The notes below the pieces were generated by a model. The model was not told the origin of the DNA. It was given only the letters and a program-made list of their open reading frames with translations, and ran no database searches. Positions 1 through 64,000 of a stretch of DNA of 64,000 bases are shown one piece after another. The translations under genes were made by a program, and so were the position numbers. Source of the stretch: a virus. The stretch is from the IMG/VR virus record IMGVR_UViG_3300007722_000005, positions 1 to 64,000 of that record; one strand, given 5' to 3'. Numbering within the stretch: the stretch's first letter is position 1; each line of letters starts with the position of its first letter.

Positions 1-54
1 CGCTGCAAACATGTGCGCTCGTGTGACCATTTCACTATGGATTGTTGCTCTCAT
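1..54 (-). CDS. 5' end of unrecognised early gene (cut by window edge)
   Basis: The minus strand has an ATG at 54 preceded by a GGAGG ribosome binding site eight bases upstream, and the frame stays open to the window edge (18 codons, starting MRATIHSE). It lies just downstream of the early promoter at 96-124, which supports a real gene start. Too little is visible to suggest a function. Confidence 0.5.
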   Translation of the reverse strand, partial: MRATIHSEMVTRAHMFAA

Positions 55-95
55 CTTCCATACCTCCAAGTTCTGTTCCCCGATTGTGAATAGCT

Positions 96-124
96 ATTCT
101 ACACCAATCATTTCGAAAGGTCAA
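96..124 (-). promoter_or_regulatory. early sigma70-type promoter with TTTCGAAA spacer
   Basis: On the minus strand: TTGACC, 17-base spacer starting TTTCGAAA, then TAGAAT. It would drive the gene leaving the window at the left. The TTTCGAAA palindrome directly after the -35 box recurs in three neighbouring promoters. Confidence 0.75.
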
Positions 125-133
125 CAATAAATC

Positions 134-466
134 TCAATCTATGATGCTGCTAATATCACAAAACGCAATCTTGGCTTCGTTGAGCGAAAGTGCGATCACA
201 GTCAGCGATTCTTCGGTATCGATCACTTGTGGAATTCCACTTGCAAGAAGTTCGAGATTTATAATCCCTGCCCGGAACCCCGCGGTCAACGATTCCAACA
301 CAGCAAAATTCAATTTGAATTGTTCAAAATTCGCAGCGATCGCGGCCTCATCGTCTCGCTCCACACAACTCTTCAACACCACCAATTGTACATCAGTGAT
401 CGTGGTATTGAAAGGAAAGTGATCAAAGCCATCATTGAATTTACCGTATACGTGGAACGTCGTCAT
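134..466 (-). CDS. unrecognised early protein, 110 aa
   Basis: I do not recognise this family. The start MTTFHVYGKF at 466 is chosen because it lies just downstream of the promoter at 494-522; an upstream in-frame ATG at 505 would precede the transcription start. The product is acidic and soluble with no signal peptide or membrane segment. It belongs to the run of small promoter-proximal genes at the left end, typical of host-takeover genes in T4-like phages (inference from position only). Confidence 0.6.
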   Translation of the reverse strand: MTTFHVYGKFNDGFDHFPFNTTITDVQLVVLKSCVERDDEAAIAANFEQFKLNFAVLESLTAGFRAGIINLELLASGIPQVIDTEESLTVIALSLNEAKIAFCDISSIID

Positions 467-493
467 TTTTCTATTTCCCAATTGTGAATAGCT

Positions 494-522
494 ATTATAC
501 GCCAACCATTTCGAAATGTCAA
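494..522 (-). promoter_or_regulatory. early sigma70-type promoter with TTTCGAAA spacer
   Basis: Minus strand TTGACA, 17-base spacer beginning TTTCGAAA, TATAAT. Consensus-like -35 and -10 boxes; it drives the gene at 134-466. Confidence 0.85.
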
Positions 523-641
523 CGATTGTTTTCCCCGCCTATTTAATTTTAAATGAGGGAGGACACCAGCATCATCAGCAGAATCGCTTATAGGCGGTTC
601 TACCGATGATTTGACGTATGTTTAGGCCGGTGATTGATCGA

Positions 642-1403
642 TTAGCTATCGAGAGAAACCGGCATCAACGTGCTGTGAAGAATCACTGCGATCACTTGCT
701 CGTTGAGTGGCCCGGGATGAATAGCAATCGCCCGTGCAGCTGCAGCAATATTGCCCGGCAGTTTCTGCAGAGTAGTCACGGCGTTCGTCACATAGTCCTT
801 CTGCGTCACGCCGGCAGCTTTCGCTGCGTCTTCGATCGTCTTTTTCAGATCGGCGCCAACCATCACCGGTTTCAGCGTCGGAGGTTTCGTCGTCTTTTTC
901 TTGAACTCGTTGAATTCGTTGCGGAACATCGTGAACACTTCCGTGTCGGGTTTCAACGTTTTCTCGATCAGATCAACAGTCTCCGGCAGCAGTTCAGTGA
1001 ATGCTGAGCCGAAACGTGCGTACGAACCTTCGAGAGACACACACGACAGGCCGAGCGACTCCGCAGCAGATTTGAAGTGTTTGTTGTGTCGTTGCTGATC
1101 GTTGCAATCTTTGACGCCTGCAGCGAAATTCTTCAAGTGTGCGATTTCATGCACGAGAGTTTGCAGCGCTGGCAGCATACCTTTCGCGAGATGTTCCGCG
1201 CAGATGTTGATTTCGTGTTTCTTCTCGCCGTTAACTTCCCAGATGTCGTGCGAGAACCAGCCGAGCATTTTGTGTACACCTTTTGACGCGACGGTGATCA
1301 CAGGCTCCGGCAAACCGAGTGAGTGATGATCGTTGAAGAAATTGAATGCGCGGTACAATTCGCCCTGCAGCTTCATGTGCGTGTTCAACGTAGTAGCTTT
1401 CAT
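642..1403 (-). CDS. SprT-like zinc metalloprotease-fold protein
   Basis: A 253-residue protein with the zinc motif HEIAH followed about 20 residues later by HNKHFKSAAESLGL, the arrangement of SprT/Spartan-like domains, so a zinc-dependent protease or a domain derived from one. Start MKATTLNTH at 1403 is preferred over an in-frame ATG at 1415 because GAGGA lies six bases upstream of it. The C-terminal third is basic and lacks a recognisable domain. SprT-like proteins are common in large phages, but their substrates are unknown; a role on DNA-protein crosslinks would be inference. It has its own early promoter (1434-1462). Confidence 0.75.
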   Translation of the reverse strand: MKATTLNTHMKLQGELYRAFNFFNDHHSLGLPEPVITVASKGVHKMLGWFSHDIWEVNGEKKHEINICAEHLAKGMLPALQTLVHEIAHLKNFAAGVKDCNDQQRHNKHFKSAAESLGLSCVSLEGSYARFGSAFTELLPETVDLIEKTLKPDTEVFTMFRNEFNEFKKKTTKPPTLKPVMVGADLKKTIEDAAKAAGVTQKDYVTNAVTTLQKLPGNIAAAARAIAIHPGPLNEQVIAVILHSTLMPVSLDS

Positions 1404-1433
1404 GTGATTCCTCATTATTTAAAGTGAACGCTT

Positions 1434-1462
1434 AGCTTACACTAAACGTTTCGAAACGTCAA
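1434..1462 (-). promoter_or_regulatory. early promoter with CGTTTCGAAACG palindrome
   Basis: Minus strand TTGACG, 17-base spacer, TAAGCT. The -35/spacer junction forms a perfect 12-base palindrome CGTTTCGAAACG. It drives the SprT-like gene. Confidence 0.7.
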
Positions 1463-1491
1463 CAGTAATGTTGCAACGCAGCGACTCCTGC

Positions 1492-1686
1492 TCATTTCAT
1501 CAACCACGCAAGAAAGAACGCAGCTGCAATGACAGCGATCAACCGCACGACACCTTCACGCGATCGCTCCTCAGCGAGCTCGGGATCATCAGACTCCCGT
1601 TTGCGCGAGCCGAGCAGCCACCCAGCAACTGCAGCGACGATCAGCGCACCTCCGCCGTACCCGCTGTCTTTGTTGTCTTCATCCAT
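1492..1686 (-). CDS. small two-segment membrane protein, 64 aa
   Basis: Starts at MDEDNKDSGY (ATG at 1686), two bases past the stop of the upstream gene at 1688, so the pair is probably translationally coupled. Two hydrophobic segments (GGALIVAAVAGWLLG and VRLIAVIAAAFFLAWLM) flank an acidic loop, suggesting a small inner-membrane hairpin protein. Function unknown. Confidence 0.6.
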   Translation of the reverse strand: MDEDNKDSGYGGGALIVAAVAGWLLGSRKRESDDPELAEERSREGVVRLIAVIAAAFFLAWLMK

Positions 1687-1687
1687 T

Positions 1688-1885
1688 TCATTCCACCTCG
1701 ACGTAAGCCATTGCAGTCTGCAGGAGATGATCATAGTCGCCCGACATCATCTCCTTCTGGCACTCTGCAGCAGCTTCGGTGTGGCCGGCCCTTTTCAGAG
1801 CTCTCGTCACTGCACCAATTATTGCGTACGCGTTGCCGTCTTCGCCAACGAGCCTGACAGTTATATCCGGGAATTTCGGTTCCAT
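1688..1885 (-). CDS. unrecognised 65-aa early protein
   Basis: Small acidic protein MEPKFPDITVRLVGEDGNA, preceded by AAGGA eleven bases upstream of the ATG. The GEDGNAYAI segment resembles short proteins found in many tailed phages, but I cannot name a function. Between two other small genes under the promoter at 2215-2243. Confidence 0.6.
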   Translation of the reverse strand: MEPKFPDITVRLVGEDGNAYAIIGAVTRALKRAGHTEAAAECQKEMMSGDYDHLLQTAMAYVEVE

Positions 1886-1930
1886 TGTGTATTAGTCCTT
1901 TTTTGGTAGTGTAGAAAACATATGCACGTA

Positions 1931-2191
1931 CTACGCGCGATAAATCACCGCGTGCGTCGCGTCGCAGCGACGCGTCGCTGATGCAACACAACTTGGCGAT
2001 GCATTGTTTGACCTGCGCGGGCCGCGATACCAAACACGCATGCCGAGTGCGCGCATTGCCGGCCGCAGCACTGTCTCAATCTTGTTGAACATGGCGATCG
2101 GAATTCGGCCAGACACGCCCGAGTTGCCGCGCGTACTCGGCCACACAGTAACACACTGATCGACCACAACTTGTGCTGTATTCTTGTCCAT
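1931..2191 (-). CDS. unrecognised 86-aa basic protein
   Basis: ATG at 2191 follows AGGAGA at seven bases and lies just downstream of an early promoter. The product is rich in Arg and Ala, with NKIETVLRPAMRALGMRVWYRGPRR in its middle; DNA is GC-rich compared with most of the window. No family recognised; the basic composition would fit nucleic-acid binding (inference). Confidence 0.55.
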   Translation of the reverse strand: MDKNTAQVVVDQCVTVWPSTRGNSGVSGRIPIAMFNKIETVLRPAMRALGMRVWYRGPRRSNNASPSCVASATRRCDATHAVIYRA

Positions 2192-2214
2192 ATTTAATCT
2201 CCTATTGAACGTAT

Positions 2215-2243
2215 ACTATACATCAATCATTTCGAAATGTCAA
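2215..2243 (-). promoter_or_regulatory. early promoter with TTTCGAAA spacer
   Basis: Minus strand TTGACA, 17-base spacer beginning TTTCGAAA, TATAGT. It heads the three-gene group 1492-2191. Confidence 0.8.
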
Positions 2244-2275
2244 CAGTTATTTGCAGAATTCTGCATGCAGCTTTT

Positions 2276-2446
2276 TCATGCTTTTCCTTTTTTTCGTGCC
2301 GGCATTGCGAACATCTGATCATCGATGATCCTCATCTTCGTTGCATAAAACGTGTCATTCTTCTGCCACAGCTTCCGACGGACCTTCTTCATAGGATACT
2401 CTTTGACGAGAACGTCACCATCCCAATATGACCCTAACGCTTCCAT
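2276..2446 (-). CDS. unrecognised 56-aa basic protein
   Basis: Start MEALGSYWDGDVLVK at 2446 has AGAGGAGA eight bases upstream. Basic C-terminus (MPARKKGKA). No recognised domain. Driven by the promoter at 2476-2504. Confidence 0.55.
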   Translation of the reverse strand: MEALGSYWDGDVLVKEYPMKKVRRKLWQKNDTFYATKMRIIDDQMFAMPARKKGKA

Positions 2447-2475
2447 GTTAGATCTCCTCTGCAATTAATACAACC

Positions 2476-2504
2476 ATTATATTATTATTAGGCAACTTCG
2501 ACAA
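2476..2504 (-). promoter_or_regulatory. probable early promoter
   Basis: Minus strand TTGTCG, 17-base spacer, TATAAT, placed about 30 bases before the gene at 2276-2446. The -35 box is weaker than in its neighbours. Confidence 0.5.
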
Positions 2505-2544
2505 CGGCGTTTTATTGCCACATTTCGAAATTATACGCCGTTGT
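2501..2544. repeat. 10-bp inverted repeat enclosing TTTCGAAA
   Basis: ACAACGGCGT at 2501-2510 and its exact complement at 2535-2544 flank a 24-base loop carrying ATTTCGAAAT. The left arm overlaps the -35 box of the promoter at 2476-2504. It may be a terminator, an operator, or both. The rest of 2545-2710 shows no convincing gene. Confidence 0.55.
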
Positions 2545-2712
2545 GCAATCGATCTATTCGTTGCATAATATAGTTATTGGTTCGATCAGCAATGCTGGGG
2601 ATGGACGGCGAGGGTGGCCGCACGTTACGTCTCCGGCGAAACTGTCCGCAGGGGAATACTCCGCGCATTGACGTTAATTTGCAAATTGACCAATACGGTA
2701 ACATTTCGAAAT

Positions 2713-2736
2713 AAAGTGACCTTCTCGGCCACTTTT
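2713..2736 (+). terminator. possible short terminator hairpin
   Basis: AAAGTG and CACTTT form a 6-bp stem followed by TTTT on the plus strand, immediately before the late promoter at 2743. Confidence 0.3.
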
Positions 2737-2742
2737 AAATTA

Positions 2743-2750
2743 TATAAATA
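2743..2750 (+). promoter_or_regulatory. T4-type late promoter
   Basis: Exact TATAAATA followed by CC, 25 bases before the plus-strand gene at 2775. T4 late promoters, read by RNA polymerase with gp55, have this -10 sequence and no -35 box; gp55 is encoded at the right end of the window. Confidence 0.75.
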
Positions 2751-2774
2751 CCTCATAAACCCGCCGGAGAAACA

Positions 2775-3074
2775 ATGTCACAATTACTGAACGAAATCAA
2801 AGAGTTAGTCCGCAAGAAGCTGCGAGATGCTAAGCTGGGGAAGAAGAAATCCGCTGCTACCCGCCGCAAGATCTCACGATCTATGCAGGGGAAGTCGAAT
2901 TTCGAGGGGAAGAAGCACACTCGCGGCACGAAGGAGAAGATGCACCGCTCCCGCGGCAAGGATGATCAGGGGAAAGTCGGCGGCAGCCGCTGGTTCAAAC
3001 CTACGGCGTATACATCTTCGAAGCCAGATCGCCGCAGCCGGGCTGCACCTCAGGGTTACGTGCACGGCCGCTAA
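2775..3074 (+). CDS. small basic NUMOD3-like protein
   Basis: A 99-residue, very basic protein with a GGAGA ribosome binding site. Residues 15-60 (KLRDAKLGKKKSAATRRKIS, then GKKHTRGTKEKM) resemble the repeated NUMOD3 motif (nuclease-associated modular DNA-binding domain 3) of phage homing endonucleases, but no nuclease domain is present. It is one of the few plus-strand genes and sits behind a late promoter, so it may be a late DNA-binding or virion-associated protein (inference). Confidence 0.65.
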   Translation: MSQLLNEIKELVRKKLRDAKLGKKKSAATRRKISRSMQGKSNFEGKKHTRGTKEKMHRSRGKDDQGKVGGSRWFKPTAYTSSKPDRRSRAAPQGYVHGR

Positions 3075-3382
3075 CTCAGTAACGTCGCGGCGGCCTTTCA
3101 TATCAGTTTAAGTTAACGCTGCGGGGTGCCCGAATCGGTCACCTAATAGTCCCATTATAAGTGCAACGTTCGCTGTAGTTATGTTGTATCAGTTTAAGTT
3201 GACCGACGTCGAGCAACGAACGAACGCCCTTTCTGGGCATCTAATCACCCAACAACGAACGGAACGAATCGTATCACCGCGCGCGGCACGACAAAAGAGT
3301 GACGAGATATCGTCAACAACAATCTCTGTGGTCGCGTGCGCACATGCAACAACACCTCTCTCTCTGAGTGACGGTGTTGACT
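3075..3382. other. intergenic stretch with a direct repeat
   Basis: No convincing gene. TATCAGTTTAAGTT occurs at 3101-3114 and again at 3187-3200. A plus-strand open frame from 3181 has no ribosome binding site and a low-complexity product, so I leave it out. Confidence 0.4.
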
Positions 3383-3637
3383 CTAATCTTTCTCTCTACC
3401 TAAAATTTTAGGCAGCTCTCTGCCTAAAAGTGTTTGATTGCGACAAAGGCGCTCGAACAACTCCCACAGCTGCTCGAACTTGTGGTCGTATAGTGTTTTG
3501 ATTGCTGTGAAGTCTTGACTGTCTGCACCCCGATCGACTAATGTTGCGATGTCCGTTGTGACATTCCAACAAGTGAGAATCTCCTGCTCAAGGTCGAAAA
3601 GATCTATTTGATCGTCATTCGTGATTGATTGTTTCAT
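3383..3637 (-). CDS. unrecognised acidic 84-aa protein
   Basis: ATG at 3637 preceded by GAGGG. Acidic protein (MKQSITNDDQIDLFDLEQEI) predicted largely helical. No recognised family. Downstream partner of the NUMOD3 gene at 3658. Confidence 0.6.
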   Translation of the reverse strand: MKQSITNDDQIDLFDLEQEILTCWNVTTDIATLVDRGADSQDFTAIKTLYDHKFEQLWELFERLCRNQTLLGRELPKILGREKD

Positions 3638-3657
3638 TGTGCCCTCATTTGTGTTGA

Positions 3658-4200
3658 TTAGACCGTTTCATATACGTGAGGCGATCTACCCCTCGTCCAA
3701 TTGAAAGGAACTGCCGTATTGGCATGCATTAACCGTTCCTCACCTGTTATAACATTGTATATCCATCGACGACCTGCTGTTGCGGCCCAATACTTGTTTG
3801 CCCGCGTCGTTTTCATCTTTGCCTTTGTGATTGTGCTGCTCTTGTGACCACGACGATTCGCATATTGCTTCATCTTTGCGGATATTTTGGCTTTCGTCTC
3901 TTCGCTGTGGTGTTTACCGAAGTTCGGGTTTTTCGCGCCTTTTTTATTTTTGGCAAAATTTGCGAGCGCTTTTTGACTATATGGCTTACGTCTTCTTTTC
4001 TTACGAGAAGGAATGGTAATGAGGTAGAAATTTCTGAGCTCAACAGCTCTTCGTTCCGCATGGACAGCTGATTTTGTGTGTTCGAGGATTTCGAACTTGA
4101 AACCTTTTTCAGCAGCGCACACACGAATTTCTCGGTCAGTTTGTTCCGTGACATCTATTTGCTTTCCTTGTGGCGTATCAAAAAGAACTATCGTATACAT
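3658..4200 (-). CDS. NUMOD3-containing protein, possible homing-endonuclease relative
   Basis: A 180-residue protein. Residues about 95-130 carry a clear NUMOD3 unit (NPNFGKHHSEETKAKIS then KMKQYANRRG), followed by a second basic stretch and a C-terminal segment resembling the DNA-binding tail of phage GIY-YIG or HNH endonucleases. The N-terminal 65 residues could be a degenerate catalytic domain, but no GIY-YIG or HNH residues are visible, so nuclease activity is not supported. It may be a decayed homing endonuclease or a domesticated DNA-binding protein. Confidence 0.6.
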   Translation of the reverse strand: MYTIVLFDTPQGKQIDVTEQTDREIRVCAAEKGFKFEILEHTKSAVHAERRAVELRNFYLITIPSRKKRRRKPYSQKALANFAKNKKGAKNPNFGKHHSEETKAKISAKMKQYANRRGHKSSTITKAKMKTTRANKYWAATAGRRWIYNVITGEERLMHANTAVPFNWTRGRSPHVYETV

Positions 4201-4227
4201 TTATATATTCTTCTGCATGCTCCGTTT

Positions 4228-4713
4228 TCATCGATGATATTCCTTCAATTTGGCGAACGCGGTTGTGATGTTGATTGCGATTCCACCAGCTTCGCTCCAT
4301 TGTTCAAGGTTCCTTGGCTGATCGTCGATCAATATTGACGATGGGTCAGCAAAATGTTTCTTGTCTCTCCACGCCATAACAAAATTAGTTGGCCACTCAA
4401 TTCCGTGTTTCTGTAACCACACACGTTTCATTTCACCAACACGACGATGTTGTTGATGTCCACCTGTAGACGACAAAATCTCGACAGGAATCTTTAACTG
4501 CTGTATCTTCCTGATATCACTAATCAACTGATCGGCCCACGGTGTTTTGTCGAGGTGAATAAATCCCTCGTTGTTGATCATCTGCACAAACAACGGAATG
4601 AATATGTTTGCAGACCTCGCTTCTGATAGCGTCAGTTTGTATGTATCCTCCCAGTATTTGTCAAAGTCGGCTATAACGCCGTCCATGTCAACGTAGATCT
4701 TGCTTATTTCCAT
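4228..4713 (-). CDS. HAD-superfamily phosphatase, possible 5'(3')-deoxyribonucleotidase
   Basis: A 161-residue protein beginning with the HAD motif I YVDMDGVIADFDKYW (DxDGV), with motif II at VEILSSTGG (Ser/Thr) and a motif III/IV-like SSILIDDQPRN (DD). This matches short HAD phosphatases of the deoxyribonucleotidase/polynucleotide phosphatase group. In T4-like phages such proteins act in nucleotide recycling or nucleic-acid end repair; neighbours include an RNA ligase (4958-6121), so 3'-end repair of RNA is an attractive but unproven role. Confidence 0.75.
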   Translation of the reverse strand: MEISKIYVDMDGVIADFDKYWEDTYKLTLSEARSANIFIPLFVQMINNEGFIHLDKTPWADQLISDIRKIQQLKIPVEILSSTGGHQQHRRVGEMKRVWLQKHGIEWPTNFVMAWRDKKHFADPSSILIDDQPRNLEQWSEAGGIAINITTAFAKLKEYHR

Positions 4714-4718
4714 TTATT

Positions 4719-4961
4719 TTAGCCTGTAGATGTTGTATAATCCCACACTATGTACGTACCATATTCAGGATGTCCGTGAATCCGCATCAGATCACCGTAT
4801 GTATCAAACACTGAGACGCTCCGAATGGCGGTCAACCACTGGATGACACATTTTCCTGTGTCGAATACTACCCCTTGAAATTGAGGTTGATCTGGAGCGT
4901 TCTTCTGATCAGCAGTGTGCGACTCAGGAACGAGTGGGCGATATGCAGTGAATGTTTTCAT
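4719..4961 (-). CDS. unrecognised 80-aa protein
   Basis: Start overlaps the stop of the RNA ligase gene by four bases (ATGA-type coupling). The C-terminal half (FDTGKCVIQWLTAIRSVSVFDTYGDLMRIHG, shown here in part) reads like a compact beta-rich domain seen in many phage genomes next to nucleotide-handling genes. Function unknown. Confidence 0.6.
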   Translation of the reverse strand: MKTFTAYRPLVPESHTADQKNAPDQPQFQGVVFDTGKCVIQWLTAIRSVSVFDTYGDLMRIHGHPEYGTYIVWDYTTSTG

Positions 4962-6121
4962 TTAGATACAGTAAGTAAGTAATTGTTGTTGATAATTTTC
5001 CACGATAGTGGTTGTTTCGTTCCTCTATCATACCACTTTGTTTGTTTCAAGACAACACCTTCACGAATAGTATGCCGTAGGCTCGGGCCATCAGCGAGTT
5101 CGAAAGCTTTTTCAAGAACTATGTCTCGATTTGGCATCTCCCCACAAAGAGAACTCAACGGAAAGTCGTTGTGTAGCACAGGGATGTGCTCAATGATGTT
5201 CTGGTCACAATGCTGCAACAAAGCCTCAACAAAATGACGGCGGGCCTGTGGAAGGAGGTAGTCCATTGTGTCAATATTGTACACGTCGTAAATGAAGATC
5301 TTCAACCGATCGAGCCCTTCGTGATTACCTTCAACACCAGGCCCCATCAGCTCCCCCTGAATCGCGACGTTGACACAATATGGTTGCTCACCGTCCTGGT
5401 AATCAGGTGAGATCTGTTTGTTGTAGCAGTGTTTGCGGAGAGCGTCGAATATCTTTGAGTCTATTGCGGTCTTCACGTAACAGCTGCCGGCGACGTTTCC
5501 GTCAATAACCAACTCTTGATTTCTCGAGCAGACACCAATACTACCATTATGGTAATATATTGTGATGCTACGCCCCTCAAGTTTTGTTGTCACTTCGTAT
5601 TGGATACGATGTGGAAAACCAATAGCATCATCGATCAGATATCCAGTGATGTTCTGAACGCGCTCTTGGTCTGTCTTCGGAATGAAGTCTGGGAACGATC
5701 CTTTTGTCTCACCCATTCCTGTCGCGACAGGCTCCCACTTCTGAATGTTCAACCATTCAGAAGCGTCTTCACCCTCTACCAAAGCCTCTACCAAAGGAAT
5801 CCAGCATCCCGATTGTTCAATACAACTCGCAACAGATAGAATGAGGCCTTGCGAAATCTGTCCGCGCAGTTTGATTGTTTTCAACTTTGCTCCAGGAATA
5901 CCGTTGTACTCCTTCGGCACTGCTCCCTTCGAAAGGAACGGAGCTATTGTATGAGGAATCCAGCTGTCAATCTCGCAATAGACGATTTCATCTCCGACAT
6001 TGAATTCACCTTTCTTGACGACAGACTGCCATCCGTCGATGATCGCAAGCTCAATCAGGTCGGCGCCTTCGATTGGACGGAGGTCGGCAATCTTACGAAT
6101 TGTTGCTAGTTTTCTTTCCAT
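4958..6121 (-). CDS. RNA ligase, Rnl5/DRB0094-like
   Basis: Start MERKLATIRKI at 6121 follows AGAG; upstream in-frame codons lack a ribosome binding site. The N-terminal 100 residues form the OB-like domain seen in Deinococcus Rnl (GADLIELAIIDGWQSVVKKG, GDEIVYCEID). The adenylation motif I KLEGRS lies near residue 180, with downstream nucleotidyltransferase motifs (SRNQEL, NVAIQGELMG, EGVVLK). It should join RNA ends through an enzyme-AMP intermediate. In a phage carrying 40 tRNAs the likely task is repair of tRNAs cut by host anticodon nucleases (inference by analogy with T4). Confidence 0.85.
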   Translation of the reverse strand: MERKLATIRKIADLRPIEGADLIELAIIDGWQSVVKKGEFNVGDEIVYCEIDSWIPHTIAPFLSKGAVPKEYNGIPGAKLKTIKLRGQISQGLILSVASCIEQSGCWIPLVEALVEGEDASEWLNIQKWEPVATGMGETKGSFPDFIPKTDQERVQNITGYLIDDAIGFPHRIQYEVTTKLEGRSITIYYHNGSIGVCSRNQELVIDGNVAGSCYVKTAIDSKIFDALRKHCYNKQISPDYQDGEQPYCVNVAIQGELMGPGVEGNHEGLDRLKIFIYDVYNIDTMDYLLPQARRHFVEALLQHCDQNIIEHIPVLHNDFPLSSLCGEMPNRDIVLEKAFELADGPSLRHTIREGVVLKQTKWYDRGTKQPLSWKIINNNYLLTVSK

Positions 6122-6213
6122 TATCGGTTCTCTTTGATTTCTGTTATGAATGATTCCGTGTCGATGGGAGGCGAACGTCTTTCGGTTCAAGAAACTTGGG
6201 TTGGGTCATATAG

Positions 6214-6537
6214 TTACCTTCTCATTTTTGAAATGTCTTCTGCTTGTTGCTTCGAGAACACAGGAACAGCATTCGACTTGTGCATCACAGCAATACCGAT
6301 TATTGCAGTGCCGGTATAGACAGGGATTGGTGTTTTTGGTGCAACGTGATCGTTCGACTCAATTGAACGGATCTTTTTGAAGTCTTCCGCACCAGGCCGA
6401 ATGAAAGTATCGGGCTTTGTCCGCGTCATGATTTTGAATTTGCTCTTCGGAACGTATTGTGATGTTCGGATCTTTTTTTCCTGATCGCGTTGCTTTCGAG
6501 TGCGCGGCGATTTTTGGTTTGTGTAAAGTATTAACAT
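6214..6537 (-). CDS. conserved phage protein of unknown function
   Basis: A 107-residue basic protein starting MLILYTNQKSPRTRK. Its start touches the stop of the gene at 6537. Central segment FIRPGAEDFKKIRSIES. The N-terminal YTNQKSPR motif resembles small uncharacterised proteins of other T4-like phages, but no activity is known. Confidence 0.6.
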   Translation of the reverse strand: MLILYTNQKSPRTRKQRDQEKKIRTSQYVPKSKFKIMTRTKPDTFIRPGAEDFKKIRSIESNDHVAPKTPIPVYTGTAIIGIAVMHKSNAVPVFSKQQAEDISKMRR

Positions 6538-6974
6538 TATTTGAATTCAACTGGGACACAGTATTTGTCCTTCCACGATTTGTACGCTTCAGCAATAAAC
6601 GAATCTTTCGGTATGAACGGTTTCGACTTGTCGCACATTTTCATTAACCTTCCCACAACAAGCACGGTGGCCCCACCCATTATAACAATCACGGTGGTCC
6701 CACCCATTATAATCGCATCATTGGGGTCAGGCCATACCCCGGCGACTAGCCCTGCTGCTACGTATGAAAGAAAGGACGCTACCAAAAACAACAACATACC
6801 TACTACTCCAACACAAGCTGCAATTGCAGCACTACCAAAGAAAAAGAGAAATACTGCCTCCAGTATACCCTTTAAAACTTGGCGGCCGTATGTGCAAATA
6901 TCAGTGCATGAATGCCCATAGCCTCGAGCAAGCTTATAGTGCCACGATTCTTTATTGAATACCAGTGTTTTCAT
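6537..6974 (-). CDS. integral membrane protein, unknown function
   Basis: A 145-residue protein with three or four hydrophobic segments (ILEAVFLFFFGSAAIAA, VVGMLLFLVASFLSYVAAG, TVIVIMGGATVLVVG) between a Tyr-rich N-terminus and a charged C-terminus. The segment around residues 95-110 is encoded by two tandem 27-bp repeats (6663-6716) that duplicate IMGG-TV. Lies in a coupled group with 6214 and 6977. Confidence 0.65.
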   Translation of the reverse strand: MKTLVFNKESWHYKLARGYGHSCTDICTYGRQVLKGILEAVFLFFFGSAAIAACVGVVGMLLFLVASFLSYVAAGLVAGVWPDPNDAIIMGGTTVIVIMGGATVLVVGRLMKMCDKSKPFIPKDSFIAEAYKSWKDKYCVPVEFK

Positions 6975-6976
6975 GT

Positions 6977-7414
6977 TTATATCTCGTTGTACCGGTTCAT
7001 CTTGAAGATCTTCATAACGTCCTCCGCAAACTTGCGGTTAGCTGGTGTCAGAAGAAGGACTCGGTTGTGTTGGAGGGTCGTCACACGTGTACGTGTATCA
7101 TCAATGCATCGACTTTCGACGTCTAATTTGCGCAGAAGTCGGTGAGCCATATTCCCATAATAATCGTACTTCTCTCCTGTTTCCTTGACGACCGTCTGGA
7201 ATACGGGATCAGGTCGGCGGACTTGTACGAATCGCCGCAGAATCATTTTTTGGAGCTTGCATGAGTAGAACATCGTGGCCGGGATGTACCCAATGTACAC
7301 AGCTTCACGGATTTCTTCGTAGCCGGTGCATGTCGTGAAAGTAATTACTGGAGCACCACACTCTATTGTCTCCCCGAGAAAATTCACATACATATCTTCT
7401 ATACGTTTGCCCAT
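6977..7414 (-). CDS. conserved phage protein of unknown function
   Basis: A 145-residue protein, first gene behind the promoter at 7438-7466, with GGAG before its ATG. Segment VITFTTCTGYEEIREAVYIG and a basic C-terminal half with Arg-rich RRPDPVFQ. No recognised domain; soluble. Confidence 0.6.
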   Translation of the reverse strand: MGKRIEDMYVNFLGETIECGAPVITFTTCTGYEEIREAVYIGYIPATMFYSCKLQKMILRRFVQVRRPDPVFQTVVKETGEKYDYYGNMAHRLLRKLDVESRCIDDTRTRVTTLQHNRVLLLTPANRKFAEDVMKIFKMNRYNEI

Positions 7415-7437
7415 TTTGAAACTCCTTAATTGTAGAT

Positions 7438-7466
7438 AGTATAATACAAAATTACGAAAAGTGCAA
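7438..7466 (-). promoter_or_regulatory. probable early promoter
   Basis: Minus strand TTGCAC, 17-base spacer, TATACT, about 25 bases upstream of the gene at 6977-7414. Confidence 0.6.
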
Positions 7467-7522
7467 CTCTGGGCGACGAATTAGTTCTTCACTTCTGGTT
7501 CTACGTACGTCCAATATCTCAT

Positions 7523-7957
7523 TTAGTCTCTCATCAATATAAGTTCTACAATTGCTTGATCAAATTGTTCTTGAGTTTTTGCAAAAGAGTCAGTCCAGCG
7601 CGGATTTTCAGAATAAGGAGCAACAACACGTTTGATACCAGCATTAATCACCATGCCAGCACACGTCTCACACGACATAAACGGCCACGTGTAAAGAGTG
7701 CAGTTGGATACATCGCGACGTGCAAAGATGATTGCGTTGCGTTCACAGTGCACAATTTGTGGATATTTAATATCTCTGTTTGCATACCTCTCTGGTGAAT
7801 CATCAACACCTCTTGCAAACCCGTTGTATCCAATAGACACAAGAATGTTTGTTTTGGTCTCTGCAATCACTGCACCAGTTTTTGTGCTAGGATCTTTTGA
7901 CCAACCAGCAACGTGTTCTGCAAGCCTTAAGAATTTTCTGTCCCAGTTTGTGATCAT
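7523..7957 (-). CDS. dCMP/cytidine deaminase-family zinc enzyme
   Basis: A 144-residue deaminase with zinc motifs HCERNAIIFA (HxE) and MSCETCAGMVINAGI (a PCxxC-type motif with Ser in place of Pro). N-terminus WDRKFLRLAEHVAGWSKDPS is typical of phage dCMP deaminases, which convert dCMP to dUMP for dTMP synthesis. GGAGAAG precedes the ATG. With the dCTP deaminase-like gene at 49734 and the ribonucleotide reductase it forms a nucleotide-pool set. No thymidylate synthase is seen in this window. Confidence 0.85.
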   Translation of the reverse strand: MITNWDRKFLRLAEHVAGWSKDPSTKTGAVIAETKTNILVSIGYNGFARGVDDSPERYANRDIKYPQIVHCERNAIIFARRDVSNCTLYTWPFMSCETCAGMVINAGIKRVVAPYSENPRWTDSFAKTQEQFDQAIVELILMRD

Positions 7958-8235
7958 AATATATCTTCTCCGTCATCTAGATCATTATTTAACTTTTCTT
8001 GCAGTGTTTTGAATGTTGTGGGGTGCATTACGAAAGCGCTTTCTGCTATAACATATACATTAGGGTCAGGATATGGCTCCTGCACAAATTTGTGGCTCCG
8101 CCAAGGTGTCCAAGAAAGCAGCTGCTCTTTCCATGAGCGGCTAACTTTCACCTCCTTATACTTAACAAGGTTTGGATTGGTTGTTACTGGTAGACCATTA
8201 AGAAACACTGTTTGCCCTTTCACGGATCTCACCAA
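7954..8235 (-). CDS. conserved phage protein of unknown function
   Basis: The frame overlaps the end of the NAMPT gene; GTG codons at 8235 or 8226 (the latter behind GGTGAG) are candidate starts, so the N-terminus is uncertain. The conserved part is LVKYKEVKVSRSWKEQLLSW and YVIAESAFVMHPTTFKTLQEKL, characteristic of a small uncharacterised protein in many T4-like phages. The stop overlaps the deaminase start by four bases. Confidence 0.6.
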   Translation of the reverse strand: MVRSVKGQTVFLNGLPVTTNPNLVKYKEVKVSRSWKEQLLSWTPWRSHKFVQEPYPDPNVYVIAESAFVMHPTTFKTLQEKLNNDLDDGEDIL

Positions 8236-9577
8236 ACGTCCAACGTTTGGTTATTACCCCATTCTCATACACAGTTTGCAGCGCATCCGACTTACCAGGA
8301 ACGAACGGCCCCGAGGTGTAGTTGCCATCAATATCTTTGAACAATGTGACGCGGCCTTTCATAGAGCGCTTACCAGCGTCAGTGACAGGATCTTTGTACA
8401 CATCACGCCACTGGTTGTTTACTTGAATCGCAGAACACTTCATTGCAAATTTCTGAGTGTCGCGGTCAATTTGTTGCAACAGAGCACCACCCATACCAAA
8501 AGCAACGTTGTCGGCACTGAGACCCATTGAAGTGATCTTTTCGAGTATCGATCGAATAGTGTCTTCGTTAATACCATCACCTTGAATAACTCGTACATTG
8601 TTCAGTACTCGGTATCCTTTTGAGTTTGTTTGTGTTCCATATGCATCAGCCAGTAATGCCAGGCAATCGGCGACGACAGTGGTAGGATCACCCGAGTCTG
8701 GACGAATGACAACCGTAGCGCCAGAATCGATAACTTCCTGCTTCAGAGTGCGTCCCCAGTGATTCTCAACCGCTTGATAGATGTTGTAGCTATCAGATAC
8801 AACAGCAAGAACGCTACCAGGCTTTGCAAATTGCTGCAGCATGTTACGATACGCTTGTACTTCGTTCTCACGACCCCACGAAGTAATTGTGCTGTGTTCT
8901 GCTGCAGGAATACTGAACGACGGCTTCTTTGCTCCGTAATATTTTGAAGCATACAGAGCACCGGTAACGTTGTCTGATCCCATAAACCCAGTAGCAAGGT
9001 GAGCGGAACCACCAATACCTGCCGATTCAAACGAACTAACACCACGTGCACCGAAATCGTGCAGTTTGAAATCGAGTCCCCCTACATTGCCAGTCTTTTC
9101 CAGATACTGTTTGATCAGCCGGCGAATTGACAGACTATTTGTTGCCACGGTTGTTCCATACCACGTTGCTCGGAGAATTGCAGTTTCCAACCATGTAGTT
9201 GCCCACGCAAATTCTTGGTCTGTGTTCTCGACAGTGACCAGCACATTATTAACTGGGACAACAGACCCCTCAGGGGCAGCTCGAATGCGGACTGGCATGA
9301 ACCCGCTGTGCTTGATCAGCATGCGCAGCCAACCTTGTTTGTTGAATGGTTCGCCATGATCATTCCAAAATTCGGCGGCTTCATCAATGTCACGTTTTGT
9401 GAACGGAGTCTGCAGCACATCCTGCAAGTAAATCTGCAGACCGTACATCATTGTCCATGGGTATTTTCCACCTCGAGATTCAACGTACGAAAATACATTC
9501 TGAGTGCCAGGGGGATACTGCAGCCACATTGGCGACTTATAAGAGTCAACGTTCAGTGCTATGTTTTTAATGTTCAT
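8198..9577 (-). CDS. nadV: nicotinamide phosphoribosyltransferase (NAMPT)
   Basis: A 459-residue enzyme matching full-length NAMPT, which joins nicotinamide and PRPP to give NMN. Visible signatures: LHDFGARGVSSFESAGIGG, the AEHSTITSWG segment with the catalytic His, VIRPDSGDP, and FGMGGALLQQIDRD. Phages such as KVP40 carry nadV with a bifunctional NMN adenylyltransferase-Nudix gene; here that partner is next upstream (9638-10636). Together they convert nicotinamide to NAD in two steps and could rebuild NAD consumed by host defences (inference from described phage NAD-reconstitution pathways). Confidence 0.95.
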   Translation of the reverse strand: MNIKNIALNVDSYKSPMWLQYPPGTQNVFSYVESRGGKYPWTMMYGLQIYLQDVLQTPFTKRDIDEAAEFWNDHGEPFNKQGWLRMLIKHSGFMPVRIRAAPEGSVVPVNNVLVTVENTDQEFAWATTWLETAILRATWYGTTVATNSLSIRRLIKQYLEKTGNVGGLDFKLHDFGARGVSSFESAGIGGSAHLATGFMGSDNVTGALYASKYYGAKKPSFSIPAAEHSTITSWGRENEVQAYRNMLQQFAKPGSVLAVVSDSYNIYQAVENHWGRTLKQEVIDSGATVVIRPDSGDPTTVVADCLALLADAYGTQTNSKGYRVLNNVRVIQGDGINEDTIRSILEKITSMGLSADNVAFGMGGALLQQIDRDTQKFAMKCSAIQVNNQWRDVYKDPVTDAGKRSMKGRVTLFKDIDGNYTSGPFVPGKSDALQTVYENGVITKRWTFGEIRERANSVS

Positions 9578-9637
9578 TTATAAAGATCCTTTATAGTTTA
9601 TTAGCTTGCAGTCTACCCACAAGGTTGTTTTCCAACA

Positions 9638-10636
9638 TCATACGCCCCCAAGCAAATACGTAATAATATCGAAATGATCCTCAAATATTTCTTCAGGATT
9701 CAGATCCGCAATTGGAATCCACATCGCTTTTGCCGCATCATCACCTCCTTTGACTGGTGGCAATTTCCCGTCGGGCAACCGAATCAAAAACGCGTGGGTG
9801 ATCGTTCTACCACGGAGGCTCCGCGTTGGGTGATCAAACACGTACCTATTGACAATACTTCCCTTGAGAACTGGTGCTGGCACCTTGAGACGCGTTTCCT
9901 CACGAAGCTCGCGCAGCATTCCATCTTCAATTCGTTCGGCTTGGTTAACGAATCCACCAGGAAGTGCAAGCAGACCCTCACCAGGTGCAGCACCTCTCAC
10001 AACCATCAAGACGTGACCTGACTGAACTACTACAGCATCAGAGGTTACGAACGTTGGTGCATACGGAGCAGCAAGCCAGGATTTTTTGTACTTCTTGATG
10101 TGCTCGTATTCCCGCGCCAGCTTCAGGTAATCTTCGCCTGCACGGAAGAGACTCAACGCAGCGTTTGTGGTATTCGGTAGTGCACCAGAGTAGAGTTTTG
10201 GGCTGGCACCGGAGAAGTAGAGATCACGTACGCTGGTAGCACTAACGCTATCATCCATCTTGTGATCAATGCGACTCCACTGGGGAAACATTCGCAGATA
10301 GAATGAAGTCTCGTCTTTCTCATGTCCAATCAGCTCAATAATATCGAGTTCGCTGGTATTTTGATTGACAATCTTCTGGACGCCCGCTGCCCATTGTTGA
10401 TCGTTGTAACTGATATCACGCAGAGGTTCAATTACTAGCTTGTCGCCATAAGGATAACAGGCGAGGATCATATTCTTTCTCTCCTGGAACGTCCAGGGAT
10501 TTTTGATGCTCCGCGGCTGATTAGCACTGCCGATGATTATGATGATTTTGTTTGCACCTATCATCGCACTATCAATCAGACGCTTATGCTCTGAGTGGAA
10601 AGGTTGAAATCTACCAATTAAAACTTTGACGCGCAT
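9638..10636 (-). CDS. natV: bifunctional NMN adenylyltransferase-Nudix hydrolase
   Basis: A 332-residue two-domain protein. Residues 1-170 are a NadM-type adenylyltransferase (GRFQPFHSEHKRLID, in which the HxGH motif reads HSEH) with a C-terminal VSATSVRDLY (ISGTxxR-like). Residues about 200-330 are a Nudix domain with the box GGFVNQAERIEDGMLRELREE (G-x5-E-x7-REUxEE). The first domain makes NAD from NMN and ATP; the second hydrolyses ADP-ribose-type substrates. Same architecture as KVP40 NatV. Paired with NAMPT downstream. Confidence 0.93.
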   Translation of the reverse strand: MRVKVLIGRFQPFHSEHKRLIDSAMIGANKIIIIIGSANQPRSIKNPWTFQERKNMILACYPYGDKLVIEPLRDISYNDQQWAAGVQKIVNQNTSELDIIELIGHEKDETSFYLRMFPQWSRIDHKMDDSVSATSVRDLYFSGASPKLYSGALPNTTNAALSLFRAGEDYLKLAREYEHIKKYKKSWLAAPYAPTFVTSDAVVVQSGHVLMVVRGAAPGEGLLALPGGFVNQAERIEDGMLRELREETRLKVPAPVLKGSIVNRYVFDHPTRSLRGRTITHAFLIRLPDGKLPPVKGGDDAAKAMWIPIADLNPEEIFEDHFDIITYLLGGV

Positions 10637-10673
10637 AGAATCTCCTTCTCTGCTGTTATGAAGATTAGTCTAT

Positions 10674-10832
10674 CTAGTCTTCTGTTATGAATATTACAAC
10701 TGTTGCAATCAGAAAAATCCAGAGCCCTAATGAAGCAGCTACTTCTGTATTTCCCCTCTCAATAAAACCGCCAACAGCTACTGAGAGAACTATAAGTGCT
10801 ATCAGAAAGACGCTGTTAATCAATTTGTTCAT
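10674..10832 (-). CDS. 52-aa membrane protein
   Basis: ATG at 10832, ends TAG. Two hydrophobic segments (LINSVFLIALIVLSVAVGGF and SLGLWIFLIATVVIFI, given in part) separated by a short charged loop. Sits between quinolinate synthase and the NMN adenylyltransferase, so it is probably co-transcribed with the NAD module. No family recognised. Confidence 0.6.
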   Translation of the reverse strand: MNKLINSVFLIALIVLSVAVGGFIERGNTEVAASLGLWIFLIATVVIFITED

Positions 10833-10882
10833 GTTTATACTTCTAGTGAAATGTGCTAGGCCTATTCATTATAATATAACTA

Positions 10883-11797
10883 TCACTTAAAGTCAAGCAT
10901 TCTTTCTACGGGAACACGGGCTTTTTCAATCACCTCATCAGTCAGGTAATCAATCCGATCACCTATTCCTCTGATAGCAGCTTGCGCCGATTCCAGTGTG
11001 TTCATCTTCATGAACGGACAGGAATTACACTGACATCCTTTGTACGTGGGAGCCTGTCTGATATCCAGATCAGGTCGAGCTTCTCTCATATTGAAGAGCA
11101 AGCCGTCTTCGGTAGCAACGTAGATGATTGCATCGGTATCTGTATTCTTCACCCAGTTCAGCATCTTGTGTGTTGAACCAACTACATCAGCCTGTTTCAG
11201 AACGGAGAGAGGAGATTCAGGATGTGAAAGAAGAATCTTCTTCCTTCCAGGATCCTGCATGAAGGCGATAGCCAGCTCTTCAAGATTGAATTGATCATGT
11301 ACGTCACATACTGCAGACCAAAGAGGTATCTTCCAGTTGTTCGTGTAGTTGAGGTATGCACCCATGTTACGATCGGGAGAGAAGATCACACTCTGACCTT
11401 TATCGTAGATGTGCTTGATGACCTCTTCAACGTTCCTCGAGGTGACAATCCAGTCACTCAGAGCTTTGTGCTCTGCAGATGTGTTGATGTACGCTACGTG
11501 TTGAATATCAGGGTTGCGCGCTCTGTGCATGTAGACCCACGAGCGCAATCCAGTAGTACCTTCGATCTCTGTTTGCTCAACGAGCGAACAAGATGCTGCT
11601 AGAGTCGGAATGATTACTTCGGAATTGGGGTTAAGTATCTTCGCGGTTTCAGCCATGAAGCGAACACCGAGGAAGATAATTTGATCTGCTTTCGCTTCTT
11701 TAGCAGCAAGCGCGAGATCAAGCGAGTCACCGACGTGATCGGCGAGTTTCTGTACTTCTGGAACTGTGTAGTAATGTGCAAGTATGATTTTGCGCAT
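10883..11797 (-). CDS. nadA: quinolinate synthase NadA
   Basis: A 304-residue protein (start MRKIILAHYY at 11797, behind GGGAGGA). Family signatures: ILAHYYTVPEVQKLADHVGD, FLGVRFMAETAKIL, and three candidate 4Fe-4S cysteines at about 70 (AASCSL), 164 (SAVCDVH) and 260 (CNSCPFMKMN). NadA condenses iminoaspartate with dihydroxyacetone phosphate to quinolinate, the second step of de novo NAD synthesis. No nadB or nadC is seen here, so host enzymes would supply substrate and finish the pathway. Its neighbours extend NAD production by salvage. Confidence 0.92.
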   Translation of the reverse strand: MRKIILAHYYTVPEVQKLADHVGDSLDLALAAKEAKADQIIFLGVRFMAETAKILNPNSEVIIPTLAASCSLVEQTEIEGTTGLRSWVYMHRARNPDIQHVAYINTSAEHKALSDWIVTSRNVEEVIKHIYDKGQSVIFSPDRNMGAYLNYTNNWKIPLWSAVCDVHDQFNLEELAIAFMQDPGRKKILLSHPESPLSVLKQADVVGSTHKMLNWVKNTDTDAIIYVATEDGLLFNMREARPDLDIRQAPTYKGCQCNSCPFMKMNTLESAQAAIRGIGDRIDYLTDEVIEKARVPVERMLDFK

Positions 11798-11932
11798 AGG
11801 AAATCCTCCCATGGTTGATAGCTTCCATCTATTTGGTCGCTATATGTACTTATAATAAAGTGGATCGCTTCTTTCGTTTGACCTCGTGTGGTTTTGATGT
11901 ACAGCTGTTAAAATCCTCTGTAATATCGCTAA
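11798..11932. other. short intergenic region
   Basis: No gene seen. A TATAAG-like box occurs on the minus strand near 11855, without a clear -35 partner. Confidence 0.3.
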
Positions 11933-12649
11933 CTAATCCCACAACGCTTCGAAATATTTTCCAAAAAGCTTAAACCCGTTTGTTATGCGTTCTTGGTATG
12001 CTTCGCGTCCTTCCCAATCAAAGACTTTGGTATCGTTAGGGCCTTTGATCATTTTAAACATACCATCCTCAAGATGCAGAAATTGGGTGTCGCTTATACC
12101 GGAAGCAAACTGATCTTCCCAGCTATCATCGCACTTGCTTTCAAACGCGAAGATCATCTCGTCCAGAACCCAATCCCAACGCTCAAAGTGTTTGTCGTCT
12201 ACCTCACCTCGAGCCTTCTGTTCGTCGGTAAGATCTTCGCCGCGTAGATTTTCTGGCACGTCTGACAATTCAACAAACGGAGCCCCGTGTTTAGTTTCTT
12301 TTAGTTGTTTAAGCATGGGGAGAATAATAGGTGCAAGTGTAGAATCCATACCCCACGTGTCCCAACGATCAATGTGTACTTTGATTGTGCGGTTTCGTTT
12401 GCTTTCGATCCAGCTCAAGAAACGACTAAGCCAGGTGTCGGCGCGGTCACCATTCAAACCACGGACATCACCAACTTTAGTGTCTGGTTGTACACTACCG
12501 TAGGTGAGCCATTCACCAAACTGGTGAACCCAATAAGGTTTTGATTTGATCCCGTGCTCGTCTTTCACATCCTTTACCCAAAAGCAAAGGATTTCGGCCA
12601 ATTGATACGGCCCAATATAATTTTTATACGGTCCTATTTTAACTCTCAT
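11933..12649 (-). CDS. conserved phage protein of unknown function
   Basis: A 238-residue acidic protein, MRVKIGPYKNYIGPYQLAEIL at the N-terminus (shown in part), then DTWLSRFLSWIESKRNRTIKV and a C-terminal DWEGREAYQERITNGFKLFG. Proteins of this length and pattern occur in many T4-like marine phages without assigned function. It has its own early promoter (12699-12727). Confidence 0.65.
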   Translation of the reverse strand: MRVKIGPYKNYIGPYQLAEILCFWVKDVKDEHGIKSKPYWVHQFGEWLTYGSVQPDTKVGDVRGLNGDRADTWLSRFLSWIESKRNRTIKVHIDRWDTWGMDSTLAPIILPMLKQLKETKHGAPFVELSDVPENLRGEDLTDEQKARGEVDDKHFERWDWVLDEMIFAFESKCDDSWEDQFASGISDTQFLHLEDGMFKMIKGPNDTKVFDWEGREAYQERITNGFKLFGKYFEALWD

Positions 12650-12698
12650 TTGGGGAATACTCCTTAGTCATAGATCAAGTTCCACAATCCAAACCTCT

Positions 12699-12727
12699 AT
12701 GCTACAGCAAAAGTTAAAAAAGGTCAA
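12699..12727 (-). promoter_or_regulatory. early promoter
   Basis: Minus strand TTGACC, 17-base spacer rich in T, TAGCAT. Reads into the gene at 11933-12649. It lies back to back with a plus-strand late promoter at 12730. Confidence 0.65.
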
Positions 12728-12729
12728 CA

Positions 12730-12737
12730 CATAAATA
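12730..12737 (+). promoter_or_regulatory. late-promoter-like sequence
   Basis: CATAAATA followed by CCCC on the plus strand, one mismatch from the T4 late consensus, 57 bases before the small plus-strand membrane genes at 12794. Confidence 0.5.
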
Positions 12738-12793
12738 CCCCGTGTGAGAGCGATGTTGTGCTCCGCGTTTTATCATTTCAACGTGGAGAAAAC

Positions 12794-13057
12794 ATGGAAT
12801 ATTTTAAGATTTTGGCGGAATTAGGGTTCCCTATTGCCGCCGCTGCCGCAAGTGGGTATTTCGTCTTCCTTACCCTCAAATTTATTTTGGCTGGTGTCCT
12901 TTCATCTATTAGATCAATGTCACTAATGATCATTGCTCTTGGGCAACGTGTCGAAAAAATGAATGACGAGCTGATACGAATTGATACCAGCACCTCCGAA
13001 GTGCTAGATATACCACCCGACACAAGTAGAATTTCCCGCAAACAGGAGAACACATAA
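12794..13057 (+). CDS. small membrane protein with coiled tail (paralogue of 13139)
   Basis: Start MEYFKILAELGFPIAAAAAS at 12794 behind GGAG. One hydrophobic segment (residues 8-30, GYFVFLTLKFILAG) then a helical stretch IIALGQRVEKMNDELIRIDT and an acidic tail, 87 residues. The FPIAAA-GY motif recurs in the gene at 13139, so the two are paralogues. A role in lysis or the late membrane is possible from the late promoter, but I cannot assign it. Confidence 0.6.
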   Translation: MEYFKILAELGFPIAAAAASGYFVFLTLKFILAGVLSSIRSMSLMIIALGQRVEKMNDELIRIDTSTSEVLDIPPDTSRISRKQENT

Positions 13058-13061
13058 TAAA

Positions 13062-13151
13062 ATGCGAACGACAACTTTTATTATTAGTGCAGTCGTTTTA
13101 GGGTTGGTAATCGGCTATATTTTAGAAAGGATAGTTTTGTGGATACTATAA
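13062..13151 (+). CDS. very small single-pass membrane peptide, 29 aa
   Basis: MRTTTFIISAVVLGLVIGYI then LERIVLWIL: almost entirely one transmembrane helix. It lies between two membrane-protein paralogues and overlaps the next gene by 13 bases. The AGGAG upstream is about 13 bases away, so translation may be coupled. Confidence 0.4.
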   Translation: MRTTTFIISAVVLGLVIGYILERIVLWIL

Positions 13152-13378
13152 TAATTTTAATCAACAAATATGGCTTTCCAATCGCTGCTGCTGGCGGAAT
13201 GGGGTATTTGATTTACTACGTGTGGTTGTGGGCCACCACAGAAGTAAAACCTGTTCTCTCTGAAGCAACGAAGAACCTGGTCGGACTAATTGACCAGGTT
13301 CGTGTTCTTGATGGGGATTTGATTAGACTCCAGCAAAAAGTCAGTGTCTATATCGCGCTGCGGCATAAATTTAAGTAA
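13139..13378 (+). CDS. small membrane protein with coiled tail (paralogue of 12794)
   Basis: GTG start at 13139 with AAAGGA eight bases upstream, 79 residues. Segment KYGFPIAAAGGMGYLIYYVWLW is the membrane anchor (shown in pieces), followed by an amphipathic helix LVGLIDQVRVLDGDLIRLQQ. Shares FPIAAA-GY and the helical tail with 12794-13057. Function unknown. Confidence 0.6.
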   Translation: MDTIIILINKYGFPIAAAGGMGYLIYYVWLWATTEVKPVLSEATKNLVGLIDQVRVLDGDLIRLQQKVSVYIALRHKFK

Positions 13379-13558
13379 TTACTCCTCGTCGTCGTCGTCG
13401 TCATCACTCTCAAGTAAATCTTCGCCACAGAACGGGCAAAATTGCACGCCCATATCGTAATCATCCGCTATCTTGTTGACTGCAAATTCCGTGTCACAGT
13501 TGAAGCATACGTGAACATCTGGTTCGTCGGCGCTGTGCGGAAATAATGATGGTTGCAT
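13379..13558 (-). CDS. zinc-ribbon protein with acidic tail, 59 aa
   Basis: Minus-strand ATG at 13558. Two CxxC pairs (CFNC at 18-21, CPFC at 41-44) form a zinc ribbon; the last nine residues are all Asp or Glu after Ser. Its stop abuts the plus-strand gene end at 13378. Directly downstream of nrdB, probably co-transcribed. Similar small zinc ribbons occur in many phages; partner unknown. Confidence 0.65.
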   Translation of the reverse strand: MQPSLFPHSADEPDVHVCFNCDTEFAVNKIADDYDMGVQFCPFCGEDLLESDDDDDDEE

Positions 13559-13560
13559 AG

Positions 13561-14553
13561 TTAGTCTTTTTTATCTGATATCCATACTTGATTCCAATCA
13601 CCACTCAGCGACCCTTTTGCGTAATCAGTAGAACGATTCTCAAAAAAGTTTGTGTGTGTTGGCGCGTTAATAATTCCTTCTACCCAAAGAAGCGGATTCT
13701 TCTTAACCTTAAAGATGCCTTTGAGGCCAAGTGAAATCAATCTCCGATCTGTTATATATCTGATGTAGCTTTTGACCTCGTCACTCGTTAACCCCTCCAA
13801 CGCACCGAGCCTAAAACATAGATCGATAAACTTATCTTCGAGATCTACCATCTTCTCAGCTATCGCGTATATTGCAGACTTCAATTCATCGTTCCATATG
13901 TCACGATTCTCTTCAACGAATGTTCGGAATAGTTTGATCATTGCCTCTGCGTGCATTGTTTCATCAACAATAGACCATGTTATGATCTGCCCCATCCCCT
14001 TCATCTTTCCGTGCCTCGGAAAATTCAGCAACATAATAAAACTAGAGAATAGCTGCATCCCTTCTGTAAAAGCAGAAAACGCTGCTATCTGTTGCGCAAT
14101 TTTGTTTGGGCCCAGCCCCGATAACGACATGAAATAGTCGTGCTTCTCCCTCATCTCTGTATATTCAAGGAATTCGTTGTATGTAGAGTCCGGCATTCCA
14201 AGCGTCTCAATCAAGTGGCTATACGCTGCGATATGCATCGCTTCACGAGCCGCAAATCCACACAGCATCATCCGCACTTCTGGTTGCGGGAAATATGGAA
14301 GGTAGTTGTCAACATATCCACCAGCAACGTCAAGATCACTCTGTGTGAAGAAACGGAAGATGTTTGTCAAGAATGTTTTCTCTTCTTTGGACAGCTTCTT
14401 CTTCCAGTCCTTGACGTCTTCCATCATTGGCACTTCACCGAACAACCAATGCGATTGTTCGTGTCTTAGCCACGCATCGTATGCCCAAGGATAAGCAAAA
14501 GGTTTGAATGTTTGGCGTTTGTCAGTAAGTTTAATTTTAGGTTTTGGTGACAT
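13561..14553 (-). CDS. nrdB: ribonucleotide reductase small subunit (class Ia)
   Basis: A 330-residue NrdB. Di-iron ligands are visible in FAAREAMHIAAYSHL (ExxH plus the radical Tyr three residues later), AFTEGMQLFSSF and SIVDETMHAEAM (ExxH). It holds the tyrosyl radical that activates NrdA for reducing ribonucleotides. Order on the strand is nrdA, an unknown gene, nrdB, with one-base or overlapping junctions, indicating a translationally coupled operon. Confidence 0.93.
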   Translation of the reverse strand: MSPKPKIKLTDKRQTFKPFAYPWAYDAWLRHEQSHWLFGEVPMMEDVKDWKKKLSKEEKTFLTNIFRFFTQSDLDVAGGYVDNYLPYFPQPEVRMMLCGFAAREAMHIAAYSHLIETLGMPDSTYNEFLEYTEMREKHDYFMSLSGLGPNKIAQQIAAFSAFTEGMQLFSSFIMLLNFPRHGKMKGMGQIITWSIVDETMHAEAMIKLFRTFVEENRDIWNDELKSAIYAIAEKMVDLEDKFIDLCFRLGALEGLTSDEVKSYIRYITDRRLISLGLKGIFKVKKNPLLWVEGIINAPTHTNFFENRSTDYAKGSLSGDWNQVWISDKKD

Positions 14554-15249
14554 TTATTTCCCGTATGTGTAAACAATATAATCTTCGACGTACGGGTATG
14601 CAGGAACGTTAGCTTCAAGCAGCTTATAACCAACCATATCTTGCATTGGTGCCTTACCCTGTAGATCAGATGCCCATACTAATCTAAGATCAGTTATATT
14701 TCGGTGACCAAACTTTTTAAAATCTTGGCTACCACGTAGATGTATTTCAATTGGGTTCTCCCCAATATACTCAATATTAAACACACCACCGAAATCCTCG
14801 AGGTGGGGTATCAGTTTTGGCGGTAAGCTAGTACCGTAAACAAAACTATCTGAAGGTTTCTTCAACCATCTTGTAAATTTCCGAGTCGATCCCTCAGCTT
14901 TAACTCCCATCACAACCTCACTCCATAAGCAAGAAGGTTTACGAGTATACCAATTGACTTGGTAGTCAACGCTTACGTGTGGTCCTTCAAAACATTCGCA
15001 CCAAAATGTTCCAGGATGTAGATTGTCAGAGCCGGCACAAAAAAACGAAATATATGAATCTTTACTCATTCCATCAAGGTTATATATTGGTCTGATGACA
15101 TACATTCCATTAGCAGGAATTGGTAGTCCTGCTGGTCCACAATTATACCCCATTGTTTCAGCTAGCCACAACTTATTGAATATCGTGTGGTGATATTGTG
15201 GAAACGCTATCCACGCTTCTGCATCATCTTTTATCATAATTCCCTTCAT
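14554..15249 (-). CDS. unrecognised protein between nrdA and nrdB
   Basis: A 231-residue protein. Its start overlaps the nrdA stop and its stop abuts the nrdB start, so it is co-expressed with the reductase. Segments such as NGMYVIRPIYNLDGMSKDSY, FFCAGSDNLHPGTFWCECFEG (in part) and CLWSEVVMGVK suggest a compact alpha/beta enzyme fold, perhaps ATP-grasp-like, but I cannot place it. The position argues for a role near nucleotide metabolism (inference). Confidence 0.6.
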   Translation of the reverse strand: MKGIMIKDDAEAWIAFPQYHHTIFNKLWLAETMGYNCGPAGLPIPANGMYVIRPIYNLDGMSKDSYISFFCAGSDNLHPGTFWCECFEGPHVSVDYQVNWYTRKPSCLWSEVVMGVKAEGSTRKFTRWLKKPSDSFVYGTSLPPKLIPHLEDFGGVFNIEYIGENPIEIHLRGSQDFKKFGHRNITDLRLVWASDLQGKAPMQDMVGYKLLEANVPAYPYVEDYIVYTYGK

Positions 15250-17039
15250 TCACAAGCTAAGCAAGTGTCTCCTTCTGCAATAGCTTTCATATCAATCTCT
15301 TGAATAACTTGCCGCTCGATTTTCTTCGACACTTTATCCGCCTTCATCAACTTCTCTGACCTGCAGTAGTACAACGTTTTTAATCCCTGTTTCCATGCCA
15401 TGAAGTGAACAGCGTGGAGGTAAACAATATTCACATCGGGCCGAAAAAAGAGGTTGAGGGATTGCGACTGATCAATGTAATTTTGTCGGTCAGCTGCATG
15501 CTCCACAATCCATCGTTGGTCAATCTCCATACCAGTCTTGTATACGTCCTTCTGCCAATCATCGAGGAAGTCAATATGTTGTACTGAACCGTCGTTTGCG
15601 ATAATAGAGGACCACACTGTATCGTACTCGAGTTTGGGATCATTTTTACACTTCTCCTTGATGATTGCATCGAGAAACCGATTGCGGGTTACATGAGAGC
15701 CAGAGAGAGTGTCTTGTCGATATACGTTTGCTCTGTATGGTTCAATTGAAGGTGATGTGTTACCCATTATAATTGAAGAGCTCGCGTTTGGTGCTACCGC
15801 CATTAGATGGCTAAATCTTAATCCTGTACCTTTTGCGTCTGGTGCTTCTCCTCGTTCTGATCCGAGTTGTTTGTTAGCTTCATTGAGGTGCTTACGGATG
15901 TGTTTGAACATCCGAATGTTTGCAGCTTTGGCGAGTGCACCTTCGAACGGAATATTGTTTTTCTGAAGGTACGCATGGTATCCCAAAGCGCCCACACCAA
16001 TTGAGCGCTCATTCTTAGCAGAGAAAACAGCACGTCGAATAGTAGAAGGAGCACTATTAATAAAAGTGCTAAGGGTATTATCAAGCATTTCAGCAACATC
16101 TCTAAGAAAAAGTTTGTCACGTTTCCAGTCATCGTAGTACTCCAGGTTCACAGAGCTCAAACAACAAACAGCTGTCCGGTCTTTGTCGGTTGGCAGGGTT
16201 ATCTCTGAACATAGATTGCTTTGACGTATACGAAGTCCGAGATCTTTTTGAAATTGTGGTAGCGCCTTGTTGCTGGTGTCAATGAAATGAATATACGGTT
16301 CACCTGTGTGCATTCTTGCTTCTAGTATTTTCTGCCACAACTCTTTTGCAGAAACCTTCTCAGCAATAACACCATTAGCAGGGTCTTTTAATTCCCACGT
16401 GTCGTCGAAGTCTGGATCAACCATACACTTCTCAATAATATTCATGAAATCGTCAGAAATATTAACACCGTGGTGGAGATTAAGCGCGCGCATGTTCTGA
16501 TCACCCGTCGGCTTGCGCATCTCAATAAACATTTCAATATCAGGGTGATTGATATCAAGGTAAACAGCATAGCTACCGCGACGTGTTCTGCCCTGCCTAT
16601 AGGCAAGACAGCTAGCGTCATATGTTTTAAGGTGTGCCATTACTCCGGTTGATTTGTCGTCCGCCGACCGAATACCAACCCCAATCCCGATACCGCCGCC
16701 CAACATCGACAACCAATTAACTTCTGCTAACGTGTCAACAAGACCAACAGAAGAATCGGGGAGGTAAGGAAGGAAGCACGAAATGGGAAGACCGCGCGCC
16801 GATTTACCATATGAGAGGATTGGGGTTGAGTACGATAACCAGTGCTTCGAAGCATATTCGTATAATCTCTGCGCGTGTTCGGGGTTTGATGAAAAGTTTT
16901 TTGACACGTACGCAAATCTTTCTTGAGGGGAAATTTCTTCGTCTGTCATATAAGATTCTTTGAGGCGTTTAATTCCAAGAACATCAAAAAGGTTATCGCG
17001 ATCATAATCTACAGTAATACCATGCACCAAATTTTCCAT
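15246..17039 (-). CDS. nrdA: ribonucleotide reductase large subunit (class I)
   Basis: A 597-residue NrdA, shorter than the E. coli enzyme (761 aa) because the N-terminal ATP-cone is absent, as in many phage reductases. Core motifs: GGGIGIGVGIRS, RRGSYAVYLDINHPDIEMFIE (in part), NLCSEITLP (active-site Cys) and the C-terminal CLACE redox pair. It reduces ribonucleoside diphosphates with NrdB. Loss of the ATP-cone implies relaxed dATP feedback. Confidence 0.93.
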   Translation of the reverse strand: MENLVHGITVDYDRDNLFDVLGIKRLKESYMTDEEISPQERFAYVSKNFSSNPEHAQRLYEYASKHWLSYSTPILSYGKSARGLPISCFLPYLPDSSVGLVDTLAEVNWLSMLGGGIGIGVGIRSADDKSTGVMAHLKTYDASCLAYRQGRTRRGSYAVYLDINHPDIEMFIEMRKPTGDQNMRALNLHHGVNISDDFMNIIEKCMVDPDFDDTWELKDPANGVIAEKVSAKELWQKILEARMHTGEPYIHFIDTSNKALPQFQKDLGLRIRQSNLCSEITLPTDKDRTAVCCLSSVNLEYYDDWKRDKLFLRDVAEMLDNTLSTFINSAPSTIRRAVFSAKNERSIGVGALGYHAYLQKNNIPFEGALAKAANIRMFKHIRKHLNEANKQLGSERGEAPDAKGTGLRFSHLMAVAPNASSSIIMGNTSPSIEPYRANVYRQDTLSGSHVTRNRFLDAIIKEKCKNDPKLEYDTVWSSIIANDGSVQHIDFLDDWQKDVYKTGMEIDQRWIVEHAADRQNYIDQSQSLNLFFRPDVNIVYLHAVHFMAWKQGLKTLYYCRSEKLMKADKVSKKIERQVIQEIDMKAIAEGDTCLACE

Positions 17040-17061
17040 TTCTACTCCACTGTTATTGTTA

Positions 17062-18093
17062 TTAGGTTTTCTTCCACTGATTGAAAGCCATCAACGCTCC
17101 CATTCCTCTAAACGTGTTTTGATCTATTACCTCTTTGATCGCTTTAGGTGAAATGCCAGCCTCGACCATTTGATTGACATCTTTGTGTTTTACCTTACTT
17201 GGCCACACACATACATTATACCCTTTTTCTATCATAGTCAACGTACGTTTGAGCATCTCTTCATTACGTGGTTCATTATCGTAAATAATTACTGCGTTGT
17301 TCTTTTCGACATTCAACTGGTTGAGAGCAGATATACAATCCGCCCCACACATTGCTATTGAATTTGGAACAAACAATGAATCAAACGGCCCCTCGAACAC
17401 ATATGTATACTTAGCAATATTCGTGTGGTCAAGACCATATATTTTTGGTTTTGTTTCGTCGGCAATGATTGTTATATAGCGCTGCCCTTTTTTTGATAAA
17501 CTTCTTCCCTGTACTCCTATGAAGTTACCATATTGATCCAACAAAGGTATTATGATCCGTCCAGAATCCTTTTGTTTTAGATCAAACTTATCGGGTATGA
17601 ACGAGTTCACCCATTTCTTGAATGAGGGCGTGTAGAACAGTTTGAAATGGAACTGAGGCGGTATTAACCGTTCCTGAACGTATTTTTTGGCGGGATGATC
17701 AGGACGAAGTTGTGATATCTTTTGAAGATTTTTAAGAGGAGAGTTCCTGATAAATTTTGGCTTAGCTGGACTTGTGATATCCGGCTGTTTATTAGCTAAT
17801 ACTTCTTGATTTTGGCCGATATAACTTTCTTTAAACTTCTCTAAAGAATATTCGGCACTAATATTAGGGCTAACGTGCTTTATTAGCTTTGCTAGGGATG
17901 TTGAATCACCACAATTGTGGCATTTAAACACAGCATTACCCTTGTGGTCAAGGATATACCCACGAGCTTTGTGTTTATCTTTTTTTGAGTCACCACAAAA
18001 AGGACAGCGAAAATTATAGACGCCGTTTTTCTTTTTAAAGTGTGACAGGTAGCCTGAAACAAGGCCAATATACTTGTGATCGATGTAATCCAA
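17062..18093 (-). CDS. 61: DNA primase, gp61-like
   Basis: A 343-residue DnaG-type primase. Residues 27-65 contain a CHC2-like zinc finger (RCPFCGDSKKD, FKCHNCGDST). The Toprim domain follows, with VFEGPFDSLFV (catalytic Glu) and VIIYDNEPRN. T4 gp61 partners with gp41 helicase (39366-40748 here). It has its own early promoter. No helicase-binding C-terminal domain is evident. Confidence 0.88.
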   Translation of the reverse strand: MDYIDHKYIGLVSGYLSHFKKKNGVYNFRCPFCGDSKKDKHKARGYILDHKGNAVFKCHNCGDSTSLAKLIKHVSPNISAEYSLEKFKESYIGQNQEVLANKQPDITSPAKPKFIRNSPLKNLQKISQLRPDHPAKKYVQERLIPPQFHFKLFYTPSFKKWVNSFIPDKFDLKQKDSGRIIIPLLDQYGNFIGVQGRSLSKKGQRYITIIADETKPKIYGLDHTNIAKYTYVFEGPFDSLFVPNSIAMCGADCISALNQLNVEKNNAVIIYDNEPRNEEMLKRTLTMIEKGYNVCVWPSKVKHKDVNQMVEAGISPKAIKEVIDQNTFRGMGALMAFNQWKKT

Positions 18094-18122
18094 TTACCAT
18101 TTCCTTTACCTCAACAAAACAC

Positions 18123-18151
18123 ATTATATAACAAACGTGGGTAAAGATCAA
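18123..18151 (-). promoter_or_regulatory. early promoter for primase operon
   Basis: Minus strand TTGATC, 17-base spacer, TATAAT; 30 bases before the primase start. Confidence 0.7.
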
Positions 18152-18154
18152 CGA

Positions 18155-18418
18155 CTAAAATAGATTCTCAATACGGAGGTGAGCGAGGATATAACCAACA
18201 ACGACAGCACCACCAAAAATCATCCAGCGCCACCGTTCAAGCACAACAATTCGGGTCGATAACGTATCCATTTTAGCCATTAGGCAATTGTGCTGTTCCT
18301 TTTGTTCTTTACGAATCTCTTTGAGTTCGTCGATGGCGCTTCTGACTTCTGATTCCAAAACGGCTATCCTCGAATGTGTATCGTTGTACAGGGTCCTTCT
18401 CTCTCCGTGCTCTACCAT
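18155..18418 (-). CDS. coiled-coil single-pass membrane protein (lysis accessory)
   Basis: An 87-residue protein: helical heptad-rich region (HSRIAVLESEVRSAIDELKE, EHNCLMAKMDTLSTRIVVLE, in part) followed by one C-terminal membrane segment (MIFGGAVVVGYILAHL). This is the XhlA-like haemolysin/holin-accessory plan. It is downstream of holin and endolysin on the strand, so a lysis role is likely. Confidence 0.65.
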   Translation of the reverse strand: MVEHGERRTLYNDTHSRIAVLESEVRSAIDELKEIRKEQKEQHNCLMAKMDTLSTRIVVLERWRWMIFGGAVVVGYILAHLRIENLF

Positions 18419-18429
18419 GATTATACTCT

Positions 18430-18711
18430 CTAATTAGTTTGTGCAAGTTTTTCTTTTGTGCGACCAAAAGAAGTAATACCAACAATTGCTCCCATCGCAA
18501 TATGATAAAGGCCACCACTTTGTAGTGTAATTGGTGCCCACGGTACTAACGGCTGTTTAGTATATACTAACACCAAAGCCCATAAAACAGGAAACAGTAT
18601 AAAATCAAATACGCATGTAACCATATACACCCAACCCATTGTTGGGCGCCATTTGTTATCTATCCACGATTCAAGTTCGTGCGAACGTGGAGTGTCTTCA
18701 CTCGAGTTCAC
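18430..18711 (-). CDS. holin, GTA/3TM-type
   Basis: A 93-residue protein with hydrophobic segments WVYMVTCVFDFILFPVLWAL and LYHIAMGAIVGITSFGR. The pattern W-x-PITLQSGGLYHIAMGAI followed by GRTKEKL matches the three-TM phage holin family (holin_3TM). It should form the membrane lesion that releases the endolysin encoded just upstream (four-base overlap). Confidence 0.8.
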   Translation of the reverse strand: MNSSEDTPRSHELESWIDNKWRPTMGWVYMVTCVFDFILFPVLWALVLVYTKQPLVPWAPITLQSGGLYHIAMGAIVGITSFGRTKEKLAQTN

Positions 18712-19352
18712 TCCATCACACCAAACACTTGAAGAGCGTGGTTATAATGCTTAACCCGATCAGACAATCCGTTCGTCCCACCGTTGATTCTTTTTGTTAA
18801 TGTGATCATATCACCTCGATCAGCAAGAGCGTTTAAGTTGTTTGTGTCCCAATACCAACAAGCAGATTCAATCGCTCCTGGACGGGTTGTGAGGTATGTG
18901 ACGGCTTCATCAATTGTTAGTCCACATGACTCAGCAAACTTCGTGTAATTGTTCTTACCGGTCAATTGAATGAGACCGCGACCACGAAACTTATACCCCT
19001 CTTTCGTTTCTTCAGGACCGTTACCCATACGCCCACCATATACGCGACTTGCAATCTTTTCTGGATTCTTAGCGTACTGTTTGGCTTGATCAGGGTTAAA
19101 GTATCCTGGAAACACTCTTAACAGCGCATCAGCAGAATAGTAGAGGTTCTCTGAGAGAACTTTGAACCCCATACTTTCGTGAATACATTGCGCAATAAAT
19201 GCTGACACTCGGAACGGGGTTGTGATGTCGTATTTCGGTAACACTTCACACAACGCTTGATACCACTCAAGGTGGTCTGGGTTGTTTGGGATTAGCTCTC
19301 CAAGCTGGCTAGCTACCCACAAAAAATTAAAATTAGTTGTTTGCTCGCTCAT
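18708..19352 (-). CDS. endolysin, glycoside hydrolase family 19
   Basis: A 214-residue GH19 chitinase-like muramidase. Motifs: FIAQCIHESMGF (catalytic Glu), RVYGGRMGNGPEET, YKFRGRGLIQLTGKNNY and a C-terminal RINGGTNGL. GH19 endolysins cut the glycan strands of peptidoglycan. No signal peptide, consistent with holin-dependent release. Overlaps the o-spanin gene upstream and the holin downstream by four bases each. Confidence 0.92.
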   Translation of the reverse strand: MSEQTTNFNFLWVASQLGELIPNNPDHLEWYQALCEVLPKYDITTPFRVSAFIAQCIHESMGFKVLSENLYYSADALLRVFPGYFNPDQAKQYAKNPEKIASRVYGGRMGNGPEETKEGYKFRGRGLIQLTGKNNYTKFAESCGLTIDEAVTYLTTRPGAIESACWYWDTNNLNALADRGDMITLTKRINGGTNGLSDRVKHYNHALQVFGVME

Positions 19353-19612
19353 TTATTTGCCTTATTGAAGTTATCACGCTGTTGTTTGTGCCATTCAATC
19401 CATCCTTCAACTTGTGAGGCACACTTGTGATATTTCGAATAATTACCAGCAACGTTTTTTGCTACCTCACTCAACACCGTCGGCACCTCAATCTTATCGA
19501 GAGGCGGGCAGGGCGTCATCAGAGTTTTCGACGCGTCTGGAAACGTTTGTGATGCAGGAACTGTTACACATCCCGCAAGAAACATCACACTTAATAATAT
19601 TATTGTTCTCAT
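19349..19612 (-). CDS. o-spanin (Rz1-like outer-membrane lipoprotein)
   Basis: An 87-residue protein with a lipoprotein signal: hydrophobic MRTIILLSVMFLAGC ending in the lipobox LAGC. Pro-rich stretch TPCPPLDKIEVPTVL follows. Size, lipobox and position between i-spanin and endolysin identify it as the outer-membrane spanin subunit that fuses the membranes at lysis with the protein encoded at 19609. Confidence 0.8.
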   Translation of the reverse strand: MRTIILLSVMFLAGCVTVPASQTFPDASKTLMTPCPPLDKIEVPTVLSEVAKNVAGNYSKYHKCASQVEGWIEWHKQQRDNFNKANK

Positions 19613-20067
19613 TGCTCGTCAACCGGTTTTTCAGCTGCCATATTTAGGGCATCAACAAAAGGTTGAGGAATTGGGCATGTGTTATCATATATCCTAACTT
19701 CACGGTCAACATATTCAATAACCTTCTGTGCCTTCTTTTGAATTGCCCGATCGCGATACACTATCCTCTCTACAACCTCTCTGGTAATCACAGCACTTCT
19801 TGCTTCAGCTTTAGACAGTTTCACTTCGAGAGCAGCCACGCGCTGTTTCCACACCCTTTCATTACTTATTCCACCTTCAATCCACAATGCAAAACACACT
19901 ACGATTGTAGCAATAATTCGAATCGGAAGCGTGTAGTGTTCAAATATCTTGAACGAGAATAATGATGTCGCGACGAGAGCAGCAATCCCGACAACCAAAA
20001 CGAAATGGATCAAATACTCTGGTATAAACGAAAGGATCCACATTACACTAAACCTTTTCTCTTCCAC
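19609..20067 (-). CDS. i-spanin (Rz-like)
   Basis: A 152-residue protein: two N-terminal hydrophobic segments (LIHFVLVVGIAALVATSLFSF and IRIIATIVVCFALWIEGGI, in part) then a long coiled coil (VAALEVKLSKAEARSAVITR) and a C-terminal segment with CPIPQPFV. Coiled-coil periplasmic domain and overlap with the lipoprotein gene identify the inner-membrane spanin. A spanin pair implies a host with an outer membrane. Confidence 0.8.
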   Translation of the reverse strand: MEEKRFSVMWILSFIPEYLIHFVLVVGIAALVATSLFSFKIFEHYTLPIRIIATIVVCFALWIEGGISNERVWKQRVAALEVKLSKAEARSAVITREVVERIVYRDRAIQKKAQKVIEYVDREVRIYDNTCPIPQPFVDALNMAAEKPVDEQ

Positions 20068-20564
20068 ATATCAACAAGTCTCTTCTTGCGTTTGACAAGT
20101 ACTGTTGGGTTGACTGGTTCTGTGCCAGCAATCGCATTACCGCCAGCATTGGCCGCGACAGGCCCCTCTTCTCTTAATTGTTTCCAGTGAGGGACAAAAG
20201 CTTCTGTTAGTATTCTGTCGTTTGTGCAGTCAATATTTTTATGTTCCTTGAATAGGAATACAGCAGCAGCAACTGACGCCAATCGCGTCGACCCACCAGG
20301 TAGTTTTGCGAGAATTTTCTTGAGGTTAGAGCAGACAATATCGTAGTACCCCCACGCGGTTTGTTCTTTGGTGCCGAGAGACGACTTTTTCTTTAACACC
20401 TTACCTTTATCGTCGATAATGCCAAGCTCATAAGCAGGCCATTTTTTAAAAGGTGTTGTGATTCTTTTCATGAACTGGTAGACGAGGTACATATCAACAA
20501 ACTGGTTAGTCCCACTAACCTTTTTGTTGCTCATTGAGCTGATTTGGGAAATAGGGATGCGCAT
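20043..20564 (-). CDS. late/structural-region protein, unknown
   Basis: A 173-residue basic protein. Features: QFVDMYLVYQFMKRITTPFKK, a Gly/Ala-rich linker AANAGGNAIAG and a basic end KRKKRLVDMWKRKGLV. Proteins of this type sit among virion genes in T4-like marine phages, but no role is established. Its start overlaps the upstream gene at 20564 by one base. Confidence 0.55.
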   Translation of the reverse strand: MRIPISQISSMSNKKVSGTNQFVDMYLVYQFMKRITTPFKKWPAYELGIIDDKGKVLKKKSSLGTKEQTAWGYYDIVCSNLKKILAKLPGGSTRLASVAAAVFLFKEHKNIDCTNDRILTEAFVPHWKQLREEGPVAANAGGNAIAGTEPVNPTVLVKRKKRLVDMWKRKGLV

Positions 20565-20956
20565 TAAATTTTCCTCAGTGCCTCTTCTATTACTTTATTT
20601 GAGGGAATCCCCTCCGTAAAGATTGTCTCGTTTGATATCCCTATACATTCAACAGTTACCGGCAACGTGCCGAGAAGTGAAAGAAAAGGTTTAAGCAAAT
20701 GGTATTGTCCATTAAGTTTAACAAACAACATTCTCGTCGTTTGCTCTACACCGAAAACATTATACAACACAGTCAAGTGGTTGAGAATTAATCGCTCTTT
20801 CAAATCACCCGTTTCAACAAATTTGTTAAAAAGTCTTTTAATATATTTGAACCTACTCAAATCTTCATAAAATTCTACAGTATCACAACACATTGAATTG
20901 TTGTAATGTTTTGCAGCGTATAATAAAATATTACTCTCGTCAAGTTTTACAGTCAT
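20564..20956 (-). CDS. late-region protein, unknown
   Basis: A 130-residue protein with no recognised domain; hydrophobic and acidic residues alternate (LNHLTVLYNVFGVEQTTRML). Overlaps both neighbours by one base, showing tight coupling within the late structural group. Confidence 0.55.
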   Translation of the reverse strand: MTVKLDESNILLYAAKHYNNSMCCDTVEFYEDLSRFKYIKRLFNKFVETGDLKERLILNHLTVLYNVFGVEQTTRMLFVKLNGQYHLLKPFLSLLGTLPVTVECIGISNETIFTEGIPSNKVIEEALRKI

Positions 20957-21282
20957 TAGAATGAATTCAGCGGTAACCTTTTGATTGTGTTGTTTGATGT
21001 TGCAATATACAAATAACTGTCATCATAAAACATTGTCCCGCGCGCAATTGTTATTCCACTATTAGCGGGCGTTCTTTTGTCTGTTGAAATTAGCGTCGGC
21101 ACTTCAAGTACCGAGTTATTAGATAAAACAACGTTAGCATTTATTTTACCAAAAAGGTTGGCAACTGTGATTGAATTAGCGACAGGGGTGCCGGCCGGAT
21201 CCTCTACAACGTAGAGGATCGCTGTGCTGGCTATATTACTGGTCCCTAAAAGAACAGTAAGTTTTTTACCGTCAACTGCCAT
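20956..21282 (-). CDS. probable virion decoration or head-tail protein
   Basis: A 108-residue beta-rich protein low in charge (MAVDGKKLTVLLGTSNIAST). Thr/Ser/Asn/Val-rich composition and the C-terminal YLYIATSNNTIKRLPL resemble small beta-structured virion proteins. Three bases downstream of the structural gene at 21285. Confidence 0.55.
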   Translation of the reverse strand: MAVDGKKLTVLLGTSNIASTAILYVVEDPAGTPVANSITVANLFGKINANVVLSNNSVLEVPTLISTDKRTPANSGITIARGTMFYDDSYLYIATSNNTIKRLPLNSF

Positions 21283-21284
21283 GA

Positions 21285-22106
21285 TTATGAGTCAGGGAAG
21301 ATTGTATCGTCAGACGCGTCAGAAAGCACTTCACGCATTGCAACGAGACATTCATTCTGAACACGACCAGCACGCCCACCCGAACCAACTGTACGTAGGT
21401 TCCAACCTGGTGTTACTCCTTTTGTGCGCGCGCCACTAACAACGGCAGCAGCGGTTGCTGTTTCACCTGTCAACGAATGACCATTTTCCGACGTACCCTT
21501 AGTCAGCGCAATTGCGGCGCCACCACGCGCTACCGAAAGGTAGACACCAGTTGTGTTTGCTGCCTGAACGTAGTAAGAGGTGCCAGAGGTCAATTGAGCA
21601 AGTGCTGTGTTACCTGATGATACTGTATACAACAGATAGTCACCAACAGCAAACACAGGAGTCGTCAATGTGATGAAACCGTTTGCTGCAACAGCTGTAT
21701 TAGCGATGAATGATTTTGCCGATGGTGCAGCAATTACAACATCTGGGCTTGATTCGTATGACGAACCAGCAGCTGTGATTGTCAAGTTAGCAATTTTACC
21801 AACTGAATTTGCACCACTATCAGCAGTCGCACTTGCACCACCACCACCAGTCAACGTAACAACTGCGTTGGCAGTGTAACCAGAACCAGACGACAGAATT
21901 TCGAGGGCGACGACATTACCACTCGATACACCCGCTTCTGCTGCGTCAACACAAAATTGGCCAACAGTAGCACCAGAAACGATTGCGTTCGGTGTTACGT
22001 TACCAAACAGTACAGATTGGTTACCTGAATTTTGTGTTAAGTTAACTTGTGATAGTGCGTATGCTGGTGTGTTAGCTGCATTATCAGTCTTTCCCCATAG
22101 TGCCAT
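21285..22106 (-). CDS. virion structural protein, beta-rich
   Basis: A 273-residue Gly/Ala/Ser/Thr-rich, cysteine-poor protein. It contains repeated GSGYTANAVVTLTGGGGASA and AAGSSYESSPDVVI units typical of long tail or fibre-like virion proteins with the SGYTSAPTVT-type repeat, and ends with the conserved AGRVQNECLVAMREVLSDAS. A late-type promoter lies 20 bases upstream. Which part of the virion it belongs to is unknown. Confidence 0.7.
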   Translation of the reverse strand: MALWGKTDNAANTPAYALSQVNLTQNSGNQSVLFGNVTPNAIVSGATVGQFCVDAAEAGVSSGNVVALEILSSGSGYTANAVVTLTGGGGASATADSGANSVGKIANLTITAAGSSYESSPDVVIAAPSAKSFIANTAVAANGFITLTTPVFAVGDYLLYTVSSGNTALAQLTSGTSYYVQAANTTGVYLSVARGGAAIALTKGTSENGHSLTGETATAAAVVSGARTKGVTPGWNLRTVGSGGRAGRVQNECLVAMREVLSDASDDTIFPDS

Positions 22107-22123
22107 AGTAGTACTCCTTTGTT

Positions 22124-22747
22124 TTATTTATTCTGTTGGTGGACAATTGAATCGGTAACTGTTTCAAGAACAAACAATTCGTCATCGGTGAAATCTTCTG
22201 ATATATCGATATTATCTACATTCGTTAGTAGGTTGTCGATGTACTGTTTAACCGTCATTGTTTCTTCGCCAACAGCTTGCATTCTCTTTGCAGCCATTTT
22301 ATAAAGATGTTTTTGCATCATATCCATCGATGTTTGATCTTTGTTTTGCTTTGCGACTGCATATGCAGTAGACAATTGCTTCATGATTTTGCCGTGGCGA
22401 TCTTGAAAGCTCAGCTTCTTTTTCTCCGCGGCTTGTTGAGCCTGTATATTAGCAACAGATTGTAGCTCATCAATTTGCTCAACATGGTAAGGATCACCTT
22501 CGTTATGCTCACCAGAAAGTTTGTAAACTTTCGTTGCGTTACTTCCGTGTGTGTATGTTCCAATCAACTTCTTAGCTTCGTCGATCTGTTCTGGCGCCTT
22601 TTTTGGTTTATTTGCAAGGGCTGCCTTTTCCATCAATTCCGCTTCAAGAGCGTTACGAGCCATCGGACCTTTTGCGGACGCTTCACGAACAGCATTCAAC
22701 AAGCTGTCGGAAAATCCGTTATTTTTCTTTGAAAATAAAAATGTCAT
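22124..22747 (-). CDS. late-region helical protein, unknown
   Basis: A 207-residue charged, helical protein (MTFLFSKKNNGFSDSLLNAV). Central KAALANKPKKAPEQIDEAKKL-type stretch, then AKQNKDQTSMDMMQKHLYKM and an acidic C-terminus. Composition suits a scaffold or internal head protein; no homologue recognised. Its start overlaps the stop of 22744. Confidence 0.55.
   Translation of the reverse strand: MTFLFSKKNNGFSDSLLNAVREASAKGPMARNALEAELMEKAALANKPKKAPEQIDEAKKLIGTYTHGSNATKVYKLSGEHNEGDPYHVEQIDELQSVANIQAQQAAEKKKLSFQDRHGKIMKQLSTAYAVAKQNKDQTSMDMMQKHLYKMAAKRMQAVGEETMTVKQYIDNLLTNVDNIDISEDFTDDELFVLETVTDSIVHQQNK
22125..22132 (-). promoter_or_regulatory. late-promoter-like sequence
   Basis: Minus strand AATAAATA (one mismatch to TATAAATA), inside the end of the upstream gene, followed by AAAGGAG and the ATG at 22106. 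Confidence 0.5.
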
Positions 22748-22938
22748 GTTAGTCCTCGTCCCTTATGAATTTGAATCAACTCGTCGACCATGTTAGAAAG
22801 CTCCTTATCACCCTTGTATTTAGCTTTAACTTTATCACCAATCACCGTGATTCTACCAGTAGAGTCCATCGCACCGCGCAGGAGTTTCTTCTCCCCGAGG
22901 AGCATGTATATTGCGGTTTTTCCGAGACTTTTACTCAT
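22744..22938 (-). CDS. small late-region protein, 64 aa
   Basis: Basic 64-residue protein MSKSLGKTAIYMLLGEKKLL. First gene behind the late-type promoter at 22957. Function unknown. Confidence 0.55.
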   Translation of the reverse strand: MSKSLGKTAIYMLLGEKKLLRGAMDSTGRITVIGDKVKAKYKGDKELSNMVDELIQIHKGRGLT

Positions 22939-22956
22939 TTGTGTCCTTTTAACAGG

Positions 22957-22964
22957 TATTTAGG
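22957..22964 (-). promoter_or_regulatory. late-promoter-like sequence
   Basis: Minus strand CCTAAATA followed by CC, about 20 bases before the ATG at 22938; two mismatches from TATAAATA. Confidence 0.4.
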
Positions 22965-23808
22965 TGTTTTTAGTATTCGCTTGTGATCGTTCTGCTGGAG
23001 TTGGGATTCTTGGCCAAGGTTTCTTCTGATCCTTGAGCCGTTTGAATGCCCGCATCAACTTGCCAACGCTCTTACTTTCTGTTATACCACCTTTATCTGC
23101 CTTCGTCCAATGCACATTTCCTGTCCCCTTGCAATAATTGCAATCGTCCTTTGTTTTTGGTTCATTCTTGCATTCGGGACATATCCTGTGATTTGAAGCT
23201 AGTCGTGGCGAGTAAAATACATTATTTGCTTCGATAACACAAACGTCGTACGCTTTTTCAGCGAGGTCGTTTATTTTGTCAGTCTTAACACGCATTATTG
23301 AATTCGTTATTGGACGGTAGTTGTACTTCGAACTCCGGCGGCCAGCGGCAAGGCGGGCGCCTTCTGCTTGTTTGACTCTTGGAAGAAGTCGGTCAGCTAC
23401 GCGATTAATCGCTCCTTGCTTCTTACTAATAATCCTATCGACAACAATCTTGTCTGATGGGCCGAGTTTTTGATAATTTGAACCCAACTTACCAGCATAC
23501 CGGCGGCGCATATAGTTGCGCGCAAGGTTGCGTGTCCTCTTCTTGAGGTTCTTCTTATTTGCAAATCTATTCAGCGCAAGCTGTCTTCCTTTTTTGATCT
23601 TTGGAAGACGGCGGCGAATGCTAATAGCACGCTTACGACGCTCTTGATACGTAAGAACGCGGGACTCTCTTACACCCTTTGTTGGCTCGACGACAACCTC
23701 GTCTCCATCTTTGTTGAGGATAACTTTCTTCTTGCTACCCTTCATTATGATCGGCTTTTCGTCGGGCGACATTTGTTTGTCGGGTGTCATTTCACCAGCT
23801 GGTTTCAT
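22960..23808 (-). CDS. very basic virion-region protein with DnaJ-like zinc motif
   Basis: A 282-residue, strongly basic protein. The middle is an Arg/Lys-rich helix (RRKRAISIRRRLPKIKKGRQ) common in marine T4-like phages. Near the C-terminus CPECKNEPKTKDDCNYCKGTG gives two CxxC pairs like the DnaJ zinc finger. It could bind nucleic acid inside the head; that is inference from charge and from the neighbouring candidate internal proteins. Confidence 0.6.
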   Translation of the reverse strand: MKPAGEMTPDKQMSPDEKPIIMKGSKKKVILNKDGDEVVVEPTKGVRESRVLTYQERRKRAISIRRRLPKIKKGRQLALNRFANKKNLKKRTRNLARNYMRRRYAGKLGSNYQKLGPSDKIVVDRIISKKQGAINRVADRLLPRVKQAEGARLAAGRRSSKYNYRPITNSIMRVKTDKINDLAEKAYDVCVIEANNVFYSPRLASNHRICPECKNEPKTKDDCNYCKGTGNVHWTKADKGGITESKSVGKLMRAFKRLKDQKKPWPRIPTPAERSQANTKNT

Positions 23809-24398
23809 TTTTTAAGGTTCCCTTTTACGTCGTGGAATAGGTCTTTTGCGTGCCCCTCATTCTTCTTCAGCGCAGATGGAAGATTTTTCTTGAACGAGTG
23901 GAAGTCGTTGTTGTGTACGTGGTTCCGCATATCTGTTCCCGATACTCCCTTTGATCGCGCACCAGTATTTACCACATTGATTGATTTGAAAGGTTTTTCG
24001 GTTCCTGGACCGTGGTACTTTTTAATCTTTTCCAATTCTCCAGCGCGGTCTTCTCCACCAGCAAGTGTCAGGTGCCTGTAACCTTGATCGTGAAGATGCT
24101 CAACATGTTGATAGATTGAAGGCCGCTCTTTCGACGACATTGTGATGTTCGTGTTGGGGAATGCGCGCTTCAAATGCTTTTCTTTTTGTTGAGGAGAAAG
24201 AGGGTTCTTTTTCGAATCATGTGAGTGTGAAGCGATAACGAGATGATCAGCCCCTACCTTCTTTGCGTGGGCTTTTAATCCGTTGATATTTGCTTCATGC
24301 CCTGATGTAGGAGGGTTCATACGGCCGTAGAGAACAGCAACGTGCTTGTCGTTGTCGTCGCTCGACTCTCGTATGTATTGGAGGAATCTTTTAATCAT
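23805..24398 (-). CDS. nucleotidylyltransferase-fold protein with capsid-targeting-like leader
   Basis: A 197-residue protein. Residues 20-34 read VAVLYGRMNPPTSGH, the HxGH-type nucleotide-binding motif (TSGH), and near residue 150 GVSGTDMR matches the ISGTxxR motif of cytidylyl-/adenylyltransferases. The N-terminus MIKRFLQYIRES fits a T4 capsid-targeting leader with cleavage after I-R-E. Substrate unknown; it may be packaged and injected. It forms a coupled set with the next two genes, which have similar leaders. Confidence 0.7.
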   Translation of the reverse strand: MIKRFLQYIRESSDDNDKHVAVLYGRMNPPTSGHEANINGLKAHAKKVGADHLVIASHSHDSKKNPLSPQQKEKHLKRAFPNTNITMSSKERPSIYQHVEHLHDQGYRHLTLAGGEDRAGELEKIKKYHGPGTEKPFKSINVVNTGARSKGVSGTDMRNHVHNNDFHSFKKNLPSALKKNEGHAKDLFHDVKGNLKK

Positions 24399-25534
24399 TT
24401 TTGTGGGTACTTTGGGTTGTTAAGAAGAGCGTGAGAGACTTCTTTTGGCACTAATTTGCCAACCGGCCGATGCAATCCTAACCGGTCTTTCTTCAAGAGG
24501 ACAATCCCCTCACCTGGTGAGGGGTTGCCGTCAATCGAAGTTGTAACGTCTGGGTGGTGCACTCCTTTTAAAAGGTGCTCAGTAGCTTGCCCCAAATGGT
24601 GTTGAATGACGAGCGATCTATTAAAATGTTCCGCGTGTTTGTCAACGTGACCCGAATGAGAAGCAAACGTGCTGAGTTTTCTTTGTTGCCCAGCAACGGT
24701 AGAAAGTTTGCTGGCCTCTTTTTTACCAACAGCAGAGAGATGTTTTTTGTATCCCTCAGTAGATGGATCACCTCCTTCCCTTGTTGTATTGTTCAGGTAG
24801 GACGTCAAGTGCTTTGTATGATCTGGTGTTAAGTGGTTTGTTGTGTGTTTGCTTAGAAGCTCCTTTGCAGACGAAAGATGTTTTTCTACAGCTTCGCGAT
24901 CCTTTGGTTTATACGTGCTTGGGTCAGGTTTGTATTCTGATTGTGTTGTGAAAATATCTTTGTGGCGCTTGGTTGCTTCTGGTGTGATAGCGTGCGCAAT
25001 CCCCTGTGTTATTTCAGTATGAGCTGCAAGTCCTACCTTTGCTTTTGTATCCATCCCATATTCAATACGATTAGGGGTAGCTGATGCTACTCCTTTTGAT
25101 AGCGTAGGCTTTTCGTGTTCATTATATAGTAGGTCTCCTTGGACTGTGTGCCCAGGATTAACGAGCTTGTGACCATGCGACAAAACGTTTTTTAACGTTG
25201 CTGCGTATTGAGGGGCATGCCCGAAATGATGATCAACTTCTTCTGGAGAGCGCGCTTTGACACCACGTGAGAATCGATGTTTATCAGAAACAAAAGGACC
25301 TTGATGGTCGTGGCCAATGACAACCGAAGCGCCGCCGTCGACCTTTAGTTGTCCTCGAACCCCACTCGGTTCTCCCATTCTGTGCTTATGGAAATCCTGC
25401 ATGAGGCTCAGAGCATGATTGCCACCCGAATCAGGCAGTTCGTGTGGGAGATCTTTCACGTGCGTCAAATGCCCGAGTAGCTCAGCATCGATCGACGTCT
25501 TGGCTTCTGTTAGAAAATTGTTGAACTTAATCAT
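24395..25534 (-). CDS. candidate injected protein with polynucleotide-ligase-like motifs
   Basis: A 379-residue protein. The leader MIKFNNFLTEA resembles T4 internal-protein leaders (cleavage after L-T-E). The body shows a possible covalent nucleotidyltransferase series: K64-VDGG (motif I KxDG), VSDKHRFSRG, GDLLY at 133-137 (motif III-like), EGIVLLKK at 342-349 (motif IV) and GKLVPK from about 359 (motif V). That order and spacing are those of DNA/RNA ligases, although the protein is His-rich and otherwise unlike known ligases. Uncharacterised relatives probably exist in other marine phages. Confidence 0.6.
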   Translation of the reverse strand: MIKFNNFLTEAKTSIDAELLGHLTHVKDLPHELPDSGGNHALSLMQDFHKHRMGEPSGVRGQLKVDGGASVVIGHDHQGPFVSDKHRFSRGVKARSPEEVDHHFGHAPQYAATLKNVLSHGHKLVNPGHTVQGDLLYNEHEKPTLSKGVASATPNRIEYGMDTKAKVGLAAHTEITQGIAHAITPEATKRHKDIFTTQSEYKPDPSTYKPKDREAVEKHLSSAKELLSKHTTNHLTPDHTKHLTSYLNNTTREGGDPSTEGYKKHLSAVGKKEASKLSTVAGQQRKLSTFASHSGHVDKHAEHFNRSLVIQHHLGQATEHLLKGVHHPDVTTSIDGNPSPGEGIVLLKKDRLGLHRPVGKLVPKEVSHALLNNPKYPQK

Positions 25535-26574
25535 TTTGTTGCCTTTGTTAGACTTGCCCCTGGCTTTGATCCGTTGTATGGAGTGTGTGGTGATGAGCCC
25601 AAACTCTTTGATCTAAACTCGAGCGAAGCTAATTTATGTGTTGCTCCTTTAGAATCAGTGCCGTGAAAGTGTATTCTATTTTTGTCAACGGTCGTGTGCA
25701 CTTTATTCATTGAATCAACGAATTTGTTTGCCTTCGAGTCGTAATCAGAAATATGCGTCTTACCTTTTTCGTGATGAACTTTGAGAGTTTCAATTGATTT
25801 ATTGCCGCTACCAACAAGCGATTTAACAGCCTTCTTCATATTAGGGGTGCTCGTTTTGCTAAAATGTTCGTGGTGATGATTAGCCAGCGCGACACCACGA
25901 TCGCGGGCGATACTTTTCGCTTGGTTGTGCACTTCTATGTCAGCGGGCTTTGTAGACGACCTCAAGACCCGGAAGTGGTCTGCTTTCGCTTTGCTCGTCA
26001 TACCACTAAAACCTGGCTTTGATTTCTCCATATGCTTGTCTAGTTTTGCGTTAAACGTTTTAATTGTGCTCACTCCATCAGATCCACCGTGCATCTTAGC
26101 TAACGTCTTGTGCCCCGGTGTCATCGTCGAGTGGCTTTCTTTTTTACTGCTGACGCCAACATGCTTAACATCGCCGGTTTTTGGATGTTTAAGTGACACG
26201 ACGTAATCGGCGTTATCGTCAACCGTTTGTTGCTTTTTTGAATTGTGGGCATCGTGGAATTTTTGGATATCTTTTTTTTCAGAAGTCCAGTGTACTTTGC
26301 TGATTTTGTATTCAGGATGTGTTTTTTTCAAATGGTCTTTTAATGCTCCAGCTGCGTGAGTTCCAGCAGCTTTTGATTCAATATGATCTTGGGGAGCCAT
26401 TGACTTTTGAACATGCACAGCAGCTTCCGAAGGAGATTTTCCTTCCTTTGTACGGAAATTATCAGGAGGTGATCCTGTCAGCGCATGCATCGTGTGTAGT
26501 TCGAACGCAACGCCACCATGCGCGCCTTTTGCACCTTGTTTACTCTCAACCAAAAAAGATCTGAAGTTTATCAT
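25531..26574 (-). CDS. candidate injected head protein, possible nuclease fold
   Basis: A 347-residue His/Lys/Ser-rich protein. Leader MINFRSFLVES would be cut after L-V-E. Residues 121-145 (NADYVVSLKH, VGVSSKKES) put an Asp about 20 residues before SSKK, loosely like the D-(E/S)xK core of PD-(D/E)xK nucleases; this is weak. It is the first gene behind an exact late promoter and is followed by two further leader-bearing genes. Confidence 0.55.
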   Translation of the reverse strand: MINFRSFLVESKQGAKGAHGGVAFELHTMHALTGSPPDNFRTKEGKSPSEAAVHVQKSMAPQDHIESKAAGTHAAGALKDHLKKTHPEYKISKVHWTSEKKDIQKFHDAHNSKKQQTVDDNADYVVSLKHPKTGDVKHVGVSSKKESHSTMTPGHKTLAKMHGGSDGVSTIKTFNAKLDKHMEKSKPGFSGMTSKAKADHFRVLRSSTKPADIEVHNQAKSIARDRGVALANHHHEHFSKTSTPNMKKAVKSLVGSGNKSIETLKVHHEKGKTHISDYDSKANKFVDSMNKVHTTVDKNRIHFHGTDSKGATHKLASLEFRSKSLGSSPHTPYNGSKPGASLTKATK

Positions 26575-26598
26575 AATTACCTCTATTATTTGTTCAGA

Positions 26599-26608
26599 AG
26601 TATTTATA
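26599..26608 (-). promoter_or_regulatory. T4-type late promoter
   Basis: Exact TATAAATACT on the minus strand, 25 bases before the ATG at 26574. It should switch on the three leader-bearing genes and downstream virion genes late in infection. Confidence 0.85.
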
Positions 26609-26610
26609 AA

Positions 26611-26641
26611 ATAAAAAAAGCCCGCGGTTGCGGGCTTTTAA
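26611..26641 (-). terminator. bidirectional rho-independent terminator
   Basis: GCCCGC and GCGGGC form a stem with a GGTT-type loop, flanked by A and T runs on both sides. Separates the early-type gene at 26652 from the late promoter. Confidence 0.8.
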
Positions 26642-26651
26642 GTCAGCTGTA

Positions 26652-26867
26652 TTACTTTTTTACTACACTGTCAATGAATTTGTTTGCTGTTTTTTCGTTT
26701 AAAAAGAACCGAGTATGACCTTCTTGTGTTACATCGTTCCACATAACAATACAGTATGTGTCAAAACTCGACAAGCTCCCTTTGAGGCGCCAGTTACCAA
26801 ATTCAATAACGTCTGATGTTAATAGTGTCCAGATACTCTTGTTTAGAGGTAGTGAGGGCGTTGGCAT
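26652..26867 (-). CDS. unrecognised 71-aa protein
   Basis: MPTPSLPLNKSIWTLLTSDV with a C-terminal HTRFFLNEKTANKFIDSVVKK. GGAGG precedes the start. Small alpha/beta protein; last gene before the terminator. Confidence 0.55.
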   Translation of the reverse strand: MPTPSLPLNKSIWTLLTSDVIEFGNWRLKGSLSSFDTYCIVMWNDVTQEGHTRFFLNEKTANKFIDSVVKK

Positions 26868-26882
26868 AGTGCCTCCTTTTCA

Positions 26883-27413
26883 TTATTTAGTCAATCTCAA
26901 ATCAGGCAGTGCCTCTTTCAAAAAGTTCCTTACTTGACAATTGCTCATGTCACCAAGATCTTTACCGAAATCGCATACAACGTGTTTTGAGCACGTTTCA
27001 GCTAGTTTTAACCCAGCTTTATCGTTGTCACAAACAGCGACCGTCAAACGTGGTAGACAACCGAGCCACGGTTTGAGTTGCGAGGGGTTATTTGTGAGGA
27101 CAGCGACGGCAGGGACACCGAGATTATGTAGCTTGCATGCGTCGAAAACTCCCTCCACGACGAATAGGACGTCATCGCGATAATCAAACGATTCGAGCCC
27201 CCACACAGCTAGCTTATCTTTGGCATATGTGAAGTATCTTCCGTCTTTGGGGTTGTTGCGAACACTTTTGGGAGCGAACGGCCTGTATTGTTGATACCCA
27301 ACAAGCTGCCCACTGAGGTTGAAAAGGACAAACGAAGCGGTCTCGTCATCCCAACTACAATTGTAGCGTGAAGGATCGAGACCGCGGTCGTGAAGGTGTG
27401 CTTTTACGTCCAT
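26883..27413 (-). CDS. second Toprim-domain (primase-like) protein
   Basis: A 176-residue protein (ATG at 27413; an in-frame TTG at 27437 would add eight residues). Toprim motifs are clear: VLFVVEGVFDACKLHNLG (Glu) and TVAVCDNDKAGLKLA (DxD). There is no zinc finger, so it resembles the DnaG-like Toprim part of bacteriophage primases or OLD-type proteins. The N-terminal YNCSWDDETASFVLFNLSGQ resembles the segment preceding Toprim in T7-type primases. How it divides labour with gp61 (17062) is unknown. Confidence 0.7.
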   Translation of the reverse strand: MDVKAHLHDRGLDPSRYNCSWDDETASFVLFNLSGQLVGYQQYRPFAPKSVRNNPKDGRYFTYAKDKLAVWGLESFDYRDDVLFVVEGVFDACKLHNLGVPAVAVLTNNPSQLKPWLGCLPRLTVAVCDNDKAGLKLAETCSKHVVCDFGKDLGDMSNCQVRNFLKEALPDLRLTK

Positions 27414-27447
27414 TCTGGTATTATACCAGAATTTCAAAAAAGGTCAA
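27412..27447 (-). promoter_or_regulatory. early promoter with palindromic operator-like -10 region
   Basis: Minus strand TTGACC, 16-base spacer, TATAAT. The -10 box sits in the centre of a perfect inverted repeat at 27412-27432 (ATTCTGGTAT and its complement around one base). The ATG at 27413 lies at the expected transcription start, so mRNA from this promoter would be nearly leaderless. Confidence 0.7.
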
Positions 27448-27707
27448 CCTTCTTTTACGATGTACATAATTGCTGTCGGCGGAATCCAATACATGTTTTC
27501 AGAGAAAAGGTCGTCGACAGCAAGCTCGAGATCTCTTGTCAACCAAAAGCCACTTTGAAATAACTCGATCCCTCTGCGATGCCGCGAATCAGCCAACCAC
27601 ACGGAATATACTTCTCCGCGCATTTTAAAAAAGCATGTGTATCTTGTTTCTTTGGAATTTTTAACATATCCAAAAATTGCCGCGGCACTTTTTTTGAGAA
27701 ATGTCAT
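27444..27707 (-). CDS. unrecognised 87-aa protein
   Basis: MTFLKKSAAAIFGYVKNSKE, beta-rich middle (RYTCFFKMRGEVYSVWLAD) and a C-terminal YWIPPTAIMYIVKEG. Overlaps the upstream gene by four bases. No family recognised. Confidence 0.5.
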   Translation of the reverse strand: MTFLKKSAAAIFGYVKNSKETRYTCFFKMRGEVYSVWLADSRHRRGIELFQSGFWLTRDLELAVDDLFSENMYWIPPTAIMYIVKEG

Positions 27708-27949
27708 TTGTTAACACCTATAGCGACGTGTTGATAATAGGTGCCGAAAATAAAATCGAGCTGCACGCGGCACTTGATTACCTCATTTTTTCGTGTGTCA
27801 ATTACGGAGTCTGCTAGTGCCATTCGCGTGAACCTAGACGTACCAGGAAGGGACGCTTCATCGAAATGCTGTTTTGTTTGATAATAAAAATTTAGATCTT
27901 GTTTTTCAAGTAGGAACATAATATAATTACTCCTTAATTGAGGAGACAA
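27704..27949 (-). CDS. unrecognised 81-aa protein
   Basis: MSPQLRSNYIMFLLEKQDLN; an internal ATG at 27919 behind AAGGAG (MFLLEKQDL) is a more likely start, giving 71 residues. Middle segment CRVQLDFIFGTYYQHVAIGV. Function unknown. Confidence 0.5.
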   Translation of the reverse strand: MSPQLRSNYIMFLLEKQDLNFYYQTKQHFDEASLPGTSRFTRMALADSVIDTRKNEVIKCRVQLDFIFGTYYQHVAIGVNK

Positions 27950-27962
27950 GCGGGTAGTAACC

Positions 27963-28526
27963 CTACGCCGCTCGTCTTACCCTCGAGTGCTTTGGTAAGA
28001 ACCCTACTAAGAACTCCATCTGATCTGCAAGGATGTTGCGGTTTTGCAAGATCAATCCTTCTGCCTTGTCGGGGACGTATGGAACGTACAACAACTGCTT
28101 TCCAAAATCCTTCAAAGACTTGTCGTCCTTTTCACAGTTGCATCTGTAGCAAGCTGTAACGCAGTTCATCCACGTGTTTTCACCACCTTTTGAAACTGGA
28201 ACGATGTGATCACGAGTCAACTTTTCGTCGCCGTGCTGTTTTCCACAGTATCCACAGATGTGGAGGTCGCGACGAAATAGGTTCTTGTTGCTGAGTGTTG
28301 GAGTGCGATCAATGTACTTGAATTTTGACTTCAAAGCAACGATTGATCCAATTTCAACATGCGAACGTTCACCCGTCATTCTTGACGTACCACCTTGAAA
28401 CATAAAATCTTCGTCGCCAAATTCCCACGCGACAAGGCCTTTACATTTCAAAGTCACGGCGTCCTGCCAGTTCATCCAGCTATGTGGCTGACCACCTGCA
28501 TTTACTGCTAAGATAAGGTTATGCAT
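27963..28526 (-). CDS. HNH endonuclease
   Basis: A 187-residue protein with a canonical HNH core: CGYCGKQHGDEKLTRDHIVP (CxxC and DH), then WMNCVTACYRCNCEKDD (N and CxxC). This zinc-finger-stabilised HNH form is common in cyanophage and T4-like genomes, as a homing or packaging-associated nuclease. It appears free-standing and intact. Confidence 0.85.
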   Translation of the reverse strand: MHNLILAVNAGGQPHSWMNWQDAVTLKCKGLVAWEFGDEDFMFQGGTSRMTGERSHVEIGSIVALKSKFKYIDRTPTLSNKNLFRRDLHICGYCGKQHGDEKLTRDHIVPVSKGGENTWMNCVTACYRCNCEKDDKSLKDFGKQLLYVPYVPDKAEGLILQNRNILADQMEFLVGFLPKHSRVRRAA

Positions 28527-28541
28527 GTTACACTTCTATAA

Positions 28542-28802
28542 TTAATCGCCGCCTGGGCGGCCGGTAAATTCTTCGTCTGACATTCCACCCCACTCATCAA
28601 ACCCGAGGTCGATGTCCTTATGTTTGTTATTATATACTGAATAACTATTATTGGCAACAACTTTAATTCTCTCGGGTGGCGTCAACGAAAACCCTTGTAT
28701 TGCGTTATTTATCAACCAATTGATGTATCCCATGTCGTTTTTGATAACGTGATCAACAGTTTTACCTTTATATTTCCCAAAACTAAGCCGGCGCTTTTTC
28801 AT
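28542..28802 (-). CDS. ExoX-C-terminal-like / DUF3820-type small protein
   Basis: An 86-residue protein starting MKKRRLSFGKYKGKTVDHVI with DMGYINWLINN. The pattern FGKYKGK-x-D-Y-x-W matches the small domain at the C-terminus of exodeoxyribonuclease X and DUF3820 proteins. Probably nucleic-acid binding; partner unknown. Confidence 0.65.
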   Translation of the reverse strand: MKKRRLSFGKYKGKTVDHVIKNDMGYINWLINNAIQGFSLTPPERIKVVANNSYSVYNNKHKDIDLGFDEWGGMSDEEFTGRPGGD

Positions 28803-29124
28803 TAATCTCTAACTCCGCTGTTGTCTCGATCCACAACCGTGCACCACAATTAAGTGGTTTGTTTGGACGGTATACAAACTCCGATGGGCCAAGAATCTTG
28901 ACACCATACCCCTTAATTGGACCTGCCGACGTTTGTATAGTGACCGGCGGGTCATTCTTTCCGTGTTTCAAATTGCTCATAATAACCTTCTTATCAACGT
29001 GTATACGCTTGATCGAAACGTTATCATGTGCCTTCTCGCGTCTTCTGTTATGAACTTCGCGTATAGACGGTTCTGACACTAATTTGAACGCTTTTCTACG
29101 ACTATATACACGCTTCTCGGCCAT
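28783..29124 (-). CDS. unrecognised 113-aa basic protein
   Basis: N-terminal 55 residues are very basic (EKRVYSRRKAFKLVSEPSIR), followed by a beta-type domain (GPIKGYGVKILGPSEFVYRP) ending in acidic residues. The end overlaps the next gene by 20 bases. No recognised family. Confidence 0.55.
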   Translation of the reverse strand: MAEKRVYSRRKAFKLVSEPSIREVHNRRREKAHDNVSIKRIHVDKKVIMSNLKHGKNDPPVTIQTSAGPIKGYGVKILGPSEFVYRPNKPLNCGARLWIETTAELEINEKAPA

Positions 29125-29148
29125 GGTTGTCGTATTGTTTCCTTATAG

Positions 29149-29331
29149 TTAGACTCTCGGGTGGGTGATCTTCGCGAACGTTTCGATACCACGAAGACGC
29201 TCAATTTCATCAGCAGCTTCTTCGAGGATATCTGCAATACGATCTGATTTGCCTTCCTGCACACTTTTGCGGCCGGGAATTTGACGACGGATTTTGGCGC
29301 GTACTCTCAGTCTGGTAATAAGATCGTCCAT
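29149..29331 (-). CDS. small helical protein, paralogue of 55605
   Basis: Sixty residues, MDDLITRLRVRAKIRRQIPG, then DRIADILEEAADEIERLRG. The R-x-R-A-x-IRR-IP and DRI-DILEEAAD-I segments are shared with the protein at 55605-55805. This short LEEAADEIERLR motif is widespread in phages; function unknown. Confidence 0.65.
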   Translation of the reverse strand: MDDLITRLRVRAKIRRQIPGRKSVQEGKSDRIADILEEAADEIERLRGIETFAKITHPRV

Positions 29332-29333
29332 AA

Positions 29334-29777
29334 TTAAATGCTAGGGGCGCCACAATTTGTGCAACCTCCTGCCATACTCCTCTGTTCGTTTTCGCAGCAC
29401 AGGCCTTTGTAGTAACCACTCTCGTTGCCATCGTAAATAATTACGTGAGTAGTTATCCGCGCAATTGAAACCATGTGTTTAGTTCCTTTACTTTCCTTGA
29501 TGTTTGGGTGAAAGGCAACAACCAAATCTGGCTTCTCGGCCAACATCGCCTTGTTACGAATTGGACCTGCTGCATTTTTGTATTTCTTCCAATCCGCTGG
29601 AAATTTCTTGGCGGGGATTCCATTATGGTCCGCCCAGTTGCGCGACATAATGTCAACGCCGCGGCACTCCCCCTCAATCAGCAGGGTGAAGTTGTTGACT
29701 TTGTGGAGTTCGTCGAGATGCAGCTCGAGATACTCACTATCAATCCAATCTCTATCGCCACACACAAGAACTTTCAT
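29334..29777 (-). CDS. SLOG/YspA-like protein (DUF2493)
   Basis: A 147-residue Rossmann-like SLOG protein: KVLVCGDRDWIDSEYLEL, LLIEGECRGVDIMSRNWA, FPADWKKYKNAAGPIRNKAM and PDLVVAFHPN are all family motifs. SLOG proteins bind nucleotide-derived ligands. The C-terminus adds a Cys cluster (CCENEQRSMAGGCTNCG) that could bind zinc. Its ribosome binding site (GAGAGG, 29786-29791) is the 3' strand of helix P1 of the RNase P-like RNA immediately upstream, so RNA folding may control translation. Confidence 0.85.
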   Translation of the reverse strand: MKVLVCGDRDWIDSEYLELHLDELHKVNNFTLLIEGECRGVDIMSRNWADHNGIPAKKFPADWKKYKNAAGPIRNKAMLAEKPDLVVAFHPNIKESKGTKHMVSIARITTHVIIYDGNESGYYKGLCCENEQRSMAGGCTNCGAPSI

Positions 29778-29778
29778 A

Positions 29779-30040
29779 ATTTTAACCTCTCTATAGCCGG
29801 GGTTCTGTTCTATCTGCTAATTCGTCTGTGAGTTTCCTCACCCTCGTCAGGTTTCAATCTGAGTCATAGGTGCACCAACCCGATATCTCGGCGAGTCACG
29901 TCATCGATATCTGTTTGGCTTGCTGCCGCTGATGTCATCGTACAAGCGACTTTCGTCTCCGATGTAGCATTTACAGCTGCTCTTGGCAGCCCCGAACTTC
30001 CTCGACAACAAGTTGCCGCTAGCAGTCGAGAGGTTAAAAT
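29779..30040 (-). ncRNA. rnpB: RNase P RNA-like gene (minimal, phage-encoded)
   Basis: The minus strand folds as a bacterial RNase P RNA core. P1: the ends pair over 13 bp (30040-30028 with 29791-29779). P2: CTGCTA (30025-30020) with TAGCAG (29819-29814). P3: CGGCAA-CTTG-TTGTCG (30018-30003). CR-I reads GAGGAAGTTCGGGGC (29989-30003) against E. coli GAGGAAAGUCCGGGC. CR-V reads ACAGAACCCCGGCTATA (29792-29808) against ACAGAACCCGGCUUAU; GGGG and CCCC give P4. AGACGAATT precedes the P2 strand as in E. coli (AGAUGAAUG). At about 260 nt it is shorter than E. coli RNA (377 nt), so the specificity domain must be reduced. No protein lies in this gap. Product would mature the adjacent tRNAs, with host or phage RnpA protein. 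Confidence 0.85.
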
Positions 30041-30041
30041 T

Positions 30042-30611
30042 TTAAACTCTTTTGGCGCCGTGACCGTCGATAGGTTTGAACGTTTTCTTTTTCATGATCT
30101 GTTTAACATGATCGTAACTGATTGGGCAATAGTTGTGATTATCGACACCCACATCAATAGATAATGAATTTGGATCGTCTGGTAGATTCCCGTGCGAATG
30201 GCCATATAACTGCCACGAACCGTGGTGCGATTTGTTCCACACCTTCATTGCATAGTGCATAAGAATGATAAGCTGCTGACCTTTGCTTTTTGTTTTGTCA
30301 GTAACTTTTAATTCAAAATAATCCTTGACCCACACAAAATGTTTTGCAACACACGGGTCCATTTTGCTGTCGTGATTGCCACGAACTAAGAACTTGCGGC
30401 CGTTCAATCTTTTGATGACCGCTTCGGCTTCATGGGGGCGAAGAAATGCAAAATCACCAACAAAATAAACTTCGTCATCAAATTGAACATGATCGTTGTG
30501 GTTAGTGATCAATGTCTCGTTCATATTATCAACATTCGCGAATGGCCGATTGCAAAATTTTATTATATTTGCGTGACCGTAATGTTGATCGCTTGTGAAC
30601 CATATTGTCAT
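30042..30611 (-). CDS. calcineurin-like metallophosphoesterase
   Basis: A 189-residue enzyme with the metal-binding motifs WFTSDQHYGH (DxH), VYFVGDFAF (GD), LVRGNHDSK (GNHD), LMHYAMKVW (H) and LYGHSHGN (GHxH). Such small phage phosphoesterases are thought to act on cyclic or other phosphodiesters; substrate unknown. It is directly upstream of the RNase P-like RNA on the same strand with a one-base gap, so the two are probably co-transcribed. Confidence 0.85.
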   Translation of the reverse strand: MTIWFTSDQHYGHANIIKFCNRPFANVDNMNETLITNHNDHVQFDDEVYFVGDFAFLRPHEAEAVIKRLNGRKFLVRGNHDSKMDPCVAKHFVWVKDYFELKVTDKTKSKGQQLIILMHYAMKVWNKSHHGSWQLYGHSHGNLPDDPNSLSIDVGVDNHNYCPISYDHVKQIMKKKTFKPIDGHGAKRV

Positions 30612-30659
30612 TTTTTTTATTCCCTAGCACGTTTGGTTATTTTCCTTGCTTTTACAATG

Positions 30660-30754
30660 TGGTGCCCCCGCCCGGATTCGAACCGAGATCATGCGCCAAT
30701 CTAGCGCCAATGCCGAGGTATAAGCTCGGAGTTTTACCGTTAAACTACAGGGGT
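30660..30754 (-). tRNA. tRNA-Ile(TAT) with expanded variable region
   Basis: Acceptor ACCCCTG/CGGGGGC, D-arm with TTTAACGG, anticodon stem CCGAG/CTCGG, loop CTTATAC, T-arm CTCGG-TTCGAAT-CCGGG, CCA encoded. The variable region is about 25 nt and contains ATTGGCGC twice. Decodes AUA. Confidence 0.75.
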
Positions 30755-30756
30755 TT

Positions 30757-30831
30757 TGGAGCTCCAGGACAGAGTTGAACTGTCTTTCGCACTTTACCAA
30801 AGTGCAGTAATAACCATTATACTACAGGAGC
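30757..30831 (-). tRNA. tRNA-Thr(GGT)
   Basis: Acceptor GCTCCTG/CTGGAGC, anticodon stem GCACT/AGTGC around TTGGTAA, T-arm GACAG-TTCAACT-CTGTC, CCA encoded. Confidence 0.85.
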
Positions 30832-30908
30832 GTTAATAAGTCCAGCCTAAAACTTTCATCAATTTCGTTTTGACTCTAATGCTGGTGCGTTAATTATCCA
30901 CATAATTT
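30832..30908. other. spacer between tRNA genes
   Basis: No gene or tRNA recognised; an imperfect AGTC/GACT stem-loop can be drawn. Confidence 0.3.
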
Positions 30909-30981
30909 TGGCACCCCATGAAGGAATTCAACCTCCGCAATCAAGGGTAGAAACCTCGACGCCGACATCATCGGATGGGGC
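30909..30981 (-). tRNA. tRNA-Arg(TCT) with reduced D-arm
   Basis: Acceptor GCCCCAT/ATGGGGT, anticodon stem CGAGG/CCTTG around TTTCTAC, T-arm GGAGG-TTGAATT-CCTTC, GCCA end. The D-arm is CCGA-TGATG-TCGG directly after the acceptor, lacking U8 and the D-loop GG. Same D-arm as tRNA-Arg(TCG) at 35270. Decodes AGA. Confidence 0.7.
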
Positions 30982-31015
30982 ATTGTTAAAAGTTAAAATC
31001 CTGTTATTTGTACAG

Positions 31016-31123
31016 CTATAAAAAATATCCTATAGCAACTATAACGAACCACTCTGTCAGTGAAAATTGGTAACACCAACTCGGCAGCTTGAATGCAATA
31101 TATTCAAATATTTTGTCAAACAT
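31016..31123 (-). CDS. 35-aa membrane peptide
   Basis: ATG at 31123, one base after the stop of the gene at 31125. MFDKIFEYIAFKLPSWCYQF then LTEWFVIVAIGYFL, a single membrane helix. Small phage membrane peptide of unknown role. Confidence 0.4.
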   Translation of the reverse strand: MFDKIFEYIAFKLPSWCYQFSLTEWFVIVAIGYFL

Positions 31124-31124
31124 T

Positions 31125-31343
31125 TTAGTAGTGCCTTTCGTTTGGATGAAGTCGCCAAAATAACCGGCTCGCTTTCTCTGGCGCTTTGTGGTAAACATCA
31201 AACCAATATTCGTGCACAATGTCTAGCTTCTGGTTCTTCTGCTTGTGCCCGATCCAATAGGGGTTCGAATGGCCACGAGGGCGCCACGTTTTTTCGTGGT
31301 AATTCCTGCGTAGTTGCCTGTCGAGGAATCTATACCCCCACAT
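31125..31343 (-). CDS. unrecognised 72-aa basic protein
   Basis: MWGYRFLDRQLRRNYHEKTW, aromatic- and Arg-rich; the segment IVHEYWFDVYHKAPEKASRL is amphipathic. Its ATG lies one base after the stop of the upstream small gene, indicating coupling. Confidence 0.45.
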   Translation of the reverse strand: MWGYRFLDRQLRRNYHEKTWRPRGHSNPYWIGHKQKNQKLDIVHEYWFDVYHKAPEKASRLFWRLHPNERHY

Positions 31344-31344
31344 A

Positions 31345-31488
31345 TCAGACGTTCAGGTGCTTCTTGAGAGATTCGAGCTCGCGCTGTTTCCGAGCAACAT
31401 ACTTCTCATTATCAGGGTAAGCTATTTTGAAACGCTCAAGTGCACCTTTACGACGTTCCTGACGACGAATAAAACTATTCTTGATCAT
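31345..31488 (-). CDS. unrecognised 47-aa basic protein
   Basis: MIKNSFIRRQERRKGALERF, entirely helical and charged, ending SLKKHLNV. ATG overlaps the TGA of the phosphatase-like gene (ATGA). Could be an RNA-binding peptide (inference from charge). Confidence 0.5.
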   Translation of the reverse strand: MIKNSFIRRQERRKGALERFKIAYPDNEKYVARKQRELESLKKHLNV

Positions 31489-31877
31489 TTTAGCTGGTCC
31501 TCCATCTCATTAAATGCTCGACTAAGTTGTACCGATGCTATCTGAACAAGTTTTGGATCCTTGAATCCAAAATTATCAGGTAGATTTAATGTTATCACGT
31601 GTTTGTCGGCAAGGTCGAATTCGCTCGAAGTTTCCTCGAAATTCTCTTTGTTGACAAACACAACAGCATCGGACCAATGAATCAGAACGTCGTCAGCGTG
31701 GATCAACGCAAATGTTTTTGTTGACCCTGCTGCACGTGTGTTGAAGTTGAATGGATCGTTTGATAGAATCCAAGCGACGGTCGGGGAGCGTAGCAGTCCA
31801 GCTGAGCACACACAAAGAACCTTTAACGAAGTTCCTTGGTGAGAATTAGTAGAATTGTGTTTTCTGTTATTGATGAT
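31485..31877 (-). CDS. low-molecular-weight tyrosine phosphatase-like protein, probable non-ATG start
   Basis: The frame encodes KVLCVCSAGLLRSPTVAWIL, the CX5R P-loop (C-SAGLL-R) with its preceding beta strand, then phosphatase-like HWSDAVVFVN. No ATG, GTG or TTG exists upstream of the P-loop; a GTG lies inside the strand and would delete it. An AAAAAGGAG sits just before two ATC codons (31877 and 31874), so initiation at ATC is the best explanation. A consensus promoter lies at 31922-31949. Confidence 0.6.
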   Translation of the reverse strand: MINNRKHNSTNSHQGTSLKVLCVCSAGLLRSPTVAWILSNDPFNFNTRAAGSTKTFALIHADDVLIHWSDAVVFVNKENFEETSSEFDLADKHVITLNLPDNFGFKDPKLVQIASVQLSRAFNEMEDQLK

Positions 31878-31921
31878 GAACTCCTTTTTGATGAAGGTTT
31901 CGTAACTGTTTGAATATGACT

Positions 31922-31949
31922 ATTATACGTTTTTTTTACAAAAGGTCAA
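31922..31949 (-). promoter_or_regulatory. early promoter
   Basis: Minus strand TTGACC, 16-base A-rich spacer, TATAAT, about 45 bases before the phosphatase-like reading frame. It lies just downstream of tRNA-Gly(GCC). Confidence 0.75.
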
Positions 31950-31968
31950 CAATTTTAAATTTCAAAAG

Positions 31969-32043
31969 TGGAGCAGGTGGCGGGGATCGAACCCGCGACA
32001 TTCACGTTGGCAACGTGGCATTCTTCCGCTGAACTACACCTGC
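31969..32043 (-). tRNA. tRNA-Gly(GCC)
   Basis: Acceptor GCAGGTG/CACCTGC, anticodon loop TTGCCAA in a CACG/CGTG stem, T-arm GCGGG-TTCGATC-CCCGC, CCA encoded. Canonical. Confidence 0.92.
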
Positions 32044-32077
32044 GTTATTACATTTCTTCGTGTGTGCTTACGCTTGT

Positions 32078-32155
32078 TGGTACCCCCGGTCGGATTCGAA
32101 CCGACACTGTGCAGGTTTTGAATCTGCTGCCTCCTACCAATTGCGCTACGGGGGC
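32078..32155 (-). tRNA. tRNA-Leu(CAA), short variable loop
   Basis: Acceptor GCCCCCG/CGGGGGT, anticodon loop TTCAAAA closed by an A-C mismatch on a GCAG/CTGC stem, T-arm GTCGG-TTCGAAT-CCGAC, CCA encoded. The variable loop is short, unlike normal class II Leu tRNAs. Confidence 0.75.
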
Positions 32156-32167
32156 ATAGTTTTTGAT

Positions 32168-32238
32168 TGGTACCCTGAGTGAGATTCGAACTCACAAAAG
32201 CTGGTTTAGGAAACCTGCTCCCGTCCATTGGTCAGGAT
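32168..32238 (-). tRNA. tRNA-Arg(CCT), reduced D-arm
   Basis: Acceptor ATCCTGA/TCAGGGT, anticodon loop TTCCTAA, T-arm GTGAG-TTCGAAT-CTCAC, CCA encoded. D-arm reduced (short CC/GG stem) and no U8. Decodes AGG. Its 5' end lies two bases from the stop of the GatB/YqeY-like gene. Confidence 0.7.
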
Positions 32239-32239
32239 G

Positions 32240-32632
32240 TTATGTATGTATTATTGCTGAGGCGATATACTTCTGTATCTTAGCAGGTACGTTATGTGCT
32301 TTATTCATTACATCGGTCATTGTGAACTCGCTCGTGATTCCTTCTCGTGCGAAACTATATAGCGTTCCACCTGGGTGCTCAGTAGCGAGTATCTTCAACA
32401 TACCGGCATCAGTAGCTGGAGCGTTGACTGCTGTTTTCTTGATCTTTACCGCCTGTGCAATGCCCATTGTATCTCGGAGCATAGACATCACCTCAGAGGG
32501 ATCAGCATTGCGCATTACAGACAACACTTTACCGACGAGGACGTTGATGGCCTTATCTTTTCCAGACTTTACTTGCTCAACGGTCTTTTGATTGTCTGCA
32601 ATGACTTGGGTAATTAGTTCTTCTATTTTCAT
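32240..32632 (-). CDS. GatB/YqeY-domain protein
   Basis: A 130-residue protein, start MKIEELITQVIADNQKTVEQ at 32632 (upstream frame runs into a tRNA-Ser gene). The segment SGKDKAINVLVGKVLSVMRN then DPSEVMSMLRDTMG is the C-terminal tail domain of GatB and YqeY (consensus GK-x-AL-x-LVG-x-VM). In GatB this domain binds the tRNA elbow and acceptor during transamidation. Here it stands alone within the tRNA array, suggesting a tRNA-binding role (inference). The second half is Ala/Thr-rich without a known domain. Confidence 0.75.
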   Translation of the reverse strand: MKIEELITQVIADNQKTVEQVKSGKDKAINVLVGKVLSVMRNADPSEVMSMLRDTMGIAQAVKIKKTAVNAPATDAGMLKILATEHPGGTLYSFAREGITSEFTMTDVMNKAHNVPAKIQKYIASAIIHT

Positions 32633-32640
32633 ATGAATTT

Positions 32641-32730
32641 TGGCGGAGAGTAGAGTAGTCGAAACCCATTCCATTCCTGGAACCAACTGTTTTCGAGGCA
32701 GTGTCGTCAATCCCTGACAATTTACTCTCC
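32641..32730 (-). tRNA. tRNA-Ser(CGA)
   Basis: Class II tRNA: acceptor GGAGAGT/ACTCTCC, G73, anticodon loop CTCGAAA in an ACTG/CAGT stem, long variable arm (GGTTCCAGGAATGGAA), GCCA. T-stem is imperfect. Decodes UCG. Confidence 0.8.
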
Positions 32731-32892
32731 ATTAAGTATTTTAGCGTCTTTCTCGCTGAGAGGAGTGCAACAATCTACCTTCAACTCTTCGTATGGAAGC
32801 TTTCTGAATATACGATCCCAACCTTCACGATAAGCATTGGTCGGTTGTTTCGTTTTCAGTTCGTCGCCAGTGATGTCGTTTTTTGATGTCAT
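32722..32892 (-). CDS. unrecognised 56-aa protein overlapping a tRNA
   Basis: MTSKNDITGDELKTKQPTNA, then AYREGWDRIFRKLPYEELKV and acidic end. Stop codon lies nine bases inside the tRNA-Ser(CGA) 5' end. Small phage proteins with the YREGWDRIF pattern are common but uncharacterised. Confidence 0.55.
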   Translation of the reverse strand: MTSKNDITGDELKTKQPTNAYREGWDRIFRKLPYEELKVDCCTPLSEKDAKILNGE

Positions 32893-32907
32893 AATCTATT
32901 TGTGTAG

Positions 32908-32983
32908 TGGTAGTGACCGTGGGAGTCGAACCCACCTATTCTTCCTTATGAGGGAAGCACATAAGCCGCTCTGTCAGGTCACT
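32908..32983 (-). tRNA. tRNA-Met(CAT)
   Basis: Acceptor AGTGACC/GGTCACT, anticodon stem CTTCC/GGAAG around CTCATAA, T-arm GTGGG-TTCGACT-CCCAC, CCA encoded. Could instead be an Ile tRNA with lysidine at C34; not decidable by eye. Confidence 0.85.
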
Positions 32984-32988
32984 GCTGT

Positions 32989-33062
32989 TGGTGGTTCCAA
33001 GAGGAATCGGACCTCTATATTCGCCATGTCAAAGCGACACTCTACCATTGAGTTATGGAACC
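32989..33062 (-). tRNA. tRNA-Val(GAC)
   Basis: Acceptor GGTTCCA/TGGAACC, anticodon loop TTGACAT in a TCGCT/GGCGA stem, T-arm AGAGG-TCCGATT-CCTCT, CCA encoded. Confidence 0.85.
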
Positions 33063-33069
33063 TAATTTA

Positions 33070-33145
33070 TGGGGTGATCGACGAGATTCGAACTCGCGCT
33101 ATCTGATTCACAATCAGAGGTGCTGACCTTTACACTACGACCACC
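33070..33145 (-). tRNA. tRNA-His(GTG) with encoded G-1
   Basis: Anticodon loop TTGTGAA in TCTGA/TCAGA; T-arm GCGAG-TTCGAAT-CTCGT. The 5' end has the extra G-1 that pairs with C73, giving an eight-pair acceptor (GGTGGTCG/CGATCACC) as in bacterial tRNA-His. CCA encoded. Confidence 0.9.
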
Positions 33146-33151
33146 ATTGTT

Positions 33152-33224
33152 TGGTAGCGGCCGAGGGTAACGATCCCTCTCCCATCGCAGGTTATGAGCC
33201 TGGAGTCTACCACTAGAAGCCGCA
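33152..33224 (-). tRNA. tRNA-Met-like(CAT), mismatched 1-72 pair
   Basis: Anticodon loop CTCATAA in CAGG/CCTG; acceptor GCGGC/GCCGC preceded by T1-T72 mismatch, a feature reminiscent of initiator tRNA, though the three G-C pairs of the initiator anticodon stem are absent. T-loop reads ATCGTTA instead of TTCRANN. CCA present. Confidence 0.65.
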
Positions 33225-33246
33225 ATAGTCTTCTTTACTTCAATTC

Positions 33247-33323
33247 TGGTGCGCGGGCAGAGAATCGAACTCTGCAAATCCCACTTGTAAGGAGGGTGGT
33301 GTCACCAGCTACGCTCCCCGCGC
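33247..33323 (-). tRNA. tRNA-Val(TAC)
   Basis: Acceptor GCGCGGG/CCCGCGC, anticodon loop CTTACAA (CCCTC/GTGGG stem with one mismatch), T-arm GCAGA-GTTCGATTC-TCTGC type, CCA encoded. Confidence 0.85.
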
Positions 33324-33379
33324 TTTGCGTGAAGTTATAAGGTTGTCAAGCCAACCTTCTCAAATCATGAGATGAAAAT

Positions 33380-33456
33380 TGGTCGGAGTACAAGGATTCG
33401 AACCTTGGACCCTCTGCTCCCAAAGCAGATGCGCTGCCAGACTGCGCTACACTCCG
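33380..33456 (-). tRNA. tRNA-Pro(TGG), copy 1
   Basis: Acceptor CGGAGTG/TACTCCG, anticodon stem TCTGC/GCAGA with loop TTTGGGA, T-arm CAAGG-TTCGAAT-CCTTG, CCA encoded. Closely resembles E. coli tRNA-Pro. Confidence 0.93.
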
Positions 33457-33461
33457 AAACT

Positions 33462-33535
33462 TGGTGCCCCTTGACGGAATCGAACCGCCGTAAGCTGCTT
33501 ACAAAACAGCCGTAATACCATTATACTAAAGGGGC
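33462..33535 (-). tRNA. tRNA-Thr(TGT)
   Basis: Acceptor GCCCCTT/AAGGGGC, anticodon loop TTTGTAA in GCTGT/GCAGC, T-arm ACGGCGG-TTCGATT type, CCA encoded. Confidence 0.9.
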
Positions 33536-33537
33536 AA

Positions 33538-33564
33538 ATTATATTAATTACTTTTCTAAGTCAA
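33538..33564 (-). promoter_or_regulatory. promoter inside the tRNA array
   Basis: Minus strand TTGACT, 15-base spacer, TATAAT, immediately upstream of tRNA-Thr(TGT). It overlaps a truncated tRNA 5' half. Confidence 0.55.
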
Positions 33565-33592
33565 CTACTCGACCGCTGAGCTATCGAGTAAT
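33560..33592 (-). pseudogene. truncated tRNA 5' half
   Basis: Minus strand ACTCGATAGCTCAGCGGTCG is a good acceptor and D-arm start, but anticodon and T-arms are missing; the sequence runs into the promoter at 33538-33564. Probably a decayed tRNA gene. Confidence 0.55.
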
Positions 33593-33607
33593 AATTCTAT
33601 TTATAGT

Positions 33608-33802
33608 CTACGTTTCTTCCATTCCTGACGCTCCAGAGAGGCTTACACAATTTGGATCCTCTGCAATTACCGCAACAAACCGCATGTGGATGCTTCGCAA
33701 CGTTGCTGCAATCGAAAGAGCGTCGCTCAAATCGCTGGCAACGTGGCCTTGTGTTACACTATCAAGCGTTGTCCAATATACTTTATATTCAGCTTTGTTC
33801 AT
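33608..33802 (-). CDS. unrecognised 64-aa protein in tRNA array
   Basis: MNKAEYKVYWTTLDSVTQGH, then DALSIAATLRSIHMRFVAVI. The KAEYKVYW start and helix-strand plan resemble small proteins found repeatedly in T4-like phages; function unknown. Confidence 0.55.
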   Translation of the reverse strand: MNKAEYKVYWTTLDSVTQGHVASDLSDALSIAATLRSIHMRFVAVIAEDPNCVSLSGASGMEET

Positions 33803-33819
33803 ATGTTTTACTTGTGACA

Positions 33820-33921
33820 CTATCGTTTAAGCCCGCTCAGGCCCGCACCCTCGAGGTATGTTGACCATATTTGCAAGACTCCTATGTAGCTTTCATAGGC
33901 GTAACGCCACAAGTAAAACAT
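33820..33921 (-). CDS. possible 33-aa aromatic peptide
   Basis: MFYLWRYAYESYIGVLQIWS then TYLEGAGLSGLKR, ending TAG. Rich in Tyr and Trp. Ribosome binding site weak, so only tentatively coding. Confidence 0.35.
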   Translation of the reverse strand: MFYLWRYAYESYIGVLQIWSTYLEGAGLSGLKR

Positions 33922-33926
33922 TCGGC

Positions 33927-34001
33927 TCAGTACACCGAGAGGTATGATGAGTATCCTTTATGGTGTAGGGGACGTCCAGGCACATCACCGCGGTACACCA
34001 T
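33927..34001 (-). CDS. possible 24-aa peptide
   Basis: MVYRGDVPGRPLHHKGYSSY then LSVY; AGAAG lies upstream. Two bases before the next small frame. Low confidence because of its length. The rest of 34002-34045 shows no feature. Confidence 0.25.
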   Translation of the reverse strand: MVYRGDVPGRPLHHKGYSSYLSVY

Positions 34002-34045
34002 TTCATCTTCTTTTGTTGCACTAAGGCGAAGAATCTTCAGAAGGT

Positions 34046-34119
34046 AACCTTTTCAACAATGTCTATTATACTACCATTTAAAGAATAGTCAACACTTTTC
34101 TTTTTATTGTTAATTCGGC
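34046..34119. repeat. 74-bp promoter cassette, copy 1
   Basis: Identical to 35548-35621 except for one base in the -10 box (TATAAT here, TACAAT in the other copy). It contains the last codons of the gene at 34078 and the promoter at 34065-34092. Confidence 0.9.
34065..34092 (-). promoter_or_regulatory. early promoter within repeat copy 1
   Basis: Minus strand TTGACT, 16-base spacer, TATAAT. The -35 box lies within the final codons of the upstream gene. It can drive the small genes and tRNAs below 34060. Confidence 0.75.
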
Positions 34120-34710
34120 TGTGTACTTCTCTTTAATTCTGTGAAGCTGTCCCGTTGCCCACTCCAAATTCCTGATGTATTGGTGTTGTTCAGAAGTTTG
34201 TTGAACACCAACAACGGTGTTTAACCGTCGGTCAAAAAACTCTTCTGGCATGTTGTCGTGTGTTATTATAGTTCCTCTTGTAGGGAAGAATTGAACATAT
34301 CTGCGCATGAATTCATTCCACTGTTCAATATGTTCAACAGGAGCTGTAAAATTAAATAGTTGAATTTCTGTTGATATCCTGAAACCAAACTGTTTTGCAA
34401 GAAGGAAGCTGAGTCCTGCTTGAACCATATCTTTTTCGACAACGAAAATTTCGTGCCGTGTTGTTTTCATCACCTTTTTGTACCACGCAATTGATTGTGG
34501 GAATCGGCAAAGATGATGGCCATGCAACTTTATAACAGTGTTTCCATTGTTCAAGCGATGAAGTAACCAATATTTTCGAAATACTGATGCAAAATTATCA
34601 TCGTAACGAGGTGCAAACGGCTCATAAATTTTGTTTTGTCGTTTGCACGAATGAAAAATAGCGCTACCATCTGTGCGGCGGTGGCTGTAAATTATTACTG
34701 GGTTTTTCAT
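34078..34710 (-). CDS. unrecognised 210-aa protein inside the tRNA array
   Basis: Start MKNPVIIYSHRRTDGSAIFH at 34710, behind AAAGGA; the frame upstream is part of a tRNA. The fold looks alpha/beta with IVEKD and THDNMPEEFFD-like segments. The N-terminal YSHRRTDG and TVIKLHGHHLCRFPQSI recall sulfotransferase or glycosyltransferase-like phage proteins, but no catalytic motif is convincing. It has its own late promoter at 34734 within the tRNA cluster. Confidence 0.55.
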   Translation of the reverse strand: MKNPVIIYSHRRTDGSAIFHSCKRQNKIYEPFAPRYDDNFASVFRKYWLLHRLNNGNTVIKLHGHHLCRFPQSIAWYKKVMKTTRHEIFVVEKDMVQAGLSFLLAKQFGFRISTEIQLFNFTAPVEHIEQWNEFMRRYVQFFPTRGTIITHDNMPEEFFDRRLNTVVGVQQTSEQHQYIRNLEWATGQLHRIKEKYTAELTIKRKVLTIL

Positions 34711-34733
34711 AACACATCCTTTTTGAGATGTAT

Positions 34734-34741
34734 TATTTATA
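34734..34741 (-). promoter_or_regulatory. T4-type late promoter in tRNA array
   Basis: Exact TATAAATA on the minus strand between tRNA-Leu(TAA) and the gene at 34078-34710. Confidence 0.65.
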
Positions 34742-34742
34742 A

Positions 34743-34819
34743 TGGTGCGAGTCATGGGAGTCGAACCCACACTGACCAGGTTTTAAATCTGGCGCCTCTT
34801 CCAATTGGGCTACACTCGC
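34743..34819 (-). tRNA. tRNA-Leu(TAA), short variable loop
   Basis: Acceptor GCGAGTG/GACTCGC, anticodon loop TTTAAAA on CCAG/CTGG, T-arm GTGGG-TTCGACT-CCCAT, CCA encoded. Variable loop only about five nucleotides, unusual for Leu. Confidence 0.78.
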
Positions 34820-34825
34820 GAAACT

Positions 34826-34900
34826 TGGAGCCCTGTGACAGATTCGAGCTGTCCTCTGAACTTTACGAAAGTTCTGTGTCGCCGTCTACACTTACGGGGC
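34826..34900 (-). tRNA. tRNA-Thr(CGT)
   Basis: Acceptor GCCCCGT/ACAGGGC, anticodon stem GAACT/AGTTC around TTCGTAA, T-arm GACAG-CTCGAAT-CTGTC, CCA encoded. Confidence 0.85.
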
Positions 34901-34906
34901 AAAACT

Positions 34907-34982
34907 TGGTGCGTCCCACAGGAATCGAACCTGTTTCAATGGCTCTTCAAACCACCGCTATGACCACATCAGCTAGAGACGC
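34907..34982 (-). tRNA. tRNA-Phe(GAA)
   Basis: Acceptor GCGTCTC/GGGACGC, anticodon loop TTGAAGA in GTGGT/GCCAT, T-arm ACAGG-TTCGATT-CCTGT, CCA encoded. Confidence 0.88.
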
Positions 34983-35018
34983 AAATATCTCCGTTACACT
35001 ATTTGTAGCTATTAAATT

Positions 35019-35092
35019 TGGAGACTCGAGACAGAGTTGAACTGTCATCTTCGGGTTTGCAATCCGAGGCACGGCCGTTATACCACCGAGTC
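35019..35092 (-). tRNA. tRNA-Cys(GCA)
   Basis: Acceptor GACTCGG/TCGAGTC, anticodon loop TTGCAAA, T-arm GACAG-TTCAACT-CTGTC, CCA encoded, D73 is T. Confidence 0.85.
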
Positions 35093-35098
35093 ATTGTT

Positions 35099-35175
35099 TG
35101 GTGCGCGAGGTGGGACTCGAACCCACAGAACCTACCCTCTCAAGATAGTATGTTTACCAATTTCATCACAAGCGC
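35099..35175 (-). tRNA. tRNA-Leu(GAG), short variable loop
   Basis: Acceptor GCGCTTG/CTCGCGC, Leu-like D-arm (TGATGAAATTGGTAAACA), anticodon loop TTGAGAG in CTATC/GGTAG, T-arm GTGGG-TTCGAGT-CCCAC, CCA. Where E. coli tRNA-Leu(GAG) has a long variable arm, this has only GTTCT. Confidence 0.85.
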
Positions 35176-35184
35176 GTTGTTAGT

Positions 35185-35229
35185 TGGTGGAGTGAAAGAG
35201 AGTCGAACTCTAAGGCTACTAGTATGAGC
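35185..35229 (-). pseudogene. tRNA 3' half joined to a GC-rich hairpin
   Basis: 3' half with loop-like CTCATAC, T-arm TAGAG-TTCGACT-CTCTT and an ACCA end. No matching 5' half: upstream is a hairpin GCGACC-TTGC-GGTCGC (35228-35245). Likely a Met/Ile(CAT) tRNA remnant. Confidence 0.45.
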
Positions 35230-35269
35230 GACCGCAAGGTCGCCGCCGCGATCCGAACCACCCCGTATT

Positions 35270-35342
35270 TGGTACCCCATGAAGGAATTTAACCCTCGCA
35301 ACTGAGCTTCGAAGGCTCTGCGCCGACATCATCGGATGGGAT
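35270..35342 (-). tRNA. tRNA-Arg(TCG) with reduced D-arm
   Basis: Acceptor ATCCCAT/ATGGGGT, D-arm CCGA-TGATG-TCGG (same as Arg(TCT)), anticodon loop CTTCGAA on GAGC/GCTC, T-arm GAGGG-TTAAATT-CCTTC, CCA. Decodes CGA. Confidence 0.7.
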
Positions 35343-35345
35343 ATT

Positions 35346-35417
35346 TGGCAACGGTGCACGGAGTCAAACCGTGTTGTATTTCCTTCAGAGGGAAAACCAG
35401 CTTCAAGCTTCACCGCA
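35346..35417 (-). tRNA. tRNA-Gln(CTG), reduced D-arm
   Basis: Anticodon stem TTTCC/GGAAA around CTCTGAA, T-arm CACGG-TTTGACT-CCGTG, G73 and CCA. Weak first pair (T1-T72), as in bacterial Gln tRNAs. The D-arm is only AGCT-TGA-AGCT. Confidence 0.7.
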
Positions 35418-35425
35418 ATTGTTCT

Positions 35426-35502
35426 TGGTGCCCTAGAGGGGACTCGAACCCCTAAAATCTACATTCTAAGTGTAGCACGTATGCCAATTCCGTCACCAGG
35501 GC
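35426..35502 (-). tRNA. tRNA-Leu(TAG), short variable loop
   Basis: Acceptor GCCCTGG/CTAGGGC, Leu-like D-arm, anticodon CTACA/TGTAG around CTTAGAA, T-arm AGGGG-TTCGAGT-CCCCT, CCA. Variable loop ATTTT only. Confidence 0.85.
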
Positions 35503-35547
35503 AATATTATTTAGATGTTATTAGTGTTGGTGTTTCCACGTTCACTC

Positions 35548-35621
35548 AACCTTTTCAACAATGTCTATTGTACTACCATTTAAAGAATAGTCAACACTTT
35601 TCTTTTTATTGTTAATTCGGC
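35548..35621. repeat. 74-bp promoter cassette, copy 2
   Basis: Second copy of 34046-34119. It keeps the final codons of the gene found at 34078 although no such gene precedes it here, so it is a truncated duplicate. Confidence 0.9.
35567..35594 (-). promoter_or_regulatory. promoter within repeat copy 2
   Basis: Minus strand TTGACT, 16-base spacer, TACAAT; drives the tRNAs at 34743-35502. Confidence 0.65.
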
Positions 35622-35642
35622 CTTGCGGCTCTCGCGTTGTAC

Positions 35643-35719
35643 TGGTGGGGGTAGAGGGATTCGAACCCACAATGACCCAGATTCAAAGTCTGGTACGCTT
35701 CCAGTCGCGTGTTACCCCT
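35643..35719 (-). tRNA. tRNA-Gln(TTG)
   Basis: Anticodon CCAGA/TCTGG around CTTTGAA, D-arm ACGC/GCGT, T-arm with TTCGAAT, CCA encoded. First pair A1-C72 unpaired, consistent with Gln. Confidence 0.87.
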
Positions 35720-35725
35720 ATTGTT

Positions 35726-35799
35726 TGGTACTCCGGGAAGGAATCAAACCTTCGTGGGCCCCTTATCAAGAGGCTATCTTATCATTAGATGACCGGAGC
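35726..35799 (-). tRNA. tRNA-Ile(GAT), copy 1
   Basis: Acceptor GCTCCGG/CCGGAGT, anticodon loop TTGATAA in GCCTC/GGGGC, T-arm GAAGG-TTTGATT-CCTTC, CCA encoded. Confidence 0.88.
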
Positions 35800-35805
35800 A
35801 TATTT

Positions 35806-35895
35806 TGGCGGAAAGCAGAGCGATCGAAGCCCAAACCCTTTCAGGTTCCAACCGATTAGCAATCGGCGCCGCACTCCATGCGCAATTTACTTTCC
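35806..35895 (-). tRNA. tRNA-Ser(GCT)
   Basis: Class II: acceptor GGAAAGT/GCTTTCC, anticodon loop TTGCTAA in CCGA/TCGG, long variable arm, G73, CCA. Decodes AGY. Confidence 0.87.
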
Positions 35896-35900
35896 AAATA

Positions 35901-35977
35901 TGGTCTTTCAGGTGAGACTCGAACTCACGAAATCTTCGCCCCAAACGAAGTGGTATAGCCGCTAACCGACTGAAAGA
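35901..35977 (-). tRNA. tRNA-Pro(TGG), copy 2
   Basis: Acceptor TCTTTCA/TGAAAGA, anticodon CTTCG/CGAAG around TTTGGGG, T-arm GTGAG-TTCGAGT-CTCAC, CCA. Same anticodon as 33380 but different body. Confidence 0.85.
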
Positions 35978-36145
35978 TATTCATTCCGTGTTTTCTATAG
36001 CACGGAGTATAACTTACCGGAGCCCATATAACCGTCATCAAGTGACTCGGTCTTATGAACTCCGACGTAGATTTTATTATTCACGAGTTAGTGATTTGAT
36101 AGAGGCAATATTTCATGCCTCTATCGATAATAGATCTACTATGTG
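35978..36145. other. tRNA-array spacer with strong hairpins
   Basis: No gene. GATAGAGGCA and TGCCTCTATC (36097-36125 region) form a 10-bp stem, and CCGTG/CACGG a second. They may be processing or transcription signals. Confidence 0.35.
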
Positions 36146-36217
36146 CTCCATCTCCTGGGATCGAACCAGGGACCTAGCGATTAACAGTCGCTTGCACTAC
36201 CGCTGTGCTAAGATGGA
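36146..36217 (-). tRNA. tRNA-Asn(GTT), copy 1, CCA not encoded
   Basis: Acceptor TCCATCT/AGATGGA perfect, G73, anticodon AGCGA/TCGCT around CTGTTAA, T-arm CCTGG-TTCGATC-CCAGG. The 3' end reads GCAC, so CCA must be added by a nucleotidyltransferase. Confidence 0.87.
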
Positions 36218-36223
36218 ATAACT

Positions 36224-36318
36224 TGGCTCCGCAGAGAGGCTTCGAACCTCTATATTGCGCCTTTCGGCCTTTACGTCTCATTAACAGTGAGGTCTCTTAC
36301 CAATTAGAGTACCGCGGA
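36224..36318 (-). tRNA. tRNA-Asn(GTT), copy 2, with long variable arm
   Basis: Acceptor TCCGCGG/CTGCGGA, anticodon CTCA/TGAG around CTGTTAA, T-arm AGAGG-TTCGAAG-CCTCT, GCCA. Variable region is about 25 nt with a GGCC-GAAA-GGC hairpin, unexpected for Asn. Confidence 0.78.
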
Positions 36319-36369
36319 ATAAATCTTTATAATTCATATATCTCGTTGGAAATACATCAATTATAACGA

Positions 36370-36448
36370 TGGTGGGAGCGCCGGGATTCGAACCCGAATC
36401 TATCAGATTAAAAGTCTGTTGTGTTAAATCCGTTGACACCACACTCCC
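36370..36448 (-). tRNA. tRNA-Lys(TTT)
   Basis: Acceptor GGGAGTG/CGCTCCC, anticodon loop CTTTTAA in CAGA/TCTG, T-arm TTCGG-GTTCGAATC-CCGG type, CCA encoded. Confidence 0.87.
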
Positions 36449-36489
36449 ATTTGTTTACTACGTTTACCATCTTTCGATTTTCGTTTCAT
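36424..36489 (-). CDS. possible 21-aa basic peptide
   Basis: MKRKSKDGKRSKQMGVWCQR then I, with AAGGA seven bases upstream. Its end overlaps tRNA-Lys(TTT). Strong ribosome binding site but very short. Confidence 0.3.
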   Translation of the reverse strand: MKRKSKDGKRSKQMGVWCQRI

Positions 36490-36519
36490 ATCAAGATCCT
36501 TTTTTGATAAATATTAACA

Positions 36520-36677
36520 TGCAAAAACTACAAAATTTTAAAGCCTTCTTTCAGCGCAATAAAAAGCAGGCTGAAGCCGAACCCCACACTGGCCCCGATC
36601 GTCGGAAAGGACCACGTCGCACTGTGACGAAGATTAAAACAAACTATACCGCGTGGCATGATCGCCGTGCTGCATAA
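36520..36677 (+). CDS. unrecognised 52-aa basic protein on the plus strand
   Basis: MQKLQNFKAFFQRNKKQAEA then HTGPDRRKGPRRTVTKIKTN. Plus strand, opposite to the tRNAs around it, with GATAAATA (late-promoter-like) 15 bases before the ATG. Basic, probably nucleic-acid binding (inference). Confidence 0.5.
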
Positions 36678-36680
36678 TGC

Positions 36681-36761
36681 CAAGAGTGTCCTAGGCCACT
36701 AGACGATCTCGCACACGCCAGTAGCGTGGGTCGAGTGGGATTTGAACCCACGTCTCTCTTG
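36681..36761 (-). other. tRNA halves in permuted order, element 1
   Basis: Minus strand reads: CAAGAG, a T-arm GTGGG-TTCAAAT-CCCAC, an acceptor-like strand, loop TACTG, then GCGTG..., a Glu-like D-arm (TCGTCTAGTGGCCTAGGAC) and CTCTTG. The 3' half precedes the 5' half; CACGC/GCGTG pair across the join and the outer CAAGAG/CTCTTG pair as an anticodon stem would. Confidence 0.55.
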
Positions 36762-36764
36762 TTC

Positions 36765-36840
36765 TGGCGCCGAGGACGGGGATTGAACCCGCCTGAGAAT
36801 GATCGACAGTCATCCTGTATCCCCAGATAGCTACCTCGGC
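36765..36840 (-). tRNA. tRNA-Asp(GTC), copy 1
   Basis: Acceptor GCCGAGG/CCTCGGC, anticodon loop CTGTCGA in ATGA/TCAT, T-arm GCGGG-TTCAATC-CCCGT, GCCA. Confidence 0.88.
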
Positions 36841-36871
36841 AAATATGGAGTTGCGTAAACGCAACATTGTT

Positions 36872-36999
36872 TGGGACGCGATGGTGAGGTTTTCACTCAC
36901 GACGATTTACAAGATCGCTATCAGCTTTACCCCTCATGGTTGTAACCCCACTACTCATAAAGCATTCCTGTGGACTCGGTCACCACAGCTTCACCGCGT
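36872..36999 (-). pseudogene. tRNA-like gene with ~60-nt insertion in D-region
   Basis: Ends pair as acceptor ACGCGGT/ATCGCGT with a CCCA end; anticodon-like GCGAT-CTTGTAA-ATCGT (TGT) and T-stem GTGAG/CTCAC, but T-loop TGAAAAC is non-canonical. AAGCTG occurs on both sides of a ~60-nt insert in the D-arm. Probably a disrupted Thr(TGT) tRNA. Confidence 0.45.
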
Positions 37000-37000
37000 T

Positions 37001-37074
37001 TGGAGCACCTGCGCGGATTCGAACCGCGTTCAATAGTTTGGAAAACTATGTCCTCTCCCAGGAGCGACAGATGC
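37001..37074 (-). tRNA. tRNA-Gly(TCC), copy 1
   Basis: Acceptor GCATCTG/CAGGTGC, anticodon ATAGT/ACTAT around TTTCCAA, T-arm GCGG-TTCGAAT-CCGC, CCA. Confidence 0.9.
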
Positions 37075-37091
37075 ATTAGTTGAATGTCGAC

Positions 37092-37099
37092 TATTTATA
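37092..37099 (-). promoter_or_regulatory. late-promoter sequence before tRNA-Gly
   Basis: Exact TATAAATA on the minus strand, 18 bases upstream of tRNA-Gly(TCC). Suggests some tRNAs are also made late. Confidence 0.5.
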
Positions 37100-37108
37100 A
37101 TATTGTTT

Positions 37109-37183
37109 TGGCGGCCCTGCACGGAATCGAACCGCGTTGGCTGGTTTTGGAGACCAGTGCATCACCTTTCATGCTTCAGGGAC
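37109..37183 (-). tRNA. tRNA-Trp(CCA)
   Basis: Acceptor GTCCCTG/CAGGGCC, anticodon CTGGT/ACCAG around CTCCAAA, D-arm GCAT/ATGC, T-arm with TTCGATT, G73, CCA. Anticodon loop like E. coli tRNA-Trp. Confidence 0.9.
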
Positions 37184-37194
37184 ATAATTTAATT

Positions 37195-37250
37195 TGAGCT
37201 AAGACAAAAAGGACTCGAACCTTCGCTTTCGCCAGAACCAGTTGTGCACC
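37195..37250 (-). pseudogene. degenerate tRNA 3' half
   Basis: T-arm-like GAAGG-TTCGAGT-CCTTT with a following acceptor-like stretch, but no matching anticodon or D-arm. Confidence 0.4.
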
Positions 37251-37351
37251 TACGTCTATAAACGTTTCCACAACCTTCTCAGCAACATGCAAACCCTACA
37301 TTATATCAAATTCACACAACAATTATAGTTGCAAGTGTGAACCTCAAAACT

Positions 37352-37435
37352 TGGTGGTTGTGGTAGGATTCGAACCTACTCAGCTAGTGGGCCACTGATT
37401 TACAGTCAGCTTATCTCTCCAAGGAATGCACAACC
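37352..37435 (-). tRNA. tRNA-Tyr(GTA)
   Basis: Class II: acceptor GGTTGTG/CACAACC, anticodon CTGA/TCAG around CTGTAAA, medium variable arm, T-arm GTAGG-TTCGAAT-CCTAC, CCA. Confidence 0.93.
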
Positions 37436-37452
37436 ATTGTAATACGAAATCT

Positions 37453-37526
37453 TGGTGGTTCTAGAAGGTAACGATCCTTCGTCGCACGATTATCAGTCGT
37501 GTGCTCTACCTTTGAGCTACAGAACC
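37453..37526 (-). tRNA. tRNA-Ile(GAT), copy 2, altered T-loop
   Basis: Acceptor GGTTCTG/TAGAACC, anticodon CACGA/TCGTG around CTGATAA, T-stem GAAGG/CCTTC with loop ATCGTTA. CCA encoded. Confidence 0.82.
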
Positions 37527-37530
37527 TAAA

Positions 37531-37600
37531 AGGCGGGAGTGTCCTACCACTATACGATTACCCTCACGAGGGTAAGTGGAAATCGAATCCACGTCTCTTT
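37531..37600 (-). other. tRNA halves in permuted order, element 2
   Basis: Minus strand order: T-arm GTGGA-TTCGATT-TCCAC, acceptor TTACCCTC, two bases, acceptor GAGGGTAA, D-arm TCGTATAGTGGTAGGAC, CTCCCG. The acceptor strands are perfectly complementary over eight bases but joined by a 2-nt loop, with 3' half before 5' half. Confidence 0.6.
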
Positions 37601-37607
37601 CTTTACT

Positions 37608-37682
37608 TGGCGGTCCCAAGGGGTAACGATCCCCTTCTTCGACAGTGACAGTGTCGTGTGCGTCCATGAACACTTTGGAACC
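37608..37682 (-). tRNA. tRNA-Asp(GTC), copy 2, altered T-loop
   Basis: Acceptor GGTTCCA/TGGGACC, anticodon CGACA/TGTCG around CTGTCAC, T-stem AGGGG/CCCCT with loop ATCGTTA, GCCA. Confidence 0.82.
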
Positions 37683-37694
37683 GAATGCAATAAC

Positions 37695-37786
37695 TGGCGG
37701 AGAGCAGAGGAGTCGAACCCCATCCCCTTTCGGGGAACCTAGTTTTCAAGGCTAGTCGACACACCAACGCGTCTGCATTACTCTCC
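37695..37786 (-). tRNA. tRNA-Ser(TGA)
   Basis: Class II: acceptor GGAGAGT/GCTCTCC, anticodon CTAG/CTAG around CTTGAAA, variable hairpin CCCC-GAAA-GGGG, G73, CCA. Confidence 0.92.
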
Positions 37787-37794
37787 ATTAATAC

Positions 37795-37869
37795 TGGTGC
37801 ACCCGAGGAGAATCGAACTCCCTTTCGCAGATTGAAAGTCTGCTGTCCTAACCGGTAGACGACGGATGC
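37795..37869 (-). tRNA. tRNA-Glu(TTC)
   Basis: Acceptor GCATCCG/CGGGTGC, Glu-type D-arm (TCGTCTACCGGTTAGGACA), anticodon GCAGA/TCTGC around CTTTCAA, T-arm GGGAG-TTCGATT-CTCCT, CCA. Confidence 0.92.
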
Positions 37870-37879
37870 ATAATTCGCA

Positions 37880-37942
37880 GGCGTATTCCGGAGCAGCTCA
37901 CGCAAGGTGAGTGCCCATTGAGTCATCAACTCAACTTACGCC
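37880..37942 (-). ncRNA. three-arm tRNA-like RNA lacking a T-arm
   Basis: GGCGTA/TACGCC close a 63-nt element holding hairpins TTGAGT-TGATG-ACTCAA and CTCAC-CTTGC-GTGAG. A UGC triplet lies in the second loop. No T-arm or CCA. Possibly a decayed tRNA-Ala or a separate small RNA. Confidence 0.4.
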
Positions 37943-37950
37943 ATTGATCT

Positions 37951-38025
37951 TGGTGGGCCCTGTGGGATTTTAACCCACATCGTCTCGGGTAAGAGCCGAG
38001 TGTAATAACGTTATACGAAAGACCC
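37951..38025 (-). tRNA. tRNA-Lys(CTT)
   Basis: Acceptor GGGTCTT/AGGGCCC, anticodon CTCGG/CCGAG around CTCTTAC, T-arm GTGGG-TTAAAAT-CCCAC, CCA. Confidence 0.87.
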
Positions 38026-38031
38026 ATAATT

Positions 38032-38105
38032 TGGAGCGGGATAGGAGAATCGAACTCCTTTAACTAGTTTGGAAGACTAGGACACAACCAATATGCCAAT
38101 CCCGC
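38032..38105 (-). tRNA. tRNA-Gly(TCC), copy 2
   Basis: Acceptor GCGGGAT/ATCCCGC, anticodon CTAGT/ACTAG around CTTCCAA, T-arm AGGAG-TTCGATT-CTCCT, CCA. Confidence 0.9.
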
Positions 38106-38111
38106 GTTGTT

Positions 38112-38186
38112 TGGTGGAGGCCGAGGAAATCGAATCCTTCTAGTCAGAATCCTTGCAAAGGATACCCGTAACCCATTACTGCCCCC
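38112..38186 (-). tRNA. tRNA-Ala(TGC)
   Basis: Acceptor GGGGGCA/GGCCTCC (one mismatch), anticodon ATCC/GGAT around TTTGCAA, T-arm GAAGG-ATTCGATTT-CCTC type, CCA. First tRNA downstream of the array promoter at 38403. Confidence 0.82.
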
Positions 38187-38402
38187 AATGTTCTTAATTA
38201 ACAGCAATTTTGCAACTATCCAAAAATGCTTTCAATTAAGGAGTAGGCCGTCCCCACTCAGATCTCTTTTACTCTTCCTGTTTACGCCAGGAATTTCATC
38301 CAGACCGCCGCCAAATTGGAGATGTTTAAAGTGCCTCCGCGAATCGCGTTTCCGTACACTTTACTTCAAAAGAACGATTACTTCTTTGTTACTAGATTGA
38401 CT
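38187..38402 (-). other. structured leader of the tRNA array
   Basis: No gene. The transcript from 38403 would begin with nested stems (AAAGTG/CACTTT enclosing CGCG-ATT-CGCG, and CCTG/CAGG). Could be a processed leader or a small stable RNA; not matched to a known family. Confidence 0.4.
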
Positions 38403-38430
38403 ATTATCAACATTTTAAAACAAAAGTCAA
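38403..38430 (-). promoter_or_regulatory. promoter at head of the tRNA array
   Basis: Minus strand TTGACT, 16-base spacer, GATAAT, upstream of all 40 array tRNAs. Confidence 0.65.
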
Positions 38431-38460
38431 CAGTTATTTTAAATCCTTGATTCTACAACA

Positions 38461-38496
38461 AAAAACCCCAAGTCTTTCGATCTTGGGGTTCTTTTT
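38461..38496 (-). terminator. bidirectional terminator
   Basis: AACCCCAAG and CTTGGGGTT form a 9-bp stem bounded by A and T runs. It separates the small gene at 38517 from the tRNA promoter. Confidence 0.88.
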
Positions 38497-38516
38497 AAAA
38501 GAGATCTGATACTACC

Positions 38517-38627
38517 TTATCTCATAAGAACCCCGATCGCTTCATCACTACGGCCAAACCATGAGCAAATCCCTGGCGCATTATATGCGGCGGGTTGGCT
38601 TAATGTTTGTGGTAGTGTTTTATTCAT
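38517..38627 (-). CDS. unrecognised 36-aa protein, near-leaderless
   Basis: MNKTLPQTLSQPAAYNAPGI, then CSWFGRSDEAIGVLMR. The ATG at 38627 lies at the predicted start point of the promoter at 38635-38663, with no ribosome binding site. Single gene between promoter and terminator, so a genuine small transcription unit. Confidence 0.55.
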   Translation of the reverse strand: MNKTLPQTLSQPAAYNAPGICSWFGRSDEAIGVLMR

Positions 38628-38634
38628 ATGAAGC

Positions 38635-38663
38635 ATTATAGTACCTTTTGAAAGAAAAGTCAA
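38635..38663 (-). promoter_or_regulatory. early promoter
   Basis: Minus strand TTGACT, 17-base spacer, TATAAT. Confidence 0.8.
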
Positions 38664-38719
38664 CATCTATATTATATATATGTAAAAGTTAATTTTTGAC
38701 CACTTTTGAACAAAAATAT

Positions 38720-39172
38720 TTAAAAGGTTTGATATTCGTCGGAAAACCACTTCTTGAAGTCGCCGTATAAATGTGCTTCAAGGTGTTCCGCTTCTTTTTC
38801 CCAGGGGCGATCGCGGTAATGGTCATCTTCCTGCAGCGACACACTAACACGGCGAGCTTTCCACATTGTGTGACATATTGATAATTCGCGCTTCGCATAT
38901 TGTTTGACGTGGACCATCTCGTGGGACAACGCCAATATGGGATCAATCGTCTTCTTGTTAATGTTAATTGTAAACTTTCGTGGCTTATCGTTAATAATCG
39001 ACGACGGGTAGCACTCTGCATAACAGCCATTTTCGATTGCTCGGAAGTTAATGGTCACCGTTAGTTTACGAGAAAGATTCACATGCATCAATTGTCCGGA
39101 ATAGAATTTGATTGCTTCACCAACTTCAAATTTCAACTTATCATCACGACAGTTGCGGATTATGAACTTCAT
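38720..39172 (-). CDS. HExxH zinc metalloprotease-like protein
   Basis: A 150-residue protein with LALSHEMVHVKQYAKREL (HExxH) and a downstream RPWEKEAEHLEAHLYG supplying a likely third Glu ligand. This is the short gluzincin-like family found in many phages, next to replication genes. It is distinct from the SprT-like protein at 642. Substrate unknown. GGAGG-type site precedes the ATG. Confidence 0.75.
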   Translation of the reverse strand: MKFIIRNCRDDKLKFEVGEAIKFYSGQLMHVNLSRKLTVTINFRAIENGCYAECYPSSIINDKPRKFTININKKTIDPILALSHEMVHVKQYAKRELSICHTMWKARRVSVSLQEDDHYRDRPWEKEAEHLEAHLYGDFKKWFSDEYQTF

Positions 39173-39180
39173 CGTTCCTC

Positions 39181-39366
39181 CTAGTTTGGTTCGTCGTCTT
39201 GTTTGTCAGGTGCACCAGTCAACAAGACGTCCAACTGATGAGGAATGCTAATGACATCTAGCATCCAAATAAAAATATGGGATGTAGTCGTCATAACAAA
39301 AGCGACGGGTGCCAGTAGTATAATACACAGTAACCAATAAGCAAATGCTATGATTGTAGACATCAT
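39181..39366 (-). CDS. small membrane protein, 61 aa
   Basis: MMSTIIAFAYWLLCIILLAP then VAFVMTTTSHIFIWMLDVIS: one or two membrane segments and an acidic tail, ending TAG. Its ATG overlaps the helicase stop (one base). Similar tiny membrane genes often follow replication genes in T4-like phages. Confidence 0.6.
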   Translation of the reverse strand: MMSTIIAFAYWLLCIILLAPVAFVMTTTSHIFIWMLDVISIPHQLDVLLTGAPDKQDDEPN

Positions 39367-40748
39367 TAATTGAAGCTTTCGAATTTCGACGGATCAGATT
39401 TACCTAACCTTTTTCCGGTCGGGGATTTATCGAATGCCGGGCTGTCGTCCACAATATCCTCTTGGGCAGACTGCTCGACGTTGTACAATCTCATCTTCGA
39501 CTTATCAACACCAAGCACAAAACGCCTGTTCCTTGAAATGTCGTTGTAGCGGTTCTTCAATTGCTTGCAAAGAATTTGATTCATTTCAGCTAATTCTTCT
39601 GTAGTAATCAGAGCGAGCATCAAATCTGCTGTTGCAGGAAGGCCAAAACTTTCGCTTGTATCTTCTAAACCAACGTCAGTGTTTGAAAAACCTGATCGTG
39701 TTGTTTGTGTTGCAGAGATGAGTGGTACATCAAGTTCAATCGCGAGTCCACGCAATTCTTCCGCAATAGCTTTCACGTAAAGATATGAGTTAACGTTGGC
39801 ACCAAATTTCAATCTTGCTGATTTACATATATTTAGGTAATCGACAATAACGACGCGCGGTTTAAACTTCCTTTTTAGCTTTAACTCGCTGATTAAGTAC
39901 CGGAAATTATTTGCGTCCGCCGCGCCCGTAGGATACTCCTTAATAATCAAGCGGCCAGTCGTTTTCTCCCGCACACGTGCCATTTTCTTTGTGTACACGG
40001 CGTGTGGGAGCATTATTAATTCATCAAGTGACACGTTTAATAGATTCGCGTCAATCCGCTCGGCAATTTTCTCCTCAGACATTTCAAGTGTAATATACAG
40101 AACATCCATTCCTATCGAGAGATAATGGGATGCAAAGTGGCACATCGCTAACGATTTACCAACACCTGTACCAGCTAAAATTATATTGAGAGTTTTGTTT
40201 GACAGACCACCTTTTGTTATTTTATTTAAGAACTCTAGATCAAAAGGAATTTTATCTTCAACACGGTGGTAGAATTCATAACGCTCTTCACTATCACCAA
40301 TAAAATCGTGACCAATGTGGTTATCGAATGACACTGCCAACGCGGTCGATAGCAAATCCGGAATAGACCCCTTGTCGAGTTGTTTATCAGAACCATCCAA
40401 AATTTTAATCGAGGACATGACAGCATTATAGATTGCTTTATCTTGACAGAATTTTTCTGTCTCCGCCACAAGCCAATCAACGTTGTCGTCAACATTTTCT
40501 GTCAGACTTTTAACGAGCTCAACAATATCTGAATGTTGGTCATCCGAGATGCCTTTGATTTTGTCCGCTTCAAGAAGCAGCACGTCCGGCGTTACTATAC
40601 GGTTGTATTTTGTAAAGTGCTCATACACAATCTTATAAAGATGGCGTTCCGTGTCTCCAGAGAAATATGACTCCTTGAGAAACGGAAGAACCTTCCTCGC
40701 ATATTCATCGTTATATGCGATATTTTTTATGATCAGCTGATCAAGCAT
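39366..40748 (-). CDS. 41: replicative DNA helicase, gp41-like (DnaB family)
   Basis: A 460-residue DnaB/RecA-fold helicase. Walker A NIILAGTGVGKSLAM (residues about 190-205), Walker B-like VVIVDYLNIC, and motif H4 ISATQTTRSG. N-terminal helical domain (residues 1-150) as in T4 gp41. It unwinds at the fork with primase gp61. Overlaps uvsX by eight bases, so replication and recombination genes are coupled. Confidence 0.93.
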   Translation of the reverse strand: MLDQLIIKNIAYNDEYARKVLPFLKESYFSGDTERHLYKIVYEHFTKYNRIVTPDVLLLEADKIKGISDDQHSDIVELVKSLTENVDDNVDWLVAETEKFCQDKAIYNAVMSSIKILDGSDKQLDKGSIPDLLSTALAVSFDNHIGHDFIGDSEERYEFYHRVEDKIPFDLEFLNKITKGGLSNKTLNIILAGTGVGKSLAMCHFASHYLSIGMDVLYITLEMSEEKIAERIDANLLNVSLDELIMLPHAVYTKKMARVREKTTGRLIIKEYPTGAADANNFRYLISELKLKRKFKPRVVIVDYLNICKSARLKFGANVNSYLYVKAIAEELRGLAIELDVPLISATQTTRSGFSNTDVGLEDTSESFGLPATADLMLALITTEELAEMNQILCKQLKNRYNDISRNRRFVLGVDKSKMRLYNVEQSAQEDIVDDSPAFDKSPTGKRLGKSDPSKFESFN

Positions 40749-41796
40749 TCACTTCTCCCATTAGGTTACCGCTTGATATCTTGTAGTGCTCGTTAATGGC
40801 TTTTTCAAAGTCTGCGTTTGCTAAAAGATCAACCCAAAAAGATTTATTGCTCGTTTGCTTTTCTGAAAACGTTTCTTCTGAAACTGTACCCGTCTCTTTA
40901 TCAACGAGAGCGTATGTTCCTTTTGATATCTTTGTGATGAATTTCGTTTCAACAGCAATATCAAACAATCCTGACCACTCAGCAATACCACCTTCGAACA
41001 TAACCTGCACTGGAATCTTTGACTTCTCACGAACGTATCGTGATTTTTCTACATTGATTATGAAGTTATACCCCGCCAATTCGTCTTTCTCTTTCTCCTG
41101 TTGTCGACCAATAATAAAGATATTGTCCGCGGAGTAGTAGCTTCCTGTTCCTCCACCAACAACGTCCTTTGAAAACATCTCCAAAGTTTTGTATGTGTGA
41201 TTGACGGCTACCATTGGAATATTCTTCAAGTTGAGGTGGGGAGTTACCATTCGAAACAAGCTCTTGATTTGTTTTGCTCTCGTCATATCAGCAACAGATT
41301 TTTGTTCCAACGAATCCTCAATCTCTTTTTTCGAAGCGAGATTCCCAATTGAATCGATTGCGATGAATACCTTGTCGCCACGTTCGATGTGCTCAAGTTG
41401 CGTCATAACATCGAACTTCAATTTCTCTACGTCAGTAATAGGTGTGTGTACTACACGAGATTTATCAATACCGAGTGCATCAAAGTAGCTGATTGGAGTA
41501 CCAAATTCTGAATCATAAAACAACAGAGCAGCATCTTTGTACTGATCCATATATGCTTTTGCCAAAATCAACGTGAACATGGTTTTAAAGTGTTTCGACG
41601 GACCAGCAAACATTGTTAGCCCTGGAGTGAGCCCGCCTTTCAAGCTTCCCGAAAGGGCAATGTTGAGAACGGGGATGCGTGTCGAAATCATATCCTTTTC
41701 GGAAAAAAGTTTCGATTCCATCAACGTGTCTGTCAATCCAATAGTTGTATGCTCACGTAGTTTATCAACAAGACTGTTTCCTTTTGCTTTTGCCAT
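40741..41796 (-). CDS. uvsX: UvsX-like recombinase (RecA family)
   Basis: A 351-residue RecA-type protein: Walker A-like TMFAGPSKHFKTMFTL, Walker B VFIAIDSIGNLAS, and MVAVNHTYKTLEMF with GGGTGSYYSADNIF (L2 region). The Walker A is a divergent GPSKHFKT, characteristic of T4-type UvsX. It forms filaments on ssDNA for strand exchange and recombination-dependent replication. Confidence 0.93.
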   Translation of the reverse strand: MAKAKGNSLVDKLREHTTIGLTDTLMESKLFSEKDMISTRIPVLNIALSGSLKGGLTPGLTMFAGPSKHFKTMFTLILAKAYMDQYKDAALLFYDSEFGTPISYFDALGIDKSRVVHTPITDVEKLKFDVMTQLEHIERGDKVFIAIDSIGNLASKKEIEDSLEQKSVADMTRAKQIKSLFRMVTPHLNLKNIPMVAVNHTYKTLEMFSKDVVGGGTGSYYSADNIFIIGRQQEKEKDELAGYNFIINVEKSRYVREKSKIPVQVMFEGGIAEWSGLFDIAVETKFITKISKGTYALVDKETGTVSEETFSEKQTSNKSFWVDLLANADFEKAINEHYKISSGNLMGEVNA

Positions 41797-41816
41797 AAAC
41801 GGTTCCCTTTTTTATA

Positions 41817-44408
41817 CTAATCAAATAACGATATTGTTCTCTCAGCTTTCCAACCAACCGCATTAAGTATTGTTTTGATTGGACCTAAGAACGTTTTTTC
41901 AAACTGCATGTCGATGTCAACATATTGATCGAGGCCTAACTCTTTCGGTAATCTACCAAGAGTTGCAATGACGTGTTGATGTGTTGGATTTGGTAACGTT
42001 AAGTAGCTGAATTTGGTCTTGTCACCGTTTCTTATCTTCAAGTACTTCGACTCAAGATTTTTACTTTCAATTAGAGTGTTGTACACAATCGCACCACGAA
42101 CGTGAATTGGACACCCTTTTTCTACATCACTGTATTCATCATTATCATCGAAAAGAGTAATTTTATCAACCGGTGTTCCTCGCCACTTTTCGATATTCAT
42201 AATTCCTCGAGGAAAAGCGACTTGTTCGAATGGTAGATTATAAAATTTTTCCTTAAAGGCTGCAATGTAGTCAATCACGGTTTCTTCATTGCTTGCCATA
42301 ATCAATTCGAGTGTTGCTTTGATACTTTCCTTGCACGCTATAGGTGTAGACGACTTAACCGCCTCAATACCCTGCATTTTCAGTCTTGGCTTCGCGTAGC
42401 GGACACCCTCGTTGTCATACACATTAAGAATATAGTGTTTCTTCCCTGTCCAAATACCCTTATTCGCGATTGCTTCACGTTTCATTTTCATCTTTTGCTG
42501 AAACGCGTTGACGTTCACTGCTAATTGGTCAAAACACTGATCGATGTAAGGTTCTAGGACTTGTTGGCATAATACATCAAGACTATCCACTATTTGCTCG
42601 TCTGTTTGTTTTGGATAGTTCTTTGTGACGAATGTATCGAGGTTAAGATACATTGAATCGGTGTCACACGCGATAACATAATCAACGTCGACAGTGTTCA
42701 TCTTATCGTTGAGTAATATGTTAATATGTTTCTCAATCCATCTGATAGCGAGTTGGCCCGATAGTGTAATGGACTCAGCATACTTCCGCTCAAACCACCT
42801 AAAGTGTTTGTTAGCAAGGGCGCCGTAAGCACTGTTCAATTGAATCTTTTTTGCTTGCTGCATATTATTACATCGTGCAATCTCGTTAACCAATTCAGCA
42901 CGACGTGTTTTGCTTGTTGCTTTTTCAAGTTCTTGTTTGGCCACGAGCATTCGGTTTTTCCACACAACACGGTCGTTGTACATCTTCTCCATCAAGAAGG
43001 GAAGGAATCCTTGACGGTCGCGGTCGAACATACAACCAGATCCACAAATAGTTTTGTTGTTATCTACCGTTTCTTTTTTAATCTTCTCGTCAAGCAATCC
43101 ACCATTAATTAGGTTCTCGATTTCAAGCCCGTGAATTTGATCAACAAACGTTTCCGGTGAGATATTATACTGCATAATAATATGAGGGTACAAACTATTC
43201 AAGTCAAAGGATACCACCCATTCATACATTCCAACCTTAGGTGTTTTGACGAAGGCTCCTTGAATTTTTTCGTCGGTAGCAACATCAAATCCTGTGTGGT
43301 ACGGTACAATTATATTCTTCGTGCGAAGGTGGTTGTGGATCATGACGTCCCATATACGCACTGTCGTCAAACACTCGACTAGGTTAACTTTTGCTGCGTA
43401 CGAAATAGAAACAGCTTGTTCAATTAGCTTTAGCTTATTCTCCATTTCATAAACCAACTCAACGTCAATAATGTTATAGTTAACGAAATTGAAGAAGTCT
43501 TTTTCGTAGAATTCTGCTAGCGTATCAAAACCAAGACTATTGTAGTCTAGTTTTTTGCGACCAAGCTCCATGAACGACACGTGGTCCAGTGTGTAGTTTT
43601 CCTGTGGGGTATAAGAGAATTTCTTATACAACACGAGGTAGTCGAGGATTGTAATTCCTGCTGGGTGATTCATTTCTTTTGGTGGCCCGTCGGGATTGAA
43701 GCGATTGGGAACAAACCTTTTGACGAAAAAACCAAATGGCGACAAGCGACTTACATGTTTGTTACCGAGGACAACCTCAATCCGCTTCATTAAGTAGGGC
43801 ATATCAAATTCTTCCACGTTCCACCCTGTCACAATATCAGGTGCAAACTGTTTCGAATTCCATATGATAAGGAATTTGTTAAGTAAATCCTTTTCGCTTT
43901 GGCACTTGAGGTAAGTTACATTTGGATTGTCGGTTTTATATGGTCGCGTGCCAAGAACAATGTACTTACCGTTCTTGGCTAGTGATATTGTGATGACTGC
44001 TTTGTCGCCGGTTTCCATGTTTTGGAAACCACCTTTCGAGTCCGTCTCAATGTCAATTACTACTAAAGAAAGTTTCGAATGTTCAAATTCAATATCAGTG
44101 CTGTAGCGGTCGTTAATATAATTGTGTACTATTTCAAATTCGCGGTGGCCAAACCCGTACATTATTTGTTGGTCATCGAGATTGCCGTACAATGCAGCTG
44201 CATTACGAAAATGCTTTCGTGACGTGAAAGTCTTTTTGACGAGAGGAATGCCTTTGAGTGAATGGAATGTTGTCGGCAGACCTTGAGCAGGAACGAAGCA
44301 ATATGGTTCACACTCTACTTCTTCACTAAAACGTTTACCGTCGCGATACCCGACAACACATAGTTTGTTGTCTTTGTTGCGGTAGCTTACGTTTGAATAA
44401 AATTCCAT
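41817..44408 (-). CDS. 43: DNA polymerase, gp43-like (family B)
   Basis: An 863-residue polymerase. Exonuclease motifs: VVIDIETD (Exo I), GWNVEEFDMPYL (Exo II), VNYNIIDVELVY (Exo III). Polymerase motifs: SFDLNSLYPHIIMQYNISPE (A), LNSAYGALANKHFRWF (B) and ACDTDSMYLNL (C). The C-terminus MQFEKTFLGPIKTILNAVGW ends with a clamp-binding tail. Start MEFYSNVSYRNK at 44408 chosen downstream of the promoter at 44443. Intact with no intein. Confidence 0.96.
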   Translation of the reverse strand: MEFYSNVSYRNKDNKLCVVGYRDGKRFSEEVECEPYCFVPAQGLPTTFHSLKGIPLVKKTFTSRKHFRNAAALYGNLDDQQIMYGFGHREFEIVHNYINDRYSTDIEFEHSKLSLVVIDIETDSKGGFQNMETGDKAVITISLAKNGKYIVLGTRPYKTDNPNVTYLKCQSEKDLLNKFLIIWNSKQFAPDIVTGWNVEEFDMPYLMKRIEVVLGNKHVSRLSPFGFFVKRFVPNRFNPDGPPKEMNHPAGITILDYLVLYKKFSYTPQENYTLDHVSFMELGRKKLDYNSLGFDTLAEFYEKDFFNFVNYNIIDVELVYEMENKLKLIEQAVSISYAAKVNLVECLTTVRIWDVMIHNHLRTKNIIVPYHTGFDVATDEKIQGAFVKTPKVGMYEWVVSFDLNSLYPHIIMQYNISPETFVDQIHGLEIENLINGGLLDEKIKKETVDNNKTICGSGCMFDRDRQGFLPFLMEKMYNDRVVWKNRMLVAKQELEKATSKTRRAELVNEIARCNNMQQAKKIQLNSAYGALANKHFRWFERKYAESITLSGQLAIRWIEKHINILLNDKMNTVDVDYVIACDTDSMYLNLDTFVTKNYPKQTDEQIVDSLDVLCQQVLEPYIDQCFDQLAVNVNAFQQKMKMKREAIANKGIWTGKKHYILNVYDNEGVRYAKPRLKMQGIEAVKSSTPIACKESIKATLELIMASNEETVIDYIAAFKEKFYNLPFEQVAFPRGIMNIEKWRGTPVDKITLFDDNDEYSDVEKGCPIHVRGAIVYNTLIESKNLESKYLKIRNGDKTKFSYLTLPNPTHQHVIATLGRLPKELGLDQYVDIDMQFEKTFLGPIKTILNAVGWKAERTISLFD

Positions 44409-44442
44409 ATTATTGCCAGTATGTTTGATTTTACGATTCACC

Positions 44443-44471
44443 ATTATACCACACAATCAAGTTGAAGACAA
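44443..44471 (-). promoter_or_regulatory. promoter for DNA polymerase gene
   Basis: Minus strand TTGTCT, 17-base spacer ending TGTGG, TATAAT (extended -10). Confidence 0.6.
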
Positions 44472-44474
44472 CAA

Positions 44475-44497
44475 AAAAGGCGCCGAAGCGCCTTTTC
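44475..44497 (-). terminator. terminator
   Basis: AAGGCGC-CGAA-GCGCCTT stem-loop with T run; ends the group hsp20 plus small gene. Confidence 0.85.
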
Positions 44498-44602
44498 TTA
44501 CACGAAGTTGCGATGCTTTAATTTGCTTTGTGCTTCAAGTTCGCGTGCTTCGTGTAGTACTTCTAAAACAGTCATCAACGATGACCAAATTTTCTTAAAC
44601 AT
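44498..44602 (-). CDS. small helical protein, 34 aa
   Basis: MFKKIWSSLMTVLEVLHEAR then ELEAQSKLKHRNFV, an amphipathic helix. GGAG is six bases before the ATG, within the end of hsp20. Terminator follows directly. Confidence 0.55.
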   Translation of the reverse strand: MFKKIWSSLMTVLEVLHEARELEAQSKLKHRNFV

Positions 44603-44604
44603 TA

Positions 44605-45090
44605 TTACTCCATTAATAGTTGTTTGCTGCCCTTTGTTTCGACGCCCGCATTGATCTCAACCTTTTTAGGCTTCTTTGAGTCGGGTATAATTTTCTCAAG
44701 AAAGATCCTGAGCATTCCATCGATCAACTCTGCGTTCTGTACTTCCATGTAGGTAGGGATTCCCCATCCTCTTGTGAACGCTCTCGATCCAATTCCTTTC
44801 CAGACGATGCCTTTGCTATCTTCTTTCGAAGACCCCTTTACCACAATGGTGTCGTCATCAATTGTGATCTCGAGTTCTTGTTTATCAAACCCAGCAACGG
44901 CAATTTCAATTTCGTACTTTGTGTCGCTAATCTTTTTGATGTTGTATGGTGGGTAGTTTGGAACATTTTTTGTTAGTTGTTCATAAAGCTTGTTCATTTT
45001 CTCGAACTCTGCTTCAAACCCAACAAAATAAGGGGCAACCGCGCTTGCCCAGTACTGTCCAAATACCAATGATAGTGGTAAGTTTTTCAT
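44605..45090 (-). CDS. small heat shock protein (Hsp20)
   Basis: A 161-residue alpha-crystallin-domain protein: YPPYNIKKISDTKYEIEIAV, AGFDKQELEITIDDDTIVVK and a variant of the GVL motif (ELIDGMLRIFLEK). Many cyanophages carry this gene next to gp43, as here. It is probably a holdase chaperone for late virion assembly. The C-terminus is extended with KKPKKVEINAG. Confidence 0.9.
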   Translation of the reverse strand: MKNLPLSLVFGQYWASAVAPYFVGFEAEFEKMNKLYEQLTKNVPNYPPYNIKKISDTKYEIEIAVAGFDKQELEITIDDDTIVVKGSSKEDSKGIVWKGIGSRAFTRGWGIPTYMEVQNAELIDGMLRIFLEKIIPDSKKPKKVEINAGVETKGSKQLLME

Positions 45091-45116
45091 GTGTTCTCCT
45101 TTAAATTAAGCAAGAT

Positions 45117-45214
45117 TAAAAAATACAGGCTCCTTTCGGCAACCTGTATTAATATATATCAAACATATGTTGTGGGGCAACATAGTTCTGACCTCGAATA
45201 TCTGCGAGGTCAGA
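45117..45214 (-). repeat. three consecutive stem-loops
   Basis: AATACAGG/CCTGTATT (45117-45146), ATGTTG/CAACAT (45165-45182) and CTGACCTCG/CGAGGTCAG (45188-45214). They fill the gap between the methyltransferase-like gene and hsp20; terminator, processing or PeSL-like role possible. Confidence 0.55.
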
Positions 45215-45223
45215 TTAGAAAAA

Positions 45224-45853
45224 CTAAGCCGTCTTTATGTAACTAGCTTTTCTTGCAGTCTTTTCGACAAGTTTAAATCCTAAGGTATCGATTAGTTTTT
45301 CTATATCGTCGTGTGGATACAACAATATATCATCAAAAACCCAGGCTCCACCTACTGCAGTGCGTTGCGCGAAAAAAGAAATCTCGTCTCTCAGGGCTTT
45401 TGCGGTGTGTGGTCCGTCAAAGAAAACTAATGCGTACTTGTTTTCAATTACCTTGAAGTTGTTGTAGAAAGGGACGCCATCTGCAAATCGCGTAAAAAAT
45501 TCTGTGTCCTCGAGACACATAAACGTCACATTAATTGGTTTACCTTGGAGATACTCATATATTGCTGGGAGCGCCTCGTTCCGCATATCGTTTGTGTAGT
45601 CAAGTTTGACTGAACGCTGTCCTTCGAGTTCACCAGGAAGGTAATCAATATTACCATAAGGATCAATACACACAACATTTCTGTTGATGTCACTATTCTC
45701 AAGAACAGCGTCGACGATCACTTTTAAGCTACCGCCACGCCGCGTTCCAACCTCACACAGCATCCCATTGACAGGTTTAATTAGTTTTGCTGCGTTCGCG
45801 AGGACGTGGTAGTCGGTTGAATCTGTTTCAAGTCCTATTACAATTTTTAACAT
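45224..45853 (-). CDS. class I SAM-dependent methyltransferase-like protein
   Basis: A 209-residue Rossmann protein. GMLCEVGTRRGGSLKVIVDA resembles motif I (ExGxxxG), NVVCIDPYGN the acidic motif II, and ALVFFDGPHTAKALRDEI motif IV, as in the Methyltransf_24 family (host-interaction or glycan methyltransferases). Substrate unknown. Lies between regA and hsp20. Confidence 0.75.
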   Translation of the reverse strand: MLKIVIGLETDSTDYHVLANAAKLIKPVNGMLCEVGTRRGGSLKVIVDAVLENSDINRNVVCIDPYGNIDYLPGELEGQRSVKLDYTNDMRNEALPAIYEYLQGKPINVTFMCLEDTEFFTRFADGVPFYNNFKVIENKYALVFFDGPHTAKALRDEISFFAQRTAVGGAWVFDDILLYPHDDIEKLIDTLGFKLVEKTARKASYIKTA

Positions 45854-45957
45854 AAAAAAGTTCTCCTCAATTCAGTTATCATGCTAAGATCGGTTCGTCG
45901 TTTTCGGGTGGTGTTGTTAGGAAAGTGGTCGTGCCACTTGCTCGCAGTGTTTCACTT

Positions 45958-46344
45958 TTATCGTTTTCCTATGTTATACTTTGTGACGAGCTCCCACTCA
46001 CCTTTTTCCCTGTGGGTAATAACTTTAATCTGGCTGAGTGGAGCTTTTGGTTCAGCGGTCCTTGTTTTCTCTACTATTGAAACAAGCCCCCACTCACTTA
46101 GCAGATTTGTTATAGTGTTCCGGCGGCCGCGATCTTCTTCGGAAAAATTAGACGGCTTGCCGTCCAGAGCAAACAACTCTTTGAAATGGACGATGTAGTA
46201 CTTGCCCCGCTTGTGAAGAATGTGACAGCTCTGGAAAAGTTTTTTGTCTTTACGTGATGCCACCCCAATCCTCGTAAGTGTTTCCCGTATTTTAAGGAAA
46301 GCGTCGGGATCAGCAAGAATTACTTCCACCAGACTTTCAATCAT
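45958..46344 (-). CDS. regA: RegA translational repressor
   Basis: A 128-residue protein aligned by eye with T4 RegA along its length: ETLTRIGVASRKDKKLFQSC, HILHKRGKYYIVHFKELFAL, WGLVSIVEK and EWELVTKYNIGKR. RegA binds early mRNAs near their start codons to shut off translation. Start MIESLVEVIL chosen because the ATG overlaps the gp62 stop and matches T4 (MIEITL). Confidence 0.95.
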   Translation of the reverse strand: MIESLVEVILADPDAFLKIRETLTRIGVASRKDKKLFQSCHILHKRGKYYIVHFKELFALDGKPSNFSEEDRGRRNTITNLLSEWGLVSIVEKTRTAEPKAPLSQIKVITHREKGEWELVTKYNIGKR

Positions 46345-46727
46345 GATTCCCACCTTTTTATTATTTTTTTTATAATGGTGAGCTGATCTGGCGTTAGTAT
46401 TTTAAGTGCTTGCAAAGTCTTATCGTTGCTATATCGATAATATGCTTGCACCGCCTTAAAATCCTCACTATCCAACCTTTTCACCCACTTTGCAAACCTT
46501 TTTGCGGGTCTGATACTATTTAGAAAAAAGTGATATTGTAACTTGTTGGGTAGTGTGGTAAATTGGTTCATTTCATTGCTGTGCAATATTGTATCGGGAA
46601 AGTAAGATAACCCCTTGTTTACAATGAATGGTACGTATAATTTTTCTACTCGGGTGTCGTTCTCGCTCCCTGTCATTAAGTCTTTTTTAGACCCATTTAT
46701 TGAGTTGATGAAGTCAAATGGGCTCAT
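46341..46727 (-). CDS. 62: clamp loader small subunit, gp62-like
   Basis: A 128-residue protein, start MSPFDFINSINGSKKDLM at 46727, inside the end of the small gene at 46714. It is shorter than T4 gp62 (187 aa) and matches the form seen in marine T4-like phages (PFDFINSIN-x-SKKDLM). Located between gp44 and regA exactly as in T4. It completes the gp44/gp62 ATP-driven loader for clamp gp45. Confidence 0.82.
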   Translation of the reverse strand: MSPFDFINSINGSKKDLMTGSENDTRVEKLYVPFIVNKGLSYFPDTILHSNEMNQFTTLPNKLQYHFFLNSIRPAKRFAKWVKRLDSEDFKAVQAYYRYSNDKTLQALKILTPDQLTIIKKIIKRWES

Positions 46728-46905
46728 TGTTATTAAGCTCATTAGGTACTTCATCAACAAACGTTTGTTGACGATCATCAACAAACCATTCTGCAACCTC
46801 TCTCGTATTAAACGTGGTGTAGATGACCCATACGTCCGAATGGTCTTCGGCACGCATCACTGCAAACTTTGGTGCATTTGGCTGAAGAACTATTTTGTAT
46901 TTCAT
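46714..46905 (-). CDS. small protein between gp44 and gp62
   Basis: A 63-residue protein (MKYKIVLQPNAPKFAVMRAE, then DVWVIYTTFNTREVAEWFVD). Overlaps gp44 by four bases and gp62 by 14. Not present in T4; its place inside the clamp-loader operon suggests a function there, but none is known. Confidence 0.6.
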   Translation of the reverse strand: MKYKIVLQPNAPKFAVMRAEDHSDVWVIYTTFNTREVAEWFVDDRQQTFVDEVPNELNNNEPI

Positions 46906-47843
46906 ACGAACTCACAGTCTGCCATAATCTGTGTGAAGCACGCTGCAAGATTAATTTCCTGGTCGGCAACAAACGCTGCTTTATACTGATATTCAGCGAG
47001 GATAAGAACTAGTGAAGGAATGCACGGCTGCTTGACATATTGAATTGCTTCATCATACAACCGCCGAAACAACGTCGTTTGATCGATATCACTATTCTCC
47101 CCTACCCATTTGCGCATCTCGGTGAAACTTTTTGCTTTGAGATGTTTTACGAGGTTTTTCAATGATTCGTCTGATAGTGATGTAAGAATCCCCACATCAA
47201 TTGCACCCGTCGAACTATAGCGTTGCAGCTCGTTTAGTGCTCTCCGCCAATCAGGAAAGAACTTCGTAATGAGAGCGGCAACAACCTTCTTATCATGCTT
47301 GACACCTTCTTTTGTGAGAATGTCAATTGTTAGGTCGAAGAACTTTTTCGCGAGAGTAGGTTTTTCTCTGTTCTCAATTTTGAATTCAATTACGCTGCAC
47401 CGCGAGTGTAGCGGTTCAATGATTCTGTTCTTGAAATTGCACGTGAGAATAAAACCACAATTGGTGGCAAACTCTTCCATAAAATTACGAAGAGCTGGCT
47501 GTGTGGAGTTTGCGTTAAGGTAGTCTGCTTCATCAAGAATAACATACTTCCGGCCTCCCGTAAAAGACACAGAGGACGCAAACGCAGTGATATCATGTCT
47601 TAATGTATCAATATTGCCGTTCAGTGATCCGTTGATCACAACACTGTCGCAGCCAAGCTCGTTCAACATTGCCTTGGCGACAGTAGTTTTACCAACACCA
47701 GATCGACCAGTCAGCATCAAATTTGGAACATTCTTATCATCAACAAATTGTTGAAAGGTCTTTTTTAGCTGTTCAGGCAGCACACAGTCAGCGACAGTTT
47801 TAGGTCGGTATTTCTCAGTCCACAAAAAATCACCATGTATCAT
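46902..47843 (-). CDS. 44: clamp loader ATPase, gp44-like
   Basis: A 313-residue AAA+ protein: WTEKYRPKTVADCVLP, Walker A MLTGRSGVGKTTVAK, Walker B KYVILDEADYLN, sensor 1 FILTCNFKNRI and an SRC-type arginine finger (LHSRCSVIEF). Loads gp45 onto primer-template. Confidence 0.96.
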   Translation of the reverse strand: MIHGDFLWTEKYRPKTVADCVLPEQLKKTFQQFVDDKNVPNLMLTGRSGVGKTTVAKAMLNELGCDSVVINGSLNGNIDTLRHDITAFASSVSFTGGRKYVILDEADYLNANSTQPALRNFMEEFATNCGFILTCNFKNRIIEPLHSRCSVIEFKIENREKPTLAKKFFDLTIDILTKEGVKHDKKVVAALITKFFPDWRRALNELQRYSSTGAIDVGILTSLSDESLKNLVKHLKAKSFTEMRKWVGENSDIDQTTLFRRLYDEAIQYVKQPCIPSLVLILAEYQYKAAFVADQEINLAACFTQIMADCEFV

Positions 47844-47850
47844 AATATAG

Positions 47851-48516
47851 TTACTTTCTAAAAGTTGATTGGCTTCCGTTTGCAGCTATCCAATACTGCA
47901 CATCTCCTCCCTTAAAATGCGATATCCCTTTTGATGTGATTTCTACTTCGTAATCTTCTGGAAGCAGTTTGAAATGCTCTCCGTTGAATACGATTTTAAA
48001 TTCATATGGTGTATTACCGACCGGCGTTTCATACCTATTGTTTGTCGTCTTTGTTCCCGCATCCAAAGCAGTTAATTTGATAACATCACGATCCCCTATA
48101 ACACCAATTGAAGGCAACTGAAGAACATTAAGGGCCTTTATTAGTGAGCTGTATGTTTGCTGTGGGAGAACGAAAGCTATCTCGGGGTTTTTTAGGATAA
48201 CCTCTTTGTCAGGTGGCGTTGGGATCAATTCCTTCACGGTGTAGAATATTGATACCGACTCTTTTGAATTAGCGATTCTTAGGTGATTAGTTTCAAACTC
48301 AATATCTGGGTCTTCGAACAACGAAAGAACACCCAGCAAACTACCGAGATCAAGAATTGCAAACGGCTGCGTAAACTTCTCGACCACAGTTGCGCTTGCG
48401 AGAATCTCTTTGTTTGCTGATACAGTAGAGATTGTGGAGCCAGGTTCAATCGCGATCGATTTGTTGATCAACGTAAAGTTTTTTAAAATTTGCAACGTGC
48501 GTGCACTAAGTTTCAT
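47851..48516 (-). CDS. 45: sliding clamp, gp45-like
   Basis: A 221-residue protein matching T4 gp45 in length (228) and pattern: MKLSARTLQILKNFTLINKS, FAILDLGSLLGVLSLFEDPD and an interior-strand C-terminus. Trimeric clamp for polymerase processivity and, with gp55, late transcription. Seven bases upstream of gp44. Confidence 0.95.
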   Translation of the reverse strand: MKLSARTLQILKNFTLINKSIAIEPGSTISTVSANKEILASATVVEKFTQPFAILDLGSLLGVLSLFEDPDIEFETNHLRIANSKESVSIFYTVKELIPTPPDKEVILKNPEIAFVLPQQTYSSLIKALNVLQLPSIGVIGDRDVIKLTALDAGTKTTNNRYETPVGNTPYEFKIVFNGEHFKLLPEDYEVEITSKGISHFKGGDVQYWIAANGSQSTFRK

Positions 48517-48531
48517 AATATAAAGGTCCTT

Positions 48532-48780
48532 TTAGTGTAACGTGTCCCATCTAGATCCCTCTGAAGGCTTTTCAGCAAGACTCTCAATAGTTTTCGTAAG
48601 CATTTTAATCAGCATCTCGTTTGAAACAACTAATTTGAAAGATTGGATTGCCATTGAATAAAGTGCAGAAGCAGAGAGCATCATTGTTTCTTTATCCTGC
48701 ACTTCGCTCTCTACAACATTCCCGACACGAGTAATCATATTATCAATGAATTCTTTGTGTTGTTTTTCTAACACAATCAA
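48532..48780 (-). CDS. unrecognised 82-aa helical protein upstream of gp45
   Basis: MIVLEKQHKEFIDNMITRVG, helical throughout. It occupies the place where T4 carries rpbA (an RNA-polymerase-binding protein), but no similarity to RpbA is visible. Overlaps the glycosyltransferase stop by four bases. Confidence 0.6.
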   Translation of the reverse strand: MIVLEKQHKEFIDNMITRVGNVVESEVQDKETMMLSASALYSMAIQSFKLVVSNEMLIKMLTKTIESLAEKPSEGSRWDTLH

Positions 48781-49724
48781 GCCCTTTTTCCAAGTTGCGC
48801 CGCATCAGCTGTTGCCGATGCACCGATTGAAGCGAGATCTGCGAGGCTGCCTCCAAACACGTAAGACCCAACATGTTGCAGTTTCATCCATGGACACAGC
48901 CATACCTTCAGATTGGCTTTGTCGCAATTGTAGCAAAACATATAATCTTCTGATAGGTATCGCTTTGATGCACCGGCTTCAGTATCCAACAACTTTTGTG
49001 CAAGTTCTTGCAGACCTTCTTTTCCCTGTGCTACATCTTTAAGCAGTGTGTGGAGGTCTTCGTTTGTGTATCCCCGATCGATAATGCAATCAAAATACGC
49101 CATAATCTCCCTAGAACCGTCAAATGCGGCCGTTCGAATGTGATCTGGCTTGTACAACTGCTTTGGATAATGTTTCTGGTACGTTTCAAATGTTTTGCGA
49201 CGGATCATCATAAATCCAGTCCCAAGCTCACGAACCTCTGTTGGCTTGTCAATTGCAATTTGGAGCTGACCACCTTTAGGATTGAAAACATAATCACCAA
49301 CATACTTCTCAAGCTCGTTGGGGTTCTTATCAGCTACACCCTTATCAACAGCCGATTTAATTTTCTCCCACGAGATGCACTTCTTTGGATATGGACCACC
49401 CATTACATCATATGGAGAGTCGTCTGACATTATGGCGGCCAATGCAAGAACGTCGTTTGGGTCAAAACCAATATCCGCATCGATGAACATTAGATGTGTA
49501 GCCTCTGAGCGCAAAAATTCATCAACACAATAGTTGCGAGCTCGTGTAATCAAACTCTCGTTGAACAAGAAGTACAATTGTAGCTGTACTTGATACCTCG
49601 CACAAATAGCTGCAAGATCTGCAATTGATCGGGTATACATTCCAGCACACATGCCGCCATACATCGGTGTCGCGACAAACAGCTTCTTTTTCCTAAGCTC
49701 GTCTACCTCTATCTTAATTTCCAT
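48777..49724 (-). CDS. glycosyltransferase-like protein (GT2-type fold)
   Basis: A 315-residue nucleotide-diphospho-sugar transferase-like protein: VATPMYGGMCAGMYTRSIAD, RARNYCVDEFLRS and HLMFIDADIGFDPNDV (DxD motif), with YLSEDYMFCYNCDKANLKVW near the end (E-D pair). Such phage proteins resemble GT-A enzymes, possibly adding sugars to modified bases or surface glycans. Context: dCTP deaminase-like and 7-deazaguanine genes, so DNA modification is plausible (inference). Confidence 0.75.
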   Translation of the reverse strand: MEIKIEVDELRKKKLFVATPMYGGMCAGMYTRSIADLAAICARYQVQLQLYFLFNESLITRARNYCVDEFLRSEATHLMFIDADIGFDPNDVLALAAIMSDDSPYDVMGGPYPKKCISWEKIKSAVDKGVADKNPNELEKYVGDYVFNPKGGQLQIAIDKPTEVRELGTGFMMIRRKTFETYQKHYPKQLYKPDHIRTAAFDGSREIMAYFDCIIDRGYTNEDLHTLLKDVAQGKEGLQELAQKLLDTEAGASKRYLSEDYMFCYNCDKANLKVWLCPWMKLQHVGSYVFGGSLADLASIGASATADAAQLGKRA

Positions 49725-49733
49725 AAAGTTTCC

Positions 49734-50228
49734 TTATTTGTTGTATTTTTTGTCGTGCTCTTTGCCAATTCCATATGACCCATCGTATAGAGTCAGTGCT
49801 TCTGCATCGAACGATATGTATTGCCCAATTCGTGTTCCTTGTTTAATTCTCATTGGTGCAACAGAGACATGCATTACAGCTGCCATGACACCGTGGTATC
49901 CTGAGTCATACAACCCTGACGTCAGGAACACACCATTACGGTTGAGTGTTGATCGTGTAATAACCCAACCAGCTTCACCGGCGCCAACACGTATAACATT
50001 TTCCATCACTACTTCATAATCACCTGGCATCAACTGGTACCAACCGTTTACGTCAGGAGTGCACTCTACTGTGCCACGGTGTGTTTTGTTTTCGTTGTCT
50101 ATCGTGAACACGTTAGGTTTGATAAGAAATATTTTACCCAGCCTCAGGTCGACCGCGTTTGGCTGTGAATCTCCCTCGGCGACATTGGTAAGTTCTGATT
50201 TTGAATTTGGGCCGCAAATATGTTTCAT
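49734..50228 (-). CDS. dCTP deaminase/dUTPase-superfamily protein
   Basis: A 164-residue protein: QPNAVDLRLGKIFLIKP, VITRSTLNRNGVFLTSGLYD and GYHGVMAAVMHV match the dCTP deaminase branch (TRSS-x-R-G and DPGF/YxG regions; here TRSTLNRNG and DSGYHG). Expected to supply dUMP for dTMP or lower dCTP. Complements the dCMP deaminase at 7523. Confidence 0.85.
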   Translation of the reverse strand: MKHICGPNSKSELTNVAEGDSQPNAVDLRLGKIFLIKPNVFTIDNENKTHRGTVECTPDVNGWYQLMPGDYEVVMENVIRVGAGEAGWVITRSTLNRNGVFLTSGLYDSGYHGVMAAVMHVSVAPMRIKQGTRIGQYISFDAEALTLYDGSYGIGKEHDKKYNK

Positions 50229-50632
50229 TTATCATATTCCTTTAACTTATGGTTGATAAATTTGACATTTTTTGTCGCCAAATCTAGAAGCTCATAAGTT
50301 GAGTATAAATCTACGCCCGACTTGCCAGCTGGACCATCGGAGCCGCGCGGTGGATCATCTGATTTTTCCGCAACCTCACTTTTATCTCTCACATACATCA
50401 TCAAGATGATATAATGCATTGCTTTCAAAAGATCCTTTTCGTTTCGGCCGTCTTTCTTGCCATACCGTGCAAGATATTTGATTGCGGTGTCACGTGCAGT
50501 TGTTTCAAGAGAACCGTTTGCCTCCCACAAATCGATTACTTGCACATCTTGTTTTCCAACATAATGTTGTTTGTATGTTGATTGAATAAAAGCTAACAGC
50601 TTTTTAATATTTTGTTCTTCATTAAATCTCAT
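50225..50632 (-). CDS. DUF3310-like (SaV-like) protein
   Basis: A 135-residue protein (ATG at 50632 inside the upstream stop). ARDTAIKYLARYGKKDGRNEK then DLLKAMHYIILMMY (shown in parts) fit DUF3310 (GNAIKYL-x-R-KD-x-DLxKAxxYL). The C-terminal 23 residues (YELLDLATKNVKFINHKLKE) are nearly repeated at the end of the neighbouring TGT-like protein. Confidence 0.7.
   Translation of the reverse strand: MRFNEEQNIKKLLAFIQSTYKQHYVGKQDVQVIDLWEANGSLETTARDTAIKYLARYGKKDGRNEKDLLKAMHYIILMMYVRDKSEVAEKSDDPPRGSDGPAGKSGVDLYSTYELLDLATKNVKFINHKLKEYDK
50241..50295. repeat. 55-bp direct repeat, copy 1
   Basis: Encodes the C-terminal helix of the DUF3310-like protein. Copy 2 at 50681-50735 differs at two positions. 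Confidence 0.88.
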
Positions 50633-51534
50633 TGTGGTGGCCTTTCCCAGCTCGCGCTGTGTTCTGGATCTTCCCACAATTTTAACTTATTGTTGATAAA
50701 TTTGATATTTTTTGTCGCCAAATCTAGAAGCTCATGATCGTGGCATTTGTGATTAAAGTCAACATGATGGAGAATTTTGCCCCTCTTCAATCCTGTTGGA
50801 GAGCAATCAAAACCTACACCCATAAGACCTGCCCATATTGCGGCGCTCGAATCCCACGAATTAATGTATGGAACAAAATCTTCGAGTAGATCAATTTCGT
50901 TTGGACCGTCGGTCATACCAAGACAATGAAACCGCTTGTATGCTTTGTCATTAACCAGAGCTCCGGCATCTCTCAGAGCTTTAAACACAGTCCAACGAGA
51001 TAAATATCGTTGAAGTTTATGCGCATCAGAGGTGACGGCTAGTGGGCCCTCGTCAATACCAAGGGCGTGAGGGCAAGCTAGTATAGACACACCAATTAAA
51101 TCAATAAGAGGATTATCGATTGCCCATCGGAAGCTCGTAATTAGCCCGTGTAGATCGCCGATTTCGCTTTGAGGGACAAAGAATGTTTTGAATCCTGCTT
51201 GTCGAATAACAAGTGCTTGAAGTTGCGCGGTGTTGATCGTATCGGTGAACGGGCAACCTGGATGATCAGTCATAACAATAACGTCGGCTTTACAAGCTCT
51301 ACCCATTGCAATCAGTTTATTCGCGGGATACATCGGCCGGCCTTGTTTGAACATTTCAAACGCGGAGTTATCCATAATCTTTTCTTTGCCGTCATCAAGG
51401 TTTGTGTAGAAGTCGCGGTATACTTCGTCTGATTCAACAAGATGAGCAAGGATTAAATGGGACTGGTTGTAGTGGGAAAAGAGGCCGAGGTATGGGGTCG
51501 GCGCTATATGGCAAAATTTAATATTTGTGGTCAC
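50629..51534 (-). CDS. TGT-like TIM-barrel protein, candidate DpdA-type base exchange enzyme
   Basis: A 301-residue protein with a GTG start behind GGAAGGA. IMDNSAFEMFKQGRPMYP, VIVMTDHPGCPF, FKTFFVPQSEIGDLHGL and YKRFHCLGMTD resemble the barrel strands of tRNA-guanine transglycosylase-like proteins, including phage DpdA, which inserts 7-deazaguanine into DNA. The supporting genes folE, queD and queE lie nearby. I see no diagnostic zinc site (CxCxxC-H), which is also lost in several DpdA forms. Assignment is moderate. Confidence 0.55.
   Translation of the reverse strand: MTTNIKFCHIAPTPYLGLFSHYNQSHLILAHLVESDEVYRDFYTNLDDGKEKIMDNSAFEMFKQGRPMYPANKLIAMGRACKADVIVMTDHPGCPFTDTINTAQLQALVIRQAGFKTFFVPQSEIGDLHGLITSFRWAIDNPLIDLIGVSILACPHALGIDEGPLAVTSDAHKLQRYLSRWTVFKALRDAGALVNDKAYKRFHCLGMTDGPNEIDLLEDFVPYINSWDSSAAIWAGLMGVGFDCSPTGLKRGKILHHVDFNHKCHDHELLDLATKNIKFINNKLKLWEDPEHSASWERPPQ
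50681..50735. repeat. 55-bp direct repeat, copy 2
   Basis: Encodes HELLDLATKNIKFINNKLKL at the C-terminus of the TGT-like protein; pairs with 50241-50295. Confidence 0.88.
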
Positions 51535-51536
51535 TA

Positions 51537-51905
51537 TTAATCCTTCCAATAGTAGTTGCGGCAACCGTTTTCACCATCTTCAGACACCTCGATGAAAACG
51601 TTTCTGTTGGGGTATTTCTTCTGAATGTACTTTGCAAGATCGTTTGCGAGCATTTCGCACGATTTGCTTTCCATAGCACCGTGTGTTTTATCAATCACTT
51701 TTTCAAGTTCGCGCTTGAATAAGATAAATTCTACATCGCGGTTATCATGAAAAACTTCCATCTCAACTCTAAAATGGAATATGTGTCTGTGAGGATGTCC
51801 GAGAAATGCTACATCCTTTAATTTTGGGTCTGTTAGAGCCTCAGGGTAAAGATGAATACCTTCTCTTTGAAACGTAACAAATATAAAGCTATCAGTTTTA
51901 TTCAT
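51537..51905 (-). CDS. QueD/PTPS-like protein, divergent
   Basis: A 122-residue T-fold protein: GHPHRHIFHFRVEMEV gives the HxxH zinc cluster of 6-pyruvoyl/6-carboxy-tetrahydropterin synthases, and SCEMLANDLAKYIQKKYPNR followed by VFIEVSEDGENG matches the C-terminal helix and substrate Glu. The first His ligand is not obvious. Two bases before the TGT-like gene, so it may serve the same pathway. Confidence 0.6.
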   Translation of the reverse strand: MNKTDSFIFVTFQREGIHLYPEALTDPKLKDVAFLGHPHRHIFHFRVEMEVFHDNRDVEFILFKRELEKVIDKTHGAMESKSCEMLANDLAKYIQKKYPNRNVFIEVSEDGENGCRNYYWKD

Positions 51906-51919
51906 CTTATATTACCTAT

Positions 51920-51955
51920 CAAAAAAAAACTGCCGCCGGAGGCGGCAGTTTTTGG
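51920..51955 (-). terminator. bidirectional terminator
   Basis: AAAACTGCCGCC and GGCGGCAGTTTT form a 12-bp stem with a GGA-type loop between A and T runs. Confidence 0.92.
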
Positions 51956-51982
51956 CTCAATCAAAATACTAGGTATTAAATG

Positions 51983-52225
51983 TTATCGGCCACCAAAGAC
52001 CGTTTGACCACCGAATGCATAAGCGAGGCGCACCATTTCTTTTGATGGGCGGCCAATCTTGTATGACGATCCGGTTTTGGTGCGGTTCGTATAGATTGGA
52101 TACCCTTCTGCACGAAGTTCGGAAATACGTGCTGACGGGTTAGTGATACCTAGCGAATACGCCTTACGTGATGTAAGTTTGCGACCAGTGTTGAGGACAT
52201 TAAGAATTTTTGTATATTGGTTCAT
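51983..52225 (-). CDS. small winged-helix/HTH protein
   Basis: An 80-residue protein: YTKILNVLNTGRKLTSRKAY, SLGITNPSARISELRAEGYP, then IYTNRTKTGSSYKIG. This is the Lrp/ArsR-like phage HTH domain that reads DNA through NPSARISELR. Probably a transcription regulator. It has its own promoter and terminator. Confidence 0.8.
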   Translation of the reverse strand: MNQYTKILNVLNTGRKLTSRKAYSLGITNPSARISELRAEGYPIYTNRTKTGSSYKIGRPSKEMVRLAYAFGGQTVFGGR

Positions 52226-52290
52226 TTAGATCTCCTTTAAAAACTACTCATTTCAGAATAATAGAGTCACAATAACTCCATCAACGTACC

Positions 52291-52319
52291 ACTTTACTAC
52301 ATTTAAAAATAAAAGTCAA
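52291..52319 (-). promoter_or_regulatory. early promoter for HTH gene
   Basis: Minus strand TTGACT, 17-base spacer, TAAAGT, with a 65-base leader before AAAGGAG. Confidence 0.65.
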
Positions 52320-52322
52320 CAG

Positions 52323-52517
52323 CTACTGTGCTATCTTGGTCTTTCTTAGAGCACCGACAGCCATTTTGACAACACGAGGATGGGTTTTCATCCGAAGTAT
52401 GTAGAAAGGTTTCCCTTCAATATCTTCGGTCCCCATATAAAAGGCTTCAAAATACTCACCGGACATGATGTTCGTGTATGCTGCTAGTGGGTATTTTTTT
52501 GTTCTGCTTTGTTTCAT
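52323..52517 (-). CDS. unrecognised 64-aa basic protein
   Basis: MKQSRTKKYPLAAYTNIMSG, beta-type domain with FYMGTEDIEGKPFYILRMKT. Overlaps folE by four bases. Confidence 0.5.
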   Translation of the reverse strand: MKQSRTKKYPLAAYTNIMSGEYFEAFYMGTEDIEGKPFYILRMKTHPRVVKMAVGALRKTKIAQ

Positions 52518-53239
52518 TTTTCTGCGGACTGCATCCTAATATTGTTATAAAATTCTGCCTTAACAGAATCGTTGTGGAATAGACCGTGGACAACTGACGT
52601 TTGAGTGAGACTCGAGTGGGCTTCAACTCCTCTGTTCTCCATACAACCATGATGGGCTTGTATATAAACAGCAACATTTTCTGTGTCAGTTGCGTTCTTG
52701 ATTTCGTTTGCTATTTGATTGACGAGGTCCTCTTGCAGCTGGCCGCGTCTCGCACACCACTGCGCAATTCGAGCGTATTTCGAAAGCCCAATAACTTCAC
52801 CCGTCGGGATAATCCCAATATATGCTACACCATTGACTGGTTGGTGGTGATGTGAACACATTGATGTTATTTCTGCACGAACAACTAACATTCCCTCAAA
52901 CCTGTTAGGTCCTTCATTGGGGAATGCGGTAATATCTGGTTTTGCTGTGTATCTGCCGACCATCAGCTCGTTGATATACATCTTGGCGAGACGCCTCGCC
53001 GTTCCTTTAGAATTTGGGTCATTATTGACATCAATGACAAGTGAGTGCAGCACTCCTTCAAACTTTGAAGCTACCTCGTCAATCAACTGATTAATCTCAC
53101 CATCTTGTATTGCATCGGAGATGTTGTCGCCAGCCCAAAATCGTTTGTTGTTTGCAATTAGCCGTTCGCGAATATAGGTTGATGTCGGTTTGCGCGACAC
53201 TGCTATACCTTTATCTTCGTCGTCATACAAAATATTCAT
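52514..53239 (-). CDS. folE: GTP cyclohydrolase I
   Basis: A 241-residue FolE: TARRLAKMYINELMVGRY, ITSMCSHHHQPVNGVAYIGI (zinc CxxH with EITSMCSHH), IGLSKYARIAQWCARRGQLQ, QAHHGCMENRGV (zinc Cys). It converts GTP to dihydroneopterin triphosphate, the first step toward 7-deazaguanines (preQ0). AAAGGA precedes the ATG. With QueD and QueE it gives a nearly complete phage preQ0 route; no queC is visible. Confidence 0.95.
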   Translation of the reverse strand: MNILYDDEDKGIAVSRKPTSTYIRERLIANNKRFWAGDNISDAIQDGEINQLIDEVASKFEGVLHSLVIDVNNDPNSKGTARRLAKMYINELMVGRYTAKPDITAFPNEGPNRFEGMLVVRAEITSMCSHHHQPVNGVAYIGIIPTGEVIGLSKYARIAQWCARRGQLQEDLVNQIANEIKNATDTENVAVYIQAHHGCMENRGVEAHSSLTQTSVVHGLFHNDSVKAEFYNNIRMQSAEK

Positions 53240-53248
53240 GGGCGTCCT

Positions 53249-53452
53249 TTAGTAATTATCGTGTGAATGTGCCGTGCGGGTCATATCATTGTGGAAATTA
53301 ATTAGATCGTTCTCTGCTTGGTCAACGACTTGTTCGACCCGAACAGCTCCAAAATCGATTCGAAGCTGTGTTATAACGTCCCTTTTCGGCGTCCCTTTAA
53401 GGAGAAGGTCTATTGCCTCATTAATTATTGGAAACGATGAATTCGTTTTCAT
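53249..53452 (-). CDS. unrecognised 67-aa protein
   Basis: Start MKTNSSFPIINEAIDLLLKG at 53452, overlapping the upstream gene by 32 bases. Helix-turn-helix-like PKRDVITQLRIDFGAVRVEQ. Could be a DNA-binding protein; not recognised. Confidence 0.5.
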   Translation of the reverse strand: MKTNSSFPIINEAIDLLLKGTPKRDVITQLRIDFGAVRVEQVVDQAENDLINFHNDMTRTAHSHDNY

Positions 53453-53843
53453 TGGTGAATCCCTCTTTAACGAGTTTAATGTGCTTACATTTGTTGTGGT
53501 ATTTGAATCCTGTACAATCACAAGCAAAGTGGTCTCCACTTCGGCTAACATTGTACATTTTTCCTTTTGATCCTGCAACAGGAAATTCTTGATACTGCAC
53601 GCTTTTGCCTGAGGACTTCATATCAACAACATTATTGATGCTAATTATTGATATGGGGAACCGACTATTGCCTGTTTCAACTGTAAAACTATCAGCGGGA
53701 ACCCACGGCGCATTTCGAAGCACTATACCTTGATAACGAAAAGTCTCGAAAGGCAAATCTTTGGATGTGAAATAGTTGATGTTGCGGTGTGAGGTTACCA
53801 CCGCAACATCAGACCCAACTGCTGGAATTTGAATATTATTCAT
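53421..53843 (-). CDS. SWIM zinc-finger-like protein
   Basis: A 140-residue protein ending with CDCTGFKYHNKCKHIKLVKE, the CxC-x(n)-CxH SWIM pattern, preceded by YNVSRSGDHFA. SWIM domains bind DNA or proteins. N-terminal domain unknown. Driven by the duplicated promoter cassette at 53834-53889, whose ATG is just downstream. Confidence 0.75.
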   Translation of the reverse strand: MNNIQIPAVGSDVAVVTSHRNINYFTSKDLPFETFRYQGIVLRNAPWVPADSFTVETGNSRFPISIISINNVVDMKSSGKSVQYQEFPVAGSKGKMYNVSRSGDHFACDCTGFKYHNKCKHIKLVKEGFTNENEFIVSNN

Positions 53844-53889
53844 AATGCCAGCTTACACTAGATTACTGGTGAGGTCAACCCCTCATTAA
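53834..53889. repeat. 56-bp promoter cassette, copy 1
   Basis: One mismatch from 54665-54720. Contains the end of the upstream gene (LMRG and stop), a promoter and the start region (AATAT-ATTCAT) of the next gene. Confidence 0.9.
53850..53878 (-). promoter_or_regulatory. early promoter, cassette copy 1
   Basis: Minus strand TTGACC, 17-base spacer, TAAGCT. Confidence 0.7.
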
Positions 53890-54135
53890 AAGATCTTTTT
53901 GAACTGGAACTACAGAATCTTCATACTTAAGCTTAGTGAGCGCCATATAATCAAGGTGCCGCCTAAAGCCATTATTAGAGATTTTCCAGCCGTGGAACTT
54001 TGACCATTTGCTCGGATTGTTTCGCTTGAGCTTCTTGAGCGTCCCACCCTTGATTGAGTAGAGCCACTGTTCATTAACGTTCCAGAAGTAACCTGGATAC
54101 TTGGTTGCGGTGAAACCGCTTGGTAATGTTACCAT
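53875..54135 (-). CDS. unrecognised 86-aa basic protein
   Basis: MVTLPSGFTATKYPGYFWNV, then LYSIKGGTLKKLKRNNPSKW and KISNNGFRRHLDYM; resembles small NUMOD4/HNH-associated or T4 segment-type DNA-binding pieces (W-GY-x-SN-G). Ends LLMRG, within the cassette. Confidence 0.55.
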   Translation of the reverse strand: MVTLPSGFTATKYPGYFWNVNEQWLYSIKGGTLKKLKRNNPSKWSKFHGWKISNNGFRRHLDYMALTKLKYEDSVVPVQKDLLMRG

Positions 54136-54201
54136 AATTAAGCTCCAAAGAAAGCGTACACGTCTTGCATTTTACCGCTAACCAGCGGTGGATTGTGCTT
54201 C

Positions 54202-54444
54202 TCACATTTCTTGTAGAAGAAGATCATGATCATGATCGAGTTTCTTGCTACTGAGCACTTGAAGAAGCATCCGAGCTTGAAACTCTTCTACCTCATTAAG
54301 TGCATTGAGGCCGAGGAATGCTAATGCAACGGTACTCCATGCACTATGTTTCTCCTCCTCGGTGAAATTAGAGTCATGGAGTACGTCGAGATACTGCTTA
54401 CCGATTTTTTTGAGCTCATCAAGATTACATGGTAGAGTAGACAT
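54202..54444 (-). CDS. unrecognised 80-aa acidic protein
   Basis: MSTLPCNLDELKKIGKQYLD, helical, no known domain. Stop followed by 66 bases that hold only a 10-codon open frame. Its ATG overlaps the stop of 54444 by one base. Confidence 0.55.
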   Translation of the reverse strand: MSTLPCNLDELKKIGKQYLDVLHDSNFTEEEKHSAWSTVALAFLGLNALNEVEEFQARMLLQVLSSKKLDHDHDLLLQEM

Positions 54445-54674
54445 TACTTCTCCTTGAATCCTTCGATCACACCAGATACCCCAGCGTGATAAATATCACG
54501 ATAACCATCTGGTGTTGCAACGTAAAGCAGCATTGAGATAATGAGGGCGATACCGACGATGACCGCGAATATCGCTCCAATCCACTTAACAAAAAACAGC
54601 AGAACCTTCGCCCCTAAGTAGACGCAAAAGCCTGCTGCGAGTAACAGTAAAATTTCCATAACATTATTATTCAT
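54444..54674 (-). CDS. two-segment membrane protein, 76 aa
   Basis: MNNNVMEILLLLAAGFCVYL, then WIGAIFAVIVGIALIISMLL: two membrane segments and a short charged C-terminus. First gene behind the second promoter cassette. Confidence 0.6.
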   Translation of the reverse strand: MNNNVMEILLLLAAGFCVYLGAKVLLFFVKWIGAIFAVIVGIALIISMLLYVATPDGYRDIYHAGVSGVIEGFKEK

Positions 54675-54720
54675 AATGCCAGCTTACACTAGATTACTGG
54701 TGAGGTCAACCTCTCATTAA
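54665..54720. repeat. 56-bp promoter cassette, copy 2
   Basis: Second copy of 53834-53889; includes LMRG and stop of the Pth2-like gene. Confidence 0.9.
54681..54709 (-). promoter_or_regulatory. early promoter, cassette copy 2
   Basis: Minus strand TTGACC, 17-base spacer, TAAGCT, identical to copy 1. Confidence 0.7.
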
Positions 54721-55020
54721 TTGAAATTTCTTGAGTGGCTTACGCTGATCACCTACAAGAGGAAACGTACAGATAGCTGTATGACCAGCAATCTCTGGCA
54801 TCGTCTCCTTGAAGATCTTGTACTTGATCCCATGCATCTCAAGGTGCATTGCAATCTCTTCGAGCTCTACTTCACATTTTGCAGGAGAGAGTACAAAATT
54901 AACTGCGCCCTCTTGAGGACCAATTTCTGATCCAACCCACATACAGACGTGGCCTGCTTGCACAATCTGCTGAGGCACAGTGAGATCGGTTCTCACGAAC
55001 ACATATGAGTATTTGTTCAT
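54706..55020 (-). CDS. peptidyl-tRNA hydrolase II-like protein
   Basis: A 104-residue protein on the Pth2 plan: YVFVRTDLTVPQQIVQAGHV (VRxDL...AQxxHA), a central KCEVELEEIAMHLEMHG helix and EIAGHTAICTFPLVG. Pth2 releases tRNA from stalled peptidyl-tRNA. The catalytic Lys seen in many Pth2 (GK-x-AAQ) is replaced by PQQIVQAGH, so activity is uncertain. Fits the tRNA-rich, translation-supporting character of this phage. Confidence 0.65.
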   Translation of the reverse strand: MNKYSYVFVRTDLTVPQQIVQAGHVCMWVGSEIGPQEGAVNFVLSPAKCEVELEEIAMHLEMHGIKYKIFKETMPEIAGHTAICTFPLVGDQRKPLKKFQLMRG

Positions 55021-55349
55021 TACGTCGTCTCAATTGTGGCATAATTAATTATGCGTGAGATCTCTTTGCAGTGATCTTCTGTCAGGGTTGGACCGAATAT
55101 CTTTTGCAGTGCGTCAGGCCGGCACAGCCAGTACAATGCAGCGCGCTTCGCTGATATCAACGCGTGGTTGGCAGTAAGTCCGTTGTCAAGTTTGTTTTGG
55201 CTCGTCACCGGTGTGAATCCCTTACTCATATCTGCGCCACGGATGACGTTATAGATCAGGTAATGGAATGCCCTGCAGTGTTCAGCTTTTTTGAAGCAGT
55301 CTTTGATCACAAGAAACTCATTTTTTTTATCTTTGAATACATAGTTCAT
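55020..55349 (-). CDS. unrecognised 109-aa protein
   Basis: Start MNYVFKDKKNEFLVIKDCFK at 55349 (AGGAG seven bases upstream). Helical; segment NHALISAKRAALYWLCRPDA. The AGGAG lies in the 3' arm of the hairpin at 55376-55415. Overlaps the Pth2-like gene by one base. Confidence 0.55.
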   Translation of the reverse strand: MNYVFKDKKNEFLVIKDCFKKAEHCRAFHYLIYNVIRGADMSKGFTPVTSQNKLDNGLTANHALISAKRAALYWLCRPDALQKIFGPTLTEDHCKEISRIINYATIETT

Positions 55350-55361
55350 GGTATATCTCCT

Positions 55362-55415
55362 AGTAGTTGTCAAATTCGGGAAGGGATCTACTAGTGAGTC
55401 TTTATGGTGGGTGTA
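55362..55415 (-). promoter_or_regulatory. hairpin over a ribosome binding site
   Basis: CTAGTAG and CTACTAG form a 7-bp stem around a 21-nt loop on the minus strand; the 3' arm runs into AGGAG of the next gene, so folding could mask the site. Confidence 0.45.
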
Positions 55416-55437
55416 TCTAGAGTTTCATCTCCATCTC

Positions 55438-55608
55438 CTATCGAAAGCTTTTAAGAATTGAAATAGTAACTACAATGATTGAGGACATAATTGCACCTAC
55501 TCTGATTGGATCAGTGCTCATGTAGATTAAACCTATAAGCAATCCACATGTTAGTGGAGTGACAGCGGCCAAATAGCAGAATATATCAGACCCAGTCAAT
55601 TTTCTCAT
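55438..55608 (-). CDS. membrane protein, 56 aa
   Basis: MRKLTGSDIFCYLAAVTPLT, two membrane segments (LTCGLLIGLIYM and VGAIMSSIIVVTISIL). Ends TAG. ATG overlaps the upstream stop (ATGA). Confidence 0.6.
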   Translation of the reverse strand: MRKLTGSDIFCYLAAVTPLTCGLLIGLIYMSTDPIRVGAIMSSIIVVTISILKSFR

Positions 55609-55805
55609 GTGTTAAGTAATAGCAGAGATGTGGTGATGATAGTACCTGCTCCAATAACCATAAAAAGGCGTGCCCTGAATTCAAGTTCCTGAATTCGATC
55701 TGCAGCTTCTTCGAGTATATCGGAAATACGATCCGGCTCCGCTCGAGGTATGCCTCGGCGAATCTCAGCGCGCTTTCTTAACCTGTATTTTATATCCCAT
55801 GCCAT
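55605..55805 (-). CDS. paralogue of 29149 with membrane tail
   Basis: MAWDIKYRLRKRAEIRRGIP, DRISDILEEAADRIQELEFR then a membrane segment LFMVIGAGTIITTSLLLL. Shares the RLR-RA-IRR-IP and DRI-DILEEAAD-I motifs with the protein at 29149-29331, plus an added anchor. Confidence 0.65.
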   Translation of the reverse strand: MAWDIKYRLRKRAEIRRGIPRAEPDRISDILEEAADRIQELEFRARLFMVIGAGTIITTSLLLLNT

Positions 55806-55843
55806 ATATTCTCTACCGTACTTATATTAAGTTAAACATATCT

Positions 55844-55918
55844 TGGCGCTCCCGGTGGGAATCGAACCCACTGTCTCGGTTTTAGAGACCGCTGCCGCAA
55901 CCAATTGGCTTCAGGAGC
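55844..55918 (-). tRNA. suppressor tRNA(CTA), Trp-like
   Basis: Acceptor GCTCCTG/CGGGAGC, D-arm AAGCCAATTGGTTGCGGCA, anticodon CGGT/ACCG around CTCTAAA, T-arm GTGGG-TTCGATT-CCCAC, G73, CCA. The anticodon CUA reads UAG. The loop differs from the Trp loop CTCCAAA of 37109 by one base, and E. coli tRNA-Trp has the same CGGT-CTCCAAA-ACCG arm, so it is probably Trp-derived. It stands far from the array. Confidence 0.88.
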
Positions 55919-55924
55919 AAATAT

Positions 55925-56614
55925 TTATATCAACTTCCAGTTTGAAATTGGCATTAAACCATAACTTTTAGCTTCAACAGTTTTATATGTAAACACGATG
56001 TCCCCAGCGAGGCAAATTCTCATGTTTTCTGGCCCTATCTTTGAGGGAATGCTGTTCTCACGAAGTGTATATTCATTTTCCTCACCAGACCCCGTAAAAT
56101 GATCAACAGACGCGGGAAACACAAGCAACATTCCTTCGGTTGGTAGTATGCTAAAGTTGTGGGCGTTGAACTCATTCCACTCGGTTGCGTTCTGTGAATA
56201 TATGTTTTTGTAGAATTGATTGGGACGAGGAGAAATAAAACAGATTCTATCCGGTGTAAATGATGTTGGAATGTTGACGTAATAAACAAACGACAACTGA
56301 GCGTCAGCGTGGTTGTGCACAGGGACACTCCAATCCTTCGTTATCATCAGCCACGACTTAACTATGTATAGGTTTTGAAATTCAGGATCGAGGCCGCACT
56401 CTTTTATATGGTCCTTAACCGCACGACCTATGAAAGCATACAGATCAGCAAAAGCAACACCGTGTTGAAGATCGTTGTGACCCGTGTTTTCGTTAGATTG
56501 GAGATTGTCGTTGCTGTGTTGAGGTAACACGTTAAAGAATGCTGGCTTAAATTCAGCAAATCGTGGATATACACTCTCCGTTATAAGAGTGGGAAACAGT
56601 CTGTGCTTTTTCAT
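55925..56614 (-). CDS. 2OG-Fe(II) oxygenase-like protein
   Basis: A 229-residue protein on the pattern of phage 2-oxoglutarate-dependent dioxygenases: VPVHNHADAQLSFVYYVNIP (HxD) and LLVFPASVDHFTGSGEENEY (distal His) with a later R in the C-terminal region. Common in T4-like cyanophages; substrate (protein, nucleic acid or small molecule) unknown. Confidence 0.75.
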   Translation of the reverse strand: MKKHRLFPTLITESVYPRFAEFKPAFFNVLPQHSNDNLQSNENTGHNDLQHGVAFADLYAFIGRAVKDHIKECGLDPEFQNLYIVKSWLMITKDWSVPVHNHADAQLSFVYYVNIPTSFTPDRICFISPRPNQFYKNIYSQNATEWNEFNAHNFSILPTEGMLLVFPASVDHFTGSGEENEYTLRENSIPSKIGPENMRICLAGDIVFTYKTVEAKSYGLMPISNWKLI

Positions 56615-56629
56615 ACTACCACCAAGAAC

Positions 56630-56851
56630 TTAATTTTCGTCATCAAATTCATAACCAAAATCTTCCTTGAGAATGTCGCGGATTGTGGCGTTGTCGTAAA
56701 ACATCGATTCGTCGACAGTATCGTAGTCTGCATTAAACATCTCGTCAATAAAATGGACGAGTTTTTTTCTTTTGGTTGGAGCCTTGTCGGTTGATGTTAG
56801 TATTGCTCCAACACCCGCGTCAAATATTGCTGTTCCTCCAGCCCATCCCAC
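56630..56851 (-). CDS. conserved small acidic phage protein
   Basis: MGWAGGTAIFDAGVGAILTS, then VHFIDEMFNADYDTVDESMF. The MGWAGGTxIFD start recurs in many phage genomes; function unknown. Confidence 0.7.
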   Translation of the reverse strand: MGWAGGTAIFDAGVGAILTSTDKAPTKRKKLVHFIDEMFNADYDTVDESMFYDNATIRDILKEDFGYEFDDEN

Positions 56852-56864
56852 AATATTTACTCCC

Positions 56865-57455
56865 TTATTTCACGTAGTTTGCGACGATTGTCTTGCTGAG
56901 TTTCGAGAAGATTGTCTCAAAGATCTCTGCAACCCACTTACCGATGTTGAGTATCAGGTCCTCAAAGACAGTAGCAACAGCAACGAGAGGCCACTGAATT
57001 ATCCAGAAGGTAATACGATCCGCTTCGCTCGTAGCGCGTGGAGTCCAGGCATCGATGAAGGATTCACGATCGTGTACTTTTATGCTGCTGTTAAATGGGT
57101 TCCGGGGTAAGTCCATGTTGAGCTTTAAGTAGTTGGTGATATTACCATCCGCATCGAATATTGCTGTGCTGTTGGTTTTACTCTTCAGGGCATGAAGCTT
57201 CAGGTCTGCAATGCTCTCTTGCAGCTTCTTACCTTTCTTCCTGACGTAGAAGAGCCACTTAACGAAAGCAACACCGATACCAGCACCGAGGTATGTTGGC
57301 AACCACTTAACGAGAAGCTCTTTCCAGGTGAAGGAATCAAATAATCCCGGATATTCTCCTGCTGCAACCCAGATGAAGAACGCAACTGAACCGATGAAGA
57401 GCAGTGCTGAGACGATGTAACGGTCATCAGCAAACGCATACAGTTCAGCAATCAC
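56865..57455 (-). CDS. membrane protein, 196 aa
   Basis: Three membrane segments in the first 70 residues (YIVSALLFIGSVAFFIWVAA, YLGAGIGVAFVKWLFYV) and one near residue 150 (FWIIQWPLVAVATVFEDLIL). Basic loop between. Conserved type in T4-like phages; no known role. Confidence 0.6.
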   Translation of the reverse strand: MIAELYAFADDRYIVSALLFIGSVAFFIWVAAGEYPGLFDSFTWKELLVKWLPTYLGAGIGVAFVKWLFYVRKKGKKLQESIADLKLHALKSKTNSTAIFDADGNITNYLKLNMDLPRNPFNSSIKVHDRESFIDAWTPRATSEADRITFWIIQWPLVAVATVFEDLILNIGKWVAEIFETIFSKLSKTIVANYVK

Positions 57456-57486
57456 AACGATAACGAATAAAGCAATTCACCACATA

Positions 57487-57945
57487 TTAATCTCCTCTTA
57501 TCCACATCGCAGAATTGGCTGGAGTTTCAGATACCTTTACCATCCTCAGTTTCACACGACCGTCGCTGTAACCGTTATCACCTAACCAGATCTCGTTGAT
57601 ATAATCAGCGAGCCACTTGGCAATACCTTCACAGCCAGTTCTTTCAACAACTACCATCTTACAGAGTCCCTTTTTATGGAGCTCTTCAAACGTATTGAAC
57701 TCTGGATCATCTTGAGCGACAAGTAGAGTGTGATCAAACCAGTCATCCAGATTTTCTTTTAGTGTTTTGAATCCACCGAAATCTGCTACCCAGTTACGCT
57801 GATCAAGAACCTCTGCTTCAAATTCAAAGTGAAACGCAAGTGCGTATCCGTGAATCAGATTGCAGTGAGTGTCTGCTCTCCACTGACGATATGCGACAGC
57901 GTAACCTTTCTCATGCCCGTATGTCTTAGTACTTACAAATTTCAT
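57487..57945 (-). CDS. queD: 6-carboxy-tetrahydropterin synthase QueD
   Basis: A 152-residue PTPS-fold enzyme: ADTHCNLIHGYALAFHFEFE (zinc H-x(n)-HxH, with Cys in THC), VADFGGFKTLKENLDDWFDH (catalytic Asp-His), TGCEGIAKWLADYINE and VKVSETPANSA (Glu). Start MKFVSTKTYGHEKG at 57945 with GGAG. It converts dihydroneopterin triphosphate to CPH4 in queuosine/preQ0 synthesis. Confidence 0.9.
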   Translation of the reverse strand: MKFVSTKTYGHEKGYAVAYRQWRADTHCNLIHGYALAFHFEFEAEVLDQRNWVADFGGFKTLKENLDDWFDHTLLVAQDDPEFNTFEELHKKGLCKMVVVERTGCEGIAKWLADYINEIWLGDNGYSDGRVKLRMVKVSETPANSAMWIRGD

Positions 57946-58022
57946 AGAATCTCCATTACGTGAACCGGGAAGTTGATTGTGCGCCACCCGAGTGCCTCAA
58001 TAACTTTTTTCTTTACGATCAT
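57942..58022 (-). CDS. 26-aa peptide between queD and DUF7352 gene
   Basis: MIVKKKVIEALGWRTINFPV then HVMEIL. ATG overlaps the upstream stop and its stop overlaps the queD start region (ATGA both sides), suggesting real coupling, but very short. Confidence 0.4.
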   Translation of the reverse strand: MIVKKKVIEALGWRTINFPVHVMEIL

Positions 58023-58306
58023 TTTTTCTCCAGTGCATGATACACCCGATACATAGCAGAGCCAGCAGCGATGTGGCCACCGTTTGTTGCTGTTCCGATA
58101 TAATCGTAACTTCCATCTGCTGGTATTACTTCTCCAGTATAGATGAGACGCACTTCTCTTGATAGTTTGGTGGCTGAATCTTGGTCAATAAGTGCATACA
58201 CGACCACCTGAAATGGCTCACATTCTATATGTAAGAATACTGCACCTATGTCCAAGAGCAGGGAGTTTGACCCCATGTTCAGCGGAAATTTATGTATAAC
58301 TTTCAT
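58019..58306 (-). CDS. DUF7352-like small protein
   Basis: A 95-residue protein, start MKVIHKFPLNMGSNSLLLDI. The pattern KVI-KFPL, GAVFLHIECEPFQVVVYALI and an aromatic C-terminus (AMYRVYHALE) fits the beta-sandwich phage family DUF7352. Function unknown. Confidence 0.65.
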   Translation of the reverse strand: MKVIHKFPLNMGSNSLLLDIGAVFLHIECEPFQVVVYALIDQDSATKLSREVRLIYTGEVIPADGSYDYIGTATNGGHIAAGSAMYRVYHALEKK

Positions 58307-58758
58307 TTTGCCTCCCAGAAGAATTCTACCCACCTCTTATCGGTTTGTCTATCGATAAGGTAACCCGTAAGCACGGCGTCTGCCGCTGGTTTACCATCAA
58401 CTACAACCTCTGTATTAACAACTAGAGCAGCAAACTTTGCTTTTGGTAGTTGTTTTTGAACTTCCTTTAGAGTTTTTCCACTATCCACTATGTCATCAAC
58501 AACTAATATGTTACTTGTGTGTTTTTCATACAACTCGCGGATCTTGTCGCTTACAATTTGGTCAAACCCATCACGAGTTTGCCAATCCAGTACCTCACAT
58601 GGTACACCAAGTTTGTGAGAAAGGGCAACAGCTGGAACTAATCCACCCCTCTTGATTCCTACGACAATTTTAGGATAGTAGTTTTCGAGCGCCATTTGTT
58701 CCATTATTACCACAAGCGAGGCTTTGAACTTTTCGTGTGTGAAGTGAATTTTGCTCAT
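58303..58758 (-). CDS. phosphoribosyltransferase (xanthine/hypoxanthine type)
   Basis: A 151-residue type I PRTase: VVGIKRGGLVPAVALSHKLG, the PRPP loop NILVVDDIVDSGKTL and a C-terminal hood KRWVEFFWEAK. Likely joins a purine base to PRPP for salvage; its closeness to deazapurine genes leaves open that a 7-deazaguanine is the base (inference). Start MSKIHFTHEKFK at 58758. Confidence 0.85.
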   Translation of the reverse strand: MSKIHFTHEKFKASLVVIMEQMALENYYPKIVVGIKRGGLVPAVALSHKLGVPCEVLDWQTRDGFDQIVSDKIRELYEKHTSNILVVDDIVDSGKTLKEVQKQLPKAKFAALVVNTEVVVDGKPAADAVLTGYLIDRQTDKRWVEFFWEAK

Positions 58759-58768
58759 TGTGGAAATA

Positions 58769-59224
58769 TCATGCTGGTCGTAGCTTGTATATTGGTTTTG
58801 GAGGATAGCATGGGAAATCGATCCACACGCGGCTGTTGGGTTGTGTAGTGTAGCAGCTCTGGTATTCTTTTCCTTCATCATCGTTTACCATGTCGTAAAA
58901 CACAATTCCGTTGATGTCGTATGCGCGCCCACCTTTACTATCCTTGAAAATATGGCTACAACGGTTGTTCTGGAACAGATCTGCCCCCACTTCGTTCCAT
59001 TCATGCTCGTCGCCGGTTAGTGGTGAAAGTGGTTCGAACGCAAGCAACTTTTCCAGCAACCCGAGAGCATACGACGCCGATGATCCCGAGTGGCCTTCAT
59101 CCGCAAATTCGTCGACCATGTGAAGTATATGATTGCGCATGGCAACGTTCATCTCATCGCCGTCTTTTGCCATCCCAATCAAATCAAGTTCACGCTCTGC
59201 GTGGTGTCTTAAGCTCACGTTCAA
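58769..59224 (-). CDS. conserved phage protein of unknown function
   Basis: A 151-residue protein from a family widespread in tailed phages: ERELDLIGMAKDGDEMNVAM, EFADEGHSGSSASYALGLLE, FEPLSPLTGDEHEWNEVG and QNNRCSHIFKD. No activity known. Precedes the PRTase gene. Confidence 0.75.
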   Translation of the reverse strand: MNVSLRHHAERELDLIGMAKDGDEMNVAMRNHILHMVDEFADEGHSGSSASYALGLLEKLLAFEPLSPLTGDEHEWNEVGADLFQNNRCSHIFKDSKGGRAYDINGIVFYDMVNDDEGKEYQSCYTTQPNSRVWIDFPCYPPKPIYKLRPA

Positions 59225-59257
59225 TGCCTTTCTTTGAATTGTGTAGATTTCTTCATA

Positions 59258-60115
59258 TTATGTTCCCCATTCGTTCTTGAACAACGGCACCTGCAACCGG
59301 TCACTATATCTCACCCCATGTTTCATTGCAAGGAGCGCAACAGCTTTATTGTTGAGGTTGTATACCGACTCTGTTCCACCAACCGGCATAAAATATGTTG
59401 ACCCAAAGAATCCATGCTGTTGGTAGCTTTTTGTTGCGCGCAGAGCTTCTTCTGCATCTTCCTCAGTCGCAATTACATACTTCAGGTATGTTGGGCCAAT
59501 CTTCTGATATTCCTCAACAATAACTGGTCTAATAGCATCTTCTTGGTTTTCTCCAGAAACAGAGAGTTTTGGAGAAACAGAAAACGTGATCTCACGTTGC
59601 CCATATTGTGTTGATTGTGACAACCACTCTTTGAGATATTTGCTGAAAGCCACCGTTATTCTCTGTGTCCCGTTCGTTTCGAACGTAATGTGTTGGAGGT
59701 GTCTCATTGCGGGGTTATTGAGGAGATCGGGGTAAGCACGCTGCCACCCCAGAAGCGGTTCACCTCCTGTGATGACGAGGTGTTCTTCTTCCCAGTGTTT
59801 GAATGGGAGAATTTTTGATATTTCGTACGCAATTTCATCCGTCTCAAGACTCGGAGAAAGATGTTTGAATCGAGGATCCCAAGAAGCATAAGAATCGCAG
59901 CCGGTAGCAACCAATGGTAGGTTACCGTAATTCTTATATAGTCCAATATTTGCTGCAGCAAGATCTCGCTCATTGCTCACCATACCTTTCGGCATATTAA
60001 AGCCACCACATGTGAAATTACATCCAAACGTGCGCAAGAACACACTAGGAACGCCCATATAGCGCCCTTCACCCTGAATGCTATAGAATAACTCAGCTAC
60101 TTTGATTTTTGCCAT
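59258..60115 (-). CDS. queE: 7-carboxy-7-deazaguanine synthase QueE with split cysteine motif
   Basis: A 285-residue radical-SAM QueE: FYSIQGEGRYMGVPSVFLRT is the family N-terminus. The 4Fe-4S cysteines read C32-X3-C36, then about 36 residues before C73 in TGCDSYASW, where normal QueE has CX3CX2C. Downstream ITGGEPLL is the SAM-binding GGE. The third Cys aligns with WCDT-x-YA of QueE, so the motif appears split by an insertion rather than lost. Makes CDG from CPH4. Confidence 0.85.
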   Translation of the reverse strand: MAKIKVAELFYSIQGEGRYMGVPSVFLRTFGCNFTCGGFNMPKGMVSNERDLAAANIGLYKNYGNLPLVATGCDSYASWDPRFKHLSPSLETDEIAYEISKILPFKHWEEEHLVITGGEPLLGWQRAYPDLLNNPAMRHLQHITFETNGTQRITVAFSKYLKEWLSQSTQYGQREITFSVSPKLSVSGENQEDAIRPVIVEEYQKIGPTYLKYVIATEEDAEEALRATKSYQQHGFFGSTYFMPVGGTESVYNLNNKAVALLAMKHGVRYSDRLQVPLFKNEWGT

Positions 60116-60612
60116 TATGGCCTTCTATTTAATTTTTTCTGAAGCCGACGACCTTGCTCGACATGAAATGAACTTGCCCGACTAGTATACAACATTCCGT
60201 TCAAATGGTCAAGCTCGTGTTGAAAGCAGCGAGCAGTTATTCCTGTGAACTTTTGTGTTATTGTTTCTTTGTTTGGAAGTTCAAAGCGAACTTTGATTGA
60301 TTTTGGTCTCTTGATCTTAATGAATAGGTTTGGAAACGTTAGGCATCCCTCTTCAAGGAGAACAATGCCCTTTGCTGTTTGATCAACAATTCGTGGATTG
60401 AAGCAGACAAGTACAGGGTTCGACTTTATTGCAAACACCCGATATGGAAGACCAACCTGTGGAGCCGCAATTCCTAGCGCGTTTTTCGCAATCATCGTAT
60501 CTGCAAGGTTTTTTGCAAGCTCGATTGGATCGCCTGGGAGAGCATTCCAGTCCCAATCAGGTTGAACTAATCTCAGTATTGCAGCGTCATCGGACACCAG
60601 GTCAAGAATCAT
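60115..60612 (-). CDS. def: peptide deformylase
   Basis: A 165-residue deformylase: GIAAPQVGLPYRVF (motif 1 GxGxAAxQ variant), EEGCLTFPNL (EGCLS motif 2, Ser to Thr) and CFQHELDHLNGMLY (HExDH motif 3). Removes formyl from nascent proteins. Marine phages often carry shortened deformylases. Start MILDLVSDDAA at 60612 overlaps the previous stop. Confidence 0.92.
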   Translation of the reverse strand: MILDLVSDDAAILRLVQPDWDWNALPGDPIELAKNLADTMIAKNALGIAAPQVGLPYRVFAIKSNPVLVCFNPRIVDQTAKGIVLLEEGCLTFPNLFIKIKRPKSIKVRFELPNKETITQKFTGITARCFQHELDHLNGMLYTSRASSFHVEQGRRLQKKLNRRP

Positions 60613-60806
60613 ATCAACTCTTTCCATGTGTGGCCACATGTTGCACACAACATTAGCCTCGTTGTTCTGCTTGGGTCAGTATCGTGTATTTTGTTGCCAT
60701 ATTTGTCGGTGACTGTAGGAACCACGTACTGAGACGAGATCACACAATCTTCCCTACTACACAGCGGCGTTGGTGTTTCTACCTCTGAAAGAAACTGTTT
60801 TGTCAT
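60609..60806 (-). CDS. small zinc-ribbon-like protein, 65 aa
   Basis: Cysteines in PLCSREDCV and LMLCATCGHTW suggest a zinc ribbon. MTKQFLSEVETPTPLCSRED at the N-terminus. Coupled to gp46 upstream and deformylase downstream by ATGA overlaps. Confidence 0.65.
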   Translation of the reverse strand: MTKQFLSEVETPTPLCSREDCVISSQYVVPTVTDKYGNKIHDTDPSRTTRLMLCATCGHTWKELI

Positions 60807-62518
60807 GCTGCAATCCTCGAAAAGTTTTTGTGTTTCTCAAACTTAATAATGTTAGTGAACCTATCAAACAATTGATCCCCTTTGTGGCTTATTATAAACA
60901 TGTTATTATCTTTTGTCAACGTATTTAAAATCTTCATAAATTCTTCCGTCCCTGAGCTGTCGAGCGAACTATCGAAAACCTCATCCATAATCAATAGGTT
61001 TGTCGATGCACTGTTCCTCATTTTGGCAATAGATCTCCACGTGAACAAAAGTGCGAGATCGATTCGCATCTTCTCGCCTTCAGAGAAGCTTTGATACGTA
61101 AAGTCATCACGGAACCTTGACCTAATTGTTTCTTCAAACTTCTCGTTGAGTTCAAATTGAACAAAAAAGTCCATTGATGCAAGGTATTTGTTTACGAGTT
61201 TGTTCATGATCGGAATATACTGCTTGATTATCTTTGTCTTGATACCCGTGTCCTTGAGAAGAAATCCGGCGACTTCAATGATCTGCTTATCTTTTTGTAG
61301 TTCCTCTAGCTTTTGTGTAGATTGTTTCTGAATAGCTTTGATTGTTGCAATTTCATTCTCGTTTGTACTTATATGGACATTGTTTGATTGTGCCGCAACG
61401 ATATCTTTTTCGTGGTTAGCTGTTGTCCTATCGTTCAACGCAATCTCATTCAGCGCTGTTTTTCTTGCAATCTCATATTGGCCAACCTTTTTGGATATCT
61501 CCTCGATTAATGTAGCAATAGCGGTACCTCGAGAAATTTTAGCAGCAATTCTAACGAGCCCATCTTCAACATCAACAAGCTTGTTCTGCTTTTGTTCAAC
61601 GTTTGAGCTCCTAAAATGATCATCAATAGATTGCAAGCATGTCGGGCAGTCGTCAGTTGTTTGTAGGAACTTAATTTCCTTAACCAACTTCTGCTTACGG
61701 TCTTCAAGTGTGCACTCTATTTCTATCAACGTGTTATGAATAGTCCTCTTCTTTTCAAGTTGAGGAAGGGCTGCACTTGTAGCAACAATACTACTATCTA
61801 TTTGTGCAATATCGTCCTGAATACCTTTGTTCGTTTGCTTAATCTCTTTGATTGTAGCTTGCTTCTGAAGAACAACTTCGTCATTAGCTTTCGCCATGAT
61901 TTCGATGTGTTGTAGATGTATTTTGATCTTCTCTGTAGCAAGCTTAATGTCAGATTCCGCTCCCATTATCTGCTCTCTGTTGTCAACTACCTTCTGCTTT
62001 AACAGAACATTCATTTTGGAGAATATGTTGATGTCCAAAAGGTCTTCGATGATCTCTCTGCGATTTGTGGCAGACAGTTGCATGAATGGTGTGAACGATG
62101 CAGATCCAAGAATAACAATTTGGTTAAATGCTTTTTGATTAAACTTGAGGATGTGCTTTTCGAGATATTCTTGATACTGTTTGACGTCAGCATGCTGATC
62201 TATTAGTTGGTCGTCAACATATATTTCAAAGACATTGGGTTTGAGTCCACGACGAATTGTATATTGCTTGCCGCCGATCGTAAGATCAACCTCAACAACA
62301 GCATCCTTTTTGTTTATCGAGTTAACAAGCTGTGCTTTTTGTATGTTGCGGAACGGCCGTCCATAGAGGACGAACGACAGTGCATCGAGTATCGTCGACT
62401 TTCCTGCACCGTTTTCACCAACGACGAGCGTTGATCCTCGTTTCGAGAGATCAACCTCAGTGATTGTGTTGCCTGTTGATAGAAAATTTTTCCACCGAAT
62501 TTTCTGAAATAACATCAT
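60803..62518 (-). CDS. 46: recombination endonuclease subunit, gp46-like (SbcC/Rad50 family)
   Basis: A 571-residue ABC-type ATPase: Walker A GENGAGKSTILDA near residue 40, a long coiled coil interrupted by the zinc hook DDCPTCLQS (CPxC), the ABC signature FSEGEKMRIDLAL and Walker B NLLIMDEVFDSSLD. With gp47 it processes DNA ends for recombination-dependent replication and host DNA breakdown. Confidence 0.95.
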   Translation of the reverse strand: MMLFQKIRWKNFLSTGNTITEVDLSKRGSTLVVGENGAGKSTILDALSFVLYGRPFRNIQKAQLVNSINKKDAVVEVDLTIGGKQYTIRRGLKPNVFEIYVDDQLIDQHADVKQYQEYLEKHILKFNQKAFNQIVILGSASFTPFMQLSATNRREIIEDLLDINIFSKMNVLLKQKVVDNREQIMGAESDIKLATEKIKIHLQHIEIMAKANDEVVLQKQATIKEIKQTNKGIQDDIAQIDSSIVATSAALPQLEKKRTIHNTLIEIECTLEDRKQKLVKEIKFLQTTDDCPTCLQSIDDHFRSSNVEQKQNKLVDVEDGLVRIAAKISRGTAIATLIEEISKKVGQYEIARKTALNEIALNDRTTANHEKDIVAAQSNNVHISTNENEIATIKAIQKQSTQKLEELQKDKQIIEVAGFLLKDTGIKTKIIKQYIPIMNKLVNKYLASMDFFVQFELNEKFEETIRSRFRDDFTYQSFSEGEKMRIDLALLFTWRSIAKMRNSASTNLLIMDEVFDSSLDSSGTEEFMKILNTLTKDNNMFIISHKGDQLFDRFTNIIKFEKHKNFSRIAA

Positions 62519-63573
62519 TCTAGTGATATTGCATCATGATAAAGGTTTCTCAATACACCCTCGAGCCTTGGTTTATCAACAGCTACCTGGAGCTGCTGTA
62601 TATACTTACTTACTAGCGAAAGCGTGTCCTCTGCTTCGTTGATGATATCAGAATCTTCTTCCATATTGAGGTTCATGTGATCATCAACAACCTGCAATGA
62701 CGCCACATTCTTCTTCTCAATTATATCTACCATCAAGTCGAAGTTGTGTGGGTTTGTTTTGTTTGATACGACAATCTTAACGAACTTGCCCGTTAGGTTT
62801 TGTGGATTAAATGTTTTGATATCAATTGGGTTCTTAACGTCGTCATAGTATATTTTGTGGAACATTAATAGTGGGTTCTCAATGAACTCGAGGCTGCGTG
62901 TGTTCGTGTCAAAGATGTGAAACCCTCGAGGGTCATCGTAATCGGACCAAGTCATCTCATAAGGTGCACCGAGATAGTTGATGTTGTCGCGGGTTGATTT
63001 GTGGTGGTAGTGACCTGAGCAGACAATATCGAACTTCTTGAACATTGAAGCGCTGTATCCTATGTTGATCATTGATCCCTTATACATCTCAAATCCCTGA
63101 AGCTCAAGGTGTCCAAAACATACCTGGGCTTTTGTGTCATTTATGAATCTAACGGTTTCGTCGACGTTGTCTTCACATATCCACGGAATTAAAGCAATCT
63201 CTACCCCATCAACTATTATGCTGCGAGGGCCTGCATGCACTATAATATTGTTGTATTCCTTAAGCAGCAGATCCGGTGAGTTAATCTTGTTGGTGTTTTT
63301 GTAGTATGTGCAGTGATTTCCAACAATAACATCGTGACGTATTTCCCGAGCAGCTACCTCATTAAACCAATACCCCCTACAACGATCCAATGAAAAATAG
63401 TTCACATATTTTCGACGGTCGAATGTGTCACCAAGATCAATAATATGCTTAATATTGTGTTTATCAATATAAGGGAAAAACACGCTACCATAAAATTGTT
63501 CAAAATGTTTGTGAAAAACTTCTGAGTCGTTACGAGCTCCAAAATGCTGATCAGTAATCAGAGCTATCTTCAT
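62515..63573 (-). CDS. 47: recombination endonuclease subunit, gp47-like (SbcD/Mre11 family)
   Basis: A 352-residue metallophosphoesterase: ALITDQHFGARNDSE, IIDLGDTFDRRKYVNY, VIVGNHCTYYKNT (GNHD variant with Cys in place of Asp), CFGHLELQGFE and CSGHYHHKS. Nuclease partner of gp46 (four-base overlap). Confidence 0.94.
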   Translation of the reverse strand: MKIALITDQHFGARNDSEVFHKHFEQFYGSVFFPYIDKHNIKHIIDLGDTFDRRKYVNYFSLDRCRGYWFNEVAAREIRHDVIVGNHCTYYKNTNKINSPDLLLKEYNNIIVHAGPRSIIVDGVEIALIPWICEDNVDETVRFINDTKAQVCFGHLELQGFEMYKGSMINIGYSASMFKKFDIVCSGHYHHKSTRDNINYLGAPYEMTWSDYDDPRGFHIFDTNTRSLEFIENPLLMFHKIYYDDVKNPIDIKTFNPQNLTGKFVKIVVSNKTNPHNFDLMVDIIEKKNVASLQVVDDHMNLNMEEDSDIINEAEDTLSLVSKYIQQLQVAVDKPRLEGVLRNLYHDAISLE

Positions 63574-64000
63574 TTAATCATCCGTAAATTTCTCCACGCC
63601 TTTTTTGGCTTTTGCCCTCTTATTTTTTAACTTCTTCTCTCTAAGAGTATCCTCGAAAGCCTTGATAAAGTCAACAGTGTGTTGGTCGGAAACTAAATGT
63701 TGTGTCGTGTTATGAGGATCCTCATTATTACTTTGTTCGACAAGCTCATCAAATATCATTGACGACTCTGTCACCTTATGTTTAATATATGTCTGCTTGC
63801 GTTCCTTCAGTATTCGACGAAGAAAGGCGTAGTATATTATTTGTGTGAAGTATGCAAAAGGATTTTCCGACTTTGCTGGGTCGAAGTTGTCAAAATAGCT
63901 GACACAATTCTCAATACCATCGCTAATCATTTCATCACGAAACGTATAGTTGATAAATTGGTGTTTGTGTGACAGTCCTTCTGCGATAGCCATTAAGCAA
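63574..64000 (-). CDS. 55: late sigma factor gp55 (partial, 5' end beyond window)
   Basis: Visible residues align with T4 gp55 without its N-terminus: CLMAIAEGLSHKHQFINYTF (T4 IMLIAEGLSKRFNF), RDEMISDGIENCVSYFDNFD and NPFAYFTQIIYYAFLRRILK. The frame is open to the window edge, so the gene starts outside. gp55 directs RNA polymerase to the TATAAATA promoters found in this window. The basic C-terminal tail KKLKNKRAKAKKG precedes the clamp-binding end. Confidence 0.93.
   Translation of the reverse strand, partial: CLMAIAEGLSHKHQFINYTFRDEMISDGIENCVSYFDNFDPAKSENPFAYFTQIIYYAFLRRILKERKQTYIKHKVTESSMIFDELVEQSNNEDPHNTTQHLVSDQHTVDFIKAFEDTLREKKLKNKRAKAKKGVEKFTDD

What the first reader, a model, noticed from the sequence alone, without database searches (positions are those of the whole stretch)
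8198..10636. Two-gene NAD salvage pathway (NAMPT plus NMN adenylyltransferase-Nudix)
The pair regenerates NAD from nicotinamide in two steps. Phage NAD-reconstitution pathways are known to counter bacterial defences that destroy NAD; this is the NAMPT-based form as in KVP40 nadV/natV.
Basis: established knowledge. Interest (0 to 1): 0.62.

Follow-up and report, generated by a model that had tools for sequence, protein, structure and literature searches.

The report
Phage NAD-making operon with quinolinate synthase
A T4-like virus of bacteria carries not only the known two enzymes that recycle nicotinamide into the coenzyme NAD but, right beside them, the enzyme that builds NAD's ring from scratch, which I found in no verified phage isolate and in no paper, but in a dozen uncultured viruses, mostly next to the same two genes.

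Summary
Window 8198-9577(-) encodes a nicotinamide phosphoribosyltransferase (NAMPT) and 9638-10636(-) a bifunctional NMN adenylyltransferase-Nudix protein, both with intact motifs. Alone this pair is ordinary: it resembles the known phage NARP2/NadV-NadM salvage route, and 77 of the 80 best NAMPT matches in viral contigs have the partner nearby.

Its three cluster cysteines and catalytic residues are intact; the model (pLDDT 93.7) matches solved NadA structures only; third-position differences dominate against its nearest relative. No PHROG family matches it, nothing in the viral structure library does, and nine phage records hold relatives, none in an annotated phage setting. Profile scanning found 69 viral NadA loci. 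In this NadA's clade (12 viral loci) eight have NAMPT plus NMNAT-Nudix within about 8 kb, in different orders and with swapped partners; two add NAD kinase, one of these NADAR. The genome record has no NadB, NadC or NadE.

Best reading: a phage NAD module joining recycling with net synthesis, relying on host NadB, NadC and NadE. Counter-defence against NADases is plausible but untested.

The parts
8198..9577 (-). nicotinamide phosphoribosyltransferase (NAMPT/NadV-like), 459 aa
   Evidence: Pfam NAMPT_N + NAPRTase, NF006629, PHROG 448; PDB 7yqo E 2e-170; catalytic residues conserved in 8 phage homologues
9638..10636 (-). bifunctional NMN adenylyltransferase-Nudix hydrolase (NadM/NatV-like), 332 aa
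   Evidence: NF003786 421 bits over cut-off 397; PDB 2qjo E 3e-99; HxxH and Nudix residues intact
10674..10832 (-). small ORF between nadA and the adenylyltransferase, 52 aa, membrane-like; may or may not be a gene
   Evidence: ORF list; no family match
10868..10896 (-). sigma-70-like promoter match TTGACT-17-TATAAT at the 3' end of nadA, ahead of the salvage pair; weak evidence
   Evidence: 11 of 12 match, but the number of sites in the region is not above shuffles
10883..11797 (-). quinolinate synthase NadA, 304 aa (ORF open to 11812; start at 11797 favoured by the GGGAGGA just upstream and by the start in L002)
   Evidence: Pfam PF02445 4.5e-81, NF006878 over cut-off; PDB NadA E 8e-47; AlphaFold model pLDDT 93.7, Foldseek TM 0.84-0.88 to the best NadA structures
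11588..11590 (-). codon of predicted [4Fe-4S] ligand Cys70 (equivalent to T. maritima Cys83)
   Evidence: alignment with PDB NadA; Cys in all 11 phage sequences of the clade compared
11306..11308 (-). codon of predicted [4Fe-4S] ligand Cys164 (T. maritima Cys170)
11018..11020 (-). codon of predicted [4Fe-4S] ligand Cys260 (T. maritima Cys256)

Best explanation
The locus is a phage NAD-synthesis module of three enzymes. NAMPT joins nicotinamide to PRPP to give NMN, and the NMNAT-Nudix protein adenylylates NMN to NAD (its Nudix domain may clear ADP-ribose or damaged dinucleotides). That half recycles nicotinamide. The adjacent NadA condenses iminoaspartate (supplied by host NadB or aspartate dehydrogenase) with dihydroxyacetone phosphate to quinolinate; host NadC turns it into nicotinate mononucleotide, then the host or phage adenylyltransferase and host NadE finish NAD. 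That half adds new pyridine rings and so enlarges the pool rather than only refilling it. A phage copy of NadA would escape host control of the nad genes and host shut-off. The likely benefit is keeping NAD(P) up during infection, both for phage nucleotide and DNA synthesis and against defences that destroy NAD. Shown here: the three genes, their intact motifs, purifying selection and recurrent linkage. Inferred: enzyme activity, flux through host NadB/NadC/NadE, and any counter-defence effect.
For: Family, structure and residue evidence for all three enzymes. Recurrent linkage: in the NadA clade of the window (window plus L002, L003, L021, L031, L260, L261, L262, L263, L265, L286, L309; 47-77% identity) eight of 12 viral loci have both NAMPT and NMNAT-Nudix within about 8 kb, in at least three gene arrangements. 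Partners were swapped while linkage stayed: L262 NadA groups firmly (100/100) with L003/L263/L265, but its NAMPT is 59% identical to the window's and only 42-43% to theirs, which are 77-83% to each other. NAD kinase directly follows NadA in L021 and L286, and L286 adds a NADAR domain gene: the theme is NAD(P). NadA and NAMPT window-L002 differences fall mainly at third codon positions (dN 0.16 and 0.19; dS about 2.4, near saturation). Phage NadA was probably acquired several times. The record is a real T4-like phage: DNA polymerase, clamp loader, SbcC, RNR, terminase.
Against: No activity was measured. NadB, NadC and NadE are absent from the record, so the NadA branch works only if the host has them. 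Four of the 12 clade members have no NAMPT in the stretch held, and phage NadA outside this clade is not next to NAMPT, so NadA has value without the pair. The host is unknown. The record is 92 kb and possibly incomplete.
Confidence: 0.72

Rival explanations
1. General infection metabolism rather than counter-defence: the three genes raise NAD(P) for fast nucleotide synthesis, ThyX/RNR reduction and other phage needs, irrespective of host NADases.
For: Neighbours in the window and relatives include dCMP deaminase, RNR, ThyX and PurA/PurZ-like genes; NAD kinase beside NadA in L021 and L286 points to NADP demand.
Against: The NAMPT route is reported to counter NAD-depleting defences (NARP2, cited in PMC11984713, PMC12300627, PMC12043709), and NADAR/macro genes in relatives suggest ADP-ribose conflict chemistry. 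The two roles are not exclusive.
Confidence: 0.4
2. NadA acts outside NAD synthesis: quinolinate, or a related condensation product, serves another purpose such as metal binding, signalling or a base modification.
For: Phage NadA lacks NadB/NadC partners in nearly all records, and many phage NadA genes outside the clade stand without NAMPT nearby.
Against: Catalytic and cluster residues are those of canonical NadA; in this clade it sits with NAD genes; the nearest bacterial homologues are chromosomal nadA of species whose genomes hold nadC elsewhere.
Confidence: 0.1
3. The nadA gene is a passenger or assembly artefact with no role for the phage.
For: Some NadA hits in phage collections are mislabelled bacterial DNA (Acinetobacter copA-ogt-argJ-nadA; a Listeria record with a NadB-like ORF in the same stretch).
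Against: Same strand between phage genes here; 11 further contigs of the clade from several metagenomes, several over 200 kb; purifying selection; kept linkage with swapped partners.
Confidence: 0.03

Closest known systems
NARP2 / phage NadV-NadM (NatV) nicotinamide salvage, as in Vibrio phage KVP40 (KVP40 from memory)
   Same: NAMPT plus NMN adenylyltransferase-Nudix, adjacent; survey PMC9503650 reports that every NadM phage also has NadV; 77 of 80 best NAMPT matches in viral contigs here carry both
   Different: An adjacent quinolinate synthase adds de novo ring synthesis; PMC9503650 lists only NadV, NadM and NadR and never mentions quinolinate
NARP1 (Adps + Namat)
   Same: Second enzyme is a NAMPT homologue; the goal is NAD restoration
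   Different: Namat clamp residues absent here (Ala/Gln for F392/Y396); partner is an adenylyltransferase, not Adps
Bacterial nadA (de novo NAD synthesis)
   Same: NadA family, same cluster and catalytic residues, 61-62% identity to Vogesella/Chitinibacter NadA
   Different: No nadB/nadC partner; placed with salvage genes in a phage; most other bacterial NadA are only about 36-44% identical
Phage NAD(P) islands with NAD kinase and NADAR (L286, L021; found here)
   Same: Same three genes
   Different: Extra NAD kinase (both) and NADAR (L286) genes; the window record has no NAD kinase

Membership tests
NARP2 (Nampt + NMNAT phage NAD reconstitution) | Phage-borne Nampt homologue with intact catalytic residues | tested here: met
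NARP2 (Nampt + NMNAT phage NAD reconstitution) | NMN adenylyltransferase gene adjacent | tested here: met
   9638-10636(-), 60 bases upstream of the NAMPT ORF
NARP2 (Nampt + NMNAT phage NAD reconstitution) | Restores NAD and phage growth against NAD-depleting defence | not testable with these tools
   Needs assays and plaque tests
NARP1 | Namat selectivity clamp (F392, Y396 of SPbetaL1 Namat) | tested here: not met
   Ala365 and Gln369 at these positions
NARP1 | Adps (PRPP-synthetase-like) partner gene | tested here: not met
   None among the neighbouring genes tested; the one Pribosyltran match is a distant separate gene, probably 58303-58881
Quinolinate synthase NadA | NadA family and fold | tested here: met
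   PF02445 4.5e-81; model matches NadA PDB entries with TM 0.84-0.88 for the best, no other fold convincingly
Quinolinate synthase NadA | Three [4Fe-4S] cysteines and catalytic His/Tyr/Tyr/Asn/His/Glu | tested here: met
   Invariant in 11 phage sequences of the clade and in 12 diverse viral NadA
Quinolinate synthase NadA | Makes quinolinate | not testable with these tools
   Needs anaerobic enzyme assay or complementation
Complete de novo NAD pathway | NadB, NadC and NadE in the same genome | tested here: not met
   None in the 92 kb record; must come from the host

The most novel reading that the evidence does not exclude
Phages have repeatedly taken up the de novo NAD gene nadA, and one lineage of large phages has built a mobile NAD(P) island (NadA, NMNAT-Nudix, NAMPT, sometimes NAD kinase and NADAR) that both recycles and newly makes NAD during infection, a counter-defence and metabolic strategy beyond NARP1 and NARP2.
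Probability: 0.6. Interest if true: 0.68.

Novelty: new variant of a known kind. Interest (0 to 1): 0.55.

Why it matters
Known phage NAD pathways only reuse breakdown products. A phage that also makes new pyridine rings could outlast defences that destroy NAD and remove nicotinamide, and could support growth where nicotinamide is scarce. It also gives a clean genetic test: does recycling suffice, or is net synthesis needed when NADases act? The finding extends the known viral NAD toolbox, which in a survey of 21,191 viral proteomes held only NadV, NadM and NadR (PMC9503650).

Tried and rejected
Chance or assembly artefact for NadA: rejected by 11 clade relatives in other contigs and by linkage. 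NadA in phage isolates: nine INPHARED records hit, but one inspected is Acinetobacter chromosome, one Listeria record has a NadB-like ORF, and the faecal clones inspected are unverified records without annotation; not counted as phage. NadC test of these records by my own tblastn failed because the NadC query was picked from a wrong frame, so that negative is void. Namat/NARP1 reading: rejected by clamp residues. Search for NadB, NadC, NadE and NAD kinase in the record: none. RNA element near the genes: none in Rfam. Promoter scan: one good match before the salvage pair, total not above shuffles. Papers: no hit for quinolinate synthase with phage and NAMPT nor with AMGs and viral; PMC11780533 reports 25 de novo and salvage NAD enzymes in gut viral contigs by KEGG annotation, without naming NadA in the text, so automatic annotation of nadA in viral contigs may pre-exist. 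The primary NARP paper (Nature 2024) is not held.

Full report
Observation. The window is part of a 92,205-base virus record. Comparison with solved structures and with seven phage homologues shows the catalytic residues intact. The NAMPT keeps the Asp (human D219) that binds the amide of nicotinamide and lacks the two aromatic clamp residues of Namat, so the pair is the NAMPT type (NARP2-like), not NARP1.

The pair itself is common. A scan of viral contigs found 349 NAMPT relatives; of the best 80, 77 carry an NMNAT-Nudix gene within the fetched DNA. In the phage isolate collection 1906 records match the NAMPT and 447 the NMNAT-Nudix. A survey of 21,191 viral proteomes already describes NadV, NadM and NadR and states that every NadM phage has NadV (PMC9503650).

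What was missed. The next conserved gene upstream on the same strand, 10883-11812, is quinolinate synthase NadA (Pfam 4.5e-81, NCBIfam equivalog over its cut-off). The sequence shows GGGAGGA ending just before an ATG at 11797, and the closest relative L002 starts at that position, so the gene is probably 10883-11797, 304 aa. The three cysteines that hold the [4Fe-4S] cluster in Thermotoga NadA and the catalytic His, Tyr, Tyr, Asn, His and Glu are present here and in all phage members compared (the roles of these residues are from established knowledge of NadA). An AlphaFold model from an alignment of 12 viral NadA has mean pLDDT 93.7; Foldseek finds NadA entries first, TM 0.84-0.88 for the best of them, and nothing convincing in the viral structure library. 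PHROGs has no matching family.

How rare it is. tblastn against 50,697 phage records gave nine. One of those inspected is plainly Acinetobacter chromosomal DNA, one Listeria record also holds a NadB-like ORF, and the faecal ones inspected are unverified clones without annotation. In uncultured viral contigs, by contrast, a single-sequence scan gave 33 NadA loci and a profile scan 69. Searches of the first 33 records found NadC in one (cut at the contig edge, probably bacterial) and NadB in none, so phage nadA usually travels without its bacterial partners.

Linkage. Loci with NadA 47% or more identical to the window's form one group of 12 viral loci with the window. Eight of them (window, L002, L003, L021, L262, L263, L265, L286) have NAMPT and NMNAT-Nudix within about 8 kb of NadA; none of the more distant viral NadA loci does within the stretch held, although some of their contigs carry NAMPT elsewhere. 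Gene order varies: NadA-NMNAT-NAMPT (window, L002), NMNAT-NadA-NAMPT (L003, L262, L263, L265), NadA-NAD kinase-NMNAT-NAMPT (L021, L286). In L263 the NMNAT and NadA ORFs abut or overlap at base 7378. L286 adds a NADAR gene between a PurA/PurZ-like gene and NadA. The partners have been exchanged while the linkage stayed: by NadA the four loci L003, L262, L263 and L265 are one supported clade (100/100), but the NAMPT of L262 is 59% identical to the window's and 42-43% to the other three, which are 77-83% identical to each other; the NMNAT of L263 is likewise an odd one (47% to L003 and L262, against 62% between those two). Retained linkage with exchanged members argues for a functional unit.

Evolution. 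A quick tree of 71 NadA and a careful tree of 36 put the window NadA in a strongly supported group (100/100) with the phages above, with chromosomal NadA of Vogesella and Chitinibacter (61-62% identity; their genomes hold NadC elsewhere) and with a second NadA of a genome of the same class, G038. Whether the phage members form one branch inside this group is not resolved. Other phage NadA fall elsewhere: a jumbo-phage group, a group beside Prochlorococcus, and a marine group. Several independent acquisitions are therefore likely. Between window and L002 the differences in nadA sit mainly at third positions (0.18, 0.11, 0.53 at positions 1, 2, 3), as under purifying selection; dS is close to saturation and only the direction should be read.

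Mechanism. From established biochemistry: NAMPT and NMNAT recycle nicotinamide to NAD in two steps; NadA makes quinolinate, which needs NadC, an adenylyltransferase and NadE to become NAD, and NadB or an aspartate dehydrogenase for its substrate. The record has no NadB, NadC, NadE or NAD kinase, and two Pfam scans of other window proteins showed no further NAD enzyme. So the NadA branch must plug into host enzymes. Host nad genes are often repressed when NAD is plentiful, for example nadA-nadB-nadC by NrtR in mycobacteria (PMC6800001); a phage copy would avoid this. I therefore think the module combines recycling with net synthesis. That it protects against NADase defences is an inference from the NARP literature, not shown here.

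Verdict. The three-gene module with NadA is, as far as the tools and papers reach, undescribed: a new variant of phage NAD reconstitution. Limits: no host, no expression data, no assay, an incomplete record, and a library that lacks the primary NARP paper and most subscription journals.

Noticed in passing
55844-55918 (-): tRNA gene with CTA anticodon, called tRNA-Pyl by ARAGORN but an ordinary-looking cloverleaf, so more likely an amber suppressor tRNA; only 4 of 58 long minus-strand ORFs end in TAG.
   Followed up: partly
30660-38105 (-): Dense cluster of 29 tRNA genes covering most amino acids.
   Followed up: no
57487-60115 (-): PTPS/QueD-like (57487-57987) and QueE-like (59258-60115) genes; a GTP cyclohydrolase I also occurs in the window: likely a 7-deazaguanine pathway.
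   Followed up: no
L248 (genome G038, contig C113) 2881-6798: Bacterial gene run SPFH/Band_7, an ORF with NAD-kinase-like motifs but no Pfam match, and a second NadA of the phage-related clade, beside the genome's other NadA on another contig.
   Followed up: partly
L023 10846-11484: In the marine phage group a flavodoxin-like/FMN-reductase gene directly follows NadA and is conserved in six loci.
   Followed up: no
L012 5414-6190 and 9189-9503, and relatives: Jumbo-phage NadA neighbourhoods carry a Thg1-like tRNA-His guanylyltransferase and a PTH2-like peptidyl-tRNA hydrolase.
   Followed up: no
L021 4268-5491, L286 5856-7049: PurA/PurZ-like adenylosuccinate synthetase just upstream of NadA; could indicate 2-aminoadenine DNA.
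   Followed up: no
29334-29777 (-): YspA/YAcAr SLOG-family protein, a nucleotide-binding fold often tied to NAD/ADP-ribose conflicts.
   Followed up: no

Follow-up and report, generated by a model that had tools for sequence, protein, structure and literature searches.

The window analysed here is a 64-kb stretch of a virus record (the contig) totalling 92,205 bases and carrying 153 ORFs. Three minus-strand ORFs with ATG starts and consecutive 4-nt overlaps encode, in the order of transcription, proteins of 347, 379 and 197 aa (Table 1). The first-pass annotation had described T4-like leaders ending in (I/L)-x-E on all three, and each was found where it had been placed; the residue that follows the terminal E is S in the 347-aa protein, A in the 379-aa protein and S in the 197-aa protein. 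The same annotation had regarded the proteins as otherwise unrelated, and an all-against-all BLAST comparison of the bodies alone assigned them to three different families. The protein encoded by the next gene downstream contains a very basic region, which by eye resembles small basic leader-bearing proteins located beside the cassette in Melnitz and C48C1. A nearest-phage DNA search returned a tRNA as its sole match, and thus no close described relative.

Table 1. Features at the leader-gene locus, with coordinates in the window
Feature	Position	Strand	Basis
Terminator-like hairpin GCCCGC-AACC-GCGGGC, then T run	26613-26635	-	Sequence read
T4-type late promoter TATAAATA, 26 bp upstream of the ATG of leader gene 1	26601-26608	-	Sequence match
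Leader gene 1, 347 aa, possible PD-(D/E)XK nuclease (E25, D123, S142, K144)	25531-26574	-	ORF, 23-member aligned family, AlphaFold2
Capsid-targeting-type leader MINFRSFLVE, predicted cleavage before S11	26545-26574	-	Motif match
Leader gene 2, 379 aa, DUF6267 (PF19782), nucleotidyltransferase/ligase-like fold	24395-25534	-	Pfam, alignment, AlphaFold2, Foldseek
Capsid-targeting-type leader MIKFNNFLTE, predicted cleavage before A11	25505-25534	-	Motif match, DUF6267 conservation
Leader gene 3, 197 aa, cytidylyltransferase/NMNAT-like HIGH-superfamily nucleotidyltransferase	23805-24398	-	phrog_3041, alignment
Capsid-targeting-type leader MIKRFLQYIRE, predicted cleavage before S12	24366-24398	-	Motif match
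Downstream gene, 282 aa, without leader, overlaps leader gene 3	22960-23808	-	phrog_23027, E 1.7e-12

The terminator-like hairpin would close the preceding transcription unit immediately ahead of the late promoter. Copies of the promoter octamer were also counted in the 19.5-kb head/tail-gene stretch of the contig (63.5-83 kb), where six were present against 0.69 expected, and a gp55-type late sigma factor gene was located at contig positions 63574-64188. The placement of the three genes in one late operon, as first annotated, is supported by the promoter upstream of the overlapping ORFs and by the gp55-type gene, and the predicted expression is late and from this one promoter. The gp21-type (S77) protease that the first-pass annotation had proposed seeking elsewhere in the genome is encoded outside the window at contig positions 69741-70184; the portal gp20, scaffold gp22 and capsid gp23 genes are likewise carried by the contig outside the window. 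The phage's own capsid protein reads L-S-E followed by G near the position where T4 gp23 has L-T-E followed by A. A gp21-type protease was found in 16 of the 19 records searched (T4 and relatives), and the remaining three are contigs of 83-110 kb.

Predicted activities of the protein bodies

The 197-aa protein matched phrog_3041 (E 1.7e-44), and its GRMNPPTSGH and SGTDMR motifs, of the GxFxPxHxGH and ISSTxxR types, were invariant or nearly so in a four-way alignment; its score against Pfam CTP_transf_like fell under the family cut-off. Homologues are present in 545 phage records. By its motifs the protein is a nucleotidyltransferase of the HIGH superfamily, NMNAT/cytidylyltransferase-like, in keeping with the nucleotidylyltransferase label originally given to it. 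At three related loci (L008-L010), the nucleotidyltransferase is fused to a P-loop domain (VTGGPGSGKD) in a NadR-like arrangement; the short form is the one present in the window. Three neighbouring NAD genes lie on the minus strand of the window, encoding a nicotinamide phosphoribosyltransferase (8198-9577), a NadM-like adenylyltransferase with a Nudix domain (9638-10636) and the quinolinate synthase NadA (10883-11812). The phage therefore owns a dedicated NMNAT in addition to the leader-bearing one. The encoding of NadA by a phage looks unusual.

The 379-aa protein belongs to DUF6267 (Pfam E 1.3e-29), in which K64-x-D66-G67, E342-G343-x-V345 and K360, residues that resemble ligase motifs I, IV and V, were conserved in an alignment of 37 sequences. 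Its AlphaFold2 model (pLDDT 91.7) was compared with the PDB using Foldseek, and the top matches were mostly DNA/RNA ligases, with a best E of 0.024 and none below 0.001. The modelled structure suggests a ligase-like fold of the covalent nucleotidyltransferase type, and the earlier label of ligase-like stands on the KxDG and EG motifs and on these ligase matches, none of them significant. In several contigs (such as L051, L053, L090 and L101), two ORFs together make up DUF6267, a leader-bearing one of 144-148 aa and a second of 237-251 aa; a frameshift, the remains of an intron or a sequencing error may account for this. The window also encodes an RNA ligase with an N-terminal PHA02142 OB-fold domain (4958-6190, minus strand).

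The 347-aa protein, originally listed as unknown, was placed in a family whose conserved residues are PD-(D/E)XK-like. No relatives were obtained by tblastn or by a single-sequence scan of the loci, and the family surfaced only when neighbour genes at the DUF6267 and nucleotidyltransferase loci were clustered. Among the 23 aligned members, the four residues given in Table 1 are invariant or nearly so, and the strand order fits PD-(D/E)XK. The AlphaFold2 model (pLDDT 78, with low confidence for residues 1-16) is structurally similar to uncharacterised cyanophage proteins. A fold search of the PDB with this model gave nothing significant, the best nuclease match being HinP1I (E 0.22), and PDB sequence searches gave nothing useful. 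The model and the conserved residues are consistent with a possible PD-(D/E)XK nuclease. Profile comparison found no homology between the 347-aa protein and the genes that occupy similar positions in S-SM1, Melnitz, HTVC008M and S-SCSM1.

The N-terminal leader in the window and in relatives

The leader was defined strictly as M-x(2,3)-[FY]-xx-[FY]-[ILV]-x-E. In relatives, the DUF6267 and nucleotidyltransferase genes occur together in Melnitz, C48C1 and S-SM1 (in S-SM1 the DUF6267 homology was detected by profile). A leader was present on 76/90 distinct full-length DUF6267 proteins by the strict definition and on 82/90 by a relaxed one, and on 15/82 and 55/82 nucleotidyltransferases, respectively; it is common but not universal, and some members have none. 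It also occurs in relatives on other unrelated genes, including those for HAD-like (by motif) and DUF6321 proteins. At their five free positions, the leaders of unrelated genes were 25.6% alike within a genome versus 20.5% between genomes (permutation p 0.001), a weak effect among contigs that are related.

Two individual loci are recorded here. In locus L005 (OQ984149, CDS0089, 5001-6410), the annotated start is too late and the leader is absent from the annotated protein; an upstream in-frame start gives MIKNFSQYLLEE. Mis-set starts may hide the leader in databases. In the Methylophilales phage Melnitz (MZ577097, gp2; locus L177, 82-1131), a RimK-like ATP-grasp protein located ~11 kb from the main cassette carries the leader MTQKFSQFITEE.

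Conservation by position was determined for 37 DUF6267 homologues, which had been collected via body similarity without a leader criterion, the start codon being leader-guided in a few. Entropy at leader positions 4, 7, 8 and 10 was 0.97, 0.95, 0.70 and 0.18 bits, versus 2.5-3.1 bits at positions 2, 3, 5, 6 and 9. Mutagenesis of T4 IPIII assigned targeting mainly to residues 4 and 7 and processing to residues 8 and 10, with ten residues being sufficient (PMC9026906). Judged by sequence conservation, the DUF6267 leader matches this map position by position. All three window leaders have the form of about ten residues with residues 4, 7, 8 and 10, shifted in MIKRFLQYIRE by one additional residue before the first aromatic. 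Leader residues had pLDDT below 50 in the AlphaFold2 models (1-12 in DUF6267 and 1-16 in the 347-aa protein), and the bodies fold without them.

Among the relatives, the residue after the leader E is E in 53/147 and Q in 11/147, which differs from the examined T4 sites; cleavage may therefore fail in some of them. This atypical residue would suit an uncut scaffold-binding or core-docking helix on proteins that serve head assembly rather than being injected as cargo, as would the modelling of the leader as a short N-terminal helix and the published link of T4 IPIII to head assembly as well (PMC9026906). Such a helix is nevertheless considered unlikely, since the two IPIII processing positions are the most conserved of the leader, the window proteins continue with S, A and S, and the bodies look like enzymes, with conservation at residues of catalytic type.

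Published proteomics bears on homologues of one of the three proteins only, the nucleotidyltransferase. Homologues were detected by mass spectrometry in purified virions of S-SM1 (S-SM1_190; PMC3037559), S-CREM2 (gp154; PMC10665884) and S-SCSM1 (ORF91; PMC9602691). All three carry a leader (MKKFSAFLNE in S-SM1_190, MKSFLQFLKE in ORF91 and MKNFSSFLTE in gp154, each followed by A), of which no mention was seen in the accessible text of these papers. The authors of the S-SCSM1 (PMC9602691) and S-CREM2 (PMC10665884) studies caution that the proteins were perhaps co-purified as carry-over. In S-SCSM1, the adjoining ORFs 89, 90, 92 and 93 are marked as virion proteins and do not have the strict leader; the leader is therefore not the sole route into the particle. 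Amphipathic N-terminal helices are able to bind membranes, and the leader might accordingly have some capsid-independent N-terminal role, for instance in membrane association or translation control. This is highly improbable given that a signal peptide would be longer and less polar than the leader, which moreover agrees with the T4 targeting/processing map and is borne by homologues detected in virions.

The frequency of the strict pattern was compared with that in shuffled and internal sequence. It occurred in 3/153 contig ORFs, all adjacent, whereas shuffled N-termini gave a mean of 0.032 per genome, and its core was found in 4/20,694 internal windows of the contig. Across 156 loci, it was present at 211/1588 N-termini versus 5/7619 internal Met positions, counts that are non-independent because the loci are related to one another. 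Five further T4-like genomes gave 2-5 matches each versus 0.02-0.08 expected. A blind scan of T4 with the same pattern returned ipII, ipIII and one artefact; genomes were scanned in pieces, and the match at 114096-114440 was discarded as the C-terminal part of uvsW truncated at a piece edge. A chance resemblance, or one due to local composition, to which ten residues rich in the common K, F, L and E might seem open, has a practically negligible probability, being contradicted by these statistics, by the strong N-terminal restriction and by the recurrence of the leader in many contigs on unrelated bodies.

Interpretation and comparison with known systems

The three are most likely internal head proteins addressed by their leaders, with trimming by gp21 and subsequent injection both probable. 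The parts of this reading differ in strength: the predicted leader-directed packaging is well supported on comparative grounds, cleavage of the leaders in the phage is likely, and injection followed by an early function is inferred. The proteins would be made late from one promoter, each with an N-terminal address of 10-11 residues (M-x-x-[F/Y]-x-x-[F/Y]-[L/I]-x-E). By analogy with T4 IPII and IPIII, binding of the address to the prohead core (scaffold gp22) would lead to enclosure of the cargo during head assembly. Cleavage after the leader E by a gp21-type protease would follow, leaving the mature enzyme inside the head, to exit with the DNA at infection. The delivered enzymes may act early in nucleic-acid or NAD metabolism or in counter-defence.

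A broader proposal is put forward tentatively. The T4 capsid-targeting code may be a general, swappable tag in aquatic T4-like phages, gained and lost by unrelated enzymes (nuclease-, ligase-, NMNAT- and HAD-like), which could thus be injected as a ready-made kit for nucleic-acid/NAD repair or counter-defence, active before phage gene expression. The leader would also allow the head cargo of uncultured T4-like phages to be predicted from sequence, and DUF6267 and the nuclease-like family are concrete candidates for injected enzymes. Several groups saw an NMNAT-like enzyme in cyanophage virions and left its deliberate carriage undecided, a question to which a conserved capsid-targeting leader offers a specific answer.

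The leader mechanism as such has been described in T4. Its deployment on diverse enzymes in aquatic T4-like phages seems new and undescribed in the accessible part of the open literature on "capsid targeting sequence" and cyanophage proteomics. The leader of T4 IPII and IPIII (MKTYQEFIAE, followed by A) is like those of the window in length, in [F/Y]4, [F/Y]7, [I/L]8 and E10 and in the small residue that comes next, and both genomes encode a gp21-type protease. IPII and IPIII are proteins of 100 and 193 aa that are not known enzymes, whereas the window cargo consists of predicted enzymes of 197-379 aa encoded in one overlapping gene run, and no relation was seen between the T4 and window bodies. 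T4 Alt differs from the window proteins in both its enzyme and its propeptide. As a head-packaged ADP-ribosyltransferase, Alt is likewise an enzyme of the head core, and acts on the host (PMC9026906). Polyvalent or virion-packaged conflict proteins (PMC5512222, PMC9503650) are large and multidomain, or have had their packaging inferred from gene context, and no comparable short cleavable address was seen in the accessible text of those papers; the idea shared with the present proteins is that of virion-carried, early-acting enzymes, including NAD-related ones. The cyanophage virion cytidylyltransferase/NMNAT proteins (T4-GC190; S-SM1_190, S-SCSM1 ORF91 and S-CREM2 gp154), the latter three of which are longer (286-409 aa) than the 197-aa protein of the window, resemble it in having a homologous catalytic domain and a leader of the same type.
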